DNA from: an uncultured Pelagibacteraceae bacterium
Lineage (GTDB): Bacteria > Pseudomonadota > Alphaproteobacteria > Pelagibacterales > AG-422-B15
Length of the DNA: 64,000 bases
Reading direction: 5' to 3'
Assembly: GCA_902517885.1 (NCBI GenBank)
Contig: CABYDZ010000003.1
Coordinates: forward strand, 1-64,000
Shown here: positions 1 through 64,000 of the stretch, in pieces
Position numbering within the stretch: position 1 is the stretch's first letter
How the letters are laid out: each line of letters starts with the position of its first letter
Notes under the pieces: model-generated
Seen by the model: the letters and a program-made list of their open reading frames with translations, nothing else
What the model was told of the DNA's origin: nothing
The model's database searches: none
Made by a program: the position numbers and the translations under genes

Positions 1-1738
1 CAGGAGTGGTTGAACTGTACTGACCGCCAGCTTCAAAAATAGACAAAGAATCAATTCCACGTGCTGTATTTTTTTTAATTGATGCTAATAAGTTGGGAAT
101 AAGGCTAGGTCTTAATATATTTAAATCCTCTGATATCGGATTGATTATTTTTAATTTTTCAACTTCGCCAAAAAAACTACTTTTCTTAGAATCTGAAAAA
201 GAAAATGTAATAAATTCATTATATCCCTCTGACGCTATGAAATGCTTTGCCTTTGATATAATTTTTTGAGTACTATTTAGTATATCTTTGTTGACCTTAC
301 TGATAGCTCTAATGTTTGACGTAGGAATATTTTCATACCCTTTAATACGAATAATTTCCTCACTTATATCTGCTTCTCCGTGGATATCCTGCCGCCATGA
401 TGGAATTGTACAGTGAATATTCTCACCACTTTTCTTTGCACCAAAGCCTAAAGAGTTCAAAATTAAAATAATTTCATCATCTGTGATCTCTAATCCCAAT
501 CTTTTAACTATATTTTTACCTGAAATATCAATTGTATTAGGTGTTTCAGATATTTTTCCAGCTAATACAATTTCACTGCATTCACCACCACATATTTCAA
601 GTATTAGTTGAGTTGCATAGTGAATTCCCTCTAAAGTTGACCTTGGATCGATTCCTCTTTCAAATCTGTATCTTGCATCGCTCAATATAGATAAATCTCT
701 CCCTGTTCTTGCAGTATTTACGTTGTCAAAAAGTGCAGACTCTAAAAGGACATTAATGGTATCAAAATTACACCCTGTGCTTTCACCACCCATAATGCCT
801 CCCAGACCTAAAACCTTTTCTTCATCTGAAATTGTGCACATACCCTTTTTTAAATCATAGGTCTTTTCGTCTAAAGCTTTAAAGCTTTCACCATCTAGAG
901 CTGATCGAACTATAATTTTTCCTTTAACTTGATCAGCATCGTAGACATGCAATGGTCTATTTTGGTCAAACATTACATAATTTGTAATATCGACTAAAGC
1001 GGAAATGGGCCTTAAGCCAATTGACTTTAATTTTTTCTGCAGCCAGTCAGGACTTGCTACATTTTTTACATTTTTTATATAGCTTCCTGCAAATGCTGGG
1101 CACATATCATTATCTTGTATTTCAATTTTAATTGGGGACTCGAACGACCCTTTTTCTGTCTTAAACTCTCGGTTCTTTAACTTCCCAACACCTGCTGCAG
1201 CTAAATCCCGTGCAATACCCAAAACACCCAAACAGTCTTGACGGTTGGGTGTAATACCTATTTCAATTAAAATATCATTCATTCCAGACGAGTCTGCAAA
1301 TGAGCTGCCAACCTCTATATCTTGCTCTAAACTGATAATTCCGTCGTGCTCATTTGAAATTCCAAGCTCATACTCTGAACACATCATTCCATAAGACTCT
1401 ACGCCACGAATCTTGGCTGCTTTTATTTTCATTTGATTTACAGGAATGACGGATCCAACAGGTGCATAAACAACTTTCATCCCTTTTGTAACATTGGGAG
1501 CTCCGCATACTACATCAACTTTTTCTCTACCGATATCTACTTTGCATAATTTTAGTTTATCTGCATTAGGGTGTTTTTCTTCTTCCAAAACCTGGCCAAC
1601 AATAAAGTCTTTATAAGCGAGGCCTGTATCTTGAACACTCTCTACTTCCAATCCAATTGCCGTTAATTTATCAACTACTTCATTATATTGATGCTCTGTT
1701 TCTAGATGCTCTTTTAGCCATGAGTAAGTGAACTTCAT
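1..1738 (-). CDS. pheT: Phenylalanyl-tRNA synthetase beta subunit (3' end outside window)
   Basis: Beta chain of the (alpha-beta)2 phenylalanyl-tRNA synthetase, which charges tRNA-Phe in the cytoplasm; it carries the tRNA-binding and editing (B3/B4) modules. About 579 codons are visible, beginning MKFTYSWLKEHLE, and the frame is still open at position 1; the family is usually near 800 residues, so roughly the last quarter is missing. The EMAP-like tRNA-binding domain lies at about residues 40-150 (IVGQVLE, HPNADKLKLCKVD, CGAPNV). The ATG at 1738-1736 overlaps the pheS TAA stop by one base, so the two subunits are translationally coupled, as expected for a fixed-stoichiometry complex. Confidence 0.97.
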   Translation of the reverse strand, partial: MKFTYSWLKEHLETEHQYNEVVDKLTAIGLEVESVQDTGLAYKDFIVGQVLEEEKHPNADKLKLCKVDIGREKVDVVCGAPNVTKGMKVVYAPVGSVIPVNQMKIKAAKIRGVESYGMMCSEYELGISNEHDGIISLEQDIEVGSSFADSSGMNDILIEIGITPNRQDCLGVLGIARDLAAAGVGKLKNREFKTEKGSFESPIKIEIQDNDMCPAFAGSYIKNVKNVASPDWLQKKLKSIGLRPISALVDITNYVMFDQNRPLHVYDADQVKGKIIVRSALDGESFKALDEKTYDLKKGMCTISDEEKVLGLGGIMGGESTGCNFDTINVLLESALFDNVNTARTGRDLSILSDARYRFERGIDPRSTLEGIHYATQLILEICGGECSEIVLAGKISETPNTIDISGKNIVKRLGLEITDDEIILILNSLGFGAKKSGENIHCTIPSWRQDIHGEADISEEIIRIKGYENIPTSNIRAISKVNKDILNSTQKIISKAKHFIASEGYNEFITFSFSDSKKSSFFGEVEKLKIINPISEDLNILRPSLIPNLLASIKKNTARGIDSLSIFEAGGQYSSTTP

Positions 1739-2808
1739 TAGCTTAAGTCCCTGATAAGAGAAGGAAAGTTCAGTGGAGAAAAGCCATAATGCTTATTCCA
1801 TCTTAAATCGCACTCAAAAAAAGTCCTTAAATCGCTTATACCGTACTTAAGCATTGCAAGGCGTTCTATGCCCATGCCAAAGGCATACCCTTGAAAACTA
1901 TTCGGATCAATATTTACATTTTGTAGAACTTTTGGGTGTACCATTCCACAGCCTAATATTTCTAGCCAGTCATCACCTTCACCAATAACTAATTGATTCC
2001 CTTTTTTTGTATAACCTATATCAACTTCTGCTGACGGCTCTGTGAACGGAAAATGACTTGGTCGAAATCTCATTTTAAGTTTATCTGTTTCAAAAAAAGT
2101 TTTAAGAAATATTTCAAGGCATCCCTTGAGATGACTCATATTGCTTTCTTGGTCGATTACTAATCCCTCAACTTGATGAAACATAGGAGAATGTGTTTGG
2201 TCATTATCGCACCTAAATGTTTTCCCAGGAGCAATCAGTCTAATAGGTGGTTTATGCTCAAGCATGCTCCTGATTTGTACAGGCGATGTATGCGTTCTTA
2301 ACACATTCTGCATATTGTCTGTTTGCGTTTCTACATAAAATGTATCATGCATTTGCCTTGCCGGATGGTGTTCTGATGTATTTAGCGCAGTGAAATTATT
2401 ATAGTCCGTTTCGACTTCTGGCCCCTCTGCAACATAAAAATCTAAGTCGCCAAATATTGTGACTACTTCCTCAATGACTTGAGTTATAGGGTGAATTGAT
2501 CCCGAAGAACTTGATACTGGCAATGTTATATCGAGTGTCTCAGAGGATAGTTTTTCATTTAAATTCTTATCGTTTAGTTCCTCTGTCTTGTCTTCTATAA
2601 GACTCAAGGTTTTATTTTTAAGAGTATTTAGTATTTCAGCTTGTTTTTTTCTATCTTCGCTTGAGAGGTTAGTAAGCTCCTTCATTAAAAGAGAGATCTC
2701 TCCTTTTTTACCAAGATATTTTACACGGCATTCATTCAAGCTTTCTAAATCTGCAACTTTAGATAAAGAATTCGTAATCTCTTGCTCTAGTTTTGTAAAA
2801 TCAACCAT
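1738..2808 (-). CDS. pheS: Phenylalanyl-tRNA synthetase alpha subunit
   Basis: Catalytic alpha chain of PheRS, which activates phenylalanine with ATP and transfers it to tRNA-Phe. The N-terminal coiled coil occupies roughly residues 1-90. The class II catalytic core follows, with motif 2 around residue 200 (FRCDNDQTHSPMFHQVEG) and motif 3 near the C terminus (GMGIERLAMLKYGI). At 356 residues it is full length. It lies between rplT, 71 bases upstream, and pheT, which overlaps its stop, in the conserved order thrS-infC-rpmI-rplT-pheS-pheT, all on the minus strand and probably one operon. No attenuator hairpin was recognised in the rplT-pheS gap. Confidence 0.98.
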   Translation of the reverse strand: MVDFTKLEQEITNSLSKVADLESLNECRVKYLGKKGEISLLMKELTNLSSEDRKKQAEILNTLKNKTLSLIEDKTEELNDKNLNEKLSSETLDITLPVSSSSGSIHPITQVIEEVVTIFGDLDFYVAEGPEVETDYNNFTALNTSEHHPARQMHDTFYVETQTDNMQNVLRTHTSPVQIRSMLEHKPPIRLIAPGKTFRCDNDQTHSPMFHQVEGLVIDQESNMSHLKGCLEIFLKTFFETDKLKMRFRPSHFPFTEPSAEVDIGYTKKGNQLVIGEGDDWLEILGCGMVHPKVLQNVNIDPNSFQGYAFGMGIERLAMLKYGISDLRTFFECDLRWNKHYGFSPLNFPSLIRDLS

Positions 2809-2879
2809 AACAATACAACAATATCAGATTTAGTTTTTTCTGTAATAAGAATATATTTATGTAAAAGATAATAAGCTAG

Positions 2880-3236
2880 TTATTTAGCGGCAGATTGAAC
2901 TTGTTCGGCTAAATGCTTAAACGACGATGGTTCATTCATTGCTAAATCTGCTAGGATCTTTCTATCGAGTGAGATATTCAATTTTTTCAACCCACTTATA
3001 AAAACTGAGTACGATATACCGTACTCTCTTGCCCCAGCATTTATTCTTTGAGTCCATAGAGACCTGAAGTCTCTCTTTTTGGCTCTGCGATCACGATATG
3101 CATATTGTAGAGATTTTTCAACTGCCTGCTTTGCTACTTTAAAGGTGTTTTTTCTTCGACCTCTGTAGCCTTTAGCTTGCTTGATCACCTTCTTATGTCT
3201 TGCGTGTGCAGTAACTCCTCTTTTAACTCTTGCCAT
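2880..3236 (-). CDS. rplT: 50S ribosomal protein L20
   Basis: Early-assembly protein of the large ribosomal subunit that binds 23S rRNA; in several bacteria it also represses its own operon by binding mRNA. The 118-residue length and the basic N-terminal tail ([16 protein letters not shown]) followed by the globular domain ([20 protein letters not shown]) are typical. It follows rpmI by 13 bases, so the two are almost certainly co-transcribed and made in equal amounts. No convincing L20-binding mimic was identified by eye upstream of rpmI. Confidence 0.98.
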
Positions 3237-3249
3237 AATAAAAACCTAT

Positions 3250-3447
3250 CTATGCGTACGGTAAAAACTTTTTAACAATGCGGGCGTCTTGATCAGACAG
3301 AATAGTTGACCCTCTCTGATTCCTTATCTGTTTATTAGTCCTTTTAATCATGCCGTGCTTTTTACCACTTTGGTAAGATTTAACTTTCCCAGATGCGGTA
3401 ACTCTGAACCTCTTATTAGCGCCCTTTTTTGTTTTGAGTTTTGTCAT
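3250..3447 (-). CDS. rpmI: 50S ribosomal protein L35
   Basis: Small basic protein of the 50S subunit, 65 residues, with the family pattern [19 protein letters not shown] and a C-terminal KKFLPYA. It sits between infC and rplT, the universal bacterial order. The 79-base infC-rpmI gap contains a short hairpin (minus strand, CAGGG-N7-CCCTG, around 3456-3473) about 10 bases ahead of the start. This could be a leader structure, but the stem is only five pairs and I assign it no function. There is no strong Shine-Dalgarno sequence before the ATG. Confidence 0.97.
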
Positions 3448-3526
3448 AATGAATGAGCAGGGTTATATCCCCTGGATAGGAAAAAATCAAAGGTTTTTAT
3501 ATTTGAAGAGAATATGAAAAAATAGG

Positions 3527-4075
3527 CTAGTTAGGAGTAAAAATCATTGTAAATTGCCTGCCTTCTAGTTTGGGCTCTTGCTCAATTTTACTGGTTGATC
3601 CCATAGTCTCCCTTATTCTTTCCATCAAATTCTCGGCAATATCGTGATGCTCGAATTCACGCCCTTTAAACCTGATAGTAAATTTTACTTTATCGCCAGC
3701 AGTAATAAACTTTTGTGCTGCTCTTACTTTAAAATCATAATCATGAACATCTATCCCTGGCCGCATTTTTATTTCTTTTATTGTAACTTCTTTTTGTTTT
3801 TTCTTTGAAGTACTGGCTTTTTTTTGGGCCTCATATTTAAATTTTCCAAAATCTAGAATTTTGCATACCGGCGGATCAACTTGTGGGGATACTTCAACAA
3901 GATCTAATCCTACCTCTACAGCTTTTTTAATAGCTTCATTGGTATCAACAACTCCAAGGTTGTTACCTTTTTCATCAATTAGTCTAACTGTGGAAGTGGT
4001 TATGAATTCGTTAATTCGGAATTTAGGGCCTTTAGTAGATTGATTGTATCTATTATTTTTCTTTTGAAGTGCTAT
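3527..4075 (-). CDS. infC: Translation initiation factor IF-3, non-AUG start
   Basis: IF-3 binds the 30S subunit, keeps it free of 50S, and rejects initiation at poor start codons. The first in-frame ATG (3766) would give only the 79-residue C-terminal domain. Translating upstream restores the N-terminal domain and linker (KGPKFRINEFI, VRLIDEKGNNLGVV, VCKILDFGKFKYEAQKK), giving about 182 residues, the usual size. An AGGAG at 4082-4086 points to ATA at 4075 (spacing 6, protein beginning ALQKKNNRYN). ATT at 4081 is in frame but abuts the AGGAG. A rare start codon fits the known IF-3 autoregulation by start-codon discrimination. It lies 15 bases downstream of thrS. Confidence 0.93.
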   Translation of the reverse strand: MALQKKNNRYNQSTKGPKFRINEFITTSTVRLIDEKGNNLGVVDTNEAIKKAVEVGLDLVEVSPQVDPPVCKILDFGKFKYEAQKKASTSKKKQKEVTIKEIKMRPGIDVHDYDFKVRAAQKFITAGDKVKFTIRFKGREFEHHDIAENLMERIRETMGSTSKIEQEPKLEGRQFTMIFTPN

Positions 4076-4090
4076 TTTAATCTCCTATAT

Positions 4091-5839
4091 CTATTGTTGT
4101 GATGGCATCATACATTTTTTTATAAAAAAATCATTTAAATTTTCAAACTTTATTTTTTCTTGCTTATCGCTTCCAAATGCTCTCATTGTTATAGAACGTT
4201 CTTCAATTTCCTTCTTTCCAAGAATTAATTGAAATGGAATTTTTTTAAGTGAATTCTCTCTAATTTTATAACTAATTTTTTCGTTACGTAGATCTTTTTC
4301 AACCCTTATTCCCGCGTTTTTTAAACTTTCATAAACTTCTTCACCGTATTCATTTATTTCAGTAGTTATTGGTGTAACTACCGCTTGTACTGGTGAAAGC
4401 CATAGTGGGAGAGCACCAGCATAATGTTCTATTAATATTCCTGTGAAACGCTCTAATGATCCAAAGAGTGCTCTGTGCAGCATTACTGGATTATATTTTT
4501 GTCCATCCTCAGCAATAAAATGCCCACCTAATCTTTCAGGCATATTCAAATCAACTTGCAAAGTACCACATTGCCATTCTCGACCTATTGCATCTTTAAG
4601 AATGAATTCAAGCTTTGGACCGTAAAACGCCCCTTCACCTGGATTCAATGAATATTCTAATCCTGTAGCTTCCATGGCTTGTCGAAGAGCTTCTTCGGAC
4701 TTATCCCATATTGCATCACTGCCAACTCTTTTCTCAGGTCTATCAGAAAATTTAATTGAAACTTTATCAAATCCAAAATCTTTATAAATACTGAGAACAA
4801 GGTCGCAAACTTTTTTGCTTTCTTCAGTAATTTGATCCTCAGTACAAAATATATGAGCATCATCCTGGGTAAATGCTCTAACTCGCATCAAACCATGCAG
4901 GGCTCCAGATGGTTCATATCTGTGCACTTTACCAAATTCTGCAACTCTTAATGGCAAATCTCGATAACTTTTCAATCCCTGCTTATATACTTGAACACAT
5001 CCTGGACAATTCATTGGCTTTAATGCATAAACTCTATCTTCCCTTGCTTCAGTGGTGAACATGTTGTCACCAAATTTTTCTAAATGTCCTGAAAGTTCCC
5101 ATAGAGATTTGTCCATAATATCAGGAGTATTAATCTCTTCATAACCAGCTTCCTCTTGGCGATGCCTCATGTAATCGATTAATGTTCTGAATAAGGTCCA
5201 TCCTTTTGCATGCCAGAAAACAGACCCTGGAGCTTCTTCTTGAAAATGAAACAAATCAAGTTGCTTACCAAGTTTTCTATGATCTCTTTTTTCAGCTTCC
5301 TCTAAAAGCATTAAGTAGTTTTTTAATTCTTCTTCAGTTTCCCATGCCGTTCCATATATTCTTTGCAGCATAGGATTATTAGAGTCACCCCTCCAATATG
5401 CTCCTGCGACTTTTGTTAATTTAAAAGCCTTACCAATCTTTCCAGTTGATTCTAAGTGTGGACCTTTGCATAAATCAAACCAATCACCATGGTAGTATAC
5501 TTTTAACTCTTCACTTTCAGGCAAATCTTTAATAATTTCAACTTTATATTTTTCACCCTTATCTAAAAATAATTTAATTACATCTTCTCTTTTCATTACT
5601 TTAAAGGACGTCTTCACATCTCTATTCACAATTTCTTTCATCTTCTTTTCGATGACACTAAGGTCTTTATCAGTAAAAGGATCTTTGCGATCAAAGTCAT
5701 AGTAGAACCCATTCTCAATAACAGGTCCAATAGTGACTTGTGTTTCAGGGAATAACTCTTGAACAGCCATGGCAAGAACATGGGCAGTATCGTGACGTAA
5801 TGTGTCTATAAATTTTTCTTCATTTTCCATAAAGGACAT
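4091..5839 (-). CDS. thrS: Threonyl-tRNA synthetase lacking the TGS domain
   Basis: Charges tRNA-Thr and edits mischarged Ser. The editing-domain HxxxH, at about residues 73-77 in E. coli, is here at 16-20 (RHDTAH), so the whole N-terminal TGS domain (about 57 residues) is absent; the protein is 582 residues against about 640. The catalytic core is intact: the zinc-ligand Cys in MNCPGC, His in DDAHIFC and His in [14 protein letters not shown] are present, as is the C-terminal anticodon-binding domain. There is no room for a longer N terminus, because the upstream glycosyltransferase stops only 18 bases before the ATG. An ATG three codons in (5830) is an alternative start. No clear Shine-Dalgarno is visible. 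Confidence 0.95.
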
Positions 5840-5857
5840 AACTAATATATCATCTAT

Positions 5858-6784
5858 CTACAAATGAGAATCTATTTTCTCAATGACCATGTCAGGTGTG
5901 AGTTCATGTAAATTTTTACTGGAAATACTATGAAAATTATCTGTCTGAATGCTTACTTTCTCAGGAGATGTATGGCTTCCAAATATAGCTAAGCCTTTAC
6001 AGCCCAAATGAGCCGCAAGGTGTGCAGGTCCAGTATCATTTGAGATTACATATTTTGAGCCAGCCAATATCTTCGATAATTGAAAGAAATTTGTATGATC
6101 TTTATTATTCATTAATATTTTGACGTCATAATTTCTTGCTTTTTCATATTCTCCTGGCCCTGGAACAATAATGATATCGATGTCTGGATATTTTATTTTT
6201 AATTTAGTAATTAAATCCTGGTAATGAGGCCATAATTTCTGACGATGCTTAAGGGAGCAAAATGGAAAAAGTGTAATATAATTTTTCTTTATTGATGAGG
6301 GTATAGCAAATTCTTGATCAATCATCCATGTAACTTGAGGTTTATGTGTAAATTGTACATTCACATTAGCCCTAGATAATTGAATATTAAATCTCTCAAG
6401 TATACTTTTTTTATCAAACTCTTCTTTTCTTTCATTTGGATTTAATATTGTTCTTGAAGAAATCCATTCAATCGAATTCAATAAATATTTTCTATAGAAC
6501 TCTGTTCTACGTGAATTTTGTAAATCAAATATTTTTTGAAATTTTAAGTTTATAATTACATTTTTAATCTTTAGTAAATAAAAAATATTCCACCTAGATT
6601 TTCTTTCATCAACTATAACTCTATCAATGTAGGGACATCTTTCAAAATAAGATCTAAACGCAGGTGTAGTAAGAATATAAATTTCATTATCAATATAACT
6701 TTCTCGTATATCTCTCAGGCAACCATTAATTTGTATAATATCACCAAATGATCCATGTTTTATCACTAAAATTTTGTTGGTCAT
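5858..6784 (-). CDS. Glycosyltransferase family 9, ADP-heptose:LPS heptosyltransferase-like
   Basis: Probably transfers a heptose or related sugar to the lipid A core on the cytoplasmic face of the inner membrane. Family 9 features are the N-terminal ILVIKHGSFGDIIQ, the central Rossmann segment YITLFPFCS-KHRQKLWPH, and the nucleotide-sugar motif YVISNDTGPAHLAAHLGCKGLAIFGSHTSPEK near residues 245-280. Its 308 residues are within the family range. It abuts the upstream glycosyltransferase without a gap and is followed by thrS 18 bases later, so all may be co-transcribed. The exact acceptor cannot be told from sequence. Confidence 0.88.
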   Translation of the reverse strand: MTNKILVIKHGSFGDIIQINGCLRDIRESYIDNEIYILTTPAFRSYFERCPYIDRVIVDERKSRWNIFYLLKIKNVIINLKFQKIFDLQNSRRTEFYRKYLLNSIEWISSRTILNPNERKEEFDKKSILERFNIQLSRANVNVQFTHKPQVTWMIDQEFAIPSSIKKNYITLFPFCSLKHRQKLWPHYQDLITKLKIKYPDIDIIIVPGPGEYEKARNYDVKILMNNKDHTNFFQLSKILAGSKYVISNDTGPAHLAAHLGCKGLAIFGSHTSPEKVSIQTDNFHSISSKNLHELTPDMVIEKIDSHL

Positions 6785-7924
6785 TTATCCGATTATTTCA
6801 TTATAAAAATTTAAAGTTGAGTCACACATTTTTTTATCTGAATAATTTTTTTGAACATTCGTTATGCATGCCTGTCTAACTGTTTCTGAGCAGTGTTTAT
6901 CTTCATTAATTGCTTTTAATATTTTAGCAGATAAATCATTCTCATCGGCGTTATTAAATAAGTAACCTGTTTCATTATTAATAATAGTTTCAGTTGAGCC
7001 CCCATGATTAGAGGCTATAACAAATTTGCCCATTGCTTGCGCTTCAACAGAAATTCTACCAAAAGCCTCGGGATCTGTAGATGGTGAGACAACTATATCT
7101 GCAATGCTGTAAAAGTTATTAATATCATTTCTTGCACTGATAAAATGCACATTACCTTCAATATCTTTTTCATGAACAAAAGTCGTTAATCTTTTTTTAA
7201 GTGAAGTATTGTCGTCAGGCCCTACCATTAATAATTCAAGTTTTTTCTCAGTTTGTTGGCTTACTTGCTCAAACGCTTTTAGTAATAGTAAATGACCTTT
7301 CCATTCTGTCATTCTCCCAGGCAACATTATTTTGATAGCATCTTTATTTATTTTTAACTCTTTTAAAATGTCATTTTTGATTTGTTGATCTATAGATGCT
7401 ACATTGAAAAATTCTAAGTCAATGCCTCTCGGAATTATTTTAATTACTTTTGGCATTTTTTGATATTTGGTCTTGATCTCGTTATATATAAATTTGGAAA
7501 TCGCAATTGTGCCATCAGTCATTAGCATGACTGAATTATAATACTTTTTCAAAGCATTATTAAAATTATAGGTTCCATGAAAAGTAGAAACATATTTAGT
7601 GCGCGTCATTAAACAAGCAAAATACGAACTCCATGCAGGCGCCCTACTTCGCACATGAAGGATATTTATACCAAATAATTTAATAATCCTTGCAAGCCTA
7701 AAGATATTCAAAATTATGATTAAAGGGTTCTTTGAATGTACGGGAACTTTTATAACTTTAGTTTCATGTTCACTAACTTTCTTTATATTTTGTCCTGAAT
7801 TTGTTGCAATGTAGGAATTATAATTTTTTTCTGTCAAATAATTTGCAACATCTACACAACCTTGTGAAGCCCCACTAACGTCAAGATTAGGTATAACTTG
7901 CAATACACAAATTTTTGATTGCAT
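6785..7924 (-). CDS. GT4-family glycosyltransferase
   Basis: Retaining GT-B glycosyltransferase, probably for LPS core or another surface glycan. The N-terminal half opens with a Rossmann strand (ICVLQVIPNLDVSGASQGCVDVA). The C-terminal half carries the GT4 nucleotide-sugar motif: IMLPGRMTEWKGH, then SPSTDPEAFGRISVEAQAMGK, whose acidic pair (E-x7-E) is characteristic. It is 379 residues with no signal peptide, so cytoplasmic. It is first in a two-gene glycosyltransferase unit and diverges from an alpha/beta hydrolase gene across only 40 bases, so any promoter must be compact. Donor and acceptor sugars are unknown. Confidence 0.9.
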   Translation of the reverse strand: MQSKICVLQVIPNLDVSGASQGCVDVANYLTEKNYNSYIATNSGQNIKKVSEHETKVIKVPVHSKNPLIIILNIFRLARIIKLFGINILHVRSRAPAWSSYFACLMTRTKYVSTFHGTYNFNNALKKYYNSVMLMTDGTIAISKFIYNEIKTKYQKMPKVIKIIPRGIDLEFFNVASIDQQIKNDILKELKINKDAIKIMLPGRMTEWKGHLLLLKAFEQVSQQTEKKLELLMVGPDDNTSLKKRLTTFVHEKDIEGNVHFISARNDINNFYSIADIVVSPSTDPEAFGRISVEAQAMGKFVIASNHGGSTETIINNETGYLFNNADENDLSAKILKAINEDKHCSETVRQACITNVQKNYSDKKMCDSTLNFYNEIIG

Positions 7925-7964
7925 ATAGTATTTCTAATAGTTAAATGCTTAATAGTAAATCATT

Positions 7965-8714
7965 ATGCTCAATAAAATAAAATATCATAAATCATCTCTA
8001 AACGATCAAATTGCATATTTGCATGAGAATCAGAATTCAGAGATCTCCATATTTTTTTTTGGAGGCTACAGCTCTAGTATGACTGGAACAAAAGCAACTG
8101 CTTTAAGTGCATGGTGTAAAACAAATAATTTAAATTTCATAAGATTCGATTATTCAGGTCATGGATCGTCAGCAGGTGAGTTTGAAGATGGGGGTATTAG
8201 CAAGTGGTCGGAGGAAGCTCATGAGATTTTCAATTTATGTAGATCAAAAATTAATATAATTGTTGGATCAAGTATGGGGGGTTGGATTTCTCTAATAGTA
8301 GCTAAGAGAAATCCCGTAACGATCAATGGATTAATAGGCATCGCATCGGCTCCTGACTTTGTCGTTGGAGAGTGGAATAGGTTGAGTAAAGAACAAAAAA
8401 CTCAGATTAAAAAAAATGGAAAAATCATTATCAATTGGGACAAATATTCGGAAGATTATACGATAACTTATAAATTCTTAGAAGACGGCAAGAAGAATAT
8501 GATATTACACGAGCCAATTAAAATAAAGTGTCCTATAAGATTGCTTCATGGACGACTAGACCAAGTTGTAAGTTTTGAGACTTCTGAAAAAATTATTAAT
8601 AAGATCGAAAGTGAAAATAAACAACTGAAAATAATTGAAGATGGTGATCATAGTTTGTCTAGAGATCAGGATCTAAAAATATTATTCCAAACAATCACAG
8701 AGTTAGCTCTGTGA
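7965..8714 (+). CDS. Alpha/beta hydrolase
   Basis: Alpha/beta-hydrolase-fold protein, likely a small-molecule esterase or thioesterase-like enzyme. The nucleophile elbow is VGSSMGGWISL near residue 103, with Ser in GxSxGG. An oxyanion segment FFGGYSSSMTG precedes it, and candidate acid and base are Asp in LLHGRLDQVV and His in EDGDHSLSR near the C terminus, so the triad looks complete. 249 residues, no signal peptide. Its TGA overlaps the GTG start of the next EamA transporter gene by four bases, so the two form an operon. Similar proteins are often annotated as palmitoyl-thioesterase or BAAT-like; the substrate is not inferable. Confidence 0.8.
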   Translation: MLNKIKYHKSSLNDQIAYLHENQNSEISIFFFGGYSSSMTGTKATALSAWCKTNNLNFIRFDYSGHGSSAGEFEDGGISKWSEEAHEIFNLCRSKINIIVGSSMGGWISLIVAKRNPVTINGLIGIASAPDFVVGEWNRLSKEQKTQIKKNGKIIINWDKYSEDYTITYKFLEDGKKNMILHEPIKIKCPIRLLHGRLDQVVSFETSEKIINKIESENKQLKIIEDGDHSLSRDQDLKILFQTITELAL

Positions 8715-9601
8715 ATTCCACATTAAATAATTATTTTCTTCTAATCTTTCTTGGTGCTGTGTGGGGCGCATCATTTGTTGCAATAAAATTTTGTAATTTA
8801 ATGTTTAACCCAATTGAAGTTGGTTTTTTTAGAACGTTTATCGGTGCTTTAATATTATTATTGGCTGTTCTTTTTCGTTCAGGAAATTTAGAACTCTTTC
8901 AAAAAAATTCATTTACTTATGCAATCATAGGATTATTTAATGCAGCAATACCATTTACATTAATTCCATATGGGCTTATGTCGCTGCCAAGTAATATTGG
9001 AGTGATAATCATGTCTGCTAATCCTTTCTTAGCTCTTGTACTCGCACACTACTTTACTGAAGATGAAAAACTCAATTTGAGAAAAACAATTGGAACGATT
9101 ATAGGCTTTTCAGGAGTCGTATTTGCTGTAGGTGTGCAGGTTTTTGTTACAGATATGTCAAGTTTCATTGGTGCCCTTGCTATATATCTTGCAGGTTGTT
9201 CATATGTGATATCGAATTTAATTATCAGAAAAGTCTCGGACTTGCCATCTGACATGGTAACAATGAATACGCTAGCGTGGGGAAGCATATGGCTTATTCC
9301 GTTTATGTTCATTTATGCACAGCCAATGAGTTATGAAGTAAACACTGCAGCAATAACTGCCGTGATTTATTTAGGAATTATTCCTACGGGTTTAGCTTTT
9401 AGCTTAAGGCAAGTTTTAATTCGCTCTGCAGGCACCACATTCATGATGCAAGTTGCTTATTTAATACCTGTTTTTGGAATATTCTACGGGTGGGCCTTGA
9501 TGAATGAGCCTTTGAAATTTTCACTATTAATTGGGGTTATTTTAGTCGTGATTGGTATCGCAATAAGCCGTTTACAAGTTGAAACAAATTCTGGAATTTA
9601 A
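8711..9601 (+). CDS. EamA-family (DMT superfamily) permease
   Basis: Inner-membrane drug/metabolite exporter-type protein with ten predicted hydrophobic helices formed by two EamA repeats (about residues 8-135 and 145-290). Typical segments are FLGAVWGASFVAIK at the N terminus and PVFGIFYGWALMNEPLKF in the second repeat. It starts with GTG overlapping the TGA of the hydrolase, so it is translationally coupled to it. The gene ends four bases from the converging SDR gene and no terminator hairpin is visible. Substrate unknown; members export amino acids, nucleosides or other metabolites. Confidence 0.85.
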   Translation: MNSTLNNYFLLIFLGAVWGASFVAIKFCNLMFNPIEVGFFRTFIGALILLLAVLFRSGNLELFQKNSFTYAIIGLFNAAIPFTLIPYGLMSLPSNIGVIIMSANPFLALVLAHYFTEDEKLNLRKTIGTIIGFSGVVFAVGVQVFVTDMSSFIGALAIYLAGCSYVISNLIIRKVSDLPSDMVTMNTLAWGSIWLIPFMFIYAQPMSYEVNTAAITAVIYLGIIPTGLAFSLRQVLIRSAGTTFMMQVAYLIPVFGIFYGWALMNEPLKFSLLIGVILVVIGIAISRLQVETNSGI

Positions 9602-9605
9602 GAAA

Positions 9606-10448
9606 TTAACAATTAATAATTTTATTATAGCCCTCAATATATGTTGGGTACTTTAATATTACGCCTAATTCCTCCTTTATAAGTTTATTATTAACCTTTT
9701 TATTTTCAGTGAAGAAACTTTCTCTTTTTTCATCTTCACTTAATTCTGAGTATTGCACTTCTCGATCAATTATTATTCCTGTTTTCTCAGATATATATCT
9801 GACAACATCATTTAAAGATGATGGTAGATCATCAGCAACATTGTAAATTCTTATGGGATTTGGTTTATTCATTGAAGCATTAATTATATGTACTAAGTCA
9901 TCAATATAAATTCTCGAAAAAAAATGATTATCTTTAATTACATTAATAAAATTTCCTGAACTCATTCTATCTATAATGCTTCTTTGCGGTCCATATATGC
10001 CTGCAATCCTGAATATATGAAGAGGAAGATTATATTTATTTGAAATATCAATCCATTGATCTTCTGCAAATTTTCTATTGATACCTCTAGTGGACTTTGT
10101 AAGAAGTTCAGAGTTCTCACTTACGAATTCACCTTTATGATCTCCATACACACTTGTAGCTGATAAATATCCAACCCACTTTAAATTTTTAAGAGATTGT
10201 AAATCTTTATTGAAATTATTTAAAAACAGATCCCCATCATCACTGGGTGGGACTGAAATCAATAGATGGGTTATTTTATCACTGTATTCCTTTATTATTA
10301 AATTTGTTTCACTCGGTGCAATAAGTTCAATATTATCATTGATTGATTTTTTCTTTTCACAATTCCGAGAAGTTGCAATTATCTTGTTACTAATTAATAT
10401 CTTACACAAATGTTGAGAAGTATAACCATATCCATAGATAAAGATCAT
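9606..10448 (-). CDS. NAD(P)-dependent SDR/epimerase-type protein (YeeZ-like)
   Basis: Atypical short-chain dehydrogenase. The N-terminal nucleotide-binding strand is degenerate (IFIYGYGYTSQHL, a GxGxxxxxL variant near residues 4-14), and the active-site region has VGYLSATSVYGDHKG with the Ser/Thr-Tyr arrangement of extended SDRs. A later FRIAGIYGP is typical of this group. 280 residues. It lies four bases downstream of queG on the same strand and converges with the EamA gene. YeeZ-like proteins of this kind are widespread but their reaction is not established, so I name only the fold. Confidence 0.75.
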   Translation of the reverse strand: MIFIYGYGYTSQHLCKILISNKIIATSRNCEKKKSINDNIELIAPSETNLIIKEYSDKITHLLISVPPSDDGDLFLNNFNKDLQSLKNLKWVGYLSATSVYGDHKGEFVSENSELLTKSTRGINRKFAEDQWIDISNKYNLPLHIFRIAGIYGPQRSIIDRMSSGNFINVIKDNHFFSRIYIDDLVHIINASMNKPNPIRIYNVADDLPSSLNDVVRYISEKTGIIIDREVQYSELSEDEKRESFFTENKKVNNKLIKEELGVILKYPTYIEGYNKIINC

Positions 10449-10452
10449 GATG

Positions 10453-11637
10453 CTAATCTAACCATTCTGCTTTAACATCTTTATCTACCTCTAAAGATAT
10501 ATGCTCTTTTCTGAAATTATTGAAATCATGAGTATCTGCTATTTGTTTAAGAGCCCACACGGCCATTGACCTAACTAAGCTTGACTCATCATGAAGAAGG
10601 TCTTTTACATCCTCAATAAAAACCTTATTTTTACTATTTCCCACCGCAATCAATACATTTCTAATAAATCGATGCCTTCCAATCCTTTTTATACTTGATC
10701 CACTAAATTTCTCTCTAAATTGTGTATCATCAAGTTTGATAAAGGATTTGAGATCAGGTTCTATTAGTTCTGCTTTAGGATGAAAATTTTTTTCATTGGA
10801 TAATTTGGCAAATTTATTCCACGGGCATACAGCTAAACAGTCATCACATCCATAAATTCTATTTCCTATTAGAGACCTCAAATTTTTATCTATTTTACCT
10901 TTATGTTCGATGGTGAGATAGGAAATACATTTTCTTGCATCTAGCTTATAAGGTTCAATTATTGCCCCAGTAGGACATATGTCTATACAATCCGAACAGG
11001 AGCCACAATGATTTACCTCAGGTTCTGAAAATACAATTTCTTTATCGACAAATATTGTTGAGAGGAACAGCCATGATCCAAAGTCTTTTGAAACTAGATT
11101 TGTGTGCTTTCCTTGCCAACCAATTCCTCCTAACATACCTATAGGTTTTTCCATTACTGGCGCTGTATCAATGAAGTATTTATAATCACAATCATACAAA
11201 TCTGAAATTTGTACTGATAAATGTTTTAAGTTTTTTTTGATAATTTTATGATAGTCGTTATTTCTTGAATATACTGATACAATTCCTTTTTCCTTATTTG
11301 ATAAAAGCTCAAGTGAATTGCAATTAAAATGATAATTTACTCCAAGTACTATTATTGATTTTGCTTTGTCCCAAAGTGATTTTGGATTAGATCTCAGATG
11401 TGATCTTTCAGACATCCATTTCATATCACCATGATGGTTGCTATCTAAAAATTCATTAAGCTGTTTTTTAAAATCTAATTTAGAGCTTACTGGTATAACT
11501 CCAAAAACATCAAAACCATTTTCTTTAATTATTTGATCAAGTTTTTTATAATTGCTCTCTGTAATTAATTGACCAGCTTCAATTTTTTTTCGAAACCCAG
11601 AGGTTGAACTAATATGTTGGCTATCTCTTTCGGACAT
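10453..11637 (-). CDS. queG: Epoxyqueuosine reductase
   Basis: Cobalamin-dependent iron-sulfur enzyme that makes the last step of queuosine synthesis in tRNA (epoxyqueuosine to queuosine). Two 4Fe-4S motifs are clear: CGSCSDCIDICPTGAI and CDDCLAVCPWNKF. The N-terminal DUF1730 region has HHGDMKWM and an SIIVLGVNYHF strand, and a C-terminal HEAT-like segment follows (LLHDESSLVRSMAVWAL). 394 residues, slightly longer than the E. coli enzyme (379). The only usable start is ATG 11637, which places the first 24 codons inside the 3' end of gltB in another frame (73-base overlap). No other ATG, GTG or TTG in frame occurs before the DUF1730 core. Confidence 0.94.
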   Translation of the reverse strand: MSERDSQHISSTSGFRKKIEAGQLITESNYKKLDQIIKENGFDVFGVIPVSSKLDFKKQLNEFLDSNHHGDMKWMSERSHLRSNPKSLWDKAKSIIVLGVNYHFNCNSLELLSNKEKGIVSVYSRNNDYHKIIKKNLKHLSVQISDLYDCDYKYFIDTAPVMEKPIGMLGGIGWQGKHTNLVSKDFGSWLFLSTIFVDKEIVFSEPEVNHCGSCSDCIDICPTGAIIEPYKLDARKCISYLTIEHKGKIDKNLRSLIGNRIYGCDDCLAVCPWNKFAKLSNEKNFHPKAELIEPDLKSFIKLDDTQFREKFSGSSIKRIGRHRFIRNVLIAVGNSKNKVFIEDVKDLLHDESSLVRSMAVWALKQIADTHDFNNFRKEHISLEVDKDVKAEWLD

Positions 11638-14600
11638 ACGTGAATGAATTTTAATTTTTCTGTTTCCCAGTTATCTAATATATTTTTGGCATGCAAACTT
11701 AATGTATTTTGATGGTGATTAAGAATAATTTGGTAAAGCTCATTTGTCCAATAATCTGAGGAAATTGTATCAAAGATTAAAGTGTCTGGATTTACTCTTA
11801 AATTGAAATTTTGATCCTCATCATATATAAATGCCATGCCACCAGTCATTCCGGCCCCAAAATTGTCTCCTGTTTTTCCTAGTATTACAACATTACCACC
11901 AGTCATGTATTCGCATCCATTTGAACCACATCCTTCCACTACAGTTGTTGCACCTGAGTTTCTAACAGCAAACCTTTCACCCGCCTCACCAGCGGCATAT
12001 AATTCACCAGACGTTGCGCCATACAGTACAGTATTTCCAATGATTGTATTTTCGTTACTAATTAAAGAACTTTTTTTGTGAGGCCTAATTGAAATTGTAG
12101 CTCCTGATAAACCTTTTCCAACATAGTCGTTTGAATCCCCAAAGAGGTTTATTTTTAATCCTTTAATTCCAAAAGCGCCAAGTGATTGTCCAGCTGATCC
12201 TGTGAGATTGATAGTCAAGTGCTCCTTATTAACTTCAGTGTTTTTGAATGTTCGGTAAATAGTTGATGATAATCTAGTACCTACCGCTCTATCGGTATTT
12301 TTAATTGGATAATTTAATTCAGTTTTCTGTCCGGTCTGTAAAAATTTCGAGGCATCTTGAATAATTTTTTCATCAAGAGTAGATCCTACGTCATTAATTG
12401 TAGAGTGATTGAAGTACTCAACATCTGGATCCTTCTCGGCTTGAATTAAAAGTGAATTCAAATCTAAATCATCTAAATGAGTTGATCCCCTTGATATTTG
12501 ATACAATAAATCTGTTCTTCCAATAACATCATTTAAACTTTTCACGCCTAAGTCAGCTAAAATTTCTCTGACCTCTTCTGCTATAAAGCTAAATAGATTA
12601 ACCACTTTTTCTGGGCTACCTGAAAATCTCGCTCTCAAATCATCATCTTGCGTACAAACACCTACTGGGCATGTGTTTGAATGACATTGCCTGACCATAA
12701 TACATCCCATAGCCACTAAAGATGTTGTGCCAACTCCAAACTCTTCAGCTCCCATCATCGCAGCGATTACCACATCTCGACCAGTCTTAATTCCACCATC
12801 TGTTCGGAGTACTACGTTCTGACGCAAGCCATTTAATGTCAGAACCTGATTTACTTCGGTCAGGCCCATTTCCCAGGGAATGCCTGCATATTTAATGCTT
12901 GTTTGTGGGCTCGCTCCAGTGCCCCCATTGTGACCAGAAATAAGAATTACATCTGCTTTTGCCTTAGCAACACCCGCAGCAATTGTTCCTATGCCAGAAG
13001 AAGCAACTAATTTTACACATACTCTTGCATTAGGGTTTACTTGTTTCAAGTCATAAATAAGTTGTGCAAGATCTTCAATAGAGTAGATATCATGGTGTGG
13101 AGGAGGACTAATTAATGTTACTCCTTGAGTTGAATGTCTTAATTTAGCAATTTCCGCTGTGACTTTAAAACCTGGTAATTGACCTCCCTCACCAGGCTTT
13201 GCCCCTTGTGCAATCTTAATTTCAATTTCTTCACAATTGTTAAGATATTCTGTAGTCACCCCAAACCTTGCAGAGGCTACTTGTTTAACTCTTGAATTTG
13301 CACTATCCCCGTTCTCAAGTGGATATGATCGTTCAATTGACTCACCGCCTTCACCAGAGCAAGACGCTCCTCCAATTCTATTCATTGCAATCGCGAGTGT
13401 TTCATGGGCTTCTTTTGACAAAGCGCCATGGGACATGCTTCCTGTTCCAAACCTTTTTCTAATTGATGTAATGGACTCAACTTCAGAAAGATCTAAACCA
13501 TTTTCTGCTTCTTTAAACTCAAGAAGGTCTCTTATATTGATTGGCGCAAAATTCCCCATTGAGCTTGAGTACTTTTTATACATATCATAAGAGTCCTCGG
13601 CCACTGATGTTTGAAGAAGGTGTATTAATTTACCTTCATAAGCATGTGTTTCTCCTCCACTTCGATATCGATATATTCCACCTATAGGAAGTGTTTGAAC
13701 GGTATCTGAATAAGCGTAATCATGTAATTCAATAAGTTTTTTCTCAATTCCAGTAAGGCCTATTCCCGACATTCGGCTTTGCACACCAAGGAAATATTCA
13801 TTTACCGTAGAACGGCTAAGACCAACTGCTTCAAAATTAAAACCACCTCTATACGCACTAATAACGGATATACCCAGCTTCGACATTACTTTTAGGAGTC
13901 CTTGGTCAATGGCTTTTTTATATCGATCAACACACTCTTCATAGGACATGTCACCAAATAACCCTTTCTGGTGCCTCTCATAGATACAGTCTTGCGCCAA
14001 ATAAGGATTTACAGTTGTTGCCCCAACGCCAATTAATACAGCGAAGTAATGAGTATCAATGCATTCTGAAGATCTGACATGTAACGAGACAAATGATCTT
14101 ATTCCTTTTCGAGTAAGATCTGTATGAACTGCAGCAGTAATGAGAATTAATGGTAATGCAATTTTTTCTTCATCGGCATTAATATCTGATAAGACTATGT
14201 GAGATTTTCCACTTAGTACTGCAGTTTCAGCTTCTAACTGAATACGCTTAATTTCTTTTTTTAAATCAAATGACTTTTTTTCTACAGTACAATCAATATT
14301 TGTTGTTGTCTGTTGACCACGTGATGAAATTTTTTTAAAAAAGCCATTAGTAATAAATGGACTATCTATTACAAAAACATTTTCTTCATATGGATTTGGA
14401 TTCAAAATATCCTGAAGATTTCCAAATCTCGTTTTTAAACTCATTCTACTTTGCTCTCTTAGGCTGTCGATGGGAGGATTTGTAACTTGGCTAAATTTTT
14501 GTCTAAAAAAGTGTGACAATGGTCTGTACTTATCCGACAATACCGCTATTGGCGTATCATCGCCCATGCTGCCAGTAGATTCTTTCGCATCCGAAACCAT

Positions 14601-16085
14601 TGGGTGCAGGATGAGTTCAAGTTCCTCCATTGTATACCCAGCAGCAATCATTTTCTTTCTTAACTTGGCTTGATCAGTAACCGTTGATTCTTTAGAAATT
14701 TTAACTCGTTTATCTAATCGTATTATTTTTTTGACATACTCTTCATATGGCGCTTCAGATGCTAATCGTTCCTTCATTTCATGATCTCTAAATATTTTAC
14801 CTTCTTTAAGATTGATACCGATAATTTCACCTGGTCCTAGTTTACCTTTTTCTATTATTTTAGATTCATCAACTGTCACCATCCCTGTTTCAGAACCTAC
14901 ATATATAAGATTATCTCTGGAAATTGAGTATCTCATTGGCCGTAATCCATTTCTGTCCATACCTCCAACGATCCAATTTCCATCAACTGCTGCTATTGCA
15001 GCAGGACCATCCCAAGGTTCAACAATAGCGTTTGAAAATTCATACATATTTCTATGCTCAATTGGCATAAGCTCGCTTCTTTTTGACCAGGCTTCCGGTA
15101 TCAAAAGAGTTTTTACAAGAGGAACTGATCTTCCCGCTCTCACATAAAGCTCAAAAGCCGCGTCTAAGGCCGATGAGTCTGAAACGTTTTTTTCAATAAT
15201 TGGCTTAACTTGCTCACTGTCATCTCCAAAAATTTCAGTGGTAATTCTTGTTTGGTGATTCCTCATCCAGTTAGTATTTCCTGATATTGTATTAATTTCA
15301 CCGTTATGAGCTAGCAGTCTAAAGGGCTGAGCTAAACCCCAAGACGGAAAAGTATTTGTTGAGTACCTTTGATGAAATACAGCAAAAGATGAAATAAATT
15401 CTTCATTCGCTAAGTCAGGATAAAAAATTGATAGTTGTTCGGCTAAGAAAAGTCCTTTGTAGATAATTGACTCGAAACTTAATGAGCAAACATAGAAACC
15501 ATTAATTTGTTGCTTAGCTATTCTTTTTTCAAGTCTTCTTCTCACAAGATACAACTCTTTTGCAAAATCAAAGTCTTTATCTCTTTCTGTGTTATTTACG
15601 AACATGACCTGTTCAATCTCAGGACGAGTAGAGTTTGCTTTTTCCCCAATTACACTGTTATTTATTGGAACCTGTCTCCAACCATAGATGTAATAACCAT
15701 GATCTAGCAGTTCGGACTCAATAATTGTTCTACATTTTTCGAGTGCGGCATAATCATTCCTTGGAAGAAACATCATGCCAATACCGAGAGGTTCATCTCT
15801 TTTTTCATGGCCTGTCTTAGCTATCTCATCGTCAAAAAAATTATAAGGAATCTGAGTAAGTATGCCTGCTCCGTCACCAGTTTTTCCGTCGGCATCAACA
15901 GCACCTCGATGCCATACAGCCTTAAGGGCATCAATGCCACCTTGGACAACTTCACGTCTTTGTTCGCCATCTGTAGATGCTACAAAGCCTACGCCGCAAG
16001 AGTCATGTTCATGTCCCGGATTATATAAAAAGGCATCCTCAAGATTTTTTTTATTTTTTAAATATCTTTTTAATTCAATTGTCAT
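11565..16085 (-). CDS. gltB: Glutamate synthase (NADPH) large subunit
   Basis: Alpha subunit of GOGAT: glutamine plus 2-oxoglutarate plus reductant gives two glutamates, the main ammonia-assimilation route with glutamine synthetase. The Ntn glutaminase domain begins after a short propeptide at Cys30 (HDSCGVGF). Next come the central domain, the FMN synthase domain (SGHNGGTGASP, GGIKTGRDV) and the 3Fe-4S cysteines (CIMVRQCHSNTCPVGVC). The C-terminal beta-helix (GNTVLYGATSGELYAAGEAGERFAVRNSG) is also present. 1506 residues, normal. Its ATG overlaps the gltD stop by four bases (coupled), and its 3' end overlaps queG. Confidence 0.98.
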   Translation of the reverse strand: MTIELKRYLKNKKNLEDAFLYNPGHEHDSCGVGFVASTDGEQRREVVQGGIDALKAVWHRGAVDADGKTGDGAGILTQIPYNFFDDEIAKTGHEKRDEPLGIGMMFLPRNDYAALEKCRTIIESELLDHGYYIYGWRQVPINNSVIGEKANSTRPEIEQVMFVNNTERDKDFDFAKELYLVRRRLEKRIAKQQINGFYVCSLSFESIIYKGLFLAEQLSIFYPDLANEEFISSFAVFHQRYSTNTFPSWGLAQPFRLLAHNGEINTISGNTNWMRNHQTRITTEIFGDDSEQVKPIIEKNVSDSSALDAAFELYVRAGRSVPLVKTLLIPEAWSKRSELMPIEHRNMYEFSNAIVEPWDGPAAIAAVDGNWIVGGMDRNGLRPMRYSISRDNLIYVGSETGMVTVDESKIIEKGKLGPGEIIGINLKEGKIFRDHEMKERLASEAPYEEYVKKIIRLDKRVKISKESTVTDQAKLRKKMIAAGYTMEELELILHPMVSDAKESTGSMGDDTPIAVLSDKYRPLSHFFRQKFSQVTNPPIDSLREQSRMSLKTRFGNLQDILNPNPYEENVFVIDSPFITNGFFKKISSRGQQTTTNIDCTVEKKSFDLKKEIKRIQLEAETAVLSGKSHIVLSDINADEEKIALPLILITAAVHTDLTRKGIRSFVSLHVRSSECIDTHYFAVLIGVGATTVNPYLAQDCIYERHQKGLFGDMSYEECVDRYKKAIDQGLLKVMSKLGISVISAYRGGFNFEAVGLSRSTVNEYFLGVQSRMSGIGLTGIEKKLIELHDYAYSDTVQTLPIGGIYRYRSGGETHAYEGKLIHLLQTSVAEDSYDMYKKYSSSMGNFAPINIRDLLEFKEAENGLDLSEVESITSIRKRFGTGSMSHGALSKEAHETLAIAMNRIGGASCSGEGGESIERSYPLENGDSANSRVKQVASARFGVTTEYLNNCEEIEIKIAQGAKPGEGGQLPGFKVTAEIAKLRHSTQGVTLISPPPHHDIYSIEDLAQLIYDLKQVNPNARVCVKLVASSGIGTIAAGVAKAKADVILISGHNGGTGASPQTSIKYAGIPWEMGLTEVNQVLTLNGLRQNVVLRTDGGIKTGRDVVIAAMMGAEEFGVGTTSLVAMGCIMVRQCHSNTCPVGVCTQDDDLRARFSGSPEKVVNLFSFIAEEVREILADLGVKSLNDVIGRTDLLYQISRGSTHLDDLDLNSLLIQAEKDPDVEYFNHSTINDVGSTLDEKIIQDASKFLQTGQKTELNYPIKNTDRAVGTRLSSTIYRTFKNTEVNKEHLTINLTGSAGQSLGAFGIKGLKINLFGDSNDYVGKGLSGATISIRPHKKSSLISNENTIIGNTVLYGATSGELYAAGEAGERFAVRNSGATTVVEGCGSNGCEYMTGGNVVILGKTGDNFGAGMTGGMAFIYDEDQNFNLRVNPDTLIFDTISSDYWTNELYQIILNHHQNTLSLHAKNILDNWETEKLKFIHVCPKEIANILVQPLGFEKKLKLVN

Positions 16086-17521
16086 GAGGCTTTAGTATTA
16101 ATATTTTTTGCATTATTTTTTTCTTCAATATAGTCATGAATAGAATTTGCTACATCTCGTCCATCTCTGATTCCCCAAACTACTAAAGAAGCTCCTCTGA
16201 CAATATCGCCTGCAGCAAATACACCCTCAAGACTGGTCATCATGGTATTAAATCCTACACGAACCGTACCCCATTTAGTGACTGGAAGTTCTTCAACTTC
16301 AAACATTCTTGGCAAATTTTCAGGAGAAAAACCTAAAGCGGCAATTACTAAATCCGACTCTAATTCAAAATCAGAACCTGCAATTTCCTGAGGTGTTCTT
16401 CTACCATCAGAGTCAGGTTCACTTAACTTCATTTTTATACAGTTTAAGAGGTTACCGCTATTATCACTTTCAATTTTTTTCGGAAGAGATTGCCATAAAA
16501 ATTCTACGCCTTCTTCCTCAGCATTGTTAACTTCTCTCGCCGAGCCAGGCATGTTCTCCTTATCTCTTCGATATAGACATTTAACAGATTTTGCTTCCTG
16601 TCTAATTGCTGTCCTTACACAGTCCATAGCTGTATCCCCGCCACCAATCACAACTACATTCTTACCTTTGGCGTTGAGTAATCCATTATCAAAAGCCTCT
16701 ACATTATCTCCCAAGCCTTTTCGGTTTGACGCAATAAGAAAATCTAGAGCAGAAACAACTTTGGATGCATCACCTTCTAGAGAAATTTCTTTCGCTTTAT
16801 AAACTCCTGTTGCAATTAATACAGCATCATGTTTTTTTTGAAGATCCGAAAATTGAATATCTTTTCCAATTTCAGTGTTTAAATGAATCTTAATATTTGA
16901 CTCCTCGAGATATTTCATTCTTCTTTGAACAATATCTTTTTCAAGTTTAAAATTCGGAATTCCATAAATCAGCAAACCTCCAGCGCGGTCATAGCGATCA
17001 TACACATCAATTTTGTAACCCCTTTTTCTTAATTCCTCAGCGGCGGCAAGACCTGCGGGACCCGCACCAATGATACCAATGCTATTTTCTTTTTCTAAGT
17101 ACTCAGGAACTTTGATCGGTTTAATCCATCCCTTTTCGAACGCATTGTCAGTTAAATATTTTTCAACTGAACCAATAGTGACTGAACCATGACCTGATTG
17201 TTCAATAACACAGTTTCCTTCACATAGTCGATCTTGAGGGCAAATTCTTCCACATATCTCCGGCATATTATTTGTGCTCGAAGATATTTGAAAAGCCTCT
17301 TCAAGTCGGTCCTCCGCCGCAAGCTTAAGCCAATCAGGAATATGATTATGCAAGGGACAATGGACGGTGCAATAAGGAACCCCGCACTGAGAACAACGAC
17401 TTGACTGCTCTTTAGCGCTGTTCTTTATAAAGTTCTCGTAAATCTCCCCAAAATCTTTTTTTCTATTTTCTGAGGACCTTTTTTCAGGGTATTCTTGATT
17501 TAAATTAATAAATTTAAGCAT
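16082..17521 (-). CDS. gltD: Glutamate synthase small subunit
   Basis: Beta subunit of GOGAT; takes electrons from NADPH through FAD and passes them over 4Fe-4S clusters to GltB. The N-terminal cysteine-rich module is CSQCGVPYCTVHC, followed by a second set (CGRICPQDRLCEGNC). FAD and NADPH Rossmann motifs are GIIGAGPAGLAAAEELRKRG near residue 150 and VVVIGGGDTAMDC near 290. 479 residues, full length. First gene of gltD-gltB-(queG). Its upstream region contains two strong inverted repeats, described separately. Confidence 0.97.
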   Translation of the reverse strand: MLKFINLNQEYPEKRSSENRKKDFGEIYENFIKNSAKEQSSRCSQCGVPYCTVHCPLHNHIPDWLKLAAEDRLEEAFQISSSTNNMPEICGRICPQDRLCEGNCVIEQSGHGSVTIGSVEKYLTDNAFEKGWIKPIKVPEYLEKENSIGIIGAGPAGLAAAEELRKRGYKIDVYDRYDRAGGLLIYGIPNFKLEKDIVQRRMKYLEESNIKIHLNTEIGKDIQFSDLQKKHDAVLIATGVYKAKEISLEGDASKVVSALDFLIASNRKGLGDNVEAFDNGLLNAKGKNVVVIGGGDTAMDCVRTAIRQEAKSVKCLYRRDKENMPGSAREVNNAEEEGVEFLWQSLPKKIESDNSGNLLNCIKMKLSEPDSDGRRTPQEIAGSDFELESDLVIAALGFSPENLPRMFEVEELPVTKWGTVRVGFNTMMTSLEGVFAAGDIVRGASLVVWGIRDGRDVANSIHDYIEEKNNAKNINTKAS

Positions 17522-17531
17522 AACGTTTTTT

Positions 17532-17554
17532 ATATGTCACAATATATGACATAT
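17532..17554. promoter_or_regulatory. Inverted repeat upstream of gltD
   Basis: ATATGTCA-N7-TGACATAT, eight-base perfect arms, centred about 22 bases before the gltD ATG. On the minus strand a TATAAA box (a -10 candidate) follows seven bases before the ATG, so the repeat occupies the -10/-35 spacer region and there is no good -35. That geometry suits an operator or activator site for gltDB. The binding protein is unknown. Confidence 0.5.
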
Positions 17555-17608
17555 TTGAATTTCTCACATTTATATGAAATTTTATAACATTTAAAATATA
17601 TAATAATA

Positions 17609-17623
17609 GTCATATAGTATGAC
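17609..17623. promoter_or_regulatory. Second inverted repeat in the gltD-uppP gap
   Basis: GTCATA-TAG-TATGAC, six-base perfect arms. It shares the half-site TATGAC(A) with the repeat nearer gltD, about 75 bases away. It lies about 55 bases ahead of uppP, so it could serve either divergent gene. Regulatory use is inferred from symmetry and repetition only. Confidence 0.4.
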
Positions 17624-17677
17624 ACAGTTTAAGTTTTTCTTGCCTAAATGGCGTAAAACAGTATTTTTTTAATTCTT

Positions 17678-18472
17678 ATGGCTTTTTTACCAATACTACT
17701 ATTAGGAATTATTCAGGGTATTACTGAGTTTTTGCCTATTTCAAGTTCAGGACATTTATTAATTGCCGCTGAAATAATGAGTATTCCCGAAAGTCTGATG
17801 TTGGATGTAAGCCTGCATTTGGGCTCTCTTTTGGCTGTCATCATCTATTTTAAAAATGATATTAAAATATTAGTTTTTTTGCTTTTACCATTCAGCGTCA
17901 AATTAAGTAAGGATGAGAAAAATTTAGCTTTCTGTCTCATTGTTGCAATTTTACCTGTTGTGATTGTTGGAGGCTTACTTTTTCTTACAGGCTATGCTGA
18001 CATTTTAAGGAATATAAAAATTGTTGGACTAGCAACAATAATTTTTGGACTTCTTCTCTATTATTCTGATAGTTACACTAATGCCAACACTAAAGGCATT
18101 GAAAGATTATCAATAAAAAATGCCCTCATTATTGGACTTTTCCAAATACTGGCGATTATACCAGGGGCAAGTAGAGCGGGAGTTGTGTATTCAGGTTCAA
18201 GGATAATTGGTTTAAATAGAATTGAAGCTGCAAAGCTTTCTATTTTACTATCAATTCCAGTAATTTTAATTTCTTCTGCCATACCAATTCTTAAACTCAT
18301 AGAGTCACCAACAAGTACTAATATTTCTTATAGCTTTTTTGGATTTTTGACCTCATTTTTTGTGGCTTATATTTCAATAGACTATTTACTTAAATGGTTG
18401 AAAAAAAATACTATGAAACCATTTGTTATCTACCGAATTGTTATAGGAACACTTATCTTAATTTATCTTTAG
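17678..18472 (+). CDS. uppP: Undecaprenyl-diphosphatase
   Basis: Integral membrane phosphatase (BacA family) that converts undecaprenyl diphosphate to the monophosphate, recycling the lipid carrier of peptidoglycan and LPS synthesis. The first catalytic signature is GIIQGITEFLPISSSGHLL near residues 10-28, and the second is PGASRAGVVYSGSRI near 165-180. 264 residues with about eight hydrophobic helices. It diverges from gltD across 156 bases and converges on the NDUFA9-like gene with three bases between stops. Confidence 0.96.
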   Translation: MAFLPILLLGIIQGITEFLPISSSGHLLIAAEIMSIPESLMLDVSLHLGSLLAVIIYFKNDIKILVFLLLPFSVKLSKDEKNLAFCLIVAILPVVIVGGLLFLTGYADILRNIKIVGLATIIFGLLLYYSDSYTNANTKGIERLSIKNALIIGLFQILAIIPGASRAGVVYSGSRIIGLNRIEAAKLSILLSIPVILISSAIPILKLIESPTSTNISYSFFGFLTSFFVAYISIDYLLKWLKKNTMKPFVIYRIVIGTLILIYL

Positions 18473-18475
18473 AAA

Positions 18476-19381
18476 TTAAGAAATATAATTACTTATGATA
18501 TCTCTTGATGATTTTGCAGTTATTCCTAACGAACTGAGATTGTATGGAGTATCAGATACTATGTTGTCTTTCTTTAACATCTTGACTTGATCAAATGTAA
18601 TCATAGGAGATGGTGATAATTTCATTAATAACGCAGTAGCATTTGCAAAAGATAGAGGCAGAGGAAGAATAATTCTTTTAATTTTTAATGTGTTTAAAAT
18701 TAATTGATAAATTTCTTTAAGCGTCATAACTTCAGGTCCTCCAAATTCATAAATCTTTCCTGCTGCTTCGTTATCTTCTAAAAGCTTGATCAGCCCCTCG
18801 GCTATATCCTTAACATAAACGCATTGAAACTTGTTATTGCTAAACAAGGGAATGATTGGAAGGAGCTTTACCAATTTTGACTGCAAGGTGAAAAATCCAT
18901 CGCCAGGCCCAAAAACAATCGATGGCCTAATTATTGTTGCAGGCGAAAAATTATCTAAAATATTCTTTTCACCTATTCCTTTAGATACTTGGTATTTTGC
19001 ATCGCTATCAACATCAGCGCCTATAGATGAAAAGTGAATTAAACGTTCGATTTTGTGTTCAGAGCATATTTCTGCAATGTTTTTTGGTCCAACTGCATGG
19101 CAATTATTAAAAGTCTGATCACCTGAAGATTCATTAAGTATACCTACAAAATTAATGACAATATCAGATCCAATTATATGAGGTTCAATAGTGTGTTTTA
19201 AGTTAATATTTCCCTTAATTATATCTAGTTGATCAATGGAACCCATCATTCTTAAATGCCCAGCAAGATGGGTATTTCTGCATATAACTTTTAATTTATG
19301 CCCGAGTTTTAGTAATTCTGAAATGCAATATTTGGCTAAAAAACCAGAACCTCCAACTAAAGTAATTCTTTTTTGCTTCAT
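18476..19381 (-). CDS. NDUFA9-like NAD(P)-binding protein (atypical SDR)
   Basis: Relative of the complex I accessory subunit NDUFA9, an atypical SDR that binds NAD(P)H without clear dehydrogenase activity. The N-terminal motif is ITLVGGSGFLAKYCISELLKLGH (GxxGxxG variant). The catalytic Tyr-x3-Lys is YQVSKG near residue 138 with the preceding SSIGAD, and RPSIVFGPGDGFF is a group signature. 301 residues. Being next to uppP and the glt genes is a common alphaproteobacterial arrangement. Whether it associates with complex I here cannot be said; nuo genes are not in the window. Confidence 0.85.
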   Translation of the reverse strand: MKQKRITLVGGSGFLAKYCISELLKLGHKLKVICRNTHLAGHLRMMGSIDQLDIIKGNINLKHTIEPHIIGSDIVINFVGILNESSGDQTFNNCHAVGPKNIAEICSEHKIERLIHFSSIGADVDSDAKYQVSKGIGEKNILDNFSPATIIRPSIVFGPGDGFFTLQSKLVKLLPIIPLFSNNKFQCVYVKDIAEGLIKLLEDNEAAGKIYEFGGPEVMTLKEIYQLILNTLKIKRIILPLPLSFANATALLMKLSPSPMITFDQVKMLKKDNIVSDTPYNLSSLGITAKSSRDIISNYIS

Positions 19382-19433
19382 ATTTGATAAATATACCTTA
19401 TGTACTTCTCTGAAATAAGTTAATTTTCATACA

Positions 19434-20045
19434 ATGCAAACAATTTTACATAAAAACGATTTGTCAGATGATATTGAATTTTCAGATCTTATAGCTGCTG
19501 ATTGTGAAATGATGGGTTTGCAACCTGATAGAGATCCATTATGTCTAATACAACTATATGACGGACAAGGTGATTGTCATTTAGTTCAATTTATTGATAA
19601 AAAATTTGATGCTCCCAATCTTAAAAAGCTTCTGAGTAGCAATAAGACATTCATTTTTCATTATGCAAGACATGATTTAGCGGCAATTAAGCATGACTTA
19701 GATGTTATGATTAAAAGTGTTTACTGCACAAAGCTAAGTTCAAAAATTGCCCGAACATACTCACAAGGTCATGGATATAAAGATTTATGTAAAGAACTCC
19801 TAAACATTGATATTTCAAAAAAACAGCAATCAAGCGACTGGTCAAATCCTGATTTAACCAAAGAACAAATCAATTATGCAGCAACTGATGTAATGCACTT
19901 GCATGATATAAAAATTAAACTAGATGAGATTCTCAAAAGGCAGAATAGAGAGCAACTTGTCGAGTCATGCATAAAGTTTCTACCAATTAGAGTTGAACTT
20001 GATTTAAGAGGTTGGGAAAATGATATTTTTTCTCATTCCAATTGA
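19434..20045 (+). CDS. rnd: Ribonuclease D-like 3'-5' exoribonuclease
   Basis: DEDDy-type 3'-5' exonuclease for RNA maturation. The three Exo motifs are recognisable: ADCEMMGL (DxE) near residue 23, FHYARHDLAAIKHDL near residue 75, and NYAATDVMHLHDIK (YxxxD) near 147. At 203 residues it has the nuclease domain but no HRDC domain; this short form is usual in alphaproteobacteria. Its TGA stop is followed within nine bases by the ATG of kdsD, so both probably share a message starting in the 52-base gap after the NDUFA9-like gene. Confidence 0.9.
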   Translation: MQTILHKNDLSDDIEFSDLIAADCEMMGLQPDRDPLCLIQLYDGQGDCHLVQFIDKKFDAPNLKKLLSSNKTFIFHYARHDLAAIKHDLDVMIKSVYCTKLSSKIARTYSQGHGYKDLCKELLNIDISKKQQSSDWSNPDLTKEQINYAATDVMHLHDIKIKLDEILKRQNREQLVESCIKFLPIRVELDLRGWENDIFSHSN

Positions 20046-20053
20046 TACTATAT

Positions 20054-21019
20054 ATGAGCGCAAATAGGATTAAAAGTTACGGAAAATCAGTTATAGAAAC
20101 AGAAATATCTGGGGCTAAAAAACTTTTTAAGACAATCAATTCAGATTTTGTCAAAGTAATCAGCAAACTATCAAAAATTAAGGGGAAGGTAATAATCACA
20201 GGTGTTGGAAAATCTGGTCATATTGCAAGTAAAATTTCAAGCACTATGAGTTCAACTGGTACACTTTCTCAATATTGCTCTCCAACAGATATGAGTCATG
20301 GTGATTTAGGAATAATTACTAAAAATGATGCCATAATAATTATATCTAATTCTGGTAAGAGTGAGGAAATTAGAGCTTTGTTAGATTTTGCAAAAAAAAA
20401 TAGAGTTTTTGTTATAGGGATCACATCCAATACAAAAAGTACTCTCTATAAATTATGTAATATTCCATTATTAATTCCGAATTCAAAAGAAGCATGTTCA
20501 ATAGGGTTGGCACCTACTACTTCAACCACCATGTCATTAATCTTAGGCGACGCAATCTGTGTATCTCTAATGAAGGTAAAGAATTTCAAGCTTAAAGACT
20601 ACAAAATTATACATCCTGGAGGTGCTTTAGGTGCTAATATGCTTCAGGTTGAAGATATAATGCATACTGGGAAAAAAATGCCAATTGTTCGTGAAAATTC
20701 TTCAATGAAGTCTGTCATTGTTGAAATGACAAAAAAATCATTTGGTCATGTAGCGGTAAAAAATAAAGAAAATAAACTGATAGGAATAATTACCGATGGA
20801 GATTTAAGAAGACACATTAAAAAAGCCTTATTAGATGTAAATGTAAAAGAAATTATGTCCTCTAAACCGATGCTAATATGCAAAGAAGAACTAGTTATTA
20901 ATGTGCTGCAAAAAATGAATGCAAATAAAATTACATGTTTATTTGTAGTAAACAATTTAAAAGAAAAAAAACCGATAGGTATTATCCATATCCATGACTG
21001 CATTCGATATGTTAATTAA
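20054..21019 (+). CDS. kdsD: D-arabinose 5-phosphate isomerase (KpsF/GutQ family)
   Basis: Interconverts ribulose 5-phosphate and arabinose 5-phosphate, the first step towards Kdo for LPS. An N-terminal SIS domain (about residues 30-180) contains ITGVGKSGHIASKI and the Ser-rich IIISNSGKSEEI, followed by CSIGLAPTTSTT. Two CBS domains fill the C terminus (DIMHTGKKMPIV; DGDLRRHI; KEIMSSKPM). I chose the ATG at 20054 (MSANRIKSYG); a TTG at 20042 overlapping the rnd stop is possible but adds only MILY. Head of the kdsD-lptC-lptA-lptB run, matching its role in LPS supply. Confidence 0.95.
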   Translation: MSANRIKSYGKSVIETEISGAKKLFKTINSDFVKVISKLSKIKGKVIITGVGKSGHIASKISSTMSSTGTLSQYCSPTDMSHGDLGIITKNDAIIIISNSGKSEEIRALLDFAKKNRVFVIGITSNTKSTLYKLCNIPLLIPNSKEACSIGLAPTTSTTMSLILGDAICVSLMKVKNFKLKDYKIIHPGGALGANMLQVEDIMHTGKKMPIVRENSSMKSVIVEMTKKSFGHVAVKNKENKLIGIITDGDLRRHIKKALLDVNVKEIMSSKPMLICKEELVINVLQKMNANKITCLFVVNNLKEKKPIGIIHIHDCIRYVN

Positions 21020-21515
21020 GAACATTTTTAAATTATCTATTTTCTTTTTATTTATATTAATTTTATTTCAGTCTAAGATTTTTTCCTATGAGAACCTTGA
21101 AATTGAAATAGACAAACCAAAATTTTCTGAAAAAGGGCTTGATAATAGACTTTATGAAATCAAAGCTGAGAAAGGTATTCAAAAAGAAGATCATTTGGAG
21201 TTATTTATTGTCGAGGGCAAACTAAGAACTGATTCTGGTATTTGGATATATTTAAATGCTAAAAAGGGTAACTTTGACCAAGTAGAAAATTTAATAGAGC
21301 TTAAAGGTGATATTAACTTCTATACTGATGAAGAAGATAGGTTCCAGTCTGATAGTGCACTGTTTTATATCAATGATGATTTAGTCGAATTCAAAAAAAA
21401 TGTAAAACATTTTAGAGGCAGCAGTATTATAACTGCCGATGAGTCAAAAATAAAAAGTAATTTTAATCATATTACCTACAAAGGTAATGTGAGTACTTTC
21501 TATAGTGTAGATTAA
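20994..21515 (+). CDS. lptC: LPS export protein LptC
   Basis: Bitopic inner-membrane protein that receives LPS from LptB2FG and passes it to LptA. One N-terminal transmembrane segment (IFKLSIFFLFILILF, about residues 9-25) is followed by a periplasmic beta-jellyroll of the OstA/LptC type. 173 residues, within range. The start overlaps the end of kdsD; ATG 20994 and ATG 21009 are both possible and make no difference to topology. Next comes lptA, three bases after the stop. Identification rests on order and topology more than on residue identity. Confidence 0.85.
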   Translation: MTAFDMLIKNIFKLSIFFLFILILFQSKIFSYENLEIEIDKPKFSEKGLDNRLYEIKAEKGIQKEDHLELFIVEGKLRTDSGIWIYLNAKKGNFDQVENLIELKGDINFYTDEEDRFQSDSALFYINDDLVEFKKNVKHFRGSSIITADESKIKSNFNHITYKGNVSTFYSVD

Positions 21516-21518
21516 TTT

Positions 21519-21968
21519 ATGTTTAAAAATTTTTTTGTTACTTTCTTATTCATTTTATTTGTAAATTCAGCTAACGCTAAACAAATAAAAATAATATCTG
21601 ATAAATTAGAAATCATAAGAGCAAAGCATATTTCAATTTTTTCAGGAAACGTATATGCAGTAGAAGATAATTTAGAAATTTGGTCAGACGAATTAATTGT
21701 GACCTCAAACAAAGATGAAAATGAAATTAAGGAAATCAATGCTCATGGTAATATAAAAATAATAAGAGAAGAATTATCCATTAATGGTGATAAAGTGCGG
21801 TATGATCCCATTCAGAATAAATTATTTGTTTTTGGTGAAGTTGAAGTTTTTCAAAATCAGAGTACCATTCTATGTGATAAAATAATTGTGGATCTAGAAA
21901 ATTCATCAAGTATTATGAGTAGTGACTCAAATAAAAGAGTAGAAGCATTAATAATCAACGAAGATTAA
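21519..21968 (+). CDS. lptA: LPS export protein LptA
   Basis: Periplasmic beta-jellyroll protein forming the bridge that carries LPS to the outer membrane. A signal peptide covers residues 1-20 (FFVTFLFILFVNSANA, cleavage after ANA). The OstA-like body follows with repeats such as SIFSGNVYAVEDNLEIWSD and INAHGNIKIIREE, and a later FGEVEVFQNQSTILCDK. 149 residues. Seven bases separate it from lptB, and the trio lptC-lptA-lptB has the usual alphaproteobacterial order. Confidence 0.9.
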   Translation: MFKNFFVTFLFILFVNSANAKQIKIISDKLEIIRAKHISIFSGNVYAVEDNLEIWSDELIVTSNKDENEIKEINAHGNIKIIREELSINGDKVRYDPIQNKLFVFGEVEVFQNQSTILCDKIIVDLENSSSIMSSDSNKRVEALIINED

Positions 21969-21975
21969 AAATATA

Positions 21976-22728
21976 ATGATTAAAAAACCTAAATTAGTTT
22001 CCTCAAATCCTGGACTTGAAGTTAATAACTTAAGAAAATCGCTTTCAGGGAAGCAGATCGTAAGAAATATTTCAATGAAAGTTGAAAAAGGAAAAGTAAT
22101 AGGTTTACTTGGTCCAAATGGGGCAGGAAAAAGTACAGCTTTATATTGTATTATGGGTCTTATTAGTTGTGATAGTGGCGAAATAAAATTAAACAATAAT
22201 AATATTACAACACTTCCAATGTGGAAAAGAGCTAAAGCAGGACTTGGTTATCTTCCACAACAACCAAGTATATTTAGGGGTTTAAGTGTTGAAAACAACA
22301 TAATGGCAATATTAGAAACAACCAATCTCAACTTAGATCAAAGAATAAATAGACTTGAGGAGTTATTGGCTGAATTTAATTTAACTCATTTACGAAATGC
22401 GATGCCTCATCAGTTATCAGGCGGCGAAAGGCGAAAATGTGAATGTGCAAGACTACTTGGAACTAACCCTTCTTATGTGCTGTTTGATGAGCCATTTTCT
22501 GCATTAGACCCTATTTCGATAAATGATATCAAGTCTGAAATCAATAGGCTAAAGACGAAAGGCATATCTGTTATAATCACGGATCACCAAGTAAGAGAAG
22601 TATTAGATATTAGCGATTATAGCTACCTACTCTTCAGTGGAGAGATTATCGCACATGGAACAAGCGAAAAAATTCTCGGTAGCAAAGAAGCAAGAAAATT
22701 TTATTTGGGTGATACGTTCAAGTTCTAA
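21976..22728 (+). CDS. lptB: LPS export ABC transporter ATP-binding protein LptB
   Basis: Cytoplasmic ATPase of the LptB2FG exporter that powers LPS extraction from the inner membrane. Walker A GPNGAGKST near residue 46, Q-loop LPQQPS near 91, signature LSGGERRK near 149, Walker B YVLFDEPFSALDP near 166, and the switch His in IITDHQV. 250 residues. In many alphaproteobacteria rpoN, hpf and ptsN follow; here the gene ends directly against a tRNA gene on the other strand with no base between. LptF and LptG must be elsewhere. Confidence 0.96.
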   Translation: MIKKPKLVSSNPGLEVNNLRKSLSGKQIVRNISMKVEKGKVIGLLGPNGAGKSTALYCIMGLISCDSGEIKLNNNNITTLPMWKRAKAGLGYLPQQPSIFRGLSVENNIMAILETTNLNLDQRINRLEELLAEFNLTHLRNAMPHQLSGGERRKCECARLLGTNPSYVLFDEPFSALDPISINDIKSEINRLKTKGISVIITDHQVREVLDISDYSYLLFSGEIIAHGTSEKILGSKEARKFYLGDTFKF

Positions 22729-22804
22729 TGGTGGAGCTGACCGGGATCGAACCGGTGACCCTCAACATGCCATGCTGATGCTCTCCCAGCTGAGCTACAG
22801 CCCC
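22729..22804 (-). tRNA. tRNA-Ala(GGC)
   Basis: Read on the minus strand the 76 bases fold into a complete cloverleaf: acceptor GGGGCTG with CAGCTCC (one G-U pair), D arm GCTC-AGCTGGGA-GAGC, anticodon stem TCAGC/GTTGA with loop ATGGCAT (anticodon GGC, alanine), and T arm ACCGG-TTCGATC-CCGGT. A genomically encoded ACCA end follows. Its 5' end is four bases after the stop codon of the FYDLN gene, so it is probably cut from that transcript. Its 3' end abuts the lptB stop codon on the opposite strand. Confidence 0.97.
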
Positions 22805-22808
22805 ATAT

Positions 22809-23177
22809 TTAGTTGTGATCAATTCCTTCATCAGTTTCGCCATTATCCAAATCAATATCAACGTCACTAGTAATAACCTCATTGTCAGCTTCAGTGTCTT
22901 CAAGGCTAATTGTATCTTCATCTATTTCATCTTCTATATCTATTTCAGCTACATCAGCTATCGACTCTGTTGCATCGCTTCCTACTAAGTTATTATCAGC
23001 AACTGTATCAACATCATCGATAAATACTTGTTTAGCTGTAGTTGATATTGTCTCATTTAAAGGGTCCACATATTCGGTGCCACAATGCGGACAAATAGCG
23101 GGTTTTCGATTAAGATCATAAAATTTAACTTCACAATTGTTACAAATTACTTTTTTTCCAAACTCTGGTTTTGGCAT
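22809..23177 (-). CDS. TIGR02300/FYDLN-acid family protein
   Basis: Small alphaproteobacterial protein of unknown function named for its FYDLN motif and acidic tail. The N-terminal zinc-ribbon-like part has CNNCEVKFYDLNRKPAICPHCG near residues 12-35 (two CxxC pairs). The rest (about residues 50-122) is strongly acidic and probably disordered. It lies upstream of tRNA-Ala on the same strand and divergent from aroA, a common arrangement in the class. The zinc ribbon plus acidic tail suggest a regulatory or nucleic-acid/protein-binding role, but this is unproven. Confidence 0.9.
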   Translation of the reverse strand: MPKPEFGKKVICNNCEVKFYDLNRKPAICPHCGTEYVDPLNETISTTAKQVFIDDVDTVADNNLVGSDATESIADVAEIDIEDEIDEDTISLEDTEADNEVITSDVDIDLDNGETDEGIDHN

Positions 23178-23210
23178 ATTTTATCTCTTAATAATTTATT
23201 GGTTAAAATT

Positions 23211-23240
23211 TTGACAATTTAAAAAAATATACAGTATTAT
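23211..23240 (+). promoter_or_regulatory. Sigma70-type promoter for aroA-cmk-rpsA
   Basis: TTGACA (23211-23216), 18-base spacer, TATTAT (23235-23240), with the GTG start of aroA at 23279. The expected start site near 23247 leaves a leader of about 32 bases. The region is divergent from the FYDLN gene and AT-rich, so the match could be partly by chance, but the -35 is perfect consensus. Confidence 0.6.
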
Positions 23241-23278
23241 CAAAGAATATCCTAACTTATTAAATTGACAATACAAAA

Positions 23279-24568
23279 GTGCTGAAATTAAAAGGTTCAA
23301 TCAAAATATCTGGCGATAAGTCTATTTCACATAGAGCACTAATTTTTGCCTCACTTTCTACGGGGAAAGTAAAAATTTCAAATTTACTAGAGTCAGATGA
23401 TGTTATGCGAACTCTAAATATTCTAAAAGAGTTGGGTATAAAGATTGTTAAGGAAAAAACGCAATGGACTGTATACGGCAATGGAACTGGGGGCTATCTT
23501 CAACCATCGCAAGTACTTGATTGTGGCAATAGCGGTACAACCTCACGTTTGATGATGGGAGCAGTTTCATCAAATCCTATAAACTGTACATTTATAGGTG
23601 ATAATTCGCTAAGCAAACGTTCAATGTCAAGACTATCAATATTTCTTGAAAAAATGGGTGCGGAAATAAAACTTACTAAAAAAGATTTTTTACCGCTCCA
23701 TATAAATGGTGACATAAATCTAATTCCTATGGAGCATGTTATGCAAAAAGCATCAGCCCAGGTTAAATCTGCTATTATACTGGCAGCTCTCAACCTGAGA
23801 GGGAAGACAAGAATAATTGAAAAAAGAAATACACGCGATCATACTGAAAGACTAATGCGTTATCTTAAAATAAACTTCAAAAAGAAAATATTAAGCAAAA
23901 GTTCAACTTCAATTGAACTTAATGGTCCTTATGAAATAAAGCCAAGAGATATTATAGTTGCAAGTGATCCATCAAGTGCAGCTTTTTTTATTGTGGGAGC
24001 CCTTATAATTCCAAAATCTATGATTACTCTTAAAAATATAGCACTAAACAAATCTAGAACTGCTTTCATCGATGTCCTTAAGAAGATGGGAGGTAAGATA
24101 AAAGTAAAAAAAACTAAAACAATATCTGGCGAAGATGTTGGTAACATTCAAGTATCATATAGCTTACTAAATGCAATTGAAGTAAAAGCATCCTCATCTC
24201 CCTATTTAATAGACGAGTATCCAATACTCTCCATTGCCGCATCACAAGCAAAAGGTGTTACAGTTATGAAGGGATTGTCAGAACTTAGACATAAAGAAAG
24301 TGATCGAATAAAAAGTATAACAAAGAATTTATCTAAGATAGGCTTTAAAGTTATTTCTAAGAAGGACGATATATCTATCAAAGGATCAAACGAATTACAG
24401 GTTATTGATCAAAAAAAAATAAAAACATACGGTGACCATAGAATTGCTATGTCGTTTGCAATCTTAAGTCTACTCTATAAAAATAAACTAATTATTGATG
24501 ATGAGTCCTGCATTTCAATAAGTTATCCTGATTTTAAGAAACATTTAAAAAAGTTATCTACCCATTAA
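23279..24568 (+). CDS. aroA: 3-phosphoshikimate 1-carboxyvinyltransferase (EPSP synthase)
   Basis: Joins shikimate 3-phosphate and phosphoenolpyruvate in the shikimate route to aromatic amino acids. Signature SGDKSISHRA is at residues 11-20, GNSGTTSRLMMG at 83-94, and a C-terminal segment YGDHRIAMSFAIL is present. 429 residues; start GTG 23279. Residue 115 is Ser in LSKRSMSRL where the family normally has Pro (RPMxR). That is the position of the known glyphosate-tolerance substitution P101S in Salmonella AroA. It overlaps cmk by one base in the aroA-cmk-rpsA-ihfB order. Confidence 0.96.
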   Translation: MLKLKGSIKISGDKSISHRALIFASLSTGKVKISNLLESDDVMRTLNILKELGIKIVKEKTQWTVYGNGTGGYLQPSQVLDCGNSGTTSRLMMGAVSSNPINCTFIGDNSLSKRSMSRLSIFLEKMGAEIKLTKKDFLPLHINGDINLIPMEHVMQKASAQVKSAIILAALNLRGKTRIIEKRNTRDHTERLMRYLKINFKKKILSKSSTSIELNGPYEIKPRDIIVASDPSSAAFFIVGALIIPKSMITLKNIALNKSRTAFIDVLKKMGGKIKVKKTKTISGEDVGNIQVSYSLLNAIEVKASSSPYLIDEYPILSIAASQAKGVTVMKGLSELRHKESDRIKSITKNLSKIGFKVISKKDDISIKGSNELQVIDQKKIKTYGDHRIAMSFAILSLLYKNKLIIDDESCISISYPDFKKHLKKLSTH

Positions 24569-25212
24569 TGGCAAAAATAATTGCAATTGATGGGCCCGCC
24601 TCTGTTGGAAAGTCAACATTGGCTAAGAAAATCTCAAAAAAATTCAAAGCACCTGTATTATTTAGTGGCAAGCTATATCGAGCATTGGCACTAGAAATCA
24701 TCAAACGAAAAATCAATTTGAATAATACTGAAGAAATTTTAAGATCTATTACCTCAATCGATTCAGGCAGTTTAAGCTCTGCAGAGCTTTACTCTAGTGA
24801 AGTAGATAAAGTATCCTCAATAATATCAGCGAAGAAACAGGTAAGAAATAAACTAATTTCGTTCCAAAGGAGTTTCCCAAAAAAGTACGGGGACAACATT
24901 AAATTTGCGATTATTGAGGGTAGAGATATTGGTACAATTATCTTTCCAAAAGCAGATTATAAGATTTTTCTCTGGGCAGCATCGGAGGTGAGGGCCAAAA
25001 GAAGATACGATCAGCTCAGAAAAAATGGTAAAAATGTAAGCTATAGTAAGATTTTTAGGGAAATAAACGTTCGTGATCAAAAGGATATGACAAGAGAAAT
25101 TGCCCCTCTAATGCCAGCTGCAAATTCGGTATTGCTAGATACCAGTTATATTGATATAGAACAGGCTTTTAACGCAATAAAACAAATAATATTAAAAACT
25201 AAAACCATATGA
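24568..25212 (+). CDS. cmk: Cytidylate kinase
   Basis: Phosphorylates CMP and dCMP for nucleotide recycling. P-loop IDGPASVGKSTLAKKI near residues 6-21. The central IIEGRDIGTIIFPKADYKIFLWA segment and the R-x-K-R region (EVRAKRRYDQL) match the family. 214 residues. The start overlaps the aroA stop, and the stop overlaps the rpsA start by four bases, so all three are translationally linked. Confidence 0.96.
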   Translation: MAKIIAIDGPASVGKSTLAKKISKKFKAPVLFSGKLYRALALEIIKRKINLNNTEEILRSITSIDSGSLSSAELYSSEVDKVSSIISAKKQVRNKLISFQRSFPKKYGDNIKFAIIEGRDIGTIIFPKADYKIFLWAASEVRAKRRYDQLRKNGKNVSYSKIFREINVRDQKDMTREIAPLMPAANSVLLDTSYIDIEQAFNAIKQIILKTKTI

Positions 25213-26906
25213 ATCAAGAGTCCATAGATAATAATCAAACGACAGAGTTTGATTCAATTCTCGCAGAGTCAATCAGTAATTCAAAATTAAAAGAAGGCAC
25301 TATAATTAAAGGAACTATTTCTGAAATTGAAGATGATGCTGTTATAGTTGATATAGGAGCAAAAGTTGAAGGTAGAATTTCGAAACGTGAATTTGCATTT
25401 CGAAAGGATCAGAAAGAACTCTCTGTTGGCGATGAAATTGATGTTTATTTAGACAAAATTGAGAACCATAATGGCGAATGTATTCTTTCACGCTCTAAAG
25501 CAAAATCAAAAGAAATCTGGGCTGAAATAGAGAAGTCCTTTGAAGCAGGTGAGTTAGTTGAGGGAGTTATTACTGGAAAAGTTAAAGGCGGATTATCGTG
25601 TGAAATTGGAGTCACAGCTTTTTTGCCTGGTAGTCAAATTGATACAAGACCTGTAAGAGATGTGAGTCACTTACTTGATATTCCACAAAAGTTTAAAATA
25701 CTAAAGATGGATTTAAAGAGAAATAATATTGTTGTAAGTCGCAGGGCTGTTTTAGAAGAAATGCATAAAGAAGTCAGAGAAGAGCGTTTCTTGCAGCTAA
25801 AACTTGAAGATGTAGTTGAAGGCAAGATAAAAGCGATAACAGATTATGGAGCTTTCGTTGACCTGGGAGGATATGATTCATTACTTCATAGCAGTGATAT
25901 TACTTATAAAAGAATTGGCCATCCATCAGAAGTTCTTAAAATAGACCAGCAAGTAAAAGTAAAGATTATAAAAGTTGATCCAGAAAAGAATCGTGTTTCT
26001 GTTGGAATGAAGCAACTTGAAGATGATCCATGGCTTCAGGTTAAGGAGAAATTTAATGTTGACGATAAAGTAAAAGGTGTTGTAACCAATGTCACTGATT
26101 ATGGAATTTTTATTGAAATAGAGAATGGAGTAGAAGGCCTTTGTCATAAAGATATGCTGACATGGAGTCAGAGGCAAAATTCTAAACCAGGAAATCTTTA
26201 TGCTAGATCGCAAGCTGTTGATTGTCAGATCTTAGAAATTGACCACGAAAAAAGAAGATTAAGCCTTGGCATTAAGCAATTATCACCAAACCCATGGAAG
26301 AAATTCAATGAGTCCAATCCCATTGGGAGCATAGTTGAAACAAATATTACAAGCATTAAGGACAATATTATATTCTGTAATCTTGAAGGTGAAATTGACG
26401 GTGCAATATTTAATAAAGATCTATCATGGGATATGGATCCTAAAGAAGAAATTAAAAAATATAATGTAGGCGATAAAATTAAAGCAAAAATCATTACCAA
26501 CGATAATGATAAAGTATCTCTCTCTGTTAGAGAAGTTGACGGCAATCCATTCGATGAATTAGAAGGTAAAGTAAAGGGAGATATAGTCACCTGTAATGTA
26601 ATAGAAACAGGCGATTTCGGATTAAAAGTGCGTGTCGGGGAAAATGGCCCATTATCAACAATTAAAAGAAGTGAATTGGCTCTTCGAAAGTCTGATGCAC
26701 GTCCTGAAAGATGGGCAAAAAACGATAAGTTAGACGCCGCAATCACAAATATAGATCAAGCTAGTTATAAAATTAGTTTATCTGTGCGCATGATGGAGGA
26801 AACTACAGAACGCGAAGCTATGGAAAAGTACGGTTCAAAGGACAGTGGAGCCAGCCTAGGAGCGATCTTAGGAAAAGCACTTGGTAGAGACAAAAAAGAA
26901 GACTAA
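25209..26906 (+). CDS. rpsA: 30S ribosomal protein S1
   Basis: Large RNA-binding ribosomal protein that helps mRNA bind the 30S subunit, most important where Shine-Dalgarno signals are weak, as on many genes here. Six S1 repeats can be read in order, starting near residues 33 (EGTIIKGTISEI), 116 (EGVITGKVKGG), 203 (EGKIKAITDYGAFVDLGG), 289 (KGVVTNVTDYGIFIE), 375 (SIVETNITSIKDN) and 457 (KGDIVTCNVIETGDFG). 565 residues, normal. It follows cmk with a four-base overlap. Confidence 0.98.
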   Translation: MNQESIDNNQTTEFDSILAESISNSKLKEGTIIKGTISEIEDDAVIVDIGAKVEGRISKREFAFRKDQKELSVGDEIDVYLDKIENHNGECILSRSKAKSKEIWAEIEKSFEAGELVEGVITGKVKGGLSCEIGVTAFLPGSQIDTRPVRDVSHLLDIPQKFKILKMDLKRNNIVVSRRAVLEEMHKEVREERFLQLKLEDVVEGKIKAITDYGAFVDLGGYDSLLHSSDITYKRIGHPSEVLKIDQQVKVKIIKVDPEKNRVSVGMKQLEDDPWLQVKEKFNVDDKVKGVVTNVTDYGIFIEIENGVEGLCHKDMLTWSQRQNSKPGNLYARSQAVDCQILEIDHEKRRLSLGIKQLSPNPWKKFNESNPIGSIVETNITSIKDNIIFCNLEGEIDGAIFNKDLSWDMDPKEEIKKYNVGDKIKAKIITNDNDKVSLSVREVDGNPFDELEGKVKGDIVTCNVIETGDFGLKVRVGENGPLSTIKRSELALRKSDARPERWAKNDKLDAAITNIDQASYKISLSVRMMEETTEREAMEKYGSKDSGASLGAILGKALGRDKKED

Positions 26907-26926
26907 ATATTCTTTACATTCAATTA

Positions 26927-26954
26927 TTTACAATAAGTCTCAATATCATATAAT
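26927..26954 (+). promoter_or_regulatory. Promoter for ihfB, possibly leaderless
   Basis: TTTACA (26927-26932), 16-base spacer, perfect TATAAT (26949-26954). Only six bases lie between the -10 box and the ihfB ATG (26961), so transcription would begin at or next to the start codon. That implies a leaderless message or a leader of very few bases. Confidence 0.55.
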
Positions 26955-26960
26955 TGTGGT

Positions 26961-27281
26961 ATGGGCTTAATTAAATCTAAACTTATACAAAATATTACTG
27001 AAGCTAATCCTCATTTATTTGTTAGAGACGTAGAAAGAATAGTTAATACGATATTTAATGAAATCACACATTCCTTAGCTGAAGGTAAAAGAGTAGAATT
27101 AAGAGGTTTTGGAGCATTTTCAGTTCAACACAGGAAAGAAAGAACGGGAAGAAATCCAAGAACCGGGGAAGCTGTTCAAGTAGACGAAAAGTTTATTCCA
27201 AGATTTAAAACTGGAAAAGAATTAAGATTAAAATTAAATTCAAAAAACAATACCTCTGTTTCACAAGAGGAAGGTGAATAA
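26961..27281 (+). CDS. ihfB: Integration host factor beta subunit
   Basis: DNA-bending nucleoid protein of the HU/IHF family. The beta-subunit pattern is clear: [25 protein letters not shown], then [14 protein letters not shown], then the DNA-intercalating arm [10 protein letters not shown] (Pro in the tip), then FKTGKELR. 106 residues. Directly following rpsA is the usual place of ihfB, which favours this over plain HU. There is no Shine-Dalgarno before the ATG. The pyrF TTG start follows 14 bases later. Confidence 0.92.
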
Positions 27282-27295
27282 CCTATAATTTTATT

Positions 27296-27988
27296 TTGAC
27301 TAATAATCCTATTTTTTGCGCTATCGATACAAGTGATATTGATAAGGCAGTAGAATTAGTTGAACAAATTTCTCCTCATGTAGGGGGAATTAAATTAGGG
27401 TTAGAATTTTTTACTTCGTGTGGCCTTTTAGGACTGGAAAAAATAAAAAAATTTGAAATTCCAATTTTCATAGATTTAAAATTATATGATATTCCTAATA
27501 CAGTAAAACAAGCGCTTAGTAATATTTTACAGTTTGAACCAAATTATACTACTTTGCATCTTTCAGGGGGTTCAGAAATGCTTATTGAGTGTGTAAATAC
27601 AAAAAATGAACTTAATAGTATAACTAAATTGATTGGTGTAACTATGCTGACCAGCTTTAATGATAAGCTCATTTCAGAGATTGGTATTGAAAAATCAGTC
27701 AATGAGAATGTGAAACAACTAACTCAACTTGCGGTCAATTGTGGCATGGATGGAATTGTTTGCAGTCCTCTTGAAATTTCAGAAGTAAAAAATACTCATG
27801 GAAGTAATCTAGAGATAATTTCCCCAGGAATTAGAGGCAAAAAGAATGCATCAAATGATCAAAAAAGAACACTTTCAGCAAAGGAAGCAATTGTCGCTGG
27901 GGCCGATATTTTAGTTGTAGGCAGGCCAATAACAGATGCAAAAGATCCTGCTAAAGCAGCTGAAAATATTTATTCAGAAATTACGTGA
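27296..27988 (+). CDS. pyrF: Orotidine 5'-phosphate decarboxylase
   Basis: Last step of UMP synthesis, decarboxylating OMP. The catalytic D-x-K-x2-D motif is FIDLKLYDIPNTV near residue 61. The phosphate-binding end has ISPGIRG and AGADILVVGRPITDA. 230 residues. The start is TTG at 27296 (TTG-ACT-AAT-AAT), giving a protein MTNNPIFCAIDT; no in-frame ATG gives an intact first strand. The TGA overlaps the GTG of trpF. Confidence 0.95.
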   Translation: MTNNPIFCAIDTSDIDKAVELVEQISPHVGGIKLGLEFFTSCGLLGLEKIKKFEIPIFIDLKLYDIPNTVKQALSNILQFEPNYTTLHLSGGSEMLIECVNTKNELNSITKLIGVTMLTSFNDKLISEIGIEKSVNENVKQLTQLAVNCGMDGIVCSPLEISEVKNTHGSNLEIISPGIRGKKNASNDQKRTLSAKEAIVAGADILVVGRPITDAKDPAKAAENIYSEIT

Positions 27989-28623
27989 GTGATCTTAAAA
28001 TTAAAATTTGTGGTGTTAAAAATAAAGAAATTGCACAGCATGCAATTGATGCTGGTGCAAGCTTTATAGGGTTTATTTTTTATGAAAAATCCCACAGAAA
28101 CATTACTGTTGAGAATTGCAAGGAAATTTTATATAAAATAAAAGATCAAACCATACCTGTTGCCGTTACAGTTAATCCAGATGATAATTTATTAGATGAT
28201 TTATTGAAAATTGGTTTTCAATATATTCAACTACATGGTCACGAAACTCTTGAAATGGTCGAAAGAATAAAATTAAAGTTTGGTTTTAAGATTATTAAAG
28301 CCTTTGGAATTTCTTCCTCTAATGACTTAGATGAATTAGTTAAATATGAACCATTTGTAGAGTATTTCTTACTTGATTCACCTCCTCAAGCTAATATTCA
28401 AGGTGGGACTGGCCATAGATTTGATTGGAAGATAATTGAGAATTTATCAATAACTAAGAACTTTTTTCTTTCAGGAGGACTTAATAAAGACAATATAATC
28501 TCAGCTATAAACCTTAAAAAGACTAGTTATTTTGATGTTAGTTCTGGTGTTGAGGATTCAGAGGGTATAAAAGATAAACAATTAATTACCGAATTTATTG
28601 ATAAAGCAAAAAATATTATATGA
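27985..28623 (+). CDS. trpF: Phosphoribosylanthranilate isomerase
   Basis: Amadori isomerisation in tryptophan synthesis. TIM-barrel motifs are ordinary: IKICGVKN at the N terminus (catalytic Cys), IQLHGHE in the middle, LLDSPPQANIQGGTGHRFDW (catalytic Asp) and FFLSGGLN, ending FDVSSGVE. 212 residues. GTG start overlapping pyrF by four bases. Unlike the following trpB and trpA, this protein shows no odd substitutions in its motifs. Confidence 0.96.
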   Translation: MSDLKIKICGVKNKEIAQHAIDAGASFIGFIFYEKSHRNITVENCKEILYKIKDQTIPVAVTVNPDDNLLDDLLKIGFQYIQLHGHETLEMVERIKLKFGFKIIKAFGISSSNDLDELVKYEPFVEYFLLDSPPQANIQGGTGHRFDWKIIENLSITKNFFLSGGLNKDNIISAINLKKTSYFDVSSGVEDSEGIKDKQLITEFIDKAKNII

Positions 28624-29852
28624 TCGAATTACAAAAGGGCATTCCACTTATTGATCAGCATGATGAAAACGGTTACTGGGGAGGAAAGTTTGGTGGAAAT
28701 CAGATTGCAGAAAGTTTAAATCACCCAATTGAGGAATTAACTAAAGAGTTTGAGAAACTGAGAAATGACGAAACCTTCATTGCTGAGAGAGATTTTTATT
28801 TTAAAAACTTTATAGGAGCTCCAACTCCTTTCATAAAACTAGAAAACCTTACTAAACACCTTGGTGGAGCACAAATTTATTGCAAGCTTGTTTCAAAAGC
28901 TACAGGTGGAGCACATAAAGCATATAACGCCGTAGTTCATAGCCTCATCTGTAAGAGATTAGGAAAAACTTATATTGGTGGAGATACAGGTGCGGGTTAT
29001 GCAGGGAAGATGTTGAGTATGGCTGCTGCAAAATTCAATTTGAAATGTAAAATATTTATGGGCTCTAAAGATATCGAACGGCAATCTATTAATGTATTTT
29101 CAATGAGAAGTTATGGTGCGGAAGTTATTCCTGTTGATTCAGGATCTCAAACACTTGTGGATGCTGTTTCAGAATGTATGAGATGGTGGACTAGTGAAAA
29201 CGAGCAGGCGCACATGTGCGTAGGCAGTACGGTTGGACCAACAATATTCGTAAAAATCTGCGCATGGTCTACAGCACAAATTTCTCGGGAAATGAAACAA
29301 CAGGTGATTGATGAGTTTGGAGATGTACCTAAAGATATGAAACTGATTAACTGTGTTGGAGGAGGATCCTCTGCGGCTGGGTTTTGGAATGAATGGATAG
29401 ATCATGATAATGTGGAATTAATTGGAGTAGAAGCTGGTGGGCCTGAAGGGTCTTCAATGCATGCAGCCCCTCTTACTAACAATTCTCCTTTAGGAGTTCT
29501 TCACGGGGCAACACAATATGTAATTCAAGATAATCAGGGAGAGATTGAAGAAACAGCATCTATTAGCGCGGGATTAGACTATCCAGGTGTTTCTCCTCTG
29601 CACTGTTTTCTTAAAGAAACTGGAAGAGCTAGGTATACATCGGCATCTGATGAAGAAGCAATTGATGCTTTTCAATTGGTTAGCAGAATGGAAGGTTTTG
29701 TAAGTCCTTCATTAGAGCCTTCTCATGCCTTTGCTGAAGCAATAAAAATTGCTCCATCTTTAAGTAAGGACACAGTCATAGTAGTCGACTCATGCGGAGA
29801 CTCAGCAAAAGATTCTAGAATAATAGCTGAACGTTTAGGATATAAGATATGA
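28620..29852 (+). CDS. trpB: Tryptophan synthase beta subunit, divergent
   Basis: PLP enzyme joining indole and serine, by place and fold. The PLP lysine is Lys100 in GGAHKAYN. Family segments are GVLHGATQY, ISAGLDYPGV (conserved Asp) and the phosphate-binding GGGSSAAG. Unusual sites: the catalytic Glu of ETGAGQHG is Asp122 (GDTGAGYAG), so the carboxylate loop reads TGAGYA instead of TGAGQH; the usual LNHTGAHKINN is KATGGAHKAYN; and the C-terminal SGRGDKD is SCGDSAKD. 410 residues, full length. Overlaps trpF and trpA by four bases each. Function as TrpB is likely, not certain. Confidence 0.85.
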   Translation: MIELQKGIPLIDQHDENGYWGGKFGGNQIAESLNHPIEELTKEFEKLRNDETFIAERDFYFKNFIGAPTPFIKLENLTKHLGGAQIYCKLVSKATGGAHKAYNAVVHSLICKRLGKTYIGGDTGAGYAGKMLSMAAAKFNLKCKIFMGSKDIERQSINVFSMRSYGAEVIPVDSGSQTLVDAVSECMRWWTSENEQAHMCVGSTVGPTIFVKICAWSTAQISREMKQQVIDEFGDVPKDMKLINCVGGGSSAAGFWNEWIDHDNVELIGVEAGGPEGSSMHAAPLTNNSPLGVLHGATQYVIQDNQGEIEETASISAGLDYPGVSPLHCFLKETGRARYTSASDEEAIDAFQLVSRMEGFVSPSLEPSHAFAEAIKIAPSLSKDTVIVVDSCGDSAKDSRIIAERLGYKI

Positions 29853-30643
29853 CTAACTCACCGTTATTAAATGCTTTTAATCAAAATAATGCAGCTTTCT
29901 TGACTTATACAGTTGGAGGAGATCCAAACAAAGAAACTTCTCTTGAAATTTTCAGGGAAATAGCCCGATCAGGAGCTGATATTATTGAATGTGGCTTGGG
30001 CCATGGTGCAAACATTGGTGATGGAGGTGCAATTCAAGATGGTACATACAGAGCTCTTTCTAATGGTATAAAAACAGACGATGTATTTGATATAATTAAA
30101 ACATTAAGAAAGGAATTTGATACGAATGTAATCATAATGACCTATCAAAATAAAATAATGTCATACGGTGAAGATAATTTTTTAAGCAAGTGTGTAGAGA
30201 GCAAGGTGGCAGGAATTATTTGTGTTGATTGGCCATGGCCTCTTAATCTTAATTTTGCTGCTAAATGTAAAAAAAATAATATAGATTTCATTCAACTACT
30301 TTGTCCTACAACAAATGAGGAGAGGCTAAAATTGATTTTGAACGATGCTCATGATGTTGTTTATTATATTTCTATGTTATCTACCACCGGGCAAAAATTA
30401 AAAGTGAGTCCAACTGAAATCAAGGACAGATTTAATTTAATTAAGACAATAGCACCTAAAAAAAAATGTATTATTGGATTCGGTATTACTGAAGAAACAA
30501 TTGCAGACTTTAAAGACACTGACGCTTGTGTTGTAGGATCTGCTTTATGCAGGGAAATATCTAAGTCAGTGAATGAGGGACAGAATCCAGCTGCCAATAT
30601 TGGTGCAATGGTTAAAAAACTTACAATTAAATTGAAATCATGA
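29849..30643 (+). CDS. trpA: Tryptophan synthase alpha subunit, divergent
   Basis: Cleaves indole-glycerol phosphate to indole and glyceraldehyde 3-phosphate. Catalytic Glu47 (IIECG) and Asp58 (GDGGAIQ) are kept in register, and CPTTNEERL plus CIIGFGIT are typical. The loop between them, normally GVPFSDPxADGP, is GLGHGANIGDGG (residues 49-60), and the VDLPPEE loop is VDWPWPLN. These loops make contact with the beta subunit in known structures, so the pair seems to have changed together. 264 residues. Start overlaps trpB; the accD ATG overlaps its stop. Confidence 0.85.
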   Translation: MTNSPLLNAFNQNNAAFLTYTVGGDPNKETSLEIFREIARSGADIIECGLGHGANIGDGGAIQDGTYRALSNGIKTDDVFDIIKTLRKEFDTNVIIMTYQNKIMSYGEDNFLSKCVESKVAGIICVDWPWPLNLNFAAKCKKNNIDFIQLLCPTTNEERLKLILNDAHDVVYYISMLSTTGQKLKVSPTEIKDRFNLIKTIAPKKKCIIGFGITEETIADFKDTDACVVGSALCREISKSVNEGQNPAANIGAMVKKLTIKLKS

Positions 30644-31494
30644 ATTGGCTTACCAGAACTATATCAAAAGTCTTTCCACGTAAGAAGAAAAGTTTAGATA
30701 TCGCAGAGAATTCCTGGATTAAATGTCCACAGTGCCAAACTATGCTTTATTCAAGTGATCTGGAGTCAACATTATTTGTATGTCCCAATTGCGATGAGCA
30801 TTTACAAATTCATCCCCGTAATAGGTTTAAAGGTCTCTTTGATGGTGGAGTTTTTGAGGAAATAAAATATCCCTCAGGTTTTAGTGACCCATTAAATTTC
30901 AAAGCTCTCAAAACTTACAAAGAAAGGTTCAATGAGGCTCGCTCTAAAACAGATATGGATGATTGCTTTTTGATCGGATTTGGCAAAATAGATAATTTGA
31001 ATGTAACAATTGCCGCTCAGAATTTTCATTTCATGGGGGGCTCCGTTGGGGCTTCCGCAGCAGAGGCTATGATAAAAGCTGCAGAGCATTCAGTAACAAA
31101 TCATACACCATTAATTGTTTTTACCTGTTCAGGTGGAGCAAGAATGGATGAAAATCAACACTCACTTCAGTCTCTTCCAAAGACAACCATTGCCTGTCAA
31201 ATGGTTAAGGACGCTAAATTACCTTACATTGTAGTAAATACTAATCCAACAAGTGGCGGGGTAACTGCTTCGTTTGGATCGCTTGGATCAGTTACATTGG
31301 CTGAACCGAATGCACTGATTTGTTTTGCAGGACCCAGAGTTATATCAAATACTGTAGGCGAAACTCTTCCTGATGGTTTCCAGAGATCTGAATATTTGCT
31401 TGATCATGGATTTATAGATCAAGTAGTACATAGAAAAGATTTAAAAGATAAATTATCTCAAATTATTTCACTGTTATTAAAACGAGTTGCTTAG
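30640..31494 (+). CDS. accD: Acetyl-CoA carboxylase carboxyltransferase beta subunit
   Basis: Part of the carboxyltransferase making malonyl-CoA for fatty acid synthesis. The N-terminal zinc ribbon has WIKCPQCQTMLYSSDLE and VCPNCDEHL (four Cys). The crotonase-fold part has FMGGSVGASAAEAM and the oxyanion segment CSGGARMDEN. 284 residues. Between trpA (four-base overlap) and folC (stop immediately followed by TTG), as in other alphaproteobacteria. Confidence 0.97.
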   Translation: MNWLTRTISKVFPRKKKSLDIAENSWIKCPQCQTMLYSSDLESTLFVCPNCDEHLQIHPRNRFKGLFDGGVFEEIKYPSGFSDPLNFKALKTYKERFNEARSKTDMDDCFLIGFGKIDNLNVTIAAQNFHFMGGSVGASAAEAMIKAAEHSVTNHTPLIVFTCSGGARMDENQHSLQSLPKTTIACQMVKDAKLPYIVVNTNPTSGGVTASFGSLGSVTLAEPNALICFAGPRVISNTVGETLPDGFQRSEYLLDHGFIDQVVHRKDLKDKLSQIISLLLKRVA

Positions 31495-32781
31495 TTGAGT
31501 ATCTCTAATGTTCAAATCGATAATCTTTTAGAAGAATTATTAAAACTACACCCTAAGAAAATCGATCTTTCTTTAGATCGAATTAAAATACTTTTAAATA
31601 AGTTAGGAAATCCACAAAACAAAATTAACAACATATTGCATATAGCAGGTACTAATGGGAAATATTCTACACTAAGATTTATTCAAGAAATACTCAGGTA
31701 CAATAATAAGTCTACCAATGCCTATATATCTCCTCATCTGGTCAGATTTAATGAACGTTTTGAATTAAATGATAAACAAATAACAAATGAAGACTTATTT
31801 AATCTTTTAAACAAAATTAAAAACATAAATGAAGGTTCAGAAATAACATTTTTTGAAAGTACTTCTGGGGCATTTTTTGAGGCGGCATCAAAATCACATA
31901 CTGACTATACTCTGCTAGAGGTAGGGCTTGGCGGAAGACTTGATAGCAGTAATGTAATAGACCCATTAATCTCAATAATTTCCTCAATATCTTACGATCA
32001 CCAGGATTTTCTGGGAAGTAGTATTGAGAAAATTGCATTTGAAAAATCTGGTATTATTAAACCAAAGACTCCAGCAATTATTGGGTATCAACCCTTTCCG
32101 GAAGCAAAAGAGATGTTGATGAATCAAGCAGAGCATAATGAAGCTCCTGTTTTTGCTCATGGAATACACTGGAACATAACGGAACAAAATGGCGCCCTCA
32201 TTTATGAAGATAATACAGGTATATTAGAATTTTCTAATTTTGATGATCAAAATGAATTTCAAAAGAAAAATATTGGGCTTGCAATTGCTGCAATATCTCA
32301 GTTGCCAAACATAGAAGTAAGAGAATTCTTAAAAGAACAAAAATATAAATCTATTTATTTTCCTGGCCGAATGCAAAAAATTGAGGACGGTAAGTTATGT
32401 TCAAAAATGAAACCATCAAATGAACTTTACTTAGATGGATCACATAATGTTGATGCTGCATTTAATTTGAACAAGACACTCAAGAATTTACCAGAAAAAA
32501 AATTATGCATTATTATTGGTATGATTAATACAAAAGATCCTATAGCCTATATCAGACAATTTAGCGATTGCTTCTCAATTACAACAATAACGATTCCGAG
32601 TGAGGAAAATGCAATCCCAGCAAAAGAACTCAAAAATAAACTTAAAGATCAATGTGCCGAAATTGCAGTTTCAAGTTCAATTTCTGAAGCAGTAAAAAGT
32701 GTTAATGAAGCAAATGAGAATACGCGCATATTAATTTGCGGTTCACTCTATCTTGCTGGAAAAGTTTTAGAAGTTAATTAA
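31495..32781 (+). CDS. folC: Dihydrofolate synthase / folylpolyglutamate synthase
   Basis: Mur-ligase family enzyme adding glutamate to dihydropteroate and tetrahydrofolate. The P-loop is HIAGTNGKYSTL at residues 49-60; the family usually has GTNGKGS, so Tyr at the Gly position is unusual. Later motifs (LLEVGLGGRLDSSNVID and LDGSHNVDAA near 320) are good. 428 residues. Start TTG 31495, adjacent to the accD stop. Its TAA overlaps the trxA stop on the other strand in a shared TTAA. Confidence 0.94.
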   Translation: MSISNVQIDNLLEELLKLHPKKIDLSLDRIKILLNKLGNPQNKINNILHIAGTNGKYSTLRFIQEILRYNNKSTNAYISPHLVRFNERFELNDKQITNEDLFNLLNKIKNINEGSEITFFESTSGAFFEAASKSHTDYTLLEVGLGGRLDSSNVIDPLISIISSISYDHQDFLGSSIEKIAFEKSGIIKPKTPAIIGYQPFPEAKEMLMNQAEHNEAPVFAHGIHWNITEQNGALIYEDNTGILEFSNFDDQNEFQKKNIGLAIAAISQLPNIEVREFLKEQKYKSIYFPGRMQKIEDGKLCSKMKPSNELYLDGSHNVDAAFNLNKTLKNLPEKKLCIIIGMINTKDPIAYIRQFSDCFSITTITIPSEENAIPAKELKNKLKDQCAEIAVSSSISEAVKSVNEANENTRILICGSLYLAGKVLEVN

Positions 32782-33101
32782 GCGATTGAGTCTTCAATCC
32801 ACTCAACAATAGCTGTCTTTGATACAGCTCCAACTTTAGTTGCTGCAGCTTCACCATTTTTAAATACAAGCATTGTTGGGATCCCTCTTACACCATATTT
32901 AGTTGGCGTTTCTGGATTCTCATCAATGTTAACTTTAGCAACAGTAATCTTATCAGCCATTTCATCTGAGATTTCTTCTAAAGATGGACCAATCATTTTA
33001 CAAGGACCGCACCAAGGCGCCCAAAAATCAAGTACAACTGGTTTATCAGATTTTAAAACTTCTTCCTCAAAAGTTGCGTCTGTAATATTTTTCGTAGCCA
33101 T
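32778..33101 (-). CDS. trxA: Thioredoxin
   Basis: General dithiol reductant of the cytoplasm. Active site FWAPWCGPCKM with Cys31 and Cys34, and cis-proline motif RGIPTMLVF near residue 75. 107 residues. It has a Shine-Dalgarno (AAGGA) seven bases before the ATG and its own promoter. Convergent with folC, with which it shares four bases (stop-codon overlap). Confidence 0.98.
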   Translation of the reverse strand: MATKNITDATFEEEVLKSDKPVVLDFWAPWCGPCKMIGPSLEEISDEMADKITVAKVNIDENPETPTKYGVRGIPTMLVFKNGEAAATKVGAVSKTAIVEWIEDSIA

Positions 33102-33127
33102 AGTAGTTCCTTTCTTAAGTTGGTTGT

Positions 33128-33156
33128 AATGTAAGTACGGAGAGGCCTAAAGTCAA
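33128..33156 (-). promoter_or_regulatory. Promoter for trxA
   Basis: On the minus strand TTGACT (33151-33156), 17-base spacer, TACATT (33128-33133). Predicted start near 33121, a 20-base leader, then AAGGA and ATG at 33101. Good spacing and a usable Shine-Dalgarno make this one of the clearer promoters here. Confidence 0.65.
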
Positions 33157-33194
33157 GGTTAAAGGCCGCTAAAAACGTTATTAAACTATTGAAT

Positions 33195-34193
33195 TTACTT
33201 AATTTTTTTTATTTTAGTAACTTCATTTTCTTCAAAGTCAGGAATTTCCTTATCTGGTTTCAAACCACCTAATTTGAGCATTTTCTTAACTCTGGATACC
33301 AAGCTCCCCTTTCCATCCCTCAATCTTGATTTAGCTGTCTCAATTGAACCCATGGATTTATTAAGTTCATGTCCAGCATTTTCGAAGGCATTATAAACTT
33401 TTTCAACTTGCGCATAAATTTCTAATGCAGTGCTTGCAATAGAATCAGCATTCCTGTTTCTCTCATTAATCGACCACATGTTATCAATTATTTTCAGTAT
33501 TGAGATCAATGTTGAAGGGCTTGCTAAAATAATTTTAAATTTATTAGCTTCAAGAATTACCTCTTCAACTTTATCCAACATTGAATCAAAAGCACTTTCG
33601 TAAGGCATAAACATCACCACAGCATCAAGTGTTTTGATCTCATAAATTTTTTGATAATTTGCTTCACTTAGCTTCTTAATATGTGTTCGTATTGATTGAA
33701 TATGTCTTTTGTGTGCATCAATCTTAGTAGTTTCATCATCTGCCTTACAATAATCTTGCCATGCACTCAGTGATATTTTTGAGTCAATAACTAAATCTCT
33801 ATCATCAGGTAAATGTAAAATAATGTCTGGATATTTTTTTTTGAACTCTCCATCAATTTCATCATCATATTTCTTCTGTACTTCAAAATCTTTACCTTCT
33901 CTAAAACCTGACTGCTGTAAAATATTCAATAATAAAATCTCTCCTGCAATTCCTTGATTCTTTGTGCCTCCCGTAAATGCTGCTGTAAGCTTATTAATCA
34001 AATCATAGCGCTCTTCATCTTTTCCTTCTTTTTGAGAAATTTGATTACTGAGGTCTTTAACCATTTCTTTTACATCAGATAGACTTTTATCATTGTCATC
34101 ATCTGATTTTTTCCGTTGTAATAAAAAATAAGTAATTGCTGCACCAATGATTAGACCGCAAATAAATAAAATAAGACCTATTAAATTATCCAT
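33195..34193 (-). CDS. rmuC: DNA recombination protein RmuC-like
   Basis: RmuC family, linked in E. coli to limiting certain inversions; probably a nuclease-fold membrane-anchored protein. One N-terminal transmembrane helix (IGLILFICGLIIGAAITYFLL) is followed by a charged coil, then the PD-(D/E)XK-like core: GIAGEILLLNIL, then YPDIILHLPDDRDLVIDSKISL with the conserved D-S-K. 332 residues, on the short side (475 in E. coli) because the coiled coil is small. Start overlaps the end of the exonuclease gene by eight bases. Confidence 0.9.
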   Translation of the reverse strand: MDNLIGLILFICGLIIGAAITYFLLQRKKSDDDNDKSLSDVKEMVKDLSNQISQKEGKDEERYDLINKLTAAFTGGTKNQGIAGEILLLNILQQSGFREGKDFEVQKKYDDEIDGEFKKKYPDIILHLPDDRDLVIDSKISLSAWQDYCKADDETTKIDAHKRHIQSIRTHIKKLSEANYQKIYEIKTLDAVVMFMPYESAFDSMLDKVEEVILEANKFKIILASPSTLISILKIIDNMWSINERNRNADSIASTALEIYAQVEKVYNAFENAGHELNKSMGSIETAKSRLRDGKGSLVSRVKKMLKLGGLKPDKEIPDFEENEVTKIKKIK

Positions 34194-35610
34194 CTAACTT
34201 TTCCCTATGATATGTATCCAGTTCTTGAATATAAGTATCAATTTCTTCCAAACGATCCATATTAATTTCATCTTCACTTTCTCTTAGATCATCAATTTCA
34301 CTCATCGCTCCTGGAATTGTATTCCATGAACATTTGTCCATTGAAAGCACTTTCTCAGCTATTATTTTATCGCGATTCTTAACTTCTTGTTCTGGTAAAA
34401 ACTCAGGTTTTTCATTGTAAATTACTCTTTTTGCAAATTCCTTTGAGCGATTGTCAGTTATTTTTTGGGCAATTTCATACTTCTTATCCCACTCAGCGGC
34501 ATGAAAATCAGACATCAAATAATTGTCTTTTGAACTAGGAAAACCATTATAAATTTGCTCTTCAACAGGTTTTTCAGTTTGGTCCTGAGTAAGTTCTCTA
34601 TCTTCACCTTTGTCTAAAAGAAGGTTAGTAAATTTTTCTATAAAATTTTTGTTACCTCTTATTTTTTTCATTCGCTCATTTACGATTTCGGGTGAAAGAT
34701 CTTTATAATCTTCTGACCTAAAGAGGTAATCTTCATCTAATAAAATCGGCTGTTCATTTGCTTTGATCATATGAAAACACTTATTCTTACCCTTAAACAT
34801 TTTCTTAAGCTCTGCCCTATCTAAATCAAAAACATAATCTGGGTCGATTGACAAATCAAAACAGTAAACATGATTTTCATATGAAGGATCCTTAGTAATG
34901 TAGGCAAGGCCGTGTGTATATTCTTTTCCTCTAAAGAATCTACTCGCACAAAATACTTTTTCTTGATCAACATATTTATAGAGGTCTTGTTTTGATGCAG
35001 TTTTTAATGAACTTTCCCACACATCGTTGCATCGATCTTTTATAAGCTTGCAAACACCCAATGTTGCTTCAACATCTGATAGAGCATCATGGGCCTTTGA
35101 ATGTTCTATACCATTAGCTGCAGCAAACTTTTCTAATCTAAAAGTAATTTTACCAGTATTATCATCAAGCGGTCTCACAAAAGCGTTTGGATAAACTGCT
35201 GCTGCAGAATGAAGTAGTTTCATTGCGTCTCCTCTTTTATTGCCATTCGTATTTGTGATGTAAGGTGGAAGTGCTGATTGGTAAAGAGATTGCCTTAGGT
35301 GCATGTCATCAAATGAAATTGAATTATATCCTATGAAAAGGCACTCACCCCAAGATAATAATTTACTTTGTATTTGAGCAATTAAACTAAAGTTTGAATT
35401 TTCATGATTCTTTAATTGATCAATGGAAACACCATTTACTAACAAAGCCTTTGCTGAAGGAACAGGATATTCCCTCTTCATTCGACCTCTCAAATCAAAT
35501 TGGTCAATGATATTAAAGTCTTCATCCGTGCATATAGCAGCTGCCTGAACAATGGATCCATAGGCTGCGTTCAATGTTGATGTCTCTAAATCCCAAAAAA
35601 TATATTTCAT
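34186..35610 (-). CDS. sbcB: Exodeoxyribonuclease I (SbcB-like)
   Basis: 3'-5' single-strand DNA exonuclease of the DnaQ/DEDD fold. Exo I is FWDLETST at residues 5-12, Exo II is FIGYNSISFDDMHLRQSL near residues 92-109, and Exo III is HSKAHDALSDVEATLGVC near residue 175. The extended C-terminal domain of ExoI (SH3-like and helical part) follows, so this is not a plain DnaQ epsilon. 474 residues, as in E. coli. It starts one base after the small Cys/His gene and overlaps rmuC. Confidence 0.9.
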   Translation of the reverse strand: MKYIFWDLETSTLNAAYGSIVQAAAICTDEDFNIIDQFDLRGRMKREYPVPSAKALLVNGVSIDQLKNHENSNFSLIAQIQSKLLSWGECLFIGYNSISFDDMHLRQSLYQSALPPYITNTNGNKRGDAMKLLHSAAAVYPNAFVRPLDDNTGKITFRLEKFAAANGIEHSKAHDALSDVEATLGVCKLIKDRCNDVWESSLKTASKQDLYKYVDQEKVFCASRFFRGKEYTHGLAYITKDPSYENHVYCFDLSIDPDYVFDLDRAELKKMFKGKNKCFHMIKANEQPILLDEDYLFRSEDYKDLSPEIVNERMKKIRGNKNFIEKFTNLLLDKGEDRELTQDQTEKPVEEQIYNGFPSSKDNYLMSDFHAAEWDKKYEIAQKITDNRSKEFAKRVIYNEKPEFLPEQEVKNRDKIIAEKVLSMDKCSWNTIPGAMSEIDDLRESEDEINMDRLEEIDTYIQELDTYHREKLDG

Positions 35611-35883
35611 TTATTTATTCTTTTTTTCTAAGCACCTGAAATCTGCTTCAGGCATTTTTCCTTCAAAATTAATATGACAAATATTTAATTGATGCCTTTG
35701 ACACCAAATTTGAAGCCCTCGATCGGTAAAACCTACATCGATTCTCGAATAATCTTGAATAGATTTTGCATCTGTTAGGCCTTGAGTTAATTCAGCTGAG
35801 CATTTAACACAAACTATTGGTTCTTTTATTTGATTGAATAAATAACTAAGTTTTGAGATATCATGTTCAAGTTTACTAGACAT
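35611..35883 (-). CDS. Small conserved-looking Cys/His protein, function unknown
   Basis: 90 residues, not assigned to a named family. Cys24 and Cys27 (CVKC) and a C-terminal CQRHQLNICHINFEG give a set that could bind zinc. It abuts sbcB with no gap, so it is probably co-transcribed with it and with rmuC. A further ORF upstream on the same strand (aldehyde dehydrogenase) ends 11 bases before its start, so it may be the tail of that operon. No function is claimed. Confidence 0.6.
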   Translation of the reverse strand: MSSKLEHDISKLSYLFNQIKEPIVCVKCSAELTQGLTDAKSIQDYSRIDVGFTDRGLQIWCQRHQLNICHINFEGKMPEADFRCLEKKNK

Positions 35884-35894
35884 AATAAAAGTAC

Positions 35895-37367
35895 TTATCT
35901 GATCTTAAATGGATCTTCTGTTACTCTTGCAGTTGAGGTCCAGATAGTTTTTCTTAATTGCATATCACTTATTGCTTCAGCTCCGCTCTCTCTTCCATAG
36001 CCACTATTTTTTCTACCGCCAAAACTTGCAGCATATGAAATAAACCTATAACAATTTGTAAAACAAATACCAGCTTCAATCTTTTTACTTACTCTCTCAC
36101 ATATTTCTTTATTTTCACTGAATACACCTGATGAAAGGCCATAGCGATTATCGTTTGCTATATTTATGGCTTCTTCCTCAGAACTAAATCTAATCACAGA
36201 GAGAACTGGTCCAAAAAGTTCTGTATTGGCTGTATTGATTGATTTATCTGGACATTCAATAATTGTCGGGGGGAAGTAACAACTATTTTGCCGCTTGCCA
36301 CCACACAATATTTTAGCTCCTTGTTTAATAGATAACTCAATGTTTTTTTCGATGAACTCTACTTGTTTGAGATTATTTAACGGTCCCATTTGAGTTTCCG
36401 CTTCAAGCGGGGAACCCAATTTAATACTCTCAGCTCTATTTTTTAATTGGTGAAGAAATTCATCATAAATTTTATCATGCAGAATCAATACTGAACCAGC
36501 AATGCAGCTGCAGCCATTTCCGGAAAAGATAGCAGTCGTAATATTATTTAATGCATTCTCTATATCTGCGTCCTCAAATACTATAACTGGCGATTTCCCT
36601 CCAAGTTCAAGGGTTAACTGTGCAAAATTTTCAGCTGTATTTCTTATTACATGAGATCCTGTTTCGGTTCCGCCTGTAAAGAGCACTTTGCCTATATCTT
36701 TATGAGATGTTAAATTTTTTCCAACTTCTGCTCCTCCACTCACTAGATTTATAACACCTTTTGGCAATTCTACTTGTTCTGTTAATTTTACAAATTCAGC
36801 TAAAGGTGCTGGAGCAAGTTCTGATGATTTTATCACCACTGTATTCCCTGCAGCCAGTGCAGGTGCAACTTTAGTCGCTGTTAAAAACATTTGTGAGTTC
36901 CATGGAATGATGCAAGCAATAACGCCTATTGGTTCACTTACTTCAATAACTTCCATATCAGGCTTATCTATATCAGAAATAATTTTTGTATTTTCCATTT
37001 TCTCTGCGAGCTCTGCATAATAGTAAAAATAGTCTTTCATATATTCAGCTTGAAATTTTGTTTCCTTCAGTAATTTACCACTATCTATAGTTTCTATTTT
37101 TCCAATATGCTCAGCGTTATTCTTAAGCTGATCTCCTATTGCCCGAAGATATTGGGCTCTTATTTTTACATCACTTGCTGACCACGACTTAAATGCATTT
37201 TTAGCGGCTGCAACTGCATTATTAACATCATTGACTGTTGCATCTGGAAATGAAGACCAAGGTTTATTATTCTCAGGATTAGTGCTTTCGAATCTTTGAT
37301 TGTTTTCTGCTTCAGTCCATTGACCATCTATGAACATTTGATAATTTTGGATATTGTTAGTTGTCAT
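35895..37367 (-). CDS. Aldehyde dehydrogenase (NAD(P)-dependent)
   Basis: Oxidises an aldehyde to the acid with NAD(P)+. Conserved segments: PWNSQMFLTATKVAPALAAG near residue 155, the general-base Glu in LTLELGGKSPVIVFED near 255, and the catalytic Cys in FSGNGCSCIAGSV near 290 (the second Cys in GCSC fits the usual GQxC position). A C-terminal ELFGPVLSVIRF is also typical. 490 residues. Last of the five-gene operon; start overlaps the alpha/beta hydrolase stop by 11 bases. Substrate unknown; probably the aldehyde made upstream in the pathway. Confidence 0.92.
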   Translation of the reverse strand: MTTNNIQNYQMFIDGQWTEAENNQRFESTNPENNKPWSSFPDATVNDVNNAVAAAKNAFKSWSASDVKIRAQYLRAIGDQLKNNAEHIGKIETIDSGKLLKETKFQAEYMKDYFYYYAELAEKMENTKIISDIDKPDMEVIEVSEPIGVIACIIPWNSQMFLTATKVAPALAAGNTVVIKSSELAPAPLAEFVKLTEQVELPKGVINLVSGGAEVGKNLTSHKDIGKVLFTGGTETGSHVIRNTAENFAQLTLELGGKSPVIVFEDADIENALNNITTAIFSGNGCSCIAGSVLILHDKIYDEFLHQLKNRAESIKLGSPLEAETQMGPLNNLKQVEFIEKNIELSIKQGAKILCGGKRQNSCYFPPTIIECPDKSINTANTELFGPVLSVIRFSSEEEAINIANDNRYGLSSGVFSENKEICERVSKKIEAGICFTNCYRFISYAASFGGRKNSGYGRESGAEAISDMQLRKTIWTSTARVTEDPFKIR

Positions 37368-38142
37368 TTAAAAAATTTCCAAATACTTGATTTACCTTGT
37401 CTGCGCATTCCATGCCGCACATATGTTTGCCATCAGGAATGATCTCTACTTTACTATTTTTAACTATTTCCCCAATCTTTTTCGACATTTCGGGCGTAGA
37501 TCCCACCTCATTCTCTCCAGTTACAATTAATGTAGGAGCTGAAATTTGTTTAAACAAAATCATATTGTCTTCAAAATGAGAGAACAGTTTATAAGATTTT
37601 AAGAACTCTTGATGATCATTGTTTTTTAAGATTTTTGATACCAATTGGCTCTCGTTTGAATTTTTTGATAAATAATCCTCGTTAAACCATCGACTTAATT
37701 GTTTAGGAATATCAAAATATTCTTTAGAAACATTTTCGTACCTTTTGATAGCTTCTTGCTTTTGTTCTGCACTTCGTCCATAGATAGTTCCAAATAAAAT
37801 TAATTTATTGATCTTATTTGATCTCGTTGAAGCATAGTGAGCAGCGATTAACCCGCCTAAGGAAAAACCTATTAAATGGCATGAAGGGTATTTTAAGTAT
37901 TGCATGAGGCCATCAATTTGATTGGAAAAGTTATCGAAGGTAATGTCATCAGCGCTCGTGGTTCTTCCATGACCATATAAGTCGTATACAATTGTTGAAT
38001 GATTTTTAAAATAATCTCTTTGGGGGTTCCAAATTTCTAAACTTAAACCAACCCCGTGAATAAATACTATGGGAGTAGTGCCAGCAACTTCATTAAATTG
38101 ATAATATGTACCTTGATCGTCAAGTCCTTCACGAAATGACAT
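37357..38142 (-). CDS. Alpha/beta hydrolase (catabolic type)
   Basis: Serine hydrolase of the dienelactone/enol-lactone or C-C hydrolase type. The oxyanion segment is VFIHGVGLSLEIWNPQ, the nucleophile elbow LIGFSLGGLIAAH (Ser near residue 95), Asp candidate in LIVTGENEVGS and His in IPDGKHMCGMEC. 261 residues, no signal peptide. It is between the DUF1185 gene and the aldehyde dehydrogenase; position in a degradation operon suggests it opens a ring or cleaves an ester or lactone, but this is inference. Confidence 0.82.
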   Translation of the reverse strand: MSFREGLDDQGTYYQFNEVAGTTPIVFIHGVGLSLEIWNPQRDYFKNHSTIVYDLYGHGRTTSADDITFDNFSNQIDGLMQYLKYPSCHLIGFSLGGLIAAHYASTRSNKINKLILFGTIYGRSAEQKQEAIKRYENVSKEYFDIPKQLSRWFNEDYLSKNSNESQLVSKILKNNDHQEFLKSYKLFSHFEDNMILFKQISAPTLIVTGENEVGSTPEMSKKIGEIVKNSKVEIIPDGKHMCGMECADKVNQVFGNFLNDN

Positions 38143-38147
38143 GAATA

Positions 38148-38729
38148 TTATTTCAGTCCCATTTCCTTTTCATCTTCATAACGGTTTCCGATACGATGAT
38201 GAGCTTGAGGAGTAGTACTTGCGCCAATTGCTATAACTAATTCAGCAGGACCAGGAGCATCATGAATTGTAAACTCATGAGTTAAATAAAATTGTCTCAA
38301 ACCAGGATCTGCTTTGTGCATCATAGGAATTGATATTTTTGAAGCTGCAAGTCCGCGTACATTGGTAAATGAAAGATAGGATGTTCCTCCAACAGCATCT
38401 CGAAATTTATTACCAAAATGTAACGTATGAATCAGTGCGCTTGCATGTTGTATGCTTCCACGCATCCCTGTCATACTCGCCTTACCGTAGGCTAAGACTT
38501 TTTCTGGAGAGCCAATTTCATCTAATAGCTCACCAACTAAAAAATCACCAAGCTTTGGGGCTATCTCTAAAATTGTAGGCTTTAAGTCTTCTACATACCC
38601 TTGATCAACCCATGGGTTTGTAATTACTGCTGCGACAGATACTAAAACTACAGGTTCATCACATTTTTTAAAATCTTCAACATATGTTGTATCAACAAAC
38701 TTACACATCTTCCTGATTTCAAGTGTCAT
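38148..38729 (-). CDS. Amino acid synthesis family protein (DUF1185)
   Basis: Recognised as the AA_synth/DUF1185 family, whose biochemical role is not known. A matching patch is KVLAYGKASMTGMRGSIQHASALIHTLHFGNKFRDAVGG. Later TNVRGLAASKISIPMMHKADPGLRQFYLTHEFTIHDAPGPAELVIAIG is the conserved C-terminal block. 193 residues. In the middle of the operon, between the TPP enzyme and the hydrolase. The name should not be taken as proof of amino acid synthesis. Confidence 0.85.
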   Translation of the reverse strand: MTLEIRKMCKFVDTTYVEDFKKCDEPVVLVSVAAVITNPWVDQGYVEDLKPTILEIAPKLGDFLVGELLDEIGSPEKVLAYGKASMTGMRGSIQHASALIHTLHFGNKFRDAVGGTSYLSFTNVRGLAASKISIPMMHKADPGLRQFYLTHEFTIHDAPGPAELVIAIGASTTPQAHHRIGNRYEDEKEMGLK

Positions 38730-38738
38730 AATATGATC

Positions 38739-40436
38739 CTACTGTTTTACTTTATGTTTAAATGAGTCCTGCCTGAATGAATATAGTGCATCAGGGGAAC
38801 ATTGAACATCGATTACTGTTGGGCAGTCAGCCTCAATTCCAGCTTTAATCGCATCTCCAATTTCTCCTGCTTTTTCAACCTTTATGCCCTTACATCCATA
38901 CAATTCAGCAACTTTATCAAACTCAGGAGTTGTGATATGAGCGCCAATAAAACGTCCCTCAAAAAAATCTTTTTGGTAGGCCGCTTCAGCGCCCCAAGTG
39001 CCGTTATTCATGACACATACAACAGTATTAATATTATTTTCGATTGCAGTTGAAAGCTCTGGGATAACCATGGACATGCCACCATCTCCATGAAAAGAAA
39101 CTACGGGTCTTTCAGGGGCTGCAAGTTTTATCCCTAATCCAGCGGGATAAGAAAATCCAACCAGTCCAAAATCGAGTGGTGAAAATAAACTCTTTGGTTG
39201 ATGATATTGAAGTGCATCAGTTAACTGGAGACACATTGTGCCTGCATCCAAAGTTACGACACAATCCTCCGGCAAGGCTCCCCTTAATTCTTTAAATAAT
39301 CCTGAAGGTAAAATTGGTACACTTTCTGTGTCAGCATGAGCATCTCTTTTTTCAAAATAATTTTTTCTATTATCTTTGAATTGATCTAACCAATCCTGTA
39401 CTTCTTTTTTCGACTTATGAGTTTCAAGCATTTTACAAAGTTCATCGGTTACAGTTTTAGCATCAGCATGTATACCTACTTCAACAGGAAAATATCGGCC
39501 TATCGAATTCAGATCTATTTCACATTGTATAATTGAAGCTGTTTCATTTAGGTTCTCGTAAGAATAGAACGTTGTATTAAAACCTAATCGACTTCCTAAA
39601 ACTAGAATGACATCCGCCTCTCTTAAAAGTTTTGTTCCTAACCCTGATCCACGAGGACCAGCTGATCCCGCGTTTAACGGATGACTATATGGAATTGCAT
39701 CACCATGTCCTGGAGAAGTGGTACATGGAGCATTGAGAAGTTCAGCTAACTTTAAAACACTATCTGCTGCACTTGTTCCGTAATTCTTAACTCCTGCCCC
39801 AACTAGAATTACAGGTTTATGTGCTTCACTTAAAAGCTTTACAGCTTTTTTTAAATTTTCCTCATCAGCAGCTAAAGCCGGTATAGATTTTAATTTTGTA
39901 GGTTGATTAAATTCAGCTGATTTACCTAAAACATCTCTAGGCATATCTACATGAACAGGGCCACAACGAGGTGTCAGTGCTGTTTGCATTGCTTCATTTA
40001 AAACTTCTGGTATTGACTCAACCTCTTTTACTTCAAAAACTTTTTTTGATACCGCTTGCATCAGACTAACCTGATCTATTTCCTGAAAAGCATCCTTACC
40101 TTTATGATCTGATGCAATTGCGCCAGCAAGGTTAACAACTGGCGAAAAAGCAGCCTTTGCCTGAGCCATCGCAGTCACTGTGTTACTGACTCCCGGACCT
40201 GCTTGGCCACTCAGAAATACCCCATTTTTCCCAGTATACCTGGCATAGGCATCCATCATGATCATCCCATTGCTCTCATGTCTGCATCCTATATATCTGA
40301 TTTTTTCAGCGTTATTATAAAGGCCATCCAAGATCTCAAGTGTCGATGAGCCAATCAGCCCTGTAACAACTTCAACTTCATTTACCAATAAAGTTTCAAC
40401 AACGGCTTCGCCGCCAGTCATTTTTTTTGAGGACAC
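38739..40436 (-). CDS. Thiamine-diphosphate enzyme (acetolactate synthase/2-oxoacid decarboxylase-like)
   Basis: TPP-dependent enzyme with Pyr, central and PP domains. The cofactor-activating Glu is Glu54 (CRHESNGMIMMDAYAR). The TPP/Mg motif is FHGDGGMSMVI (about residue 450) followed by VCVMNNGTWG. Middle FAD-like fold has LLREADVILVLGSRLG. 565 residues. Similar families include acetolactate synthase, benzoylformate decarboxylase and sulfoacetaldehyde acetyltransferase; biosynthetic acetolactate synthase is unlikely without its small subunit beside it. Abuts the flavin monooxygenase gene. Confidence 0.85.
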   Translation of the reverse strand: MSSKKMTGGEAVVETLLVNEVEVVTGLIGSSTLEILDGLYNNAEKIRYIGCRHESNGMIMMDAYARYTGKNGVFLSGQAGPGVSNTVTAMAQAKAAFSPVVNLAGAIASDHKGKDAFQEIDQVSLMQAVSKKVFEVKEVESIPEVLNEAMQTALTPRCGPVHVDMPRDVLGKSAEFNQPTKLKSIPALAADEENLKKAVKLLSEAHKPVILVGAGVKNYGTSAADSVLKLAELLNAPCTTSPGHGDAIPYSHPLNAGSAGPRGSGLGTKLLREADVILVLGSRLGFNTTFYSYENLNETASIIQCEIDLNSIGRYFPVEVGIHADAKTVTDELCKMLETHKSKKEVQDWLDQFKDNRKNYFEKRDAHADTESVPILPSGLFKELRGALPEDCVVTLDAGTMCLQLTDALQYHQPKSLFSPLDFGLVGFSYPAGLGIKLAAPERPVVSFHGDGGMSMVIPELSTAIENNINTVVCVMNNGTWGAEAAYQKDFFEGRFIGAHITTPEFDKVAELYGCKGIKVEKAGEIGDAIKAGIEADCPTVIDVQCSPDALYSFRQDSFKHKVKQ

Positions 40437-41611
40437 TAAGAAACTTTCTTAATTAAATTATCATCACTAAATTGAGGAGCCACTTTTTCATTAAATAATT
40501 TTAATGATTTCATCGCTGCGTTGTGAGGCATTCCAGGAGGATTTGACCATATGGCCAACTGCTGAAGATTTAATTCTGACTTTAGTTCGTGAATTTTATC
40601 GATTACAAATTCAGCTGTACCTACTAATTGGTTTCTTGGATGGATCCAATCGTATGTTAAAAGGTCAATTGGATTATCTGTTTTTGGCAATTCCTCACCA
40701 GGGTTCGCAAAGATACCCACTCCTCTGCCTCCACCACAAACAGAAACTAAATATCTTAAAAAATGCTCACCTGCTAATTCTTTAGCTTCTTCCATTGTAT
40801 CAGCAATAAAGCAATCACGAACCAATGCAATTCCCTCACCCATAGGAACATCTCTCTTTTCGACCTCAGATTTAGCATTTGCATAAATCTCAAAGCGTGA
40901 CTTCAAGGAAGCAATTGTTGGCAGCCACATCAAACAATTAAGACCATTCTTTGCAGCAAATTCAATCGAACTAGGACTATCAACTACTTGCCATAAAGGA
41001 AGATTTTTTTGAAACGGTTTAGGAACTATACTAATTTTCTTTAAGACATTTGTTTCCGGGTCAACAACATCTGATGTTTCATTCAACAGTGGATTGGAAT
41101 ATTTAAATTCTGGAGCTGGGTACTCATAGAATTCACCTTTATGAGAAAAGTACTCTTGCGTCCAAGCCTTCTTTAATATGTCTAACGTTTCAACAAACAA
41201 TCGAAAGTTTTTTGGCTGATCTTTTAAATCGGCCTCAATGTTCATGTGGATAGCTTCTTTTCCAAATACACCTCGACCGAGACCAACATCTAACCTGCCT
41301 GATGACAAGTTATCTAAAAGCGCGACATCTTCGGCTAATCTAAGAGGATTCCAAAAGGTTGCGATAGCTGCGGCTAATCCGATGCGAATATTTTTTGTGC
41401 GGGCTGCAAGATCTGAGCCCAGTAAAATTGGATTGGGTATGCACTCCATTGTCCAATTATTTGTAGTTTGTAGGTGATGTTCACTCAACCATACTTGTCT
41501 AAAATTACTATTTTGATCTAAATAATCTGTAATCTCCCTGACTTCATCAAGAATTTCAGTATACGGACGCTTATGCCAGTTTGTAGCGTTTAGGAATTTA
41601 GAAAAAATCAT
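40436..41611 (-). CDS. LLM-class (luciferase-like) flavin-dependent oxidoreductase
   Basis: TIM-barrel flavin or F420-dependent monooxygenase. Typical features are WLSEHHLQTTNNW near residues 43-55, AARTKNIRIGLAAAIATFWNPLRLAEDVALLDNLSSGRLDVGLGRGV near 69-115, and VPKPFQKNLPLW later. 391 residues. First gene of the operon with its own promoter about 80 bases upstream and a good AGGGGAAG ribosome-binding site. No flavin reductase partner occurs in the window, so reduced flavin would come from elsewhere. Confidence 0.88.
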   Translation of the reverse strand: MIFSKFLNATNWHKRPYTEILDEVREITDYLDQNSNFRQVWLSEHHLQTTNNWTMECIPNPILLGSDLAARTKNIRIGLAAAIATFWNPLRLAEDVALLDNLSSGRLDVGLGRGVFGKEAIHMNIEADLKDQPKNFRLFVETLDILKKAWTQEYFSHKGEFYEYPAPEFKYSNPLLNETSDVVDPETNVLKKISIVPKPFQKNLPLWQVVDSPSSIEFAAKNGLNCLMWLPTIASLKSRFEIYANAKSEVEKRDVPMGEGIALVRDCFIADTMEEAKELAGEHFLRYLVSVCGGGRGVGIFANPGEELPKTDNPIDLLTYDWIHPRNQLVGTAEFVIDKIHELKSELNLQQLAIWSNPPGMPHNAAMKSLKLFNEKVAPQFSDDNLIKKVS

Positions 41612-41697
41612 TAGCTTCCCCTTTTATTAAATTAACAATAAAAAGTCGACCGATCCCGCTTCCTTTAATGGTGAGTTATGTATCGCTTCAGGTTAGG

Positions 41698-41726
41698 ATT
41701 ATATCAGAAAATAAGCGTTTTTTCAA
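41698..41726 (-). promoter_or_regulatory. Promoter of the LLM-TPP-DUF1185 operon
   Basis: On the minus strand TTGAAA (41721-41726), 17-base spacer, perfect TATAAT (41698-41703). The leader to the ATG at 41611 is about 80 bases and could hold a control element, but I recognised no known riboswitch in it. The -35 box overlaps the 3' end region of the SH3 gene's intergenic flank. Confidence 0.65.
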
Positions 41727-41731
41727 ACCAC

Positions 41732-42238
41732 TCAATTGATGATTTCATTAGGATAAATGCCAAAAACTTTATTTTTTGGAATATAGAATTTATTTTTTTT
41801 ACCCTCTTCCTCTAAATAAACCTCAAACAAGATAAAAGCTGAATCAGCTTTGAGTATCATGCCGTGTACATTTTTTTCAACTTTAGCCACGACCTTCTTT
41901 TCTGTGGGATTATTGTAACCCAATACAGCTTCTTTTGTAATTGCTGCTCTCTTAGGTGATAGAATCGGCCTGAAAAGAAAACATAAGTCATCAGTTAGAG
42001 GATCTCTAGCCTGAACCCAGAGATCATCAATATTCCTGACGACTTCCCATGGAAAATATTTTTTTACATATTGATATTTTATAGAACCCATAGCTTTTCC
42101 TTCTTCATCTGTAATATATGATGCCCGACAATTAATTGTATTTTTTGAAGTTACCCATCGAGGTGTTGGCAAATCATTTGCTGATACATTGGGTAACCAC
42201 AGAATAGAGAGAGAAAATATTAAAAATATTTTTATCAT
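41732..42238 (-). CDS. Secreted SH3-like protein (SH3_4 type)
   Basis: Probable periplasmic protein with an N-terminal signal peptide (IKIFLIFSLSILWLPNVSA, cleavage near residue 20) and one or two bacterial SH3 repeats. Matching landmarks are PRWVTSKNTINCRAS, YFPWEVVRNIDDLWVQARDP, RAAITKEAVLGY, and the C-terminal KNKVFGIYPNE, which fits the W-G-V-Y-P-x-E end of the alphaproteobacterial family. 168 residues. The family may bind wall or peptide ligands; here key glycine positions are degenerate. 12 bases downstream of pdxH. Confidence 0.75.
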   Translation of the reverse strand: MIKIFLIFSLSILWLPNVSANDLPTPRWVTSKNTINCRASYITDEEGKAMGSIKYQYVKKYFPWEVVRNIDDLWVQARDPLTDDLCFLFRPILSPKRAAITKEAVLGYNNPTEKKVVAKVEKNVHGMILKADSAFILFEVYLEEEGKKNKFYIPKNKVFGIYPNEIIN

Positions 42239-42250
42239 TTCACAAAGTCT

Positions 42251-42856
42251 CTATGGGTAAAGTCTGGTCTTTATCCATGCATCATTTGATTGTGTGAAAA
42301 CAATTCTGTCATGCAGTCGAGTTTTATAATCATCTCTGCTTTTCCATACTTCTACTCTTGAAGGCATAATGATTATTCCTCCCCAATGATCGGGTCTTTT
42401 TATTTCTTTTCCTTCATGTGCGTCTGCGAACTCTTGAAACTCTTTATCAAGTACCTCACGACTATCAACATCATAAGATTGTTTTGAAATACTTGCTGAT
42501 ATTTGTGCATTACGATCACGTGAAGAAAAATACTCATCAGACAAGTTTGAGTTTATTTTTTCGACTTTTCCTTGAACCCTAATTGAAGCTCCTTGAGCAC
42601 GGCTGTACCATGTTAAATGTCCCTCTGAATTATGAAAAAGTTCTTTTCCTTTTTGTGATTCATAATTTGTATAAAAAGTGAAACCCTCTTGGCTGACATC
42701 TTTAATAAGTATAACTCTAGCATTAGGCTTACCATCACTACTCACGGATGACACCAGTGCAGCGTTGGGGTCTAAGTCAACCAGCTCTTTCTCTTTGTCA
42801 TAAAAATGATTCCAAGCCTCTATCCATTGATTAAAAGATGATATGTCGGTATTCAT
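42251..42856 (-). CDS. pdxH: Pyridoxamine 5'-phosphate oxidase
   Basis: FMN enzyme forming pyridoxal 5'-phosphate from PMP or PNP. Segments NARVILIKDVSQEGFTFYTNYESQKGKELFHN, then RVQGKVEKI, and the C-terminal PSRVEVWKSRDDYKTRLHDR with R-x-H-R are diagnostic. 201 residues. PLP supply would feed TrpB and the aminotransferase in this window. Divergent from a tiny plus-strand ORF; no terminator seen after the following SH3 gene. Confidence 0.95.
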   Translation of the reverse strand: MNTDISSFNQWIEAWNHFYDKEKELVDLDPNAALVSSVSSDGKPNARVILIKDVSQEGFTFYTNYESQKGKELFHNSEGHLTWYSRAQGASIRVQGKVEKINSNLSDEYFSSRDRNAQISASISKQSYDVDSREVLDKEFQEFADAHEGKEIKRPDHWGGIIIMPSRVEVWKSRDDYKTRLHDRIVFTQSNDAWIKTRLYP

Positions 42857-42923
42857 AAAGATTATTTATAATGAATTTGCCAAAATATTGAATTAAAATA
42901 ATAATTAAAACAAGAGTCCTAAA

Positions 42924-43049
42924 ATGTTTCAAGTTTTAAAAAAAATATGGTTCTTACAGTGGAGATTTATCAAGATCTTCTTATCAACTGGTACTTATCC
43001 GCCATTGATAAGGAATAGAAAAAGAAATAGTTGGGGTAAGAAAAAATAA
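42924..43049 (+). CDS. Possible 41-residue basic protein
   Basis: Complete small ORF (ATG to TAA) starting MFQVLKKIWFLQWRFIKIF, with an aromatic-rich hydrophobic N-terminal half and a basic end (RNRKRNSWGKKK). It looks like an amphipathic or membrane-associated peptide. It starts 67 bases beyond the divergent pdxH start. Shine-Dalgarno is poor (only AGAGTCC nearby), so translation is uncertain. Confidence 0.3.
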   Translation: MFQVLKKIWFLQWRFIKIFLSTGTYPPLIRNRKRNSWGKKK

Positions 43050-43052
43050 ATA

Positions 43053-43202
43053 TTATTCGTCCTTGTCTTGGCTTTTGATGACCACTTCAGTAACTCTCTG
43101 CATTTGGCTTTCAATACGCACTGAATGGTCCTTAAAATCCTGACGGATTAAATATACAAGATAGATTAAGATACAAACCGCAATGAATGTCAAAAATTCC
43201 AT
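43053..43202 (-). CDS. Possible 49-residue single-span membrane protein
   Basis: ORF starting MEFLTFIAVCILIYLVYLIR: one transmembrane helix near residues 3-19, then a charged helical tail (DFKDHSVRIESQMQRVTEVV) that could form a coiled coil. It ends 3 bases from the preceding tiny ORF, both inside a 403-base gap between larger genes. It is a candidate small membrane protein; no family recognised. Confidence 0.4.
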   Translation of the reverse strand: MEFLTFIAVCILIYLVYLIRQDFKDHSVRIESQMQRVTEVVIKSQDKDE

Positions 43203-43259
43203 AACTAAGTATATCTCGTGGTCATTTAATTTAAACTGATAAAAAAATTTAAATTATGC

Positions 43260-43994
43260 CTATTTTTCACCTCTTATTTTTAGAACTTGTTCATAAGCAT
43301 CATTAATACGTTGAAAATTTTCTTTAGCTTTAGTTATTAAACTCTTATCAGTAATACCCTTAGCCCTAACAATATCAGGGTGATTTTTTCTAGCCAAGTT
43401 TCGATAAATCTTTTTAATCTCTGATATTGATTGTGATTTATTAACTCCCAATACTTTGTAGGGGTCTTCCTTTACAAACTCAGGTCTTGAATTTCTCAAT
43501 CTGTTAAACGTTGCTTGATCAATTCCAAATATTTGACTGACTTTTTTTATATATTTTAGTTCGGGATTAGATAAATCATGATCGGCATAGCCAATTTCAA
43601 AGAGTCCTATGATTACTTGCTCTAACATTTGAGGTGATCGGCTAAAAGTGTCCCTTAATTGCTGAGCATACGGTTCAAATCCGGCACTTGTTTGCAAAGC
43701 TTCCTTCCAGATAGCGCCAACTTGTTTCATGTTTTCTTGAGGGATTTTAAAAATCTTTTTAAATTTTCTTATTTCGTCATCTGTGACTCTACCATCCGCT
43801 TTAGCTAACTTTGCACACAGTACAACTAAACCGAGAGCGTAAACACCTTGCTGCGTATTAAAATTTGCACCAGGATTTCTAAAATTACTTTTCTTCCCAA
43901 GAAAAAAGGCGCCAGCTGTAAAAGCTAATGCACCTAAAGGACCTGCAATCATATTGCCAAGAGAAGCTGCGAGTAAATATTTCCAAACGTTCAT
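43260..43994 (-). CDS. DnaJ/TerB-domain protein (DjlA-like)
   Basis: Membrane-anchored co-chaperone-like protein. N-terminal hydrophobic stretch with glycine-rich pattern (GNMIAGPLGALAFTAGAFFLG), then a TerB-like helical domain (VLCAKLAKADGRVTDDEIRKFKKIF) and a C-terminal J domain (DPYKVLGVNKSQSISEIKKIYRNLARKNHPD). The J-domain HPD is present (HPD near residue 214). 244 residues. Such proteins usually stimulate DnaK at the membrane. It diverges from the EamA transporter gene. Confidence 0.9.
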   Translation of the reverse strand: MNVWKYLLAASLGNMIAGPLGALAFTAGAFFLGKKSNFRNPGANFNTQQGVYALGLVVLCAKLAKADGRVTDDEIRKFKKIFKIPQENMKQVGAIWKEALQTSAGFEPYAQQLRDTFSRSPQMLEQVIIGLFEIGYADHDLSNPELKYIKKVSQIFGIDQATFNRLRNSRPEFVKEDPYKVLGVNKSQSISEIKKIYRNLARKNHPDIVRAKGITDKSLITKAKENFQRINDAYEQVLKIRGEK

Positions 43995-44053
43995 ACTTTT
44001 TATGCTAGTCTAATTCTTAATATTTGTAATCGCAATCTTAGATCATTTTATAT

Positions 44054-44956
44054 ATGGAAAATAATATAAAAGTTGGTGCTTTTTTTATGCTTATCAGTGT
44101 AACTGGATTTGCATTAATGGATTTAGCGGTAAAATGGACCACTGAGGATTACAGTATTGGCTATGTTGTATTTTGGCGAATGATAGGAGGCTTGATACCA
44201 CTTGTATTTACAATACCTCGTGATCGGTGGGCCCACCTTTTAACAACATCAAAGCCAGGACTTCATTTTATTAGAAGTTTAGCTGGTACAATTGCCTTAT
44301 TTTGTGTTTACGCAAGCTTACATTTCTTACCTCTAGCAACAACAGTGTCGCTTACGTTCGCGTCTCCTATTTTTAGTACATTATTATCAATTTTTATTCT
44401 TGGAGAAATAGTTGGTAGCAGAAGATGGACTGCGATAGCAATTGGATTCGTTGGAGTTTTAGTAATAGTTAATCCAACATCATCTGGATTCAATTTTTAT
44501 ATGATCTTGCCAATATTGTTTTGTATATTTTTTTCAATAGTAGCTATTTCGATTCGCAAATTAAGTGAAACAGAGCCTACATACTTAATAGCCTTATACT
44601 TTACAATTTTCGGAATAATTGCTTCTCTGTTTACAATCCCTTTTGGTGGCTGGTATTGGTGGCCAGTATCTTTATTTGATTTTAGCATGCTGGCGTTAGT
44701 TGGGATCAGTGGCGGTATTGGAAACCTCGCTTTAACTCAAGCGTATAAAAATGCTGAAGTATCAATTGTAACACCTTTAAAATATTTAAGTTTGATTTAT
44801 GGAATAATCTTTGGCTATTTTATTTGGAATGAAATTCCTGCTTGGAATACATATATAGGTGCATTTTTTATAATTGTTTCGTCACTAACCATCCTAAGAC
44901 GAGAAAAAATACTAAAAAAAGAAATTGTGCCTGATAAATATGTAATTAGACGTTAA
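44054..44956 (+). CDS. EamA-family (DMT superfamily) permease, second copy
   Basis: Ten-helix inner-membrane transporter with two EamA repeats: VTGFALMDLAVKWTTEDYSI-type start, then RSLAGTIALFCVYASLHFLPLATTVSLTFASPIFSTLLSIFILGE, and second-repeat GGIGNLALTQAYKNAEVSIVTPLKYLSLIYGIIFGYFIWNEIP. 300 residues. Its TAA overlaps the enoyl-CoA hydratase stop codon (TTAA at 44953-44956). Not close to the EamA copy at 8711, so not a recent duplication. Substrate unknown. Confidence 0.88.
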   Translation: MENNIKVGAFFMLISVTGFALMDLAVKWTTEDYSIGYVVFWRMIGGLIPLVFTIPRDRWAHLLTTSKPGLHFIRSLAGTIALFCVYASLHFLPLATTVSLTFASPIFSTLLSIFILGEIVGSRRWTAIAIGFVGVLVIVNPTSSGFNFYMILPILFCIFFSIVAISIRKLSETEPTYLIALYFTIFGIIASLFTIPFGGWYWWPVSLFDFSMLALVGISGGIGNLALTQAYKNAEVSIVTPLKYLSLIYGIIFGYFIWNEIPAWNTYIGAFFIIVSSLTILRREKILKKEIVPDKYVIRR

Positions 44957-45738
44957 TCGTTAGACCAATTTGGGTCTCTTTTTTCAAGGAAAGAAGATAT
45001 TCCCTCATTACCGTCATTAAGTGTTAAATTCCTTACCATCTCTGCACTCGTAAAGTCATATGCGTCAGTTAACGGCATTTCACTTTGACGGTAGAAACTT
45101 TTTTTCCCCATGGCAATAACAGCTGCTGATTTATTACAAATATCATTGCATGACTTCTCAACTGTTATTTCTAAATCTGCACTATCAACCGCAGCATTGA
45201 TCAATCCAATTTGTACAGCCCTTTCAGACGAAATAGGTTCTCCACTTAACAGCATTTCCATCATTGGTTTTCTGCCAATTGTTCTTGATACAGCAACTTG
45301 AGGTGTATGACAAAATAATCCAATGTTTACTCCTGGAGTTGCGTATTTTGAATCTAATGATCCATAAGCTAAATCACATGAGGCAACGAGTTGGGCACCA
45401 GCTGCAGTTGCTATGCCTCTGACCTGCGCAATGACTGGTTTACTTAAAGCCTGAATTTGTTTCATCATTGAGGAACACGTTGAAAATAACTCAACTTGAG
45501 ATTTAGTATCATTATTATCAAGAAAGCCTTTTACCTCTTTTAAATTATGACCTGAGGAAAATATTTTATCACTTTCAGATTTTATGATTATAACTCGAAT
45601 TGAGTCATCATGATCAATAGTTGTTAGTTGATTTTGAATTTCTTCCATCATAGGCATACTTAGACTATTTGCTGGAAGGTCATTCAAACTTAGTATAGCA
45701 ACTGAATTTTTATCACTTCTGATGAGAATATTCGTCAT
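44953..45738 (-). CDS. Enoyl-CoA hydratase/isomerase family protein
   Basis: Crotonase-fold protein acting on an acyl-CoA. The oxyanion regions are IFSSGHNLKEVKGF near residue 62 and QVRGIATAAGAQLVASCDLAYGS near 105. The first Glu usual in classical enoyl-CoA hydratases (position of E144) does not show in the second motif, so the reaction may be isomerisation, hydrolysis or decarboxylation rather than hydration. 261 residues. Its start is the base at which the AlaX stop ends, so the two are one operon. Confidence 0.85.
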   Translation of the reverse strand: MTNILIRSDKNSVAILSLNDLPANSLSMPMMEEIQNQLTTIDHDDSIRVIIIKSESDKIFSSGHNLKEVKGFLDNNDTKSQVELFSTCSSMMKQIQALSKPVIAQVRGIATAAGAQLVASCDLAYGSLDSKYATPGVNIGLFCHTPQVAVSRTIGRKPMMEMLLSGEPISSERAVQIGLINAAVDSADLEITVEKSCNDICNKSAAVIAMGKKSFYRQSEMPLTDAYDFTSAEMVRNLTLNDGNEGISSFLEKRDPNWSND

Positions 45739-46451
45739 TATTTAAATCTTATGTTTACTCTTCGGTTTCTTTTACCTTTATTTTCAATTTTTCCAATCTC
45801 TAATCCTTCAATCTCACCCGTTGATTTCACATGAGTGCCTCCACACGCCTGTATATCTAAAATTTTATCATCACCGATTTGAACAATTTGTACTTTGTTA
45901 TCAATTATGGGAGGGCTAACAGCAGCGCCTTTTGCTAAATGAGGGTTATCTCTAAATTCATCTCCAGAAATTTGTTTTGTGAATACAGGAAAATTATTTT
46001 TAATAATTTCATCAATCTGTTGATTCATTGCCTCTTTATCAAGCAAACTCGGGTCAACATCAAAATCAACTCTACTTTTTTGTGCTCCAACTGAGGCACC
46101 TGTAATTAAAGCATCAATCAAACTACACAGAATATGACATGACGTATGCATTCTCATATGACTTTGTCTCAATTCCCAATCAATTTTAATTTCACATTCT
46201 TTACCAACAATGCTCTGATCAATATCACCGTCGACTAAATGAATAATTTCATTTGGAGAATTACCTTTCTGGGTGTCAGTAACTTTATAAATTTGATCTC
46301 CTAGGATGATCTCTCCTTGATCACCCGGCTGTCCGCCTGACTCAGCGTAAAAAATTGTTCGATTTAATTGAATAGAGTTTTGATCGATGTTTGTAACAAC
46401 TGCTTCAGACTGAGTGAGGTAAGCGTCATTGTTAAAAAGTAATTCAGTCAT
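45738..46451 (-). CDS. Alanyl-tRNA editing protein AlaX
   Basis: Free-standing relative of the AlaRS editing domain that removes Ser or Gly from tRNA-Ala. The zinc-binding motifs are HMRMHTSCHILCSL (HxxxH) near residue 98 and ACGGTHVKSTGEIEGL (CxxxH) near 205. 237 residues, without the AlaRS catalytic or C-Ala parts. It is between the glutamine synthetase-like gene (2 bases) and the enoyl-CoA hydratase; the pairing with tRNA-Ala is coincidental. Well conserved motif set, so active editing is likely. Confidence 0.9.
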   Translation of the reverse strand: MTELLFNNDAYLTQSEAVVTNIDQNSIQLNRTIFYAESGGQPGDQGEIILGDQIYKVTDTQKGNSPNEIIHLVDGDIDQSIVGKECEIKIDWELRQSHMRMHTSCHILCSLIDALITGASVGAQKSRVDFDVDPSLLDKEAMNQQIDEIIKNNFPVFTKQISGDEFRDNPHLAKGAAVSPPIIDNKVQIVQIGDDKILDIQACGGTHVKSTGEIEGLEIGKIENKGKRNRRVNIRFK

Positions 46452-46453
46452 GA

Positions 46454-47824
46454 TTATAAATAGAGATCATATTCCTCTCGAGGAACAAAACTTGACTCGA
46501 CATGATCAATTTCACCTTGTTTTGCAGCAGTGTAAAGATCAAGATATTCTTGCCCAAGATATTTTTTTAATAGTTTGGAAGATTGGAAACGCGCTAACGC
46601 TTGGTCCATATTTTTTGGCATATCAATATCAGCTTCTTTATCCGCTCCTTCGTTATTATCAAAATCAACTTGGTTTGATGGGGTCAATTCATTAGTAAGG
46701 CCATTATGCAACCCTGCTAATAAGCATGCTAGGACTAGATAAGGATTAGCATCTGATGAAGCTACGCGATGTTCAATTCTTTTTGCGTCATCTGATCCAG
46801 CTGGTATTCTTAATGAAACATCTCTTCGATTCCAGGACCAACTTGTATTAACAGGAACGAAATTTCTTGTTTCTATTCTTCTGTAACCATTTCGATTTGG
46901 AATAAAGATTGGAAAACTATCATAAAACATTGATTGAAAACCAGCTATAGCACTTTTTAATTTTTTATTTCCGTAACGATTGGAAGTAGCAAATATATTT
47001 TTTTCATTTTCATCATAAACGGAGAGATGAAGATGCATTCCATTACCAGTTTGATCTAAAAAGGGTTTTGCCATAAATGTTGCTTCATAGCCATGTCGTT
47101 CACTTGTCTCTTTAATAATTCGTCTTAATAAAGCAGCATCATCTGCGGCTTTTAGAAGATCTCCTGTGTGCTTTAGATTAATTTCATACTGTCCCGCAGC
47201 AAATTCACTTGAGGCAGTAGTCGCTGGTATATTTTGCATTTCGCAATTCTTGTTAATATCATCAAATAACTTACCGAAGAGATCAAGGTCTGGTATGCCA
47301 TAAACATGTGTTTTATTAGCACCTTCAGCAGGTATTGGTTTTCCAGATTCATCCCTATTTTTGTCTAAAAGATAAAATTCTAATTCAAAAGCAACCACAG
47401 GCTTCAATCCGGTGTTCTTAAAATTCCTCTTAACTTTTTTTAGAATATTTCTGGGATCAACCTCAGATGGGTCTTGTATCACTCCCCAATTTTCTTGCTC
47501 TTTTCTCATTGTGATTAATACCTGTAAGAAGCGTTCATCCCACGGGACTGGCTTAATACTTCCTTTGACAGGAACCAGAACACCATCAGGATCACCATCT
47601 GTCCAACCTAGATTTAGGGTGTTTGTTACTCCTCCTAGAACATCAAGATAAAATGCGGAGAATGGGAGAAGAACGCCATCTGAAAAAATTTTATTTGCTT
47701 CAAGGACTGGGAAACGTTTTCCTCTTACATAACCACATAAATCTGTGAAGATTGCATCGACATATTGAATATTATTGTGCTGACTTAATACTTCATCAAA
47801 TTCAGCTTGTGTAGCAACTTCCAT
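46454..47824 (-). CDS. Glutamine synthetase-family ligase (gamma-glutamylpolyamine synthetase-like)
   Basis: ATP-dependent ligase of the GS superfamily, resembling PuuA, which joins glutamate to an amine. Motifs: VVAFELEFYLLD near residue 141 (metal-binding E-x-E), GMHLHLSVYDE near 263, and PNRNGYRRIETRNFVPV and NRRDVSLRIP in the C-terminal half. 456 residues. No adenylylation Tyr motif was seen. The surrounding genes (Rieske-less oxygenase, amidase, Pot-type transporter, amine oxidases) fit a gamma-glutamyl route for amine breakdown. It is not glnA. Confidence 0.85.
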   Translation of the reverse strand: MEVATQAEFDEVLSQHNNIQYVDAIFTDLCGYVRGKRFPVLEANKIFSDGVLLPFSAFYLDVLGGVTNTLNLGWTDGDPDGVLVPVKGSIKPVPWDERFLQVLITMRKEQENWGVIQDPSEVDPRNILKKVKRNFKNTGLKPVVAFELEFYLLDKNRDESGKPIPAEGANKTHVYGIPDLDLFGKLFDDINKNCEMQNIPATTASSEFAAGQYEINLKHTGDLLKAADDAALLRRIIKETSERHGYEATFMAKPFLDQTGNGMHLHLSVYDENEKNIFATSNRYGNKKLKSAIAGFQSMFYDSFPIFIPNRNGYRRIETRNFVPVNTSWSWNRRDVSLRIPAGSDDAKRIEHRVASSDANPYLVLACLLAGLHNGLTNELTPSNQVDFDNNEGADKEADIDMPKNMDQALARFQSSKLLKKYLGQEYLDLYTAAKQGEIDHVESSFVPREEYDLYL

Positions 47825-47838
47825 TTTATATCCCTGAC

Positions 47839-48933
47839 TTAAGTCAGTCCATTAACGTGATTTTGTAAATGACTTAGATAGAACTTTTGATATTGAACTA
47901 AGCTTGTCTCTAGTTCGCCATACTTTCCAGGCTGATAAGCTCGACTTTCAATACCCTTTTGATTCATTTCACACAATTGGGAGTCTTCTGTTGATGTTTG
48001 ATCCCAAAGAAAAATCATTTTATCAATGTCAACTTCAGCATCTTTGTGAGTAACCCAAAATTGAGTAACGATTGTTTTATTTTGACTAACAGGTGTAAAT
48101 AAAAAAAGAATTACAAATTCATTATTGGCAACAAAGCTATTGAATGGGCTAAAACCAATAGCCGTATAACCATGATCCGGTCCTATAGTTTTAAAGTCCC
48201 CCATTAGTGAAGAGCATGAATAGCTACCATCCATTGTCTCAGACATAATGCCTTCAGGTAAAGGAGTGCGCTCTGCAATTCTAAAATATTTATTAGTGTC
48301 TTCACTGTACTCACCGACAAACAAGCCTTTATTTTGACTTTCAAGTGTCCAATCTTTTATACGTTGATTAAATTCAGGAGACTCAATTCCTGAGCCAACG
48401 CCAGCTCCATAAGAATTACAATACGCCTCTCCATGAACACTTAAATAATCTTTGTGAGTAAACTCACCTCCCCAACAATGTGCACATTCTTTGAAGTTGT
48501 GAATGGTTGCAAGATGAGAAGCATTAAATATAAAGTCTTTTTGAAATGCAATCTTGCCGTCATTAAGGCCATGAATTTTAATATATGGTTCTAGTGGTTT
48601 TATGAATTCTTCAAATGAATATGGTACTTCAGAAAAGTTAACAAAGATTAAGCTTTCATAAACTTTTAAATGACATTTGAAATCAGCTACAGATGACGAG
48701 ATAATTAAATTATTATCTTTAGACTTTTTTATTTCAACAAACCCGCCATTAATTTGGTAAATGAATGTATTGTTTTCATTAAAATAAGATAGATGAGTAA
48801 GAAATACCCACTGTTTCTTGAAAACAGCCTCATAACTTAGATCAAACAATGCTTTGTTGGTAAAAAAAAGCTGATCCATTCCTGTATTAGGGTCTTGGTT
48901 TTGTATAATGTCTTTAATGTTTTGATCAATCAT
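47839..48933 (-). CDS. Rieske-type oxygenase alpha-subunit homologue lacking the Rieske cluster
   Basis: Aligns by eye with the full Rieske oxygenase at 55875-57113: QW at 41-42 matches QW39-40, and YESLIFVNFSE (92-102) matches YQGLIFINLSM, but about 50 residues in between are gone, exactly those that hold the CxH and CxxH iron-sulfur ligands. No Cys-x-His pair remains. Mononuclear iron ligands appear kept: His152 and His160 (NFKECAHCWGGEFTH) and Glu316/Asp317 (STED). 364 residues, open frame. Precedent: NdmC of the caffeine demethylase complex lacks a Rieske domain. Catalysis would need electrons from a partner; a non-enzymic role is also possible. Confidence 0.8.
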   Translation of the reverse strand: MIDQNIKDIIQNQDPNTGMDQLFFTNKALFDLSYEAVFKKQWVFLTHLSYFNENNTFIYQINGGFVEIKKSKDNNLIISSSVADFKCHLKVYESLIFVNFSEVPYSFEEFIKPLEPYIKIHGLNDGKIAFQKDFIFNASHLATIHNFKECAHCWGGEFTHKDYLSVHGEAYCNSYGAGVGSGIESPEFNQRIKDWTLESQNKGLFVGEYSEDTNKYFRIAERTPLPEGIMSETMDGSYSCSSLMGDFKTIGPDHGYTAIGFSPFNSFVANNEFVILFLFTPVSQNKTIVTQFWVTHKDAEVDIDKMIFLWDQTSTEDSQLCEMNQKGIESRAYQPGKYGELETSLVQYQKFYLSHLQNHVNGLT

Positions 48934-48951
48934 GATGTGAATTCAATATAT

Positions 48952-48967
48952 TTTATTAATTAATAAA
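48952..48967. promoter_or_regulatory. Palindrome between the Rieske-less oxygenase and amidase genes
   Basis: TTTATTAA-TTAATAAA, a perfect 16-base palindrome in a 52-base divergent gap. It is centred about midway between the two starts. Because the gap is almost pure A/T, a chance palindrome is quite possible. A TTCAAT half-site like those of the TetR operator sites is at 48942-48947, without its partner. Confidence 0.3.
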
Positions 48968-48985
48968 TTAAAATAAAATAATCGT

Positions 48986-50482
48986 ATGAGTAGTTTAGAC
49001 CTCGATATTTGTTATTTATCAGCTTCTGAAGCACTAGAAAAATTTAAAAATAAATCTTTGTCTCCAGTTGAGCTATTAAATGAGACAATAAAAAGAATTG
49101 AAAATGTAAACCCAAAAATTAATGCTTTTAATTTTTTTCGCTTCGAAGAAGCATTGAAAGAAGCAAAAAAATCAGAATTAAAATATACAGAAGATAAATC
49201 TACTTTGCCTTTGGAAGGTTTGCCTTTAGCAATTAAAGATGAGGTTAATATAAAGGGACAACCTAATAAAAATGGAAGCTTAATCTATAAAGATGTAATA
49301 GCAGAAAAAACTGACGTAGATGTAGAGTCGCTTTTAAGCTCTGGTGCAATAATTCATGCACGCACAACTAACCCAGAGTTTTCACTGACATCATTCTGCC
49401 ATTCCAAAGTAAATGGCGTCACAAGAAATCCCTGGAACTTAGATATGACACCGGGAGGTTCAAGTGGGGGGAGTGCTGCCGCACTAGCGTCGGGTTGTGC
49501 ATCACTTGCTACTGGCAGTGATATAGGTGGATCAATTCGTATCCCTGCTGGAGCCTGCGGAGTCGTTGGTTACAAACCACCCTATGGAAGAAATCCAATG
49601 GGTTACCCTTTTAATCATGATCCGTATTGTGTTGTAGGTCCCCTTGCGAGAACTGTTAGTGATTGTGCTCTTATGCAAAATGTTATGAGTGGTCCAAATA
49701 AAAATGATATTGCTTCACTCAGACCTAAAAAAATTATTCCTAATAAGTTTGAGAGTATTAAGGACTGGAAAATTGCTTATTCACTTGATCTTGGATTTTT
49801 TGAAGTGGATGAAGAAGTTGAAAAAAATACATTGGAGGCTTTAAAAAAATTTGAGGCTCTTGGTGCAACAATTACAGAAGTAAAATTAAATTGGAATCGA
49901 GATGAAGTAAATTCAGTTTGCTTTAGTCATTACGCCAATTCATTTTATGGCCTCATTGCAAAATTTTCAAACGATGAAAAAAAACTATTAACTGATTATG
50001 CAAAAATGTTTGCTGAAGTCCCTGAACTACATTTAAAAGCGATACAGAATAATGAGAAGCACTATCACGATAAAATAGGGGCTTATGTTGGATATGATAC
50101 TATTGAAAGTGCAGAAATCACGGGCCGTATGTATTCAGAAATTGGGCCAATATTAGACAGTTATGACTTGTTTATATGTCCTACAAACTCTTTACCTTCA
50201 ATTAAAGCTGATATTGATATTGTTAATGAAAATCTCTTTATTAATAATAAAGAGCAGAAGTGTGCTGACTTTTCTTGGGTTATGTCACATCCATTTAATA
50301 TGTTGGGTAAATTACCGGTTCTATCTGTCCCCTCAGGATTGAGCTCTGACAACATTCCAACAGGAATCCAAATTATTGCTCGATCGTACTGTGATGAATT
50401 AGTGTTCCAAGGCGGGCATAACTACGAAATGTTAGATCCATGGCTAAATTCAAACAAAAATCGGCCTTTGATTCACCTTTAA
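48986..50482 (+). CDS. Amidase signature family enzyme
   Basis: Hydrolyses an amide bond with a Ser-cisSer-Lys triad. Lys is in PLAIKDEVNIKGQPN near residue 80; the Gly/Ser-rich core is TPGGSSGGSAAALASGCASLATGSDIGGSIRIPAGACG near residues 155-190 (second and nucleophilic Ser). 498 residues, no GatB/GatC neighbours, so not the tRNA amidotransferase subunit. Divergent from the Rieske-less gene and followed by the solute-binding protein gene. In context it might release ammonia or glutamate from an amide, for example from the GS-like ligase product; this is inference. Confidence 0.92.
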   Translation: MSSLDLDICYLSASEALEKFKNKSLSPVELLNETIKRIENVNPKINAFNFFRFEEALKEAKKSELKYTEDKSTLPLEGLPLAIKDEVNIKGQPNKNGSLIYKDVIAEKTDVDVESLLSSGAIIHARTTNPEFSLTSFCHSKVNGVTRNPWNLDMTPGGSSGGSAAALASGCASLATGSDIGGSIRIPAGACGVVGYKPPYGRNPMGYPFNHDPYCVVGPLARTVSDCALMQNVMSGPNKNDIASLRPKKIIPNKFESIKDWKIAYSLDLGFFEVDEEVEKNTLEALKKFEALGATITEVKLNWNRDEVNSVCFSHYANSFYGLIAKFSNDEKKLLTDYAKMFAEVPELHLKAIQNNEKHYHDKIGAYVGYDTIESAEITGRMYSEIGPILDSYDLFICPTNSLPSIKADIDIVNENLFINNKEQKCADFSWVMSHPFNMLGKLPVLSVPSGLSSDNIPTGIQIIARSYCDELVFQGGHNYEMLDPWLNSNKNRPLIHL

Positions 50483-50486
50483 TATA

Positions 50487-50514
50487 TTGACCAACGACCC
50501 TATAGGTGTACAAT
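50487..50514 (+). promoter_or_regulatory. Promoter for the solute-binding protein gene
   Basis: TTGACC (50487-50492), 16-base spacer, TACAAT (50509-50514). A start near 50521 leaves about 29 bases including the strong Shine-Dalgarno AGAGGAAG before the ATG at 50550. The gene therefore seems to be expressed separately from the permease genes. Confidence 0.6.
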
Positions 50515-50549
50515 TTTTCGTATAAATAAAAAAAAGAGGAAGATTAATT

Positions 50550-51638
50550 ATGCCAAAATACAAAGAAATGAAAAATTCTTTTGTAAAAGCTCTGATTGTA
50601 TCGCTATCGTTCGTTTTTATTGCTGGCGTAGCGTCAACAACTAAAGCTTTTGCAGATGAGCCAGGATCCGTATTCCTGTGGGGAGGCTACGATGATGATG
50701 GTCTATTTGGAACATACGCTGAAGAGCATGGTTCCCCTGAATACTCAATATTTGGTGATGCTGAAGAAGGATTGCAAAAACTAAAAGCAGGCTTTGAAGT
50801 TGACTTAGCATGGCCATGTCAAGGTGAAATAAAAAGATGGGTAAGAGCAGGCGTATTAGAACCACTTGATCCATCAAGAATTGAAAACTGGAATGACATG
50901 TTCCCTGAAGTTAGAGACCTGCCAAGCGGCATGGTTGATGGCAAGCATTATTTTGCGCCAGTCGACTGGGGAGATACAACGTTGTTTTATATGGCAGACA
51001 GAATTGATTGGATGGATGCCTCTAATGAAAGCTTTGCTTTAATGGAAGACCCAAGAGTAAAAGGTAAAGTTGGTATTTTAGACTCTGCTGCAGACTCATT
51101 GTTTTTAATGATGCACCATCTTGGAATTGACATCAGAGAACAAGATCAATTGACAAAAGCTGCTATTGACCAAGGTATCGATAAGTTTCGTGAAATGAGA
51201 GATAATGGTCAAATTCGTGCATTCTTTGGAGATACATCTTCAATGATAGAAGCGCTAGGAAACGAGGAAATAGACGTAGCACTTGGATGGAACGAAATAG
51301 CATGGAGTGCAGGAGCAAAAATGATGCAGCCTGCTAATGGCACAATGACTTGGGCTTGTGGTCTTGCGATTGTTAAAGGTGCAGACCTTGATAAAGCATA
51401 CGCAATGATAAATGGTGCAACTAGTGCAGAAACATCTGCTTACTTATTAAGTGAGTGGGGTTATGGACACAGCAATAAAGCTGGCTTTAGCACACTTACA
51501 GCTGACGAATTGGCTGAGCGTGGTGTTGCATCAAACCCTATCGAACATTTAAATAATGGAATGTTCTCTGTGATGCCAACTGACGAAGTTACTGACTACA
51601 TGGAAGCTCAGTGGGCTGAAATGGTAGCTGGCGGTTAA
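50550..51638 (+). CDS. Extracellular solute-binding protein (spermidine/putrescine PotD-like)
   Basis: Periplasmic binding protein of an ABC importer. A signal peptide covers about residues 1-35 (ALIVSLSFVFIAGVASTTKAFA, cleavage after AFA). The body shows the PotD/PotF fold: VDLAWPCQGEIKRWVRAGVLEPLDPSRI, then YFAPVDWGDTTLFYM, and IDVALGWNEIAWSAG. 362 residues, no lipoprotein Cys. Codon use looks more GC-rich than neighbours, as if highly expressed, which is normal for binding proteins. Followed by a bidirectional terminator shared with the converging permease operon. Confidence 0.88.
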   Translation: MPKYKEMKNSFVKALIVSLSFVFIAGVASTTKAFADEPGSVFLWGGYDDDGLFGTYAEEHGSPEYSIFGDAEEGLQKLKAGFEVDLAWPCQGEIKRWVRAGVLEPLDPSRIENWNDMFPEVRDLPSGMVDGKHYFAPVDWGDTTLFYMADRIDWMDASNESFALMEDPRVKGKVGILDSAADSLFLMMHHLGIDIREQDQLTKAAIDQGIDKFREMRDNGQIRAFFGDTSSMIEALGNEEIDVALGWNEIAWSAGAKMMQPANGTMTWACGLAIVKGADLDKAYAMINGATSAETSAYLLSEWGYGHSNKAGFSTLTADELAERGVASNPIEHLNNGMFSVMPTDEVTDYMEAQWAEMVAGG

Positions 51639-51660
51639 TTCACTGCTAATTGACTAATTT

Positions 51661-51698
51661 AAAATAGCCTGTTCTCTCTTGAGGACAGGCTATTTTTT
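51661..51698. terminator. Bidirectional rho-independent terminator
   Basis: Left arm 51661-51676 and right arm 51681-51696 form a 16-pair stem (one G-U) with loop TCTT, followed by T's on the plus strand (51693-51698) and TTTT on the minus strand. It sits between the converging binding protein gene and the ATPase gene. The last codons and stop of the ATPase gene (TAG at 51690-51692) lie inside the stem. Confidence 0.9.
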
Positions 51699-52772
51699 AT
51701 TGAGTAAGGAAATATCGTTTAAATTTATGCTGATAAAGCATTTACCATCTTGAAAAGACTGATTATCAAAATATTGTGATGATACGGTTATAATTTTTTC
51801 TATTTCTTTAGTTTCTACGTAAAATTTTGTCATTTCACCTAGATATGATGTTTGCTTGATTTTACCTTCTAAGCAAATATCCCAGTCTGATTTTTCTTTG
51901 TCAATCATCATTGTCTCTGGACGAACACTGCAAATAACATCTGAGGCATTTTCATTTATATTGAGATTATTTTTTATTTTAAATGAACCAAGATCTTCAA
52001 TGTTAACATTAATATATTCTCCGTCTTTAGACTCCGTCTTAGCTTTTAAAAAATTAGTTTCGCCAATAAAGTCACTAACAAATATATTTTGAGGATTTTT
52101 ATATAATTCGTTTGGAGACGACATCTGCTGAATTTTACCTTCACTCATCACCGCAACTCGATCTGACATACTAATAGCCTCTTGCTGGTCGTGCGTAACA
52201 AATACAAAAGTTATTCCAATCTCTTTTTGAAGAGTTCTTAGTTCGAGTTGCATTTCGTCACGTAACTTTTTATCTAGTGCCCCAAGTGGCTCATCCAGTA
52301 ATAATACTTTGGGTTGTCTTACTAAAGCCCTTGCTAATGCCACTCTTTGTCTTTGACCTCCTGATAGTTGGCTGCTATAGCGTTCCTCATAACCTTCTAA
52401 TTTTACCAACGACAAAACATCCTTAACTCTTTTGATAATTTCATCATTTGTTAAGCCAAGTTTTCTCAAGCCAAACTGAACATTTTTTTCAACATTGATA
52501 TGAGGAAAAATTGCATAATTCTGAAAAACCATATTTGTCGGTCTTTTGTCAGGAGGTAATGCAGTAATATCACTGCCATCAAGTAATAGATTACCACTAG
52601 TTGGATACTCAAAGCCGGCTAATAATCTTAATAATGTTGTTTTGCCGCAACCTGAAGGACCTAGAAGAGAGAAAAACTCTCCCTCTTTAATTTGAAAAGA
52701 GACATCATCTACCGCTTTTACATTTCCAAAATGCTTAGAAATTCCATTTATTTGTATGAAAGAATCATTCAT
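51690..52772 (-). CDS. ABC transporter ATP-binding protein (PotA-like)
   Basis: Powers the Pot-type importer. Walker A GPSGCGKTTLLRL near residue 40, signature LSGGQRQRVALARALV near 137, Walker B VLLLDEPLGALD and switch His in FVTHDQQEA. A C-terminal regulatory TOBE-like part (from about residue 245) begins QNIFVSDFIGETNFLKAK. 360 residues. ATG overlaps the next permease gene by eight bases, so ATPase and both permeases are one operon. Confidence 0.93.
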   Translation of the reverse strand: MNDSFIQINGISKHFGNVKAVDDVSFQIKEGEFFSLLGPSGCGKTTLLRLLAGFEYPTSGNLLLDGSDITALPPDKRPTNMVFQNYAIFPHINVEKNVQFGLRKLGLTNDEIIKRVKDVLSLVKLEGYEERYSSQLSGGQRQRVALARALVRQPKVLLLDEPLGALDKKLRDEMQLELRTLQKEIGITFVFVTHDQQEAISMSDRVAVMSEGKIQQMSSPNELYKNPQNIFVSDFIGETNFLKAKTESKDGEYINVNIEDLGSFKIKNNLNINENASDVICSVRPETMMIDKEKSDWDICLEGKIKQTSYLGEMTKFYVETKEIEKIITVSSQYFDNQSFQDGKCFISINLNDISLLNKK

Positions 52773-53580
52773 GTATTTTTATTCCAAATTCAGCTTTCTC
52801 TTTTCCTTGACCAAGGTTTCGCAACCAGAATGCTAACAAAACTATAAAAGTAGTAAACACAATTATAACTGCTCCTAAAGCCAATACATGAGGCAGTTTC
52901 TGAATAAATCTCATTTGAGCCCACATATACATAGGCAATGTTGCATCGCTTCCAGTTAAGAAGAATGCCAGAACAAATTCATCAAATGAAATTATAAAAC
53001 TCAATAAAAGTGAAGCTATTATGCCTGGTAGATATAATGGAAGAGATACTCTGTAAAATGTCCCCCAGGCGTTTTCCCCAAGGTCTCTTGATGCTTCCTC
53101 TAGTGAGAAATCAAAACCTTCTATGCGAGCAATTAAAATAAGCATTGCAAATGGAGTGCAAAAAAGAATATGTCCTAAAGTTACCGGTACAAGTCCTAAT
53201 TTAAAACCAAGACTTAACCAAATAACAAGTATTGCAACTGCTAAAATAATTTCAGGGATTAAAAAAGGAATCATAATAGCCCCATAAGAAATATTTTGCC
53301 CTCTGAATTTATATCGTGCGAATGCTTTGGCTGCAAAAAGAGCAATTGTTGTGCTGACGACACTTGCAACTACACCTACTTTGATACTAGCCCAAAGAGC
53401 TTTATGTAAATTTGTTTTGGCCCACATTTCTTCATAATGCTCTGTTGTAAATCCTGAGAGTGGAAATGACATATAATTTGCGTCATTAAAACTAAATATT
53501 GGCAAGAATAAAACAGGTATATATAAAAATGCAAAATACAGTAATGTGTAGATTAACAGTGTATTGTTTTTTTGTTCCAC
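52765..53580 (-). CDS. ABC transporter permease (PotC-like)
   Basis: Inner-membrane permease with six hydrophobic helices. EAA loop for ATPase contact: EEASRDLGENAWGTFYRVSLPLYLPGIIASLLL near residues 160-190. A first helix is at residues 7-30. 271 residues. Immediately follows the PotB-like gene (stop and start abut at 53580-53581), together forming the channel for the PotD-like binding protein on the other side of the terminator. Confidence 0.9.
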   Translation of the reverse strand: MEQKNNTLLIYTLLYFAFLYIPVLFLPIFSFNDANYMSFPLSGFTTEHYEEMWAKTNLHKALWASIKVGVVASVVSTTIALFAAKAFARYKFRGQNISYGAIMIPFLIPEIILAVAILVIWLSLGFKLGLVPVTLGHILFCTPFAMLILIARIEGFDFSLEEASRDLGENAWGTFYRVSLPLYLPGIIASLLLSFIISFDEFVLAFFLTGSDATLPMYMWAQMRFIQKLPHVLALGAVIIVFTTFIVLLAFWLRNLGQGKEKAEFGIKIHE

Positions 53581-54465
53581 TTATGAAATCCTTTGAGTAA
53601 GTTTTTTTGTTGTATATGAAACAATCATTGTCACTATTGCTACAGTAATAAGCATAATGGTTGCAGAGGCGGCCCCAAGGGGAAGATTGTTTACTTTTCC
53701 AAAATATGCTTGGATCATGTTTGATAGCATTCTTCCATCAGTTCCCCCAAGCAAAGCAGGGGTAACATAATCCCCAACAGTTGGAATAAAGATAATTAGT
53801 ATGGCGCCAATTATTCCAGGAAGAGATAATGGAAGTGTAATTTTCCAAAAAGTTTCTAATCTTGACAGCCCTAGATCTCTAGCGGCCTCAATTAAAGAAA
53901 AGTCTATTTTATCCAATGATACATACAAAGGTAGTAAAGCGAATGCTGCCCATGCATGGGTAAGCGTTATGATAACTGCGGTCTCAGAATACATTAGAAA
54001 AGTGAGAGGTTCGCTAAGCAGTCCTGCATTAATTAGAGAAGAATTAATAACTCCCTTTGTTCCAAGTATAATTTTCCAAGAAAAAACCCTTAAAAGATAG
54101 GATGTCCAGAAAGGTAAAGTCAGTAAAACAAGCCATAACATTTTATTTTTCTTTACATAAAAAGCTATGTAATAACAGACAGGATAAGCAGTAAGAAGAG
54201 TTACGAAAGTTACAATAAACGAAATCTTCACTGATTTTATAAGTAAAGAGACAAGCAAGTTCTTTTGAAAAAAGTCAATATACCTTTGAACAGTGAAAGA
54301 GTAGTCAATTTCAGTAAAGCTAACTTGAGTGAAAAAGCTAAAGCTCAACATTAGCCCCAAGGGTATTAGCATTGCTAGAGTAACTAGGATCAATGCAGGA
54401 GAAAGAAGTGAATAAGCTTTTGCGGGATCACTCCTCGCATAAAATGACTTCCAGACTTGTAACAT
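53581..54465 (-). CDS. ABC transporter permease (PotB-like)
   Basis: Second permease of the importer. The EAA loop is EAARDLGLSRLETFWKITLPLSLPGIIGAIL near residues 195-225, and six to seven helices are visible. 294 residues. First gene of the minus-strand permease-ATPase operon; 36 bases separate its start from the end of the FAD oxidase gene, so it may also be read through from there. Confidence 0.9.
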   Translation of the reverse strand: MLQVWKSFYARSDPAKAYSLLSPALILVTLAMLIPLGLMLSFSFFTQVSFTEIDYSFTVQRYIDFFQKNLLVSLLIKSVKISFIVTFVTLLTAYPVCYYIAFYVKKNKMLWLVLLTLPFWTSYLLRVFSWKIILGTKGVINSSLINAGLLSEPLTFLMYSETAVIITLTHAWAAFALLPLYVSLDKIDFSLIEAARDLGLSRLETFWKITLPLSLPGIIGAILIIFIPTVGDYVTPALLGGTDGRMLSNMIQAYFGKVNNLPLGAASATIMLITVAIVTMIVSYTTKKLTQRIS

Positions 54466-54501
54466 AAGAAAATTTTAATTTATATAAATAATAGATGCAA
54501 T

Positions 54502-55857
54502 TTATATTTCTTTTTTACTTTTATCTGTAAAATTTGAATACCATAGATATAGTCTTAAATACCATAATCTTAAAAACCCTAGTGGTATTTTTGGAGAGAG
54601 CCCTTGATAGACTTTTGAAATATTAGTTTCTCCACTATTGGATTCATAGATCATCTCAGCCAACTTCTTTCCACAATAAACTGTAGTATTGTTTCCATTG
54701 GCTTGATAGCCGTATGAAAAAAGTACTGACTTATCATCGTCCAAAGCACCAAATGCTGGAACAAAATCTCTAGTCATAACAACAGTACCTCTCCAGTAGT
54801 GATCAATATCTATATTGTTCCAATTAGGAAAAACACCCCTAAATTTTTGAGTCATAAATTCTCTCATTTTTAGTGCACTTGCATCATCACCGTAAGTATC
54901 ACCTCTTGTACCAAACAACATTCTGTTAGAAGGCATCCTTCTATAATAATATAAAATTTCTCTAGAATTACATATTGGATTTAAGGTTTTGTAGTTTTGT
55001 AACTTAAATTCATCATCACTCATTTCTCTAGTAACAATAATGTTTGATAGGACTGGCATCATTCGATTAGCAAAACTTGGATGAAGTGACTCATCCGTAT
55101 AACCGTTAGTGGCCACAACAACTTTATTTGCAGTAATTGATCCACCATCTGTTATTAGCTTATGTGATCCATTTCTCTCCCATTTTTTCACCCTTGAAAA
55201 ACTATGTAATTTTGCACCTGCATCGACAGTTGCTGATGCAAAGCCTCGCATAAACGCCATAGGATTCATTGCAAAGCCAGCTTCTGTAAAAACTGCACCA
55301 AATTGTTCTGTTGATTGATGTCCAACTTCATCAAATTCTTCTTTGGGAATCCATTTAGTATTAATACCAAAATACTCTTTCAGTTCATTTCCCCATTCTT
55401 TTAATTCTTCGCTGCTTCCTGGATGGTGGGCTACATCAAGGTTGCCATCCCCTACTTTTTCACATTCAATATTATTTTCTGATATGATTGACGCTAGAAG
55501 ATCAACTCCTTCTATTTGAGATGAGAAAAATTTCTTTGTTTCTTCCATGCCAAATTTTTTTATTAATTGAGTCGTAGATAACTTTGTTGCCGGTAAACAA
55601 CAAAAACCAGCATTCCTCGCACTGCTTGCAAAACCATAATGCCCAGCTTCTAAAACTCTTACATCTCCACCATAATTTTTAGCAATATGGTAAGCTGTGC
55701 TTATACCTGTAAAGCCACCTCCAATGACGCATACATCGCATGATTGATCTCCAACTAATTTTGGATATTTGTTTTGATCAATACTGCTGACATCTTCCCA
55801 ATAGCTTTCTACAGGTTTATTAACATCGTAAATATCCTTGTTGTATAACTGCTTCAT
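54502..55857 (-). CDS. FAD-dependent oxidoreductase, DAO family (PuuB-like)
   Basis: Amine or amino acid oxidase/dehydrogenase of the glycine oxidase fold. Rossmann motif CVIGGGFTGISTAYHIAKNYG near residues 42-62; a second landmark FASSARNAGFCC near 75; C-terminal WRGTVVMTRDFVPAFGALDD and FSYGYQANGNNTTVYCGKKL. 451 residues. PuuB oxidises gamma-glutamylputrescine in E. coli; the GS-like ligase nearby makes a similar role thinkable, but sarcosine or other amine oxidases have the same fold. 17 bases downstream of the Rieske oxygenase. Confidence 0.85.
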   Translation of the reverse strand: MKQLYNKDIYDVNKPVESYWEDVSSIDQNKYPKLVGDQSCDVCVIGGGFTGISTAYHIAKNYGGDVRVLEAGHYGFASSARNAGFCCLPATKLSTTQLIKKFGMEETKKFFSSQIEGVDLLASIISENNIECEKVGDGNLDVAHHPGSSEELKEWGNELKEYFGINTKWIPKEEFDEVGHQSTEQFGAVFTEAGFAMNPMAFMRGFASATVDAGAKLHSFSRVKKWERNGSHKLITDGGSITANKVVVATNGYTDESLHPSFANRMMPVLSNIIVTREMSDDEFKLQNYKTLNPICNSREILYYYRRMPSNRMLFGTRGDTYGDDASALKMREFMTQKFRGVFPNWNNIDIDHYWRGTVVMTRDFVPAFGALDDDKSVLFSYGYQANGNNTTVYCGKKLAEMIYESNSGETNISKVYQGLSPKIPLGFLRLWYLRLYLWYSNFTDKSKKEI

Positions 55858-55874
55858 AAGAAATTTGCCCTACA

Positions 55875-57113
55875 TCATGGTAGTCGCATGTTGGTAAAAT
55901 ACCAATCATAAAAGTATGTGACGGCTGACTCATTCTGAGACAGAACCCCCGGACTAAATGAGTGAGACAGCAAGCCATTTTGATTATTTTCAATTATGGT
56001 TGTGTCATGCGCCGTTGTTACATCCCAAATATGAGTAAGATTTTCTTCATTAAAATCTTTATCTTTCTCAGCTTCTTCATTAACTAACCAAATCAATTCA
56101 ACTTCTGATTGCAAAATTGATAATGGTTTAAATATAAACATTACTCCAAAATCATTTGTAAAATAACAACAGCTAAAAGGATTAAAACTTACTTGGGATA
56201 AACCCCCATCAAATTCCTGAAACTTACCCATTAACTTTGATGCTGGCTTACCATCTTTAGTTTGTGATAAATTTCCATTTCCAATGGGTGTACGATCTAC
56301 ATATCGATTTAATCCCTTGCTCAAGCCTTCTTTAGTCTCTAAATATGTTTTTGAGGGAATTCCTTTTGTTTTGCACTCGTCAATCCACGGCTGGATCTTT
56401 TTTAAGTATTCTTGTGTTTCTTTTTCTGGGGCAGTGCCAAGACCAGCACCCATTGTAAAAACCCAGTCTTTTTCATGCACTGAACAAAACTCTGGATGCG
56501 CTGGACCACAATGATAGCATTCTTGAAAATTTTCTAGGACTAGTTTGAAATTAGCTTTAGTTGGATATTTTTTTCTAGCTGCAATTTTTGCCTTTTCAGG
56601 ATTATGGAAATTTACAAGTTCAGTTAATGGAGCAATAAACTCTTTAAAATCCATTGGCTTCTCCATTGAGAGATTTATGAATATCAAGCCTTGATAAATA
56701 TTCATATGACAAGGCTTCAGTCCCCAATCTTCCATTTTAAAATCGTCAGGCATATAACGTGCTGACTTTAACTCACCTTCTGCGGAGAAACTCCAAGCAT
56801 GGTATGGACAAACCAACAGTTTTTTTGTTCCTTCTTCTTCCAAGCAAATTCTTGAACCACGATGAGAACATACGTTATAAAAAGCTCTAATTTGATTGTC
56901 CCTTCCACGTATTAGGATTATTGACTCTTTTTCTGCGTTAAATAAAAAATAATCTCCAGGATTTGGAATACGGCTAACATGATCAACCATCAGCCACTGC
57001 TTGAAATAAATTTTTTTCATTTCATCAGAAAATATTTCTTCGTCAGTATAAAACTCTTGCGGAAGAGTCTTTCCTTCTTCATATCTTTCTTTTAGTTGAT
57101 TAAAAAGGGTCAT
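55875..57113 (-). CDS. Rieske non-heme iron oxygenase, alpha subunit
   Basis: Aromatic-ring-hydroxylating type or N-demethylating oxygenase. Rieske ligands Cys82 and His84 (CSHRGSRIC) with Cys102 and His105 (VCPYHAWSF). Mononuclear iron ligands His201 and His206 (ENFQECYHCGPAHPEF), and an Asp in the AHDTTIIENNQNG region near the C terminus. 412 residues. ECYHC with two His four or five residues apart resembles betaine and carnitine-type enzymes. No reductase gene lies in the window. It abuts the aminotransferase (shared A). Confidence 0.93.
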   Translation of the reverse strand: MTLFNQLKERYEEGKTLPQEFYTDEEIFSDEMKKIYFKQWLMVDHVSRIPNPGDYFLFNAEKESIILIRGRDNQIRAFYNVCSHRGSRICLEEEGTKKLLVCPYHAWSFSAEGELKSARYMPDDFKMEDWGLKPCHMNIYQGLIFINLSMEKPMDFKEFIAPLTELVNFHNPEKAKIAARKKYPTKANFKLVLENFQECYHCGPAHPEFCSVHEKDWVFTMGAGLGTAPEKETQEYLKKIQPWIDECKTKGIPSKTYLETKEGLSKGLNRYVDRTPIGNGNLSQTKDGKPASKLMGKFQEFDGGLSQVSFNPFSCCYFTNDFGVMFIFKPLSILQSEVELIWLVNEEAEKDKDFNEENLTHIWDVTTAHDTTIIENNQNGLLSHSFSPGVLSQNESAVTYFYDWYFTNMRLP

Positions 57114-58516
57114 TAATTTGAAGTTGCTGACCAGAGACCTTCTTTTTTGATATCGTCAGTTGCTAATTCTATACCTTTACGCAAAATAGAAACAAGGTCG
57201 TCAATTTGTTCTTTGGTAATAATCAGTGAAGGCGACATGACGCATGTACTAAATAATGGTCGTACGATTAAACCTAACTGCTGGCAATGCTCATTAATCC
57301 TAGAACCAATCTCGTAAGATAAATTCAGTGGATCTTTTTTATCCTTATTACCCACACATTCTACTGCAGCCATAAGACCTTCACCTCTAACTTCACCAAC
57401 AATTGGTAAATCAGTGAGCTCTCTCAATTTTGCTTGAAAATAAGGGCCAACATCTTTTACGTGATCAAGTAAGTTAGTTTTTTCAATGTAGTCTAGAGTT
57501 GCAGTTGCGGCGGCCATGCTAACAGGATGCCCTGAGTCTGTGAAACCGTTTGAAAAAATTACTTTCTCTTTATTATCTAATTTGGACATCAATCGCTCTG
57601 ATATAACAACAGCTCCACAAGGCACATATCCAGATGTGATCCCCTTAGCGAGAAGTATAATATCCGGTGTGAAATCAAAATAATTTTCTGAAGCAAAAAT
57701 GTGGCCAAGTCTTCCAAAACCAGTAACGATTTCGTCTGAAATGTACAATACATCATGTCTCTTACAAATTTCGTGTGTCTTCTTATGATAACCTTTTGGT
57801 GGGACAATCACACCACCTGAAGCTAAAATAGGCTCGGCTATAAAAGCAGCAACCTTGTCAGCACCAATTTCAATTATTTTGTTTTCTAATTCTTGAACCT
57901 TTAGATCACAGAATTCTTCGTCAGTAAGATCATCAGGTTTACGAAAAGGATTAGGAGATGAAATATGATGAACAATATTACTTGCGAAATCAAAATTATT
58001 TTTATCTCTTTCCTTGCCTGAACAAGAAGCTCCTAAAAATGTACTGCCATGATAAGCATCGTTTCTTGATATAATTTGTTTTTTTTCTTTTCGGCCAAGA
58101 ATATTATTATAGAACATTACAAATCGTAATGCTGAGTCCACAGCAGACGATCCACCAGAAGTAAAAAAAATTCTTTTTAAATCACCAGGTGCGTATTGAA
58201 CAAGTCTTGATGCATAATTGTGAGCTATTTCTGTTGATTCAGTAAACGGACTTGCGTAAGGCATTTTAGTAATTTGATTGTAAACTGCATCCGCAATTTC
58301 TTTAACACCATGACCAACATTGACATTCCACATGCCTCCAGGTCCATCAATTAGTTTTTTTCCTGTTTTGTCATAAAGGTAAATTCCCTCAGACTTATCA
58401 ATAAATGTCCGATCATCTTCACCTCTGTATTCTAAGTACTGCCATGGATGAAGAATTCGATCATCTAGGGTATTCTTTAAATCTTTTATAAGAGGTTGGG
58501 ATGTGGATTTAGGCAT
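57113..58516 (-). CDS. Class III pyridoxal-phosphate aminotransferase
   Basis: Moves an amino group, often from an omega-amine or diamine, to 2-oxoglutarate or pyruvate. PLP-binding Lys lies in LLAKGITSGYVPCGA near residue 280, acidic partner in YISDEIVTGFGRLGH near 250, and FFTSGGSSAVDSALR near 115 binds the phosphate. 467 residues. It heads a minus-strand unit with its own promoter; a TetR-type palindrome overlaps that promoter. Overlaps the Rieske oxygenase start by one base. Substrate may be an aminated product of the amine pathway. Confidence 0.93.
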   Translation of the reverse strand: MPKSTSQPLIKDLKNTLDDRILHPWQYLEYRGEDDRTFIDKSEGIYLYDKTGKKLIDGPGGMWNVNVGHGVKEIADAVYNQITKMPYASPFTESTEIAHNYASRLVQYAPGDLKRIFFTSGGSSAVDSALRFVMFYNNILGRKEKKQIISRNDAYHGSTFLGASCSGKERDKNNFDFASNIVHHISSPNPFRKPDDLTDEEFCDLKVQELENKIIEIGADKVAAFIAEPILASGGVIVPPKGYHKKTHEICKRHDVLYISDEIVTGFGRLGHIFASENYFDFTPDIILLAKGITSGYVPCGAVVISERLMSKLDNKEKVIFSNGFTDSGHPVSMAAATATLDYIEKTNLLDHVKDVGPYFQAKLRELTDLPIVGEVRGEGLMAAVECVGNKDKKDPLNLSYEIGSRINEHCQQLGLIVRPLFSTCVMSPSLIITKEQIDDLVSILRKGIELATDDIKKEGLWSATSN

Positions 58517-58521
58517 GAATC

Positions 58522-58550
58522 ATTATAGCTTAAATTGAACAGCTGTTCAA
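58522..58550 (-). promoter_or_regulatory. Promoter of the aminotransferase-Rieske-oxidase operon
   Basis: On the minus strand TTGAAC (58545-58550), 17-base spacer, perfect TATAAT (58522-58527), then five bases and the ATG (58516). The start of transcription would fall at or next to the start codon, so a leaderless message is likely. A palindromic operator overlies the -35 box. Confidence 0.7.
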
Positions 58551-58551
58551 T
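58534..58551. promoter_or_regulatory. TetR-type operator candidate, site B
   Basis: Perfect 18-base palindrome ATTGAACAG-CTGTTCAAT, that is ATTGAA-N6-TTCAAT. It overlaps the -35 box and spacer of the aminotransferase promoter. The same outer half-sites with the same spacing recur beside the TetR gene at 62965. A third ATTGAA half-site occurs at 58553-58558. Confidence 0.65.
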
Positions 58552-58583
58552 AATTGAATTACTATATAATCCTTATTTTTTGG

Positions 58584-59783
58584 CTATTCATATAGATCTG
58601 CAGGAACTTTATTTCTTCTTTCAGGGTTAAAAAATTGCCTTTTCACTACCTTGCATCTTGCCCATATCTTACGGTACTCAAGTTCTTCAGGGTGATAAAT
58701 TTCTGCAAATATATTTTCTTTTATTTTTATTCCGTAAGGTCTCTTGAGTGAAGCCAGTGCAATATTTTTTTTCATAATAGGAGACCATAGAGCTGCAGTT
58801 ACAATGCCAATGTCTTCTTTTTTGCTATTATAGATCACAGAACCATGCGCTGGCTTATCTCCATCTATATCCAGGCCAACTAAGCATCTCTCAGTAGTGC
58901 TTTCTTCTTTTTCTTTTTTAAGAGCTTTCTTCCCAACGAAATATGAGTTTTTGTTTAAGTGTACAAGCCATCCCATTCCAATTTCATAAGGTGATCTCAT
59001 TCTGGTTGGTCTCAATGAATCTTCTGCAGCCATAAAGTCTGTATTGGTTTGAATAAACCCAGCTTCAATTCTTGTCATTTCGAGAGCATGCATTCCAAAA
59101 GGTCTCAATTTTAATTCCTTGCCAGCAATTTCAATATTGTCCCATGTAGCTTCTGCGTTTTTTGGATCAGTCCACAATTCGTAACCCAAGTCACCAGTGA
59201 ATCCTGTCCGTGAAATTAAAATATCAAAGCCATCAATTTTATATTCTCTCATTTCAAAAGGTTTTAATTTTTCAAGATCCTCTGCCCCAAATTTTTTTAA
59301 AGTTGAGCACGATGTTGGACCTTGAATTGCTAGTGCTGCAATAGTGTCTGTTACATCGCTTATTGAAACATCAAAGCCATAAGCTGAGTCGTTAAGCCAG
59401 TTATATATTTTAACAGCACAGCAAAGCATAAATTTTGTTGAGGAAAATTTAAAAATAGTACCATCGTCAATCACTTTTCCATCTTCATTGCACCAGATGA
59501 TGTAAGCTACTGTATTGTCCTTCATTTCTGATAAGTCTCGGGTAACTAAGTAATCAACAAATCTATGCGCATGATCACCCGTAATTTCATATTTGCCCAT
59601 AGGGGTAAGATCCATAACTGATGTACCATTTCTTGCTGCTGTATATTCTAGCTCGGTTGTTGAATATTCAGTGGGTACAGTGTAGCCATTCCAATTATAA
59701 TATTTGTTAGTTCGAGAAGCCATACTGGTTTTGGAATGAAAAGGTGTCTTCTTTAAGGCTGAATATCTAAGATCTTGTGTCAT
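58584..59783 (-). CDS. Aminomethyltransferase GcvT-family protein
   Basis: Tetrahydrofolate-dependent demethylase or aminomethyltransferase fold. Landmarks are TARNGTSVMDLTPMGKYEITGDHAHRFVD near residues 48-76, AALAIQGPTSCSTLKKFG near 148, ISRTGFTGDLGYELWTDP near 190, and GMHALEMTRIEAGFI near 235. 399 residues. The other glycine cleavage genes are not beside it, so it is more likely a free-standing demethylase for a methylated amine, like DmdA or related proteins. It is downstream of the two PYROXD2-like genes on the same strand. Confidence 0.88.
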   Translation of the reverse strand: MTQDLRYSALKKTPFHSKTSMASRTNKYYNWNGYTVPTEYSTTELEYTAARNGTSVMDLTPMGKYEITGDHAHRFVDYLVTRDLSEMKDNTVAYIIWCNEDGKVIDDGTIFKFSSTKFMLCCAVKIYNWLNDSAYGFDVSISDVTDTIAALAIQGPTSCSTLKKFGAEDLEKLKPFEMREYKIDGFDILISRTGFTGDLGYELWTDPKNAEATWDNIEIAGKELKLRPFGMHALEMTRIEAGFIQTNTDFMAAEDSLRPTRMRSPYEIGMGWLVHLNKNSYFVGKKALKKEKEESTTERCLVGLDIDGDKPAHGSVIYNSKKEDIGIVTAALWSPIMKKNIALASLKRPYGIKIKENIFAEIYHPEELEYRKIWARCKVVKRQFFNPERRNKVPADLYE

Positions 59784-61301
59784 TTAAAAATCGTCCAAAA
59801 CTGCTTTAGCTGCATTTTTGCCTGAAATACCAGTTAAGCCACCACCCGGATGTGTTCCTGCGCCACACATAAAAAGACCATCCAAATGCGTTTTATACTG
59901 TGAGGCTCCTGGAATTGGGCGCATCATAAAAAGCTGATCAATTTGGATCTCGCCGTGATGCCAGTGTCCACCTGATACATTATATTCTAATTCAATATCG
60001 TCAGGGGTTATTAATTTCTTATGCTCGATGCATTCATTAATATTGGGAGCATATTTACTAATGATTTTGATTATAGATTCAATATAATTTTCTTTTACAT
60101 TTTCCCACCCTTGATCAGTTTTGTATGGTGCATATTGAACTTGAATGTCTAATTTTGGATTTTGATCAGAGTCTTTCTTCACACAAATTTCAAGTGTTGG
60201 CTCTAGTGAAAGCTTGTCAAACTTACTAGGGTTAAATGTTTCTTCAATGTAATCAATAGATGGCGCAACAACCATTCTGCTATCAAGATCAATATCATCA
60301 CAATTGTTAAAACTAGGTAACTTGTTTAAATCTAAAATAAGTTTAGCAACTCGTCCTTTGGAACGATGATGCTTAATTTTCCTTTTTACGTCAGTATCAA
60401 GGTTTTGAGAGCCAAGTAATGAAAAGTATGTTGAACGTGGATCTACATTAGAAATAATTTTCTTAGCATAAACCTTTTCACCATTAATTAGTTCAACGCC
60501 TACAGCACAGTCATCTTCAACAATACAATTTTTAACAGACGCTGAGGTCTTTATTTCTACATTATTGCTTTTACATTTTTCAATTAGATGTTTAGTGAAT
60601 TGATCGTTGCCTCCCTCTATCTGAAATATGCCACCAAATAATGAATTATTGTGGATAGCCATTCTATATAATAAGTTTATGAGAGAGCCTGGTGAACGTG
60701 GGCCTAAATTTGACCCTATGACTGAGTCATGTGCAATCAACCCTTGAAGTAATGTATTTTCAAAATTATCTTCGAGTTCATCAGCTATATTTAGACCAAT
60801 CATCCTGGCAAACTCATTGAAATTTTTCTTTCCTAGTAGCCTAACATTTAATCCAAGCTTGAAGAGCTTAAAATAGTCAGAAAAGCTGTTGTTCATAATA
60901 CGTGGAGGTGATGCCATCATGAAAGAGCCCAGAGTTTTTGAGAATTTTGACATTTTCTCATGAAAATCGTTAAAACGGTCAGCATCTTGCGAAGAAAATG
61001 TTGAGATAGATTTATGGTCAATGTGTTGATTGCCAACTAGTCGGATGTGCTGCCCAGTTTCAGATAAAGCGATTGTAGTCTTTGGCAAATAATTTACTTG
61101 CATACCTCCTAACGAACTTGAAACAGTTGTTGTTACTGGAGGAACATAGTTTGTGATTTCATTGTTGACCATACCACCACACTCTTTTCGTGCTTCACAA
61201 ATTAGTACTCTTTTATTTTTTCTAGCAAGGATATTTGCGCATACCAATCCATTATGACCTCCACCGATTATGATGGCATCAAAATTCGAATTGTCAGACA
61301 T
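59784..61301 (-). CDS. FAD-dependent oxidoreductase, phytoene-desaturase/PYROXD2-like (copy 2)
   Basis: Probable FAD dehydrogenase or oxidase of the amine oxidase/phytoene desaturase fold. Dinucleotide motif AIIIGGGHNGLVCANILARKN near residues 10-30 and the C-terminal GLFMCGAGTHPGGGLTGISGKNAA near 475-500. 505 residues. Related in order of motifs to the following gene copy (QIDQLFMMRPIPGASQY and TMDQLMFNRPVPGYAQY), so the pair seems to be an old tandem duplication. Its start is one base off the upstream stop (61301). Confidence 0.88.
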   Translation of the reverse strand: MSDNSNFDAIIIGGGHNGLVCANILARKNKRVLICEARKECGGMVNNEITNYVPPVTTTVSSSLGGMQVNYLPKTTIALSETGQHIRLVGNQHIDHKSISTFSSQDADRFNDFHEKMSKFSKTLGSFMMASPPRIMNNSFSDYFKLFKLGLNVRLLGKKNFNEFARMIGLNIADELEDNFENTLLQGLIAHDSVIGSNLGPRSPGSLINLLYRMAIHNNSLFGGIFQIEGGNDQFTKHLIEKCKSNNVEIKTSASVKNCIVEDDCAVGVELINGEKVYAKKIISNVDPRSTYFSLLGSQNLDTDVKRKIKHHRSKGRVAKLILDLNKLPSFNNCDDIDLDSRMVVAPSIDYIEETFNPSKFDKLSLEPTLEICVKKDSDQNPKLDIQVQYAPYKTDQGWENVKENYIESIIKIISKYAPNINECIEHKKLITPDDIELEYNVSGGHWHHGEIQIDQLFMMRPIPGASQYKTHLDGLFMCGAGTHPGGGLTGISGKNAAKAVLDDF

Positions 61302-62929
61302 TAATAATAATTTCCTTTTTGTGGAACGTTCATGTCTAGTAGAACTTCACGAGCAGCGTTAGCTCCTGGGGCACCCATTACACCTCCGCCTGGATGTGTT
61401 GAAGAACTGCATATATACATATTTTTTAATGGAGTCCGATACTGTGCATATCCTGGGACCGGCCTATTGAACATTAATTGGTCCATGGTCAACTCTCCTT
61501 GAAAAATATTACCCTCTGTCAGACCAACCTCGTTTTCCAATTCTAGTGGTGTACGAACCTCATAATGATTAATTAAGTCTTTAAAGTTAGGTGAAAACTC
61601 TGAAATACAATCAACAATATGTCTTCCAAACTCTTGCTTTCTCTCTTCATTCCATCCGCCATTTGCGAGGTTGAATGGTACATACTGAATAAATACAGAC
61701 ATATAATGCTTACCAGGCTCAGCCATTGTCGGATCACTTTTGGATGGAATACACATGTCTACATATGGATTTCGTGACCATTCTCCCCTTTTCCAATCGT
61801 CATAAGCGCCTTCCATCTCTTCAATTGTTTCTGTGAAGTGCATGTCTCCACCACCCCCTGGATCGCCTTCAGGTATGCATGGAAAATCTGGTAATGCATC
61901 TAATGCAATATTTAATTTACCAGATGACCCCCTTATCTTGAAATTTTTCACGCTTCTCACAAAATCATCAGGAAGATCCTTCTCCTCAGTAATCTTTAGA
62001 AATGTTCGTTTGACATCAAGATTGGATACAATTTTCTTTGCGTAATATTCATCACCATTTTGTGTTGCGACCCCAATTGCTTTTCCATTTTTTGTAATAA
62101 CGTTAGTTACTTCGCTGCTAGGCTTTACTTCACCACCATGGTCTTTTAAACAACCCATCATTGCTTGAGTAATAGATCCCATGCCACCTCTTGCATAGCC
62201 CCATGAGCCAACTGATCCATCAACTTCACCCATATAATGGTGCAGCAACACATAAGCTGATCCTGGCGAACATGGACCCAAAGCTGTGCCTATGATTGCA
62301 CTGCCAGCAAGATGGGCTTTAGTTATTTCACTTTCAAAATATTCCTCTAAGTAATCTCTAATACTCATCGTATAGAAACGAATAGTGTCATAAATCTCTT
62401 TTTCTCCAAGACCATCTAGTTCATCTTTTGCAGCAAAATGTTTCGCAAACTCGAGGGCACCAAATAAATCTTTTGGTTTAAATGATGTTAAGTCAGGCGG
62501 TGTCATTTTTAGTAGAGGCTTAATAATTTTACATTGTCTAAGAACGTCTCGGCTGTATCTTTCATATGCTTCTGCGTCTTTATGAGAATGACGCCTAATA
62601 GAATTTATAGTCATGTCATGATCATGGTAATGAGTGTAATAATCTCCATTTTTCATCATCGTGGCACTGCCTTCGTATGGGATAATTTGTAGCCCATACT
62701 TATAAAGCTCTAAGTCCCGCATGATCTCTGGCCTTAATAAACTGCATACATAAGAACAATTTGAATATTTCCATCCTGGGTAAAGCTCTCGACTTACTGC
62801 TGCGCCGCCAATCCAATCATTTTTTTCTAGGACAACGACATCTAATCCTGCTTTAGCCATATAACTAGCTGCAGTAAGCCCGTTATGGCCCGCTCCAACA
62901 ACAATTACATCATGAGTATTTTTTGGCAT
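61301..62929 (-). CDS. FAD-dependent oxidoreductase, phytoene-desaturase/PYROXD2-like (copy 1)
   Basis: First gene of the divergent operon. Dinucleotide motif VIVVGAGHNGLTAASYMAKAGLDVVVLEK near residues 8-36; end MYICSSSTHPGGGVMGAPGANAAREVL. The 542-residue protein has extra segments relative to the paralogue. Function unknown in the family (PYROXD2 in mitochondria is uncharacterised); in this operon it may dehydrogenate a carbon-nitrogen bond. An operator candidate lies 35-55 bases upstream. Confidence 0.88.
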   Translation of the reverse strand: MPKNTHDVIVVGAGHNGLTAASYMAKAGLDVVVLEKNDWIGGAAVSRELYPGWKYSNCSYVCSLLRPEIMRDLELYKYGLQIIPYEGSATMMKNGDYYTHYHDHDMTINSIRRHSHKDAEAYERYSRDVLRQCKIIKPLLKMTPPDLTSFKPKDLFGALEFAKHFAAKDELDGLGEKEIYDTIRFYTMSIRDYLEEYFESEITKAHLAGSAIIGTALGPCSPGSAYVLLHHYMGEVDGSVGSWGYARGGMGSITQAMMGCLKDHGGEVKPSSEVTNVITKNGKAIGVATQNGDEYYAKKIVSNLDVKRTFLKITEEKDLPDDFVRSVKNFKIRGSSGKLNIALDALPDFPCIPEGDPGGGGDMHFTETIEEMEGAYDDWKRGEWSRNPYVDMCIPSKSDPTMAEPGKHYMSVFIQYVPFNLANGGWNEERKQEFGRHIVDCISEFSPNFKDLINHYEVRTPLELENEVGLTEGNIFQGELTMDQLMFNRPVPGYAQYRTPLKNMYICSSSTHPGGGVMGAPGANAAREVLLDMNVPQKGNYY

Positions 62930-62964
62930 AAAATGTACGAATATTGAATTATTATGATACTCAT

Positions 62965-62982
62965 ATTGAATGATTATTCAAT
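62965..62982. promoter_or_regulatory. TetR-type operator candidate, site A
   Basis: ATTGAA-TGATTA-TTCAAT in the 80-base gap between the PYROXD2-like operon and the TetR gene; arms extend to eight bases (TATTGAAT/ATTCAATA, 62964-62983). On the minus strand a TTGAAT (62976-62981) inside it could be a -35 box, with CATAAT at 62951-62956 as a -10 after a long 19-base spacer. A further ATTGAA is at 62943. Same half-sites and spacing as site B. Confidence 0.65.
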
Positions 62983-63009
62983 ACAAAACTACCCATATGA
63001 TTAAACTTT

Positions 63010-63669
63010 GTGTATGGTTCTTTTATGAATATAAGCCCCAAAAAAATTAGTGATCATCAACTTGAAGATCAAGAAATCTCAATCAATCATCAAAAACTGA
63101 TTGATGCAACAATTGAAACTATAGCTAAAAAAGGTCTTGGAGATACTACAATTGCACAAGTTGCTAAAAAAGCAATGGTATCACAAGGCTATGCAAATTT
63201 TAGATTTAAATCTAAAGAAAATCTTTTACTAAGTTCACTAAAATTTCTGTCAGACGAATATAAAAATTCTTGGCAACGAATATTTGAAGATAACAACTTA
63301 GATCCTGTTGGTAGAGTGATTAAGATAATCGAAAATGATTTCAGTGGTAAAATTGCAAATAGAAATAAAATTGCAGTCTGGGTATCTTTCTATAGTGAAG
63401 TAAAGTTCCGTCCTTCTTATTTATCAATCTGTCAAAAACAAGATGAAATATATTCATCTCAGATGGAAAAGTTAATTAAAGAAGTAAATATTTTAAGCAA
63501 TCAATCTTTTCTTACCTCAAGAGAAATAAGTGAGACTTATCTCTCAATGGTGGACGGATTATGGCAAAGAATTTTATTTGATCCTAAAATGTACTCACAT
63601 GTATTTTGCAAAGATCTCATTAAAAAATACTTTAGGAATATTTATGCAGATGAAAAACGGTTTGTGTGA
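63010..63669 (+). CDS. TetR-family transcriptional regulator
   Basis: Helix-turn-helix repressor of the BetI-like kind, probably controlling the operons on the left. The DNA-binding part lies at about residues 30-70 (TIETIAKKGLGDTTIAQVAKKAMVSQGYANFRFKSKENLL), followed by a ligand-binding helical domain. 219 residues. A start at ATG 63025 (MNISPKK) is equally good. Divergent from the PYROXD2-like operon across an operator candidate; its TGA overlaps the GTG of the following MFS gene. Confidence 0.9.
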   Translation: MYGSFMNISPKKISDHQLEDQEISINHQKLIDATIETIAKKGLGDTTIAQVAKKAMVSQGYANFRFKSKENLLLSSLKFLSDEYKNSWQRIFEDNNLDPVGRVIKIIENDFSGKIANRNKIAVWVSFYSEVKFRPSYLSICQKQDEIYSSQMEKLIKEVNILSNQSFLTSREISETYLSMVDGLWQRILFDPKMYSHVFCKDLIKKYFRNIYADEKRFV

Positions 63670-64000
63670 TTTCATCTTTTCAATCAATACTTGGAAGTAA
63701 CTATAAAACTTATATTGTTTTATTTTTATGTGCACTCATTATTGGCATAAAACTTGGAACTCTTATTCCCTTATTATCTCTAATACTTGAGTCAAGAGGC
63801 TATAGCAATACACAGATCGGTTTGAATGTTGTAGCTCAACCGTTGGCAGTAATTTTATTTGTTAGAATTACTCCTATTATCATTCACACAATTGGATTGT
63901 CTAGGTCCATTGTGATTGCTCAGATTGTCACAATTATTTTATATTTCACCTTCCCCGTATTTGAGAGTTTAACTGCATGGTTTATTATACGGTTTCTTAT
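63666..64000 (+). CDS. MFS transporter, N-terminal part (continues beyond window)
   Basis: The first 111 codons are open to the end of the window. The GTG start overlaps the TetR TGA (GTGTGA), implying co-expression. Translation shows SNYKTYIVLFLCALIIGIK as a first helix, then LGTLIPLLSLILESRGYSNTQIGLNVVAQPLAVILFV and further helices, an MFS pattern with the loop after helix 2. Probable role in uptake or efflux of the compound sensed by the TetR protein. No more can be said from the fragment. Confidence 0.75.
   Translation, partial: MISSFQSILGSNYKTYIVLFLCALIIGIKLGTLIPLLSLILESRGYSNTQIGLNVVAQPLAVILFVRITPIIIHTIGLSRSIVIAQIVTIILYFTFPVFESLTAWFIIRFL

Follow-up and report, generated by a model that had tools for sequence, protein, structure and literature searches.

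A conserved Rieske-less oxygenase alpha-subunit paralogue and its complete sister in one gene island of a SAR11 family

Two relatives of the Rieske oxygenase alpha subunit are encoded 7 kb apart in the window, i.e., the whole stretch of 64,000 nucleotides that was analyzed. One is a complete protein (FL), while the other is a Rieske-less paralogue (RL). The order of the genes is aminotransferase, FL, DAO oxidoreductase, PotB, PotC, PotA, binding protein, amidase, RL, glutamine-synthetase-like (GS-like), in some loci AlaX, and enoyl-CoA hydratase (Table 1). Order and linkage were judged wherever a contig reached far enough. RL and the GS-like gene are neighbors in all loci where they are visible, and they form a putative transcription unit that does not include FL. 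This pair is kept even in the G007 locus, which is without the amidase and AlaX. The AlaX-like alanyl-tRNA editing protein (45738-46451 in the window) belongs to the same apparent operon as RL and is missing in L043, L045, and L073.

Table 1. Genes and sequence features of the island (window positions).
Feature	Position	Strand	Family or remark
RL, Rieske-less oxygenase alpha-subunit paralogue, 364 aa	47839..48933	-	PF00848 only; closest PDB 3n0q, 4qup, 3vca
RL residues 71-87, junction of missing cluster segment, SKDNNLIISSSVADFKC	48673..48723	-	breakpoints ambiguous by several residues
RL residues 149-160, ECAHCWGGEFTH: bridging Glu149 (CntA E205), His152, 3-residue insertion, His160	48454..48489	-	
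RL Asp317, candidate third iron ligand (CntA D323)	47983..47985	-	
FL, complete Rieske oxygenase alpha subunit, 412 aa, sister paralogue, candidate electron donor	55875..57113	-	PF00355 + PF00848
FL residues 82-105, CSH...CPYH cluster-ligand segment, missing in RL	56799..56870	-	
FL residues 198-206, ECYHCGPAH, canonical bridging Glu and two iron histidines	56496..56522	-	
Glutamine-synthetase-like (PuuA/GlnA-type), 14 bp downstream of RL, invariant neighbor	46454..47824	-	PF00120
Amidase, divergent from RL	48986..50482	+	PF01425
Polyamine-type periplasmic binding protein (PotF-like)	50550..51638	+	
PotA-, PotC-, PotB-like ABC transporter genes	51690..54465	-	PotA by family; PotB, PotC from position and sequence only
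DAO-family FAD oxidoreductase (AmaA / PuuB-like)	54502..55857	-	
Class III aminotransferase, GcvT-like THF-binding protein, two CrtI/CrtO-like FAD oxidoreductases	57113..62929	-	

The reading frame of RL fills exactly the interval 47839-48933, starts with ATG and contains no internal stop. In the Pfam search its sole match was Ring_hydroxyl_A (PF00848; E 2.5e-12, above the cut-off), and the Rieske domain PF00355 was not found. The PDB entries closest to RL by sequence are also the closest by fold: the predicted structure (mean pLDDT 73) matches 3n0q, 4qup, and 3vca with Z about 28 over 308-316 aligned residues at an rmsd of about 3 A, and the carnitine oxygenase CntA (6Y8J, 6ZGP) with Z about 22. 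FL matches the Stc2/3N0Q family with E 2e-72. Both proteins have their nearest relatives among quaternary-ammonium oxygenases of the stachydrine demethylase / 3N0Q / GbcA type, and both score below the curated cut-off of the equivalog NF058607 for the glycine betaine monooxygenase GbcA (670 bits; RL 138.5, FL 299.3). RL is a Stc2/GbcA-type Rieske oxygenase alpha subunit by descent but, with no Rieske domain, not a complete member of the Rieske oxygenase family.

The ligands of the [2Fe-2S] cluster in FL are C82, H84, C102, and H105. In the alignment all four columns are gaps in each of the 40 RL orthologues, and they are filled in all 32 full-length proteins. RL is a net 48 residues shorter than FL, the QW and LIF-x-N blocks that flank the gap are retained, and in the predicted structure the strands are kept on either side of the junction. 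The earlier note, made from the sequence of the window alone, had described an alpha-subunit relative without its Rieske cluster that lacks about 50 residues between kept flanks, and both statements hold. The alignment of the most divergent orthologue (the G007 copy) suggests that the bulk of the loss was a single block of roughly 40 residues round both cluster loops, accompanied by a smaller gap.

The RL orthologues and their FL sisters belong to one family of the Pelagibacterales (SAR11). Matches were present in 47 of its 53 genomes, with RL in 43 of them (three cut by contig ends) and FL alone in four. The 40 distinct full-length RL orthologues, all from this family, share 39-100% identity. 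In the maximum-likelihood tree RL forms a single clade (99/94) that is sister to the FL proteins of the family (96/87), with outside relatives beyond. The simplest reading of this topology is one duplication followed by one loss of the cluster in the ancestry of the family. The branch at the base of the RL clade is long (1.11 changes per site), which fits a changed role. Pairwise dN/dS, calculated without the distant G007 copy, is about 0.05-0.16 for RL genes and 0.03-0.10 for FL genes; these values are rough because many pairs come close to saturation at synonymous sites. RL is ancient and kept under strong purifying selection. The possibility raised before, that this copy is a lone product of decay, does not stand, since the loss is ancestral and single, is shared by 40 of 40 orthologues, and is accompanied by a linked FL wherever the contig allows. 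No Rieske-less relative was found outside the family in 385 genomes of the class and 398 of the phylum, in each of which up to five candidates were scored, so that oxygenase-rich genomes were covered in part; the viral contigs searched contained no relatives either. In the literature search AG-422-B15 was named in no paper found. Among the outside proteins in the tree, the complete alphaproteobacterial oxygenase of G948 (L104 / L116) branches closest to the two SAR11 clades, the joint group being supported with 100/99.

Regarding the iron site, all 40 RL orthologues carry Phe147, Glu149, Cys150, His152, Cys153, His160, and Asp317 without exception, and these residues match FL. Invariant columns number 98 of 364 within the RL clade and 52 of 364 across the RL and FL clades. 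H152, H160, and D317 align with H201, H206, and D370 of FL. The earlier observation that both histidines and an acidic residue seem kept calls for a correction, however, since it had missed an insertion of three residues that pushes the two histidines apart in 39 of the 40 copies (ECAHCWGGEFTH vs. ECYHCGPAH in FL). In these copies the loop reads HCWGGEF[T/S]H, Glu157 occupies the position that the second histidine would have at normal spacing, and W154, E157, and F158 are conserved in 39 of 39. This insertion makes the coordination of iron in RL uncertain, and the His/His/Asp set is best regarded as candidate ligands. The canonical HCGPAH is present in one RL orthologue only, the most divergent G007 copy (L073:8486-9565), which has the same cluster loss; this suggests that the catalytic domain is intact at least there. 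AlphaFold models built with 34 rows gave pLDDT below 50 at residues 149-168 of RL, and the FL control was equally poor over its own loop (198-208), so the low confidence in RL is uninformative about the insertion. Glu149, conserved in 40 of 40 RL proteins, is equivalent to E205 of CntA, which serves inter-subunit electron transfer and of which every mutant tested was inactive (PMC7948474). Group V (quaternary-ammonium) Rieske oxygenases carry either an aromatic Y/F203 (clade Va) or Asn (clade Vb) in CntA numbering (PMC7948474). Phe147, at CntA position 203, matches the aromatic residue of clade Va and is present in all 40 RL and all 32 FL proteins.

The co-occurrence of the two genes was also considered. 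RL was seen without a visible FL in G002, G003, G013, G015, G018, G028, G030, and G031, where the contig is short or breaks off close to RL, and on no long contig was RL seen without FL. Conversely, FL occurs without a visible RL in G001, G025, G051, and G052, which are drafts 54-92% complete. In G052 (61% complete) FL lies in a different downstream context and RL was not found, hence FL may be able to do without RL. The polyamine-type transporter, the GS-like enzyme, the DAO oxidase, the aminotransferase, and the GcvT-like protein together suggest that the island serves to break down an N-methylated or cationic amine. A possible link to a homarine operon was followed as well and gave no direct match. 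Gamma-glutamylation is a possible step, by analogy with the aniline and 1-naphthylamine dioxygenases (AtdA, NpaA), in which a GS-like gamma-glutamylating enzyme, an amidotransferase-like enzyme and a Rieske oxygenase are clustered (PMC11335346). However, those systems pair a large with a small oxygenase subunit and have a reductase of their own, and their oxygenase class and amidase family differ from those of the island. The island is unstudied and apparently serves this SAR11 family in the use of nitrogen-rich dissolved organic matter. The CrtI/CrtO-like genes lie side by side at 59784-62929, and the best NCBIfam match of the pair is the beta-carotene ketolase CrtO, far below the cut-off.

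Concerning electron supply, PF00175 (NAD_binding_1) had no match in the genome of the window (85% complete) or in nine near-complete relatives, i.e., no GbcB/CntB-type reductase was found. These members of the SAR11 family have at least two Rieske oxygenases, yet no detectable reductase of the PF00175 type. In eleven near-complete relatives the number of Rieske proteins per genome is between two and four, FL among them. The second oxygenase in these relatives is a frame of 387 aa (380 aa in the genome of the window) outside the island, and the unlinked oxygenase of the window's genome is distant in the tree. A small Rieske protein of 169-183 aa in the near-complete relatives is likened to PetA by size only, and G007 has one further complete oxygenase of 394 aa. 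A Rieske-fused (NdmD-like) reductase, a stand-alone Rieske ferredoxin and an extra small Rieske protein were each looked for in the 11 near-complete genomes, and none was found. FL is the sole island-linked source of a Rieske cluster. In two relatives (L119:1426-3250, L121:1480-3251) no more than about 1.2 kb separates a gene for an adrenodoxin-type ferredoxin from the beginning of a flavoprotein reductase, and such a ferredoxin could plausibly supply electrons to the oxygenases in general. The start of the L119/L121 flavoprotein resembles ferredoxin reductase of the thioredoxin-reductase type. In G551 and G505, which are other Alphaproteobacteria with full-length relatives, a gene of 362-370 aa adjoins the oxygenase and is taken for its reductase by position and size only.

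Rieske oxygenases are thought to rely on the cluster of one subunit for the supply of electrons to the iron of its neighbor. With a conserved subunit that lacks exactly the cluster and keeps the bridge residue, this inter-subunit rule would become testable in a natural system. RL probably works only on electrons borrowed from FL, or else in a new, non-classical way. Our preferred reading, to which we would give somewhat less than an even chance, is that RL is catalytic and Rieske-dependent, is assembled with FL and is fed through Glu149. RL would join FL either in a ring of mixed alpha/alpha-prime composition or by docking onto it, and electrons would pass from the Rieske cluster of FL via Glu149 to the iron of RL, as they do between identical subunits in CntA. 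The second active site provided by RL might handle a different substrate of the same island, possibly a gamma-glutamylated, N-methylated or cationic one. The ultimate donor would probably be a general ferredoxin with a flavin ferredoxin reductase, given that no reductase of the GbcB/CntB type was found. The full division of labor, in which FL contributes cluster and iron and RL an altered iron site powered solely through the bridge from FL, is put forward more tentatively still.

A hetero-oligomer with FL had already been proposed in the earlier note, and it is favored by the invariant Glu149 and by the near-complete genomes, which showed no other dedicated Rieske donor. We know of no need for a bridging glutamate in a subunit that is not fed by the cluster of a neighbor. 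On the other hand, the insertion in 39 of the 40 copies may alter or abolish canonical iron binding, the nearest operon partner of RL is putatively the GS-like gene rather than FL, and FL was seen without RL in the four incomplete drafts. Moreover, if RL takes a place in a head-to-tail trimer, the subunit after it has no donor, and this cost needs explanation. The proposal is supported in part: the catalytic fold, the bridge residue and the single Rieske source in the island are observed, and we infer the assembly, the electron transfer and the substrate. If it is true, electron relay and catalysis would have parted in evolution by a route other than that of NdmC/NdmD, the second one known, and an ocean SAR11 lineage would have dissected the electron transfer between subunits genetically, by natural means.

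Among known systems, RL resembles Stc2 (3VCA, 4QUP), 3N0Q, and GbcA (NF058607) in the architecture of the catalytic domain, the E-C-x-H-C signature and the candidate Asp ligand; Stc2 and GbcA, however, have their own Rieske cluster, and two residues ahead of the bridging glutamate they carry Asn where RL has Phe147 (PMC7948474). In the latter respect RL is closer to CntA, with which it shares the bridging glutamate and an aromatic residue (Y/F203) two positions before it. CntA forms a homotrimer in which every subunit is complete and which is served by the reductase CntB (PMC7948474), whereas a CntB-type reductase was not found in the family genomes checked. Two different alpha subunits in one assembly are known from NdmA/NdmB, an alpha3-alpha-prime3 hetero-hexamer (PMC12445004), but there both carry clusters and RL has none. 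Among the papers returned by our literature searches, NdmC of the caffeine N7-demethylase NdmCDE was the only Rieske-less oxygenase subunit. It receives electrons from the Rieske center of another protein, namely the Rieske domain fused to the reductase NdmD, with the GST-like NdmE as scaffold (PMC4408171, PMC10380055). NdmC had been cited before as a precedent, and as a functional analogue it serves well: RL is likened to it by function and description, not by sequence, in having no cluster. The likeness ends at the donor, since NdmC is fed by NdmD, nothing NdmD-like was found, and the candidate donor of RL is its complete sister FL. Of the genes in the island that family searches could identify, none encodes an NdmE-like GST. 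As neither NdmD nor NdmE was found, RL is not classed with the NdmCDE systems, although its mode of action may be similar. Under the mixed-oligomer model the novelty relative to NdmC would be a similar way of working with a different donor.

The main rival of the preferred model, which we consider unlikely yet worth serious attention, is that RL is a pseudo-oxygenase that binds substrate or stabilizes or regulates FL or the GS-like enzyme, its conserved residues being structural or metal-binding without O2 chemistry. The absence of a cluster in RL, the altered loop of 39 of the 40 copies, the long base branch and the invariant adjacency to the GS-like gene across a 14-bp gap would all agree with this. 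It accounts poorly, however, for the invariance of every ligand candidate and of the bridging glutamate, and for the canonical HCGPAH that the G007 copy retains despite the same cluster loss.

Improbable in our judgment is an NdmC-like homotrimer of RL without FL, in which the vacated cluster site is taken by the adrenodoxin-type ferredoxin or by the Rieske domain of an unlinked oxygenase. Such external supply of a Rieske domain has its precedent in NdmC (PMC4408171, PMC10380055), and a general ferredoxin does occur in the relatives. Nevertheless, the 11 near-complete genomes lack a Rieske-fused reductase or an unexplained stand-alone Rieske ferredoxin, and the unlinked oxygenases lie outside the island, that of the window's genome being also distant in the tree. 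We see a similarly slim chance that RL has been repurposed as an enzyme of mononuclear iron or another metal that needs no Rieske donor, has its site at His152, Glu157 or His160, and Asp317, and acts on the product of the GS-like enzyme. The conservation of the insertion itself (W154, E157, F158) would fit, as would the invariant GS-like neighbor and the known company of GS-like enzyme, Rieske oxygenase and amidotransferase in the aniline/naphthylamine systems (PMC11335346), but the bridging glutamate is invariant and has no obvious role outside Rieske electron transfer, and the canonical site persists in G007. Finally, a missing domain alone could resemble decay, but a degenerate gene or assembly artefact has practically no chance and was ruled out by 40 distinct intact sequences from separate single-cell and metagenome assemblies, the low dN/dS and the conserved synteny.

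The FL proteins vary among themselves as well. In FL copies such as L057:1554-2792 the ligand loop reads HCPTAH, HCSNAH or HCGPAH, and in the SVH motif that follows it His is replaced by Gln in 17 of the 32 copies. This variation may reflect differences in substrate.
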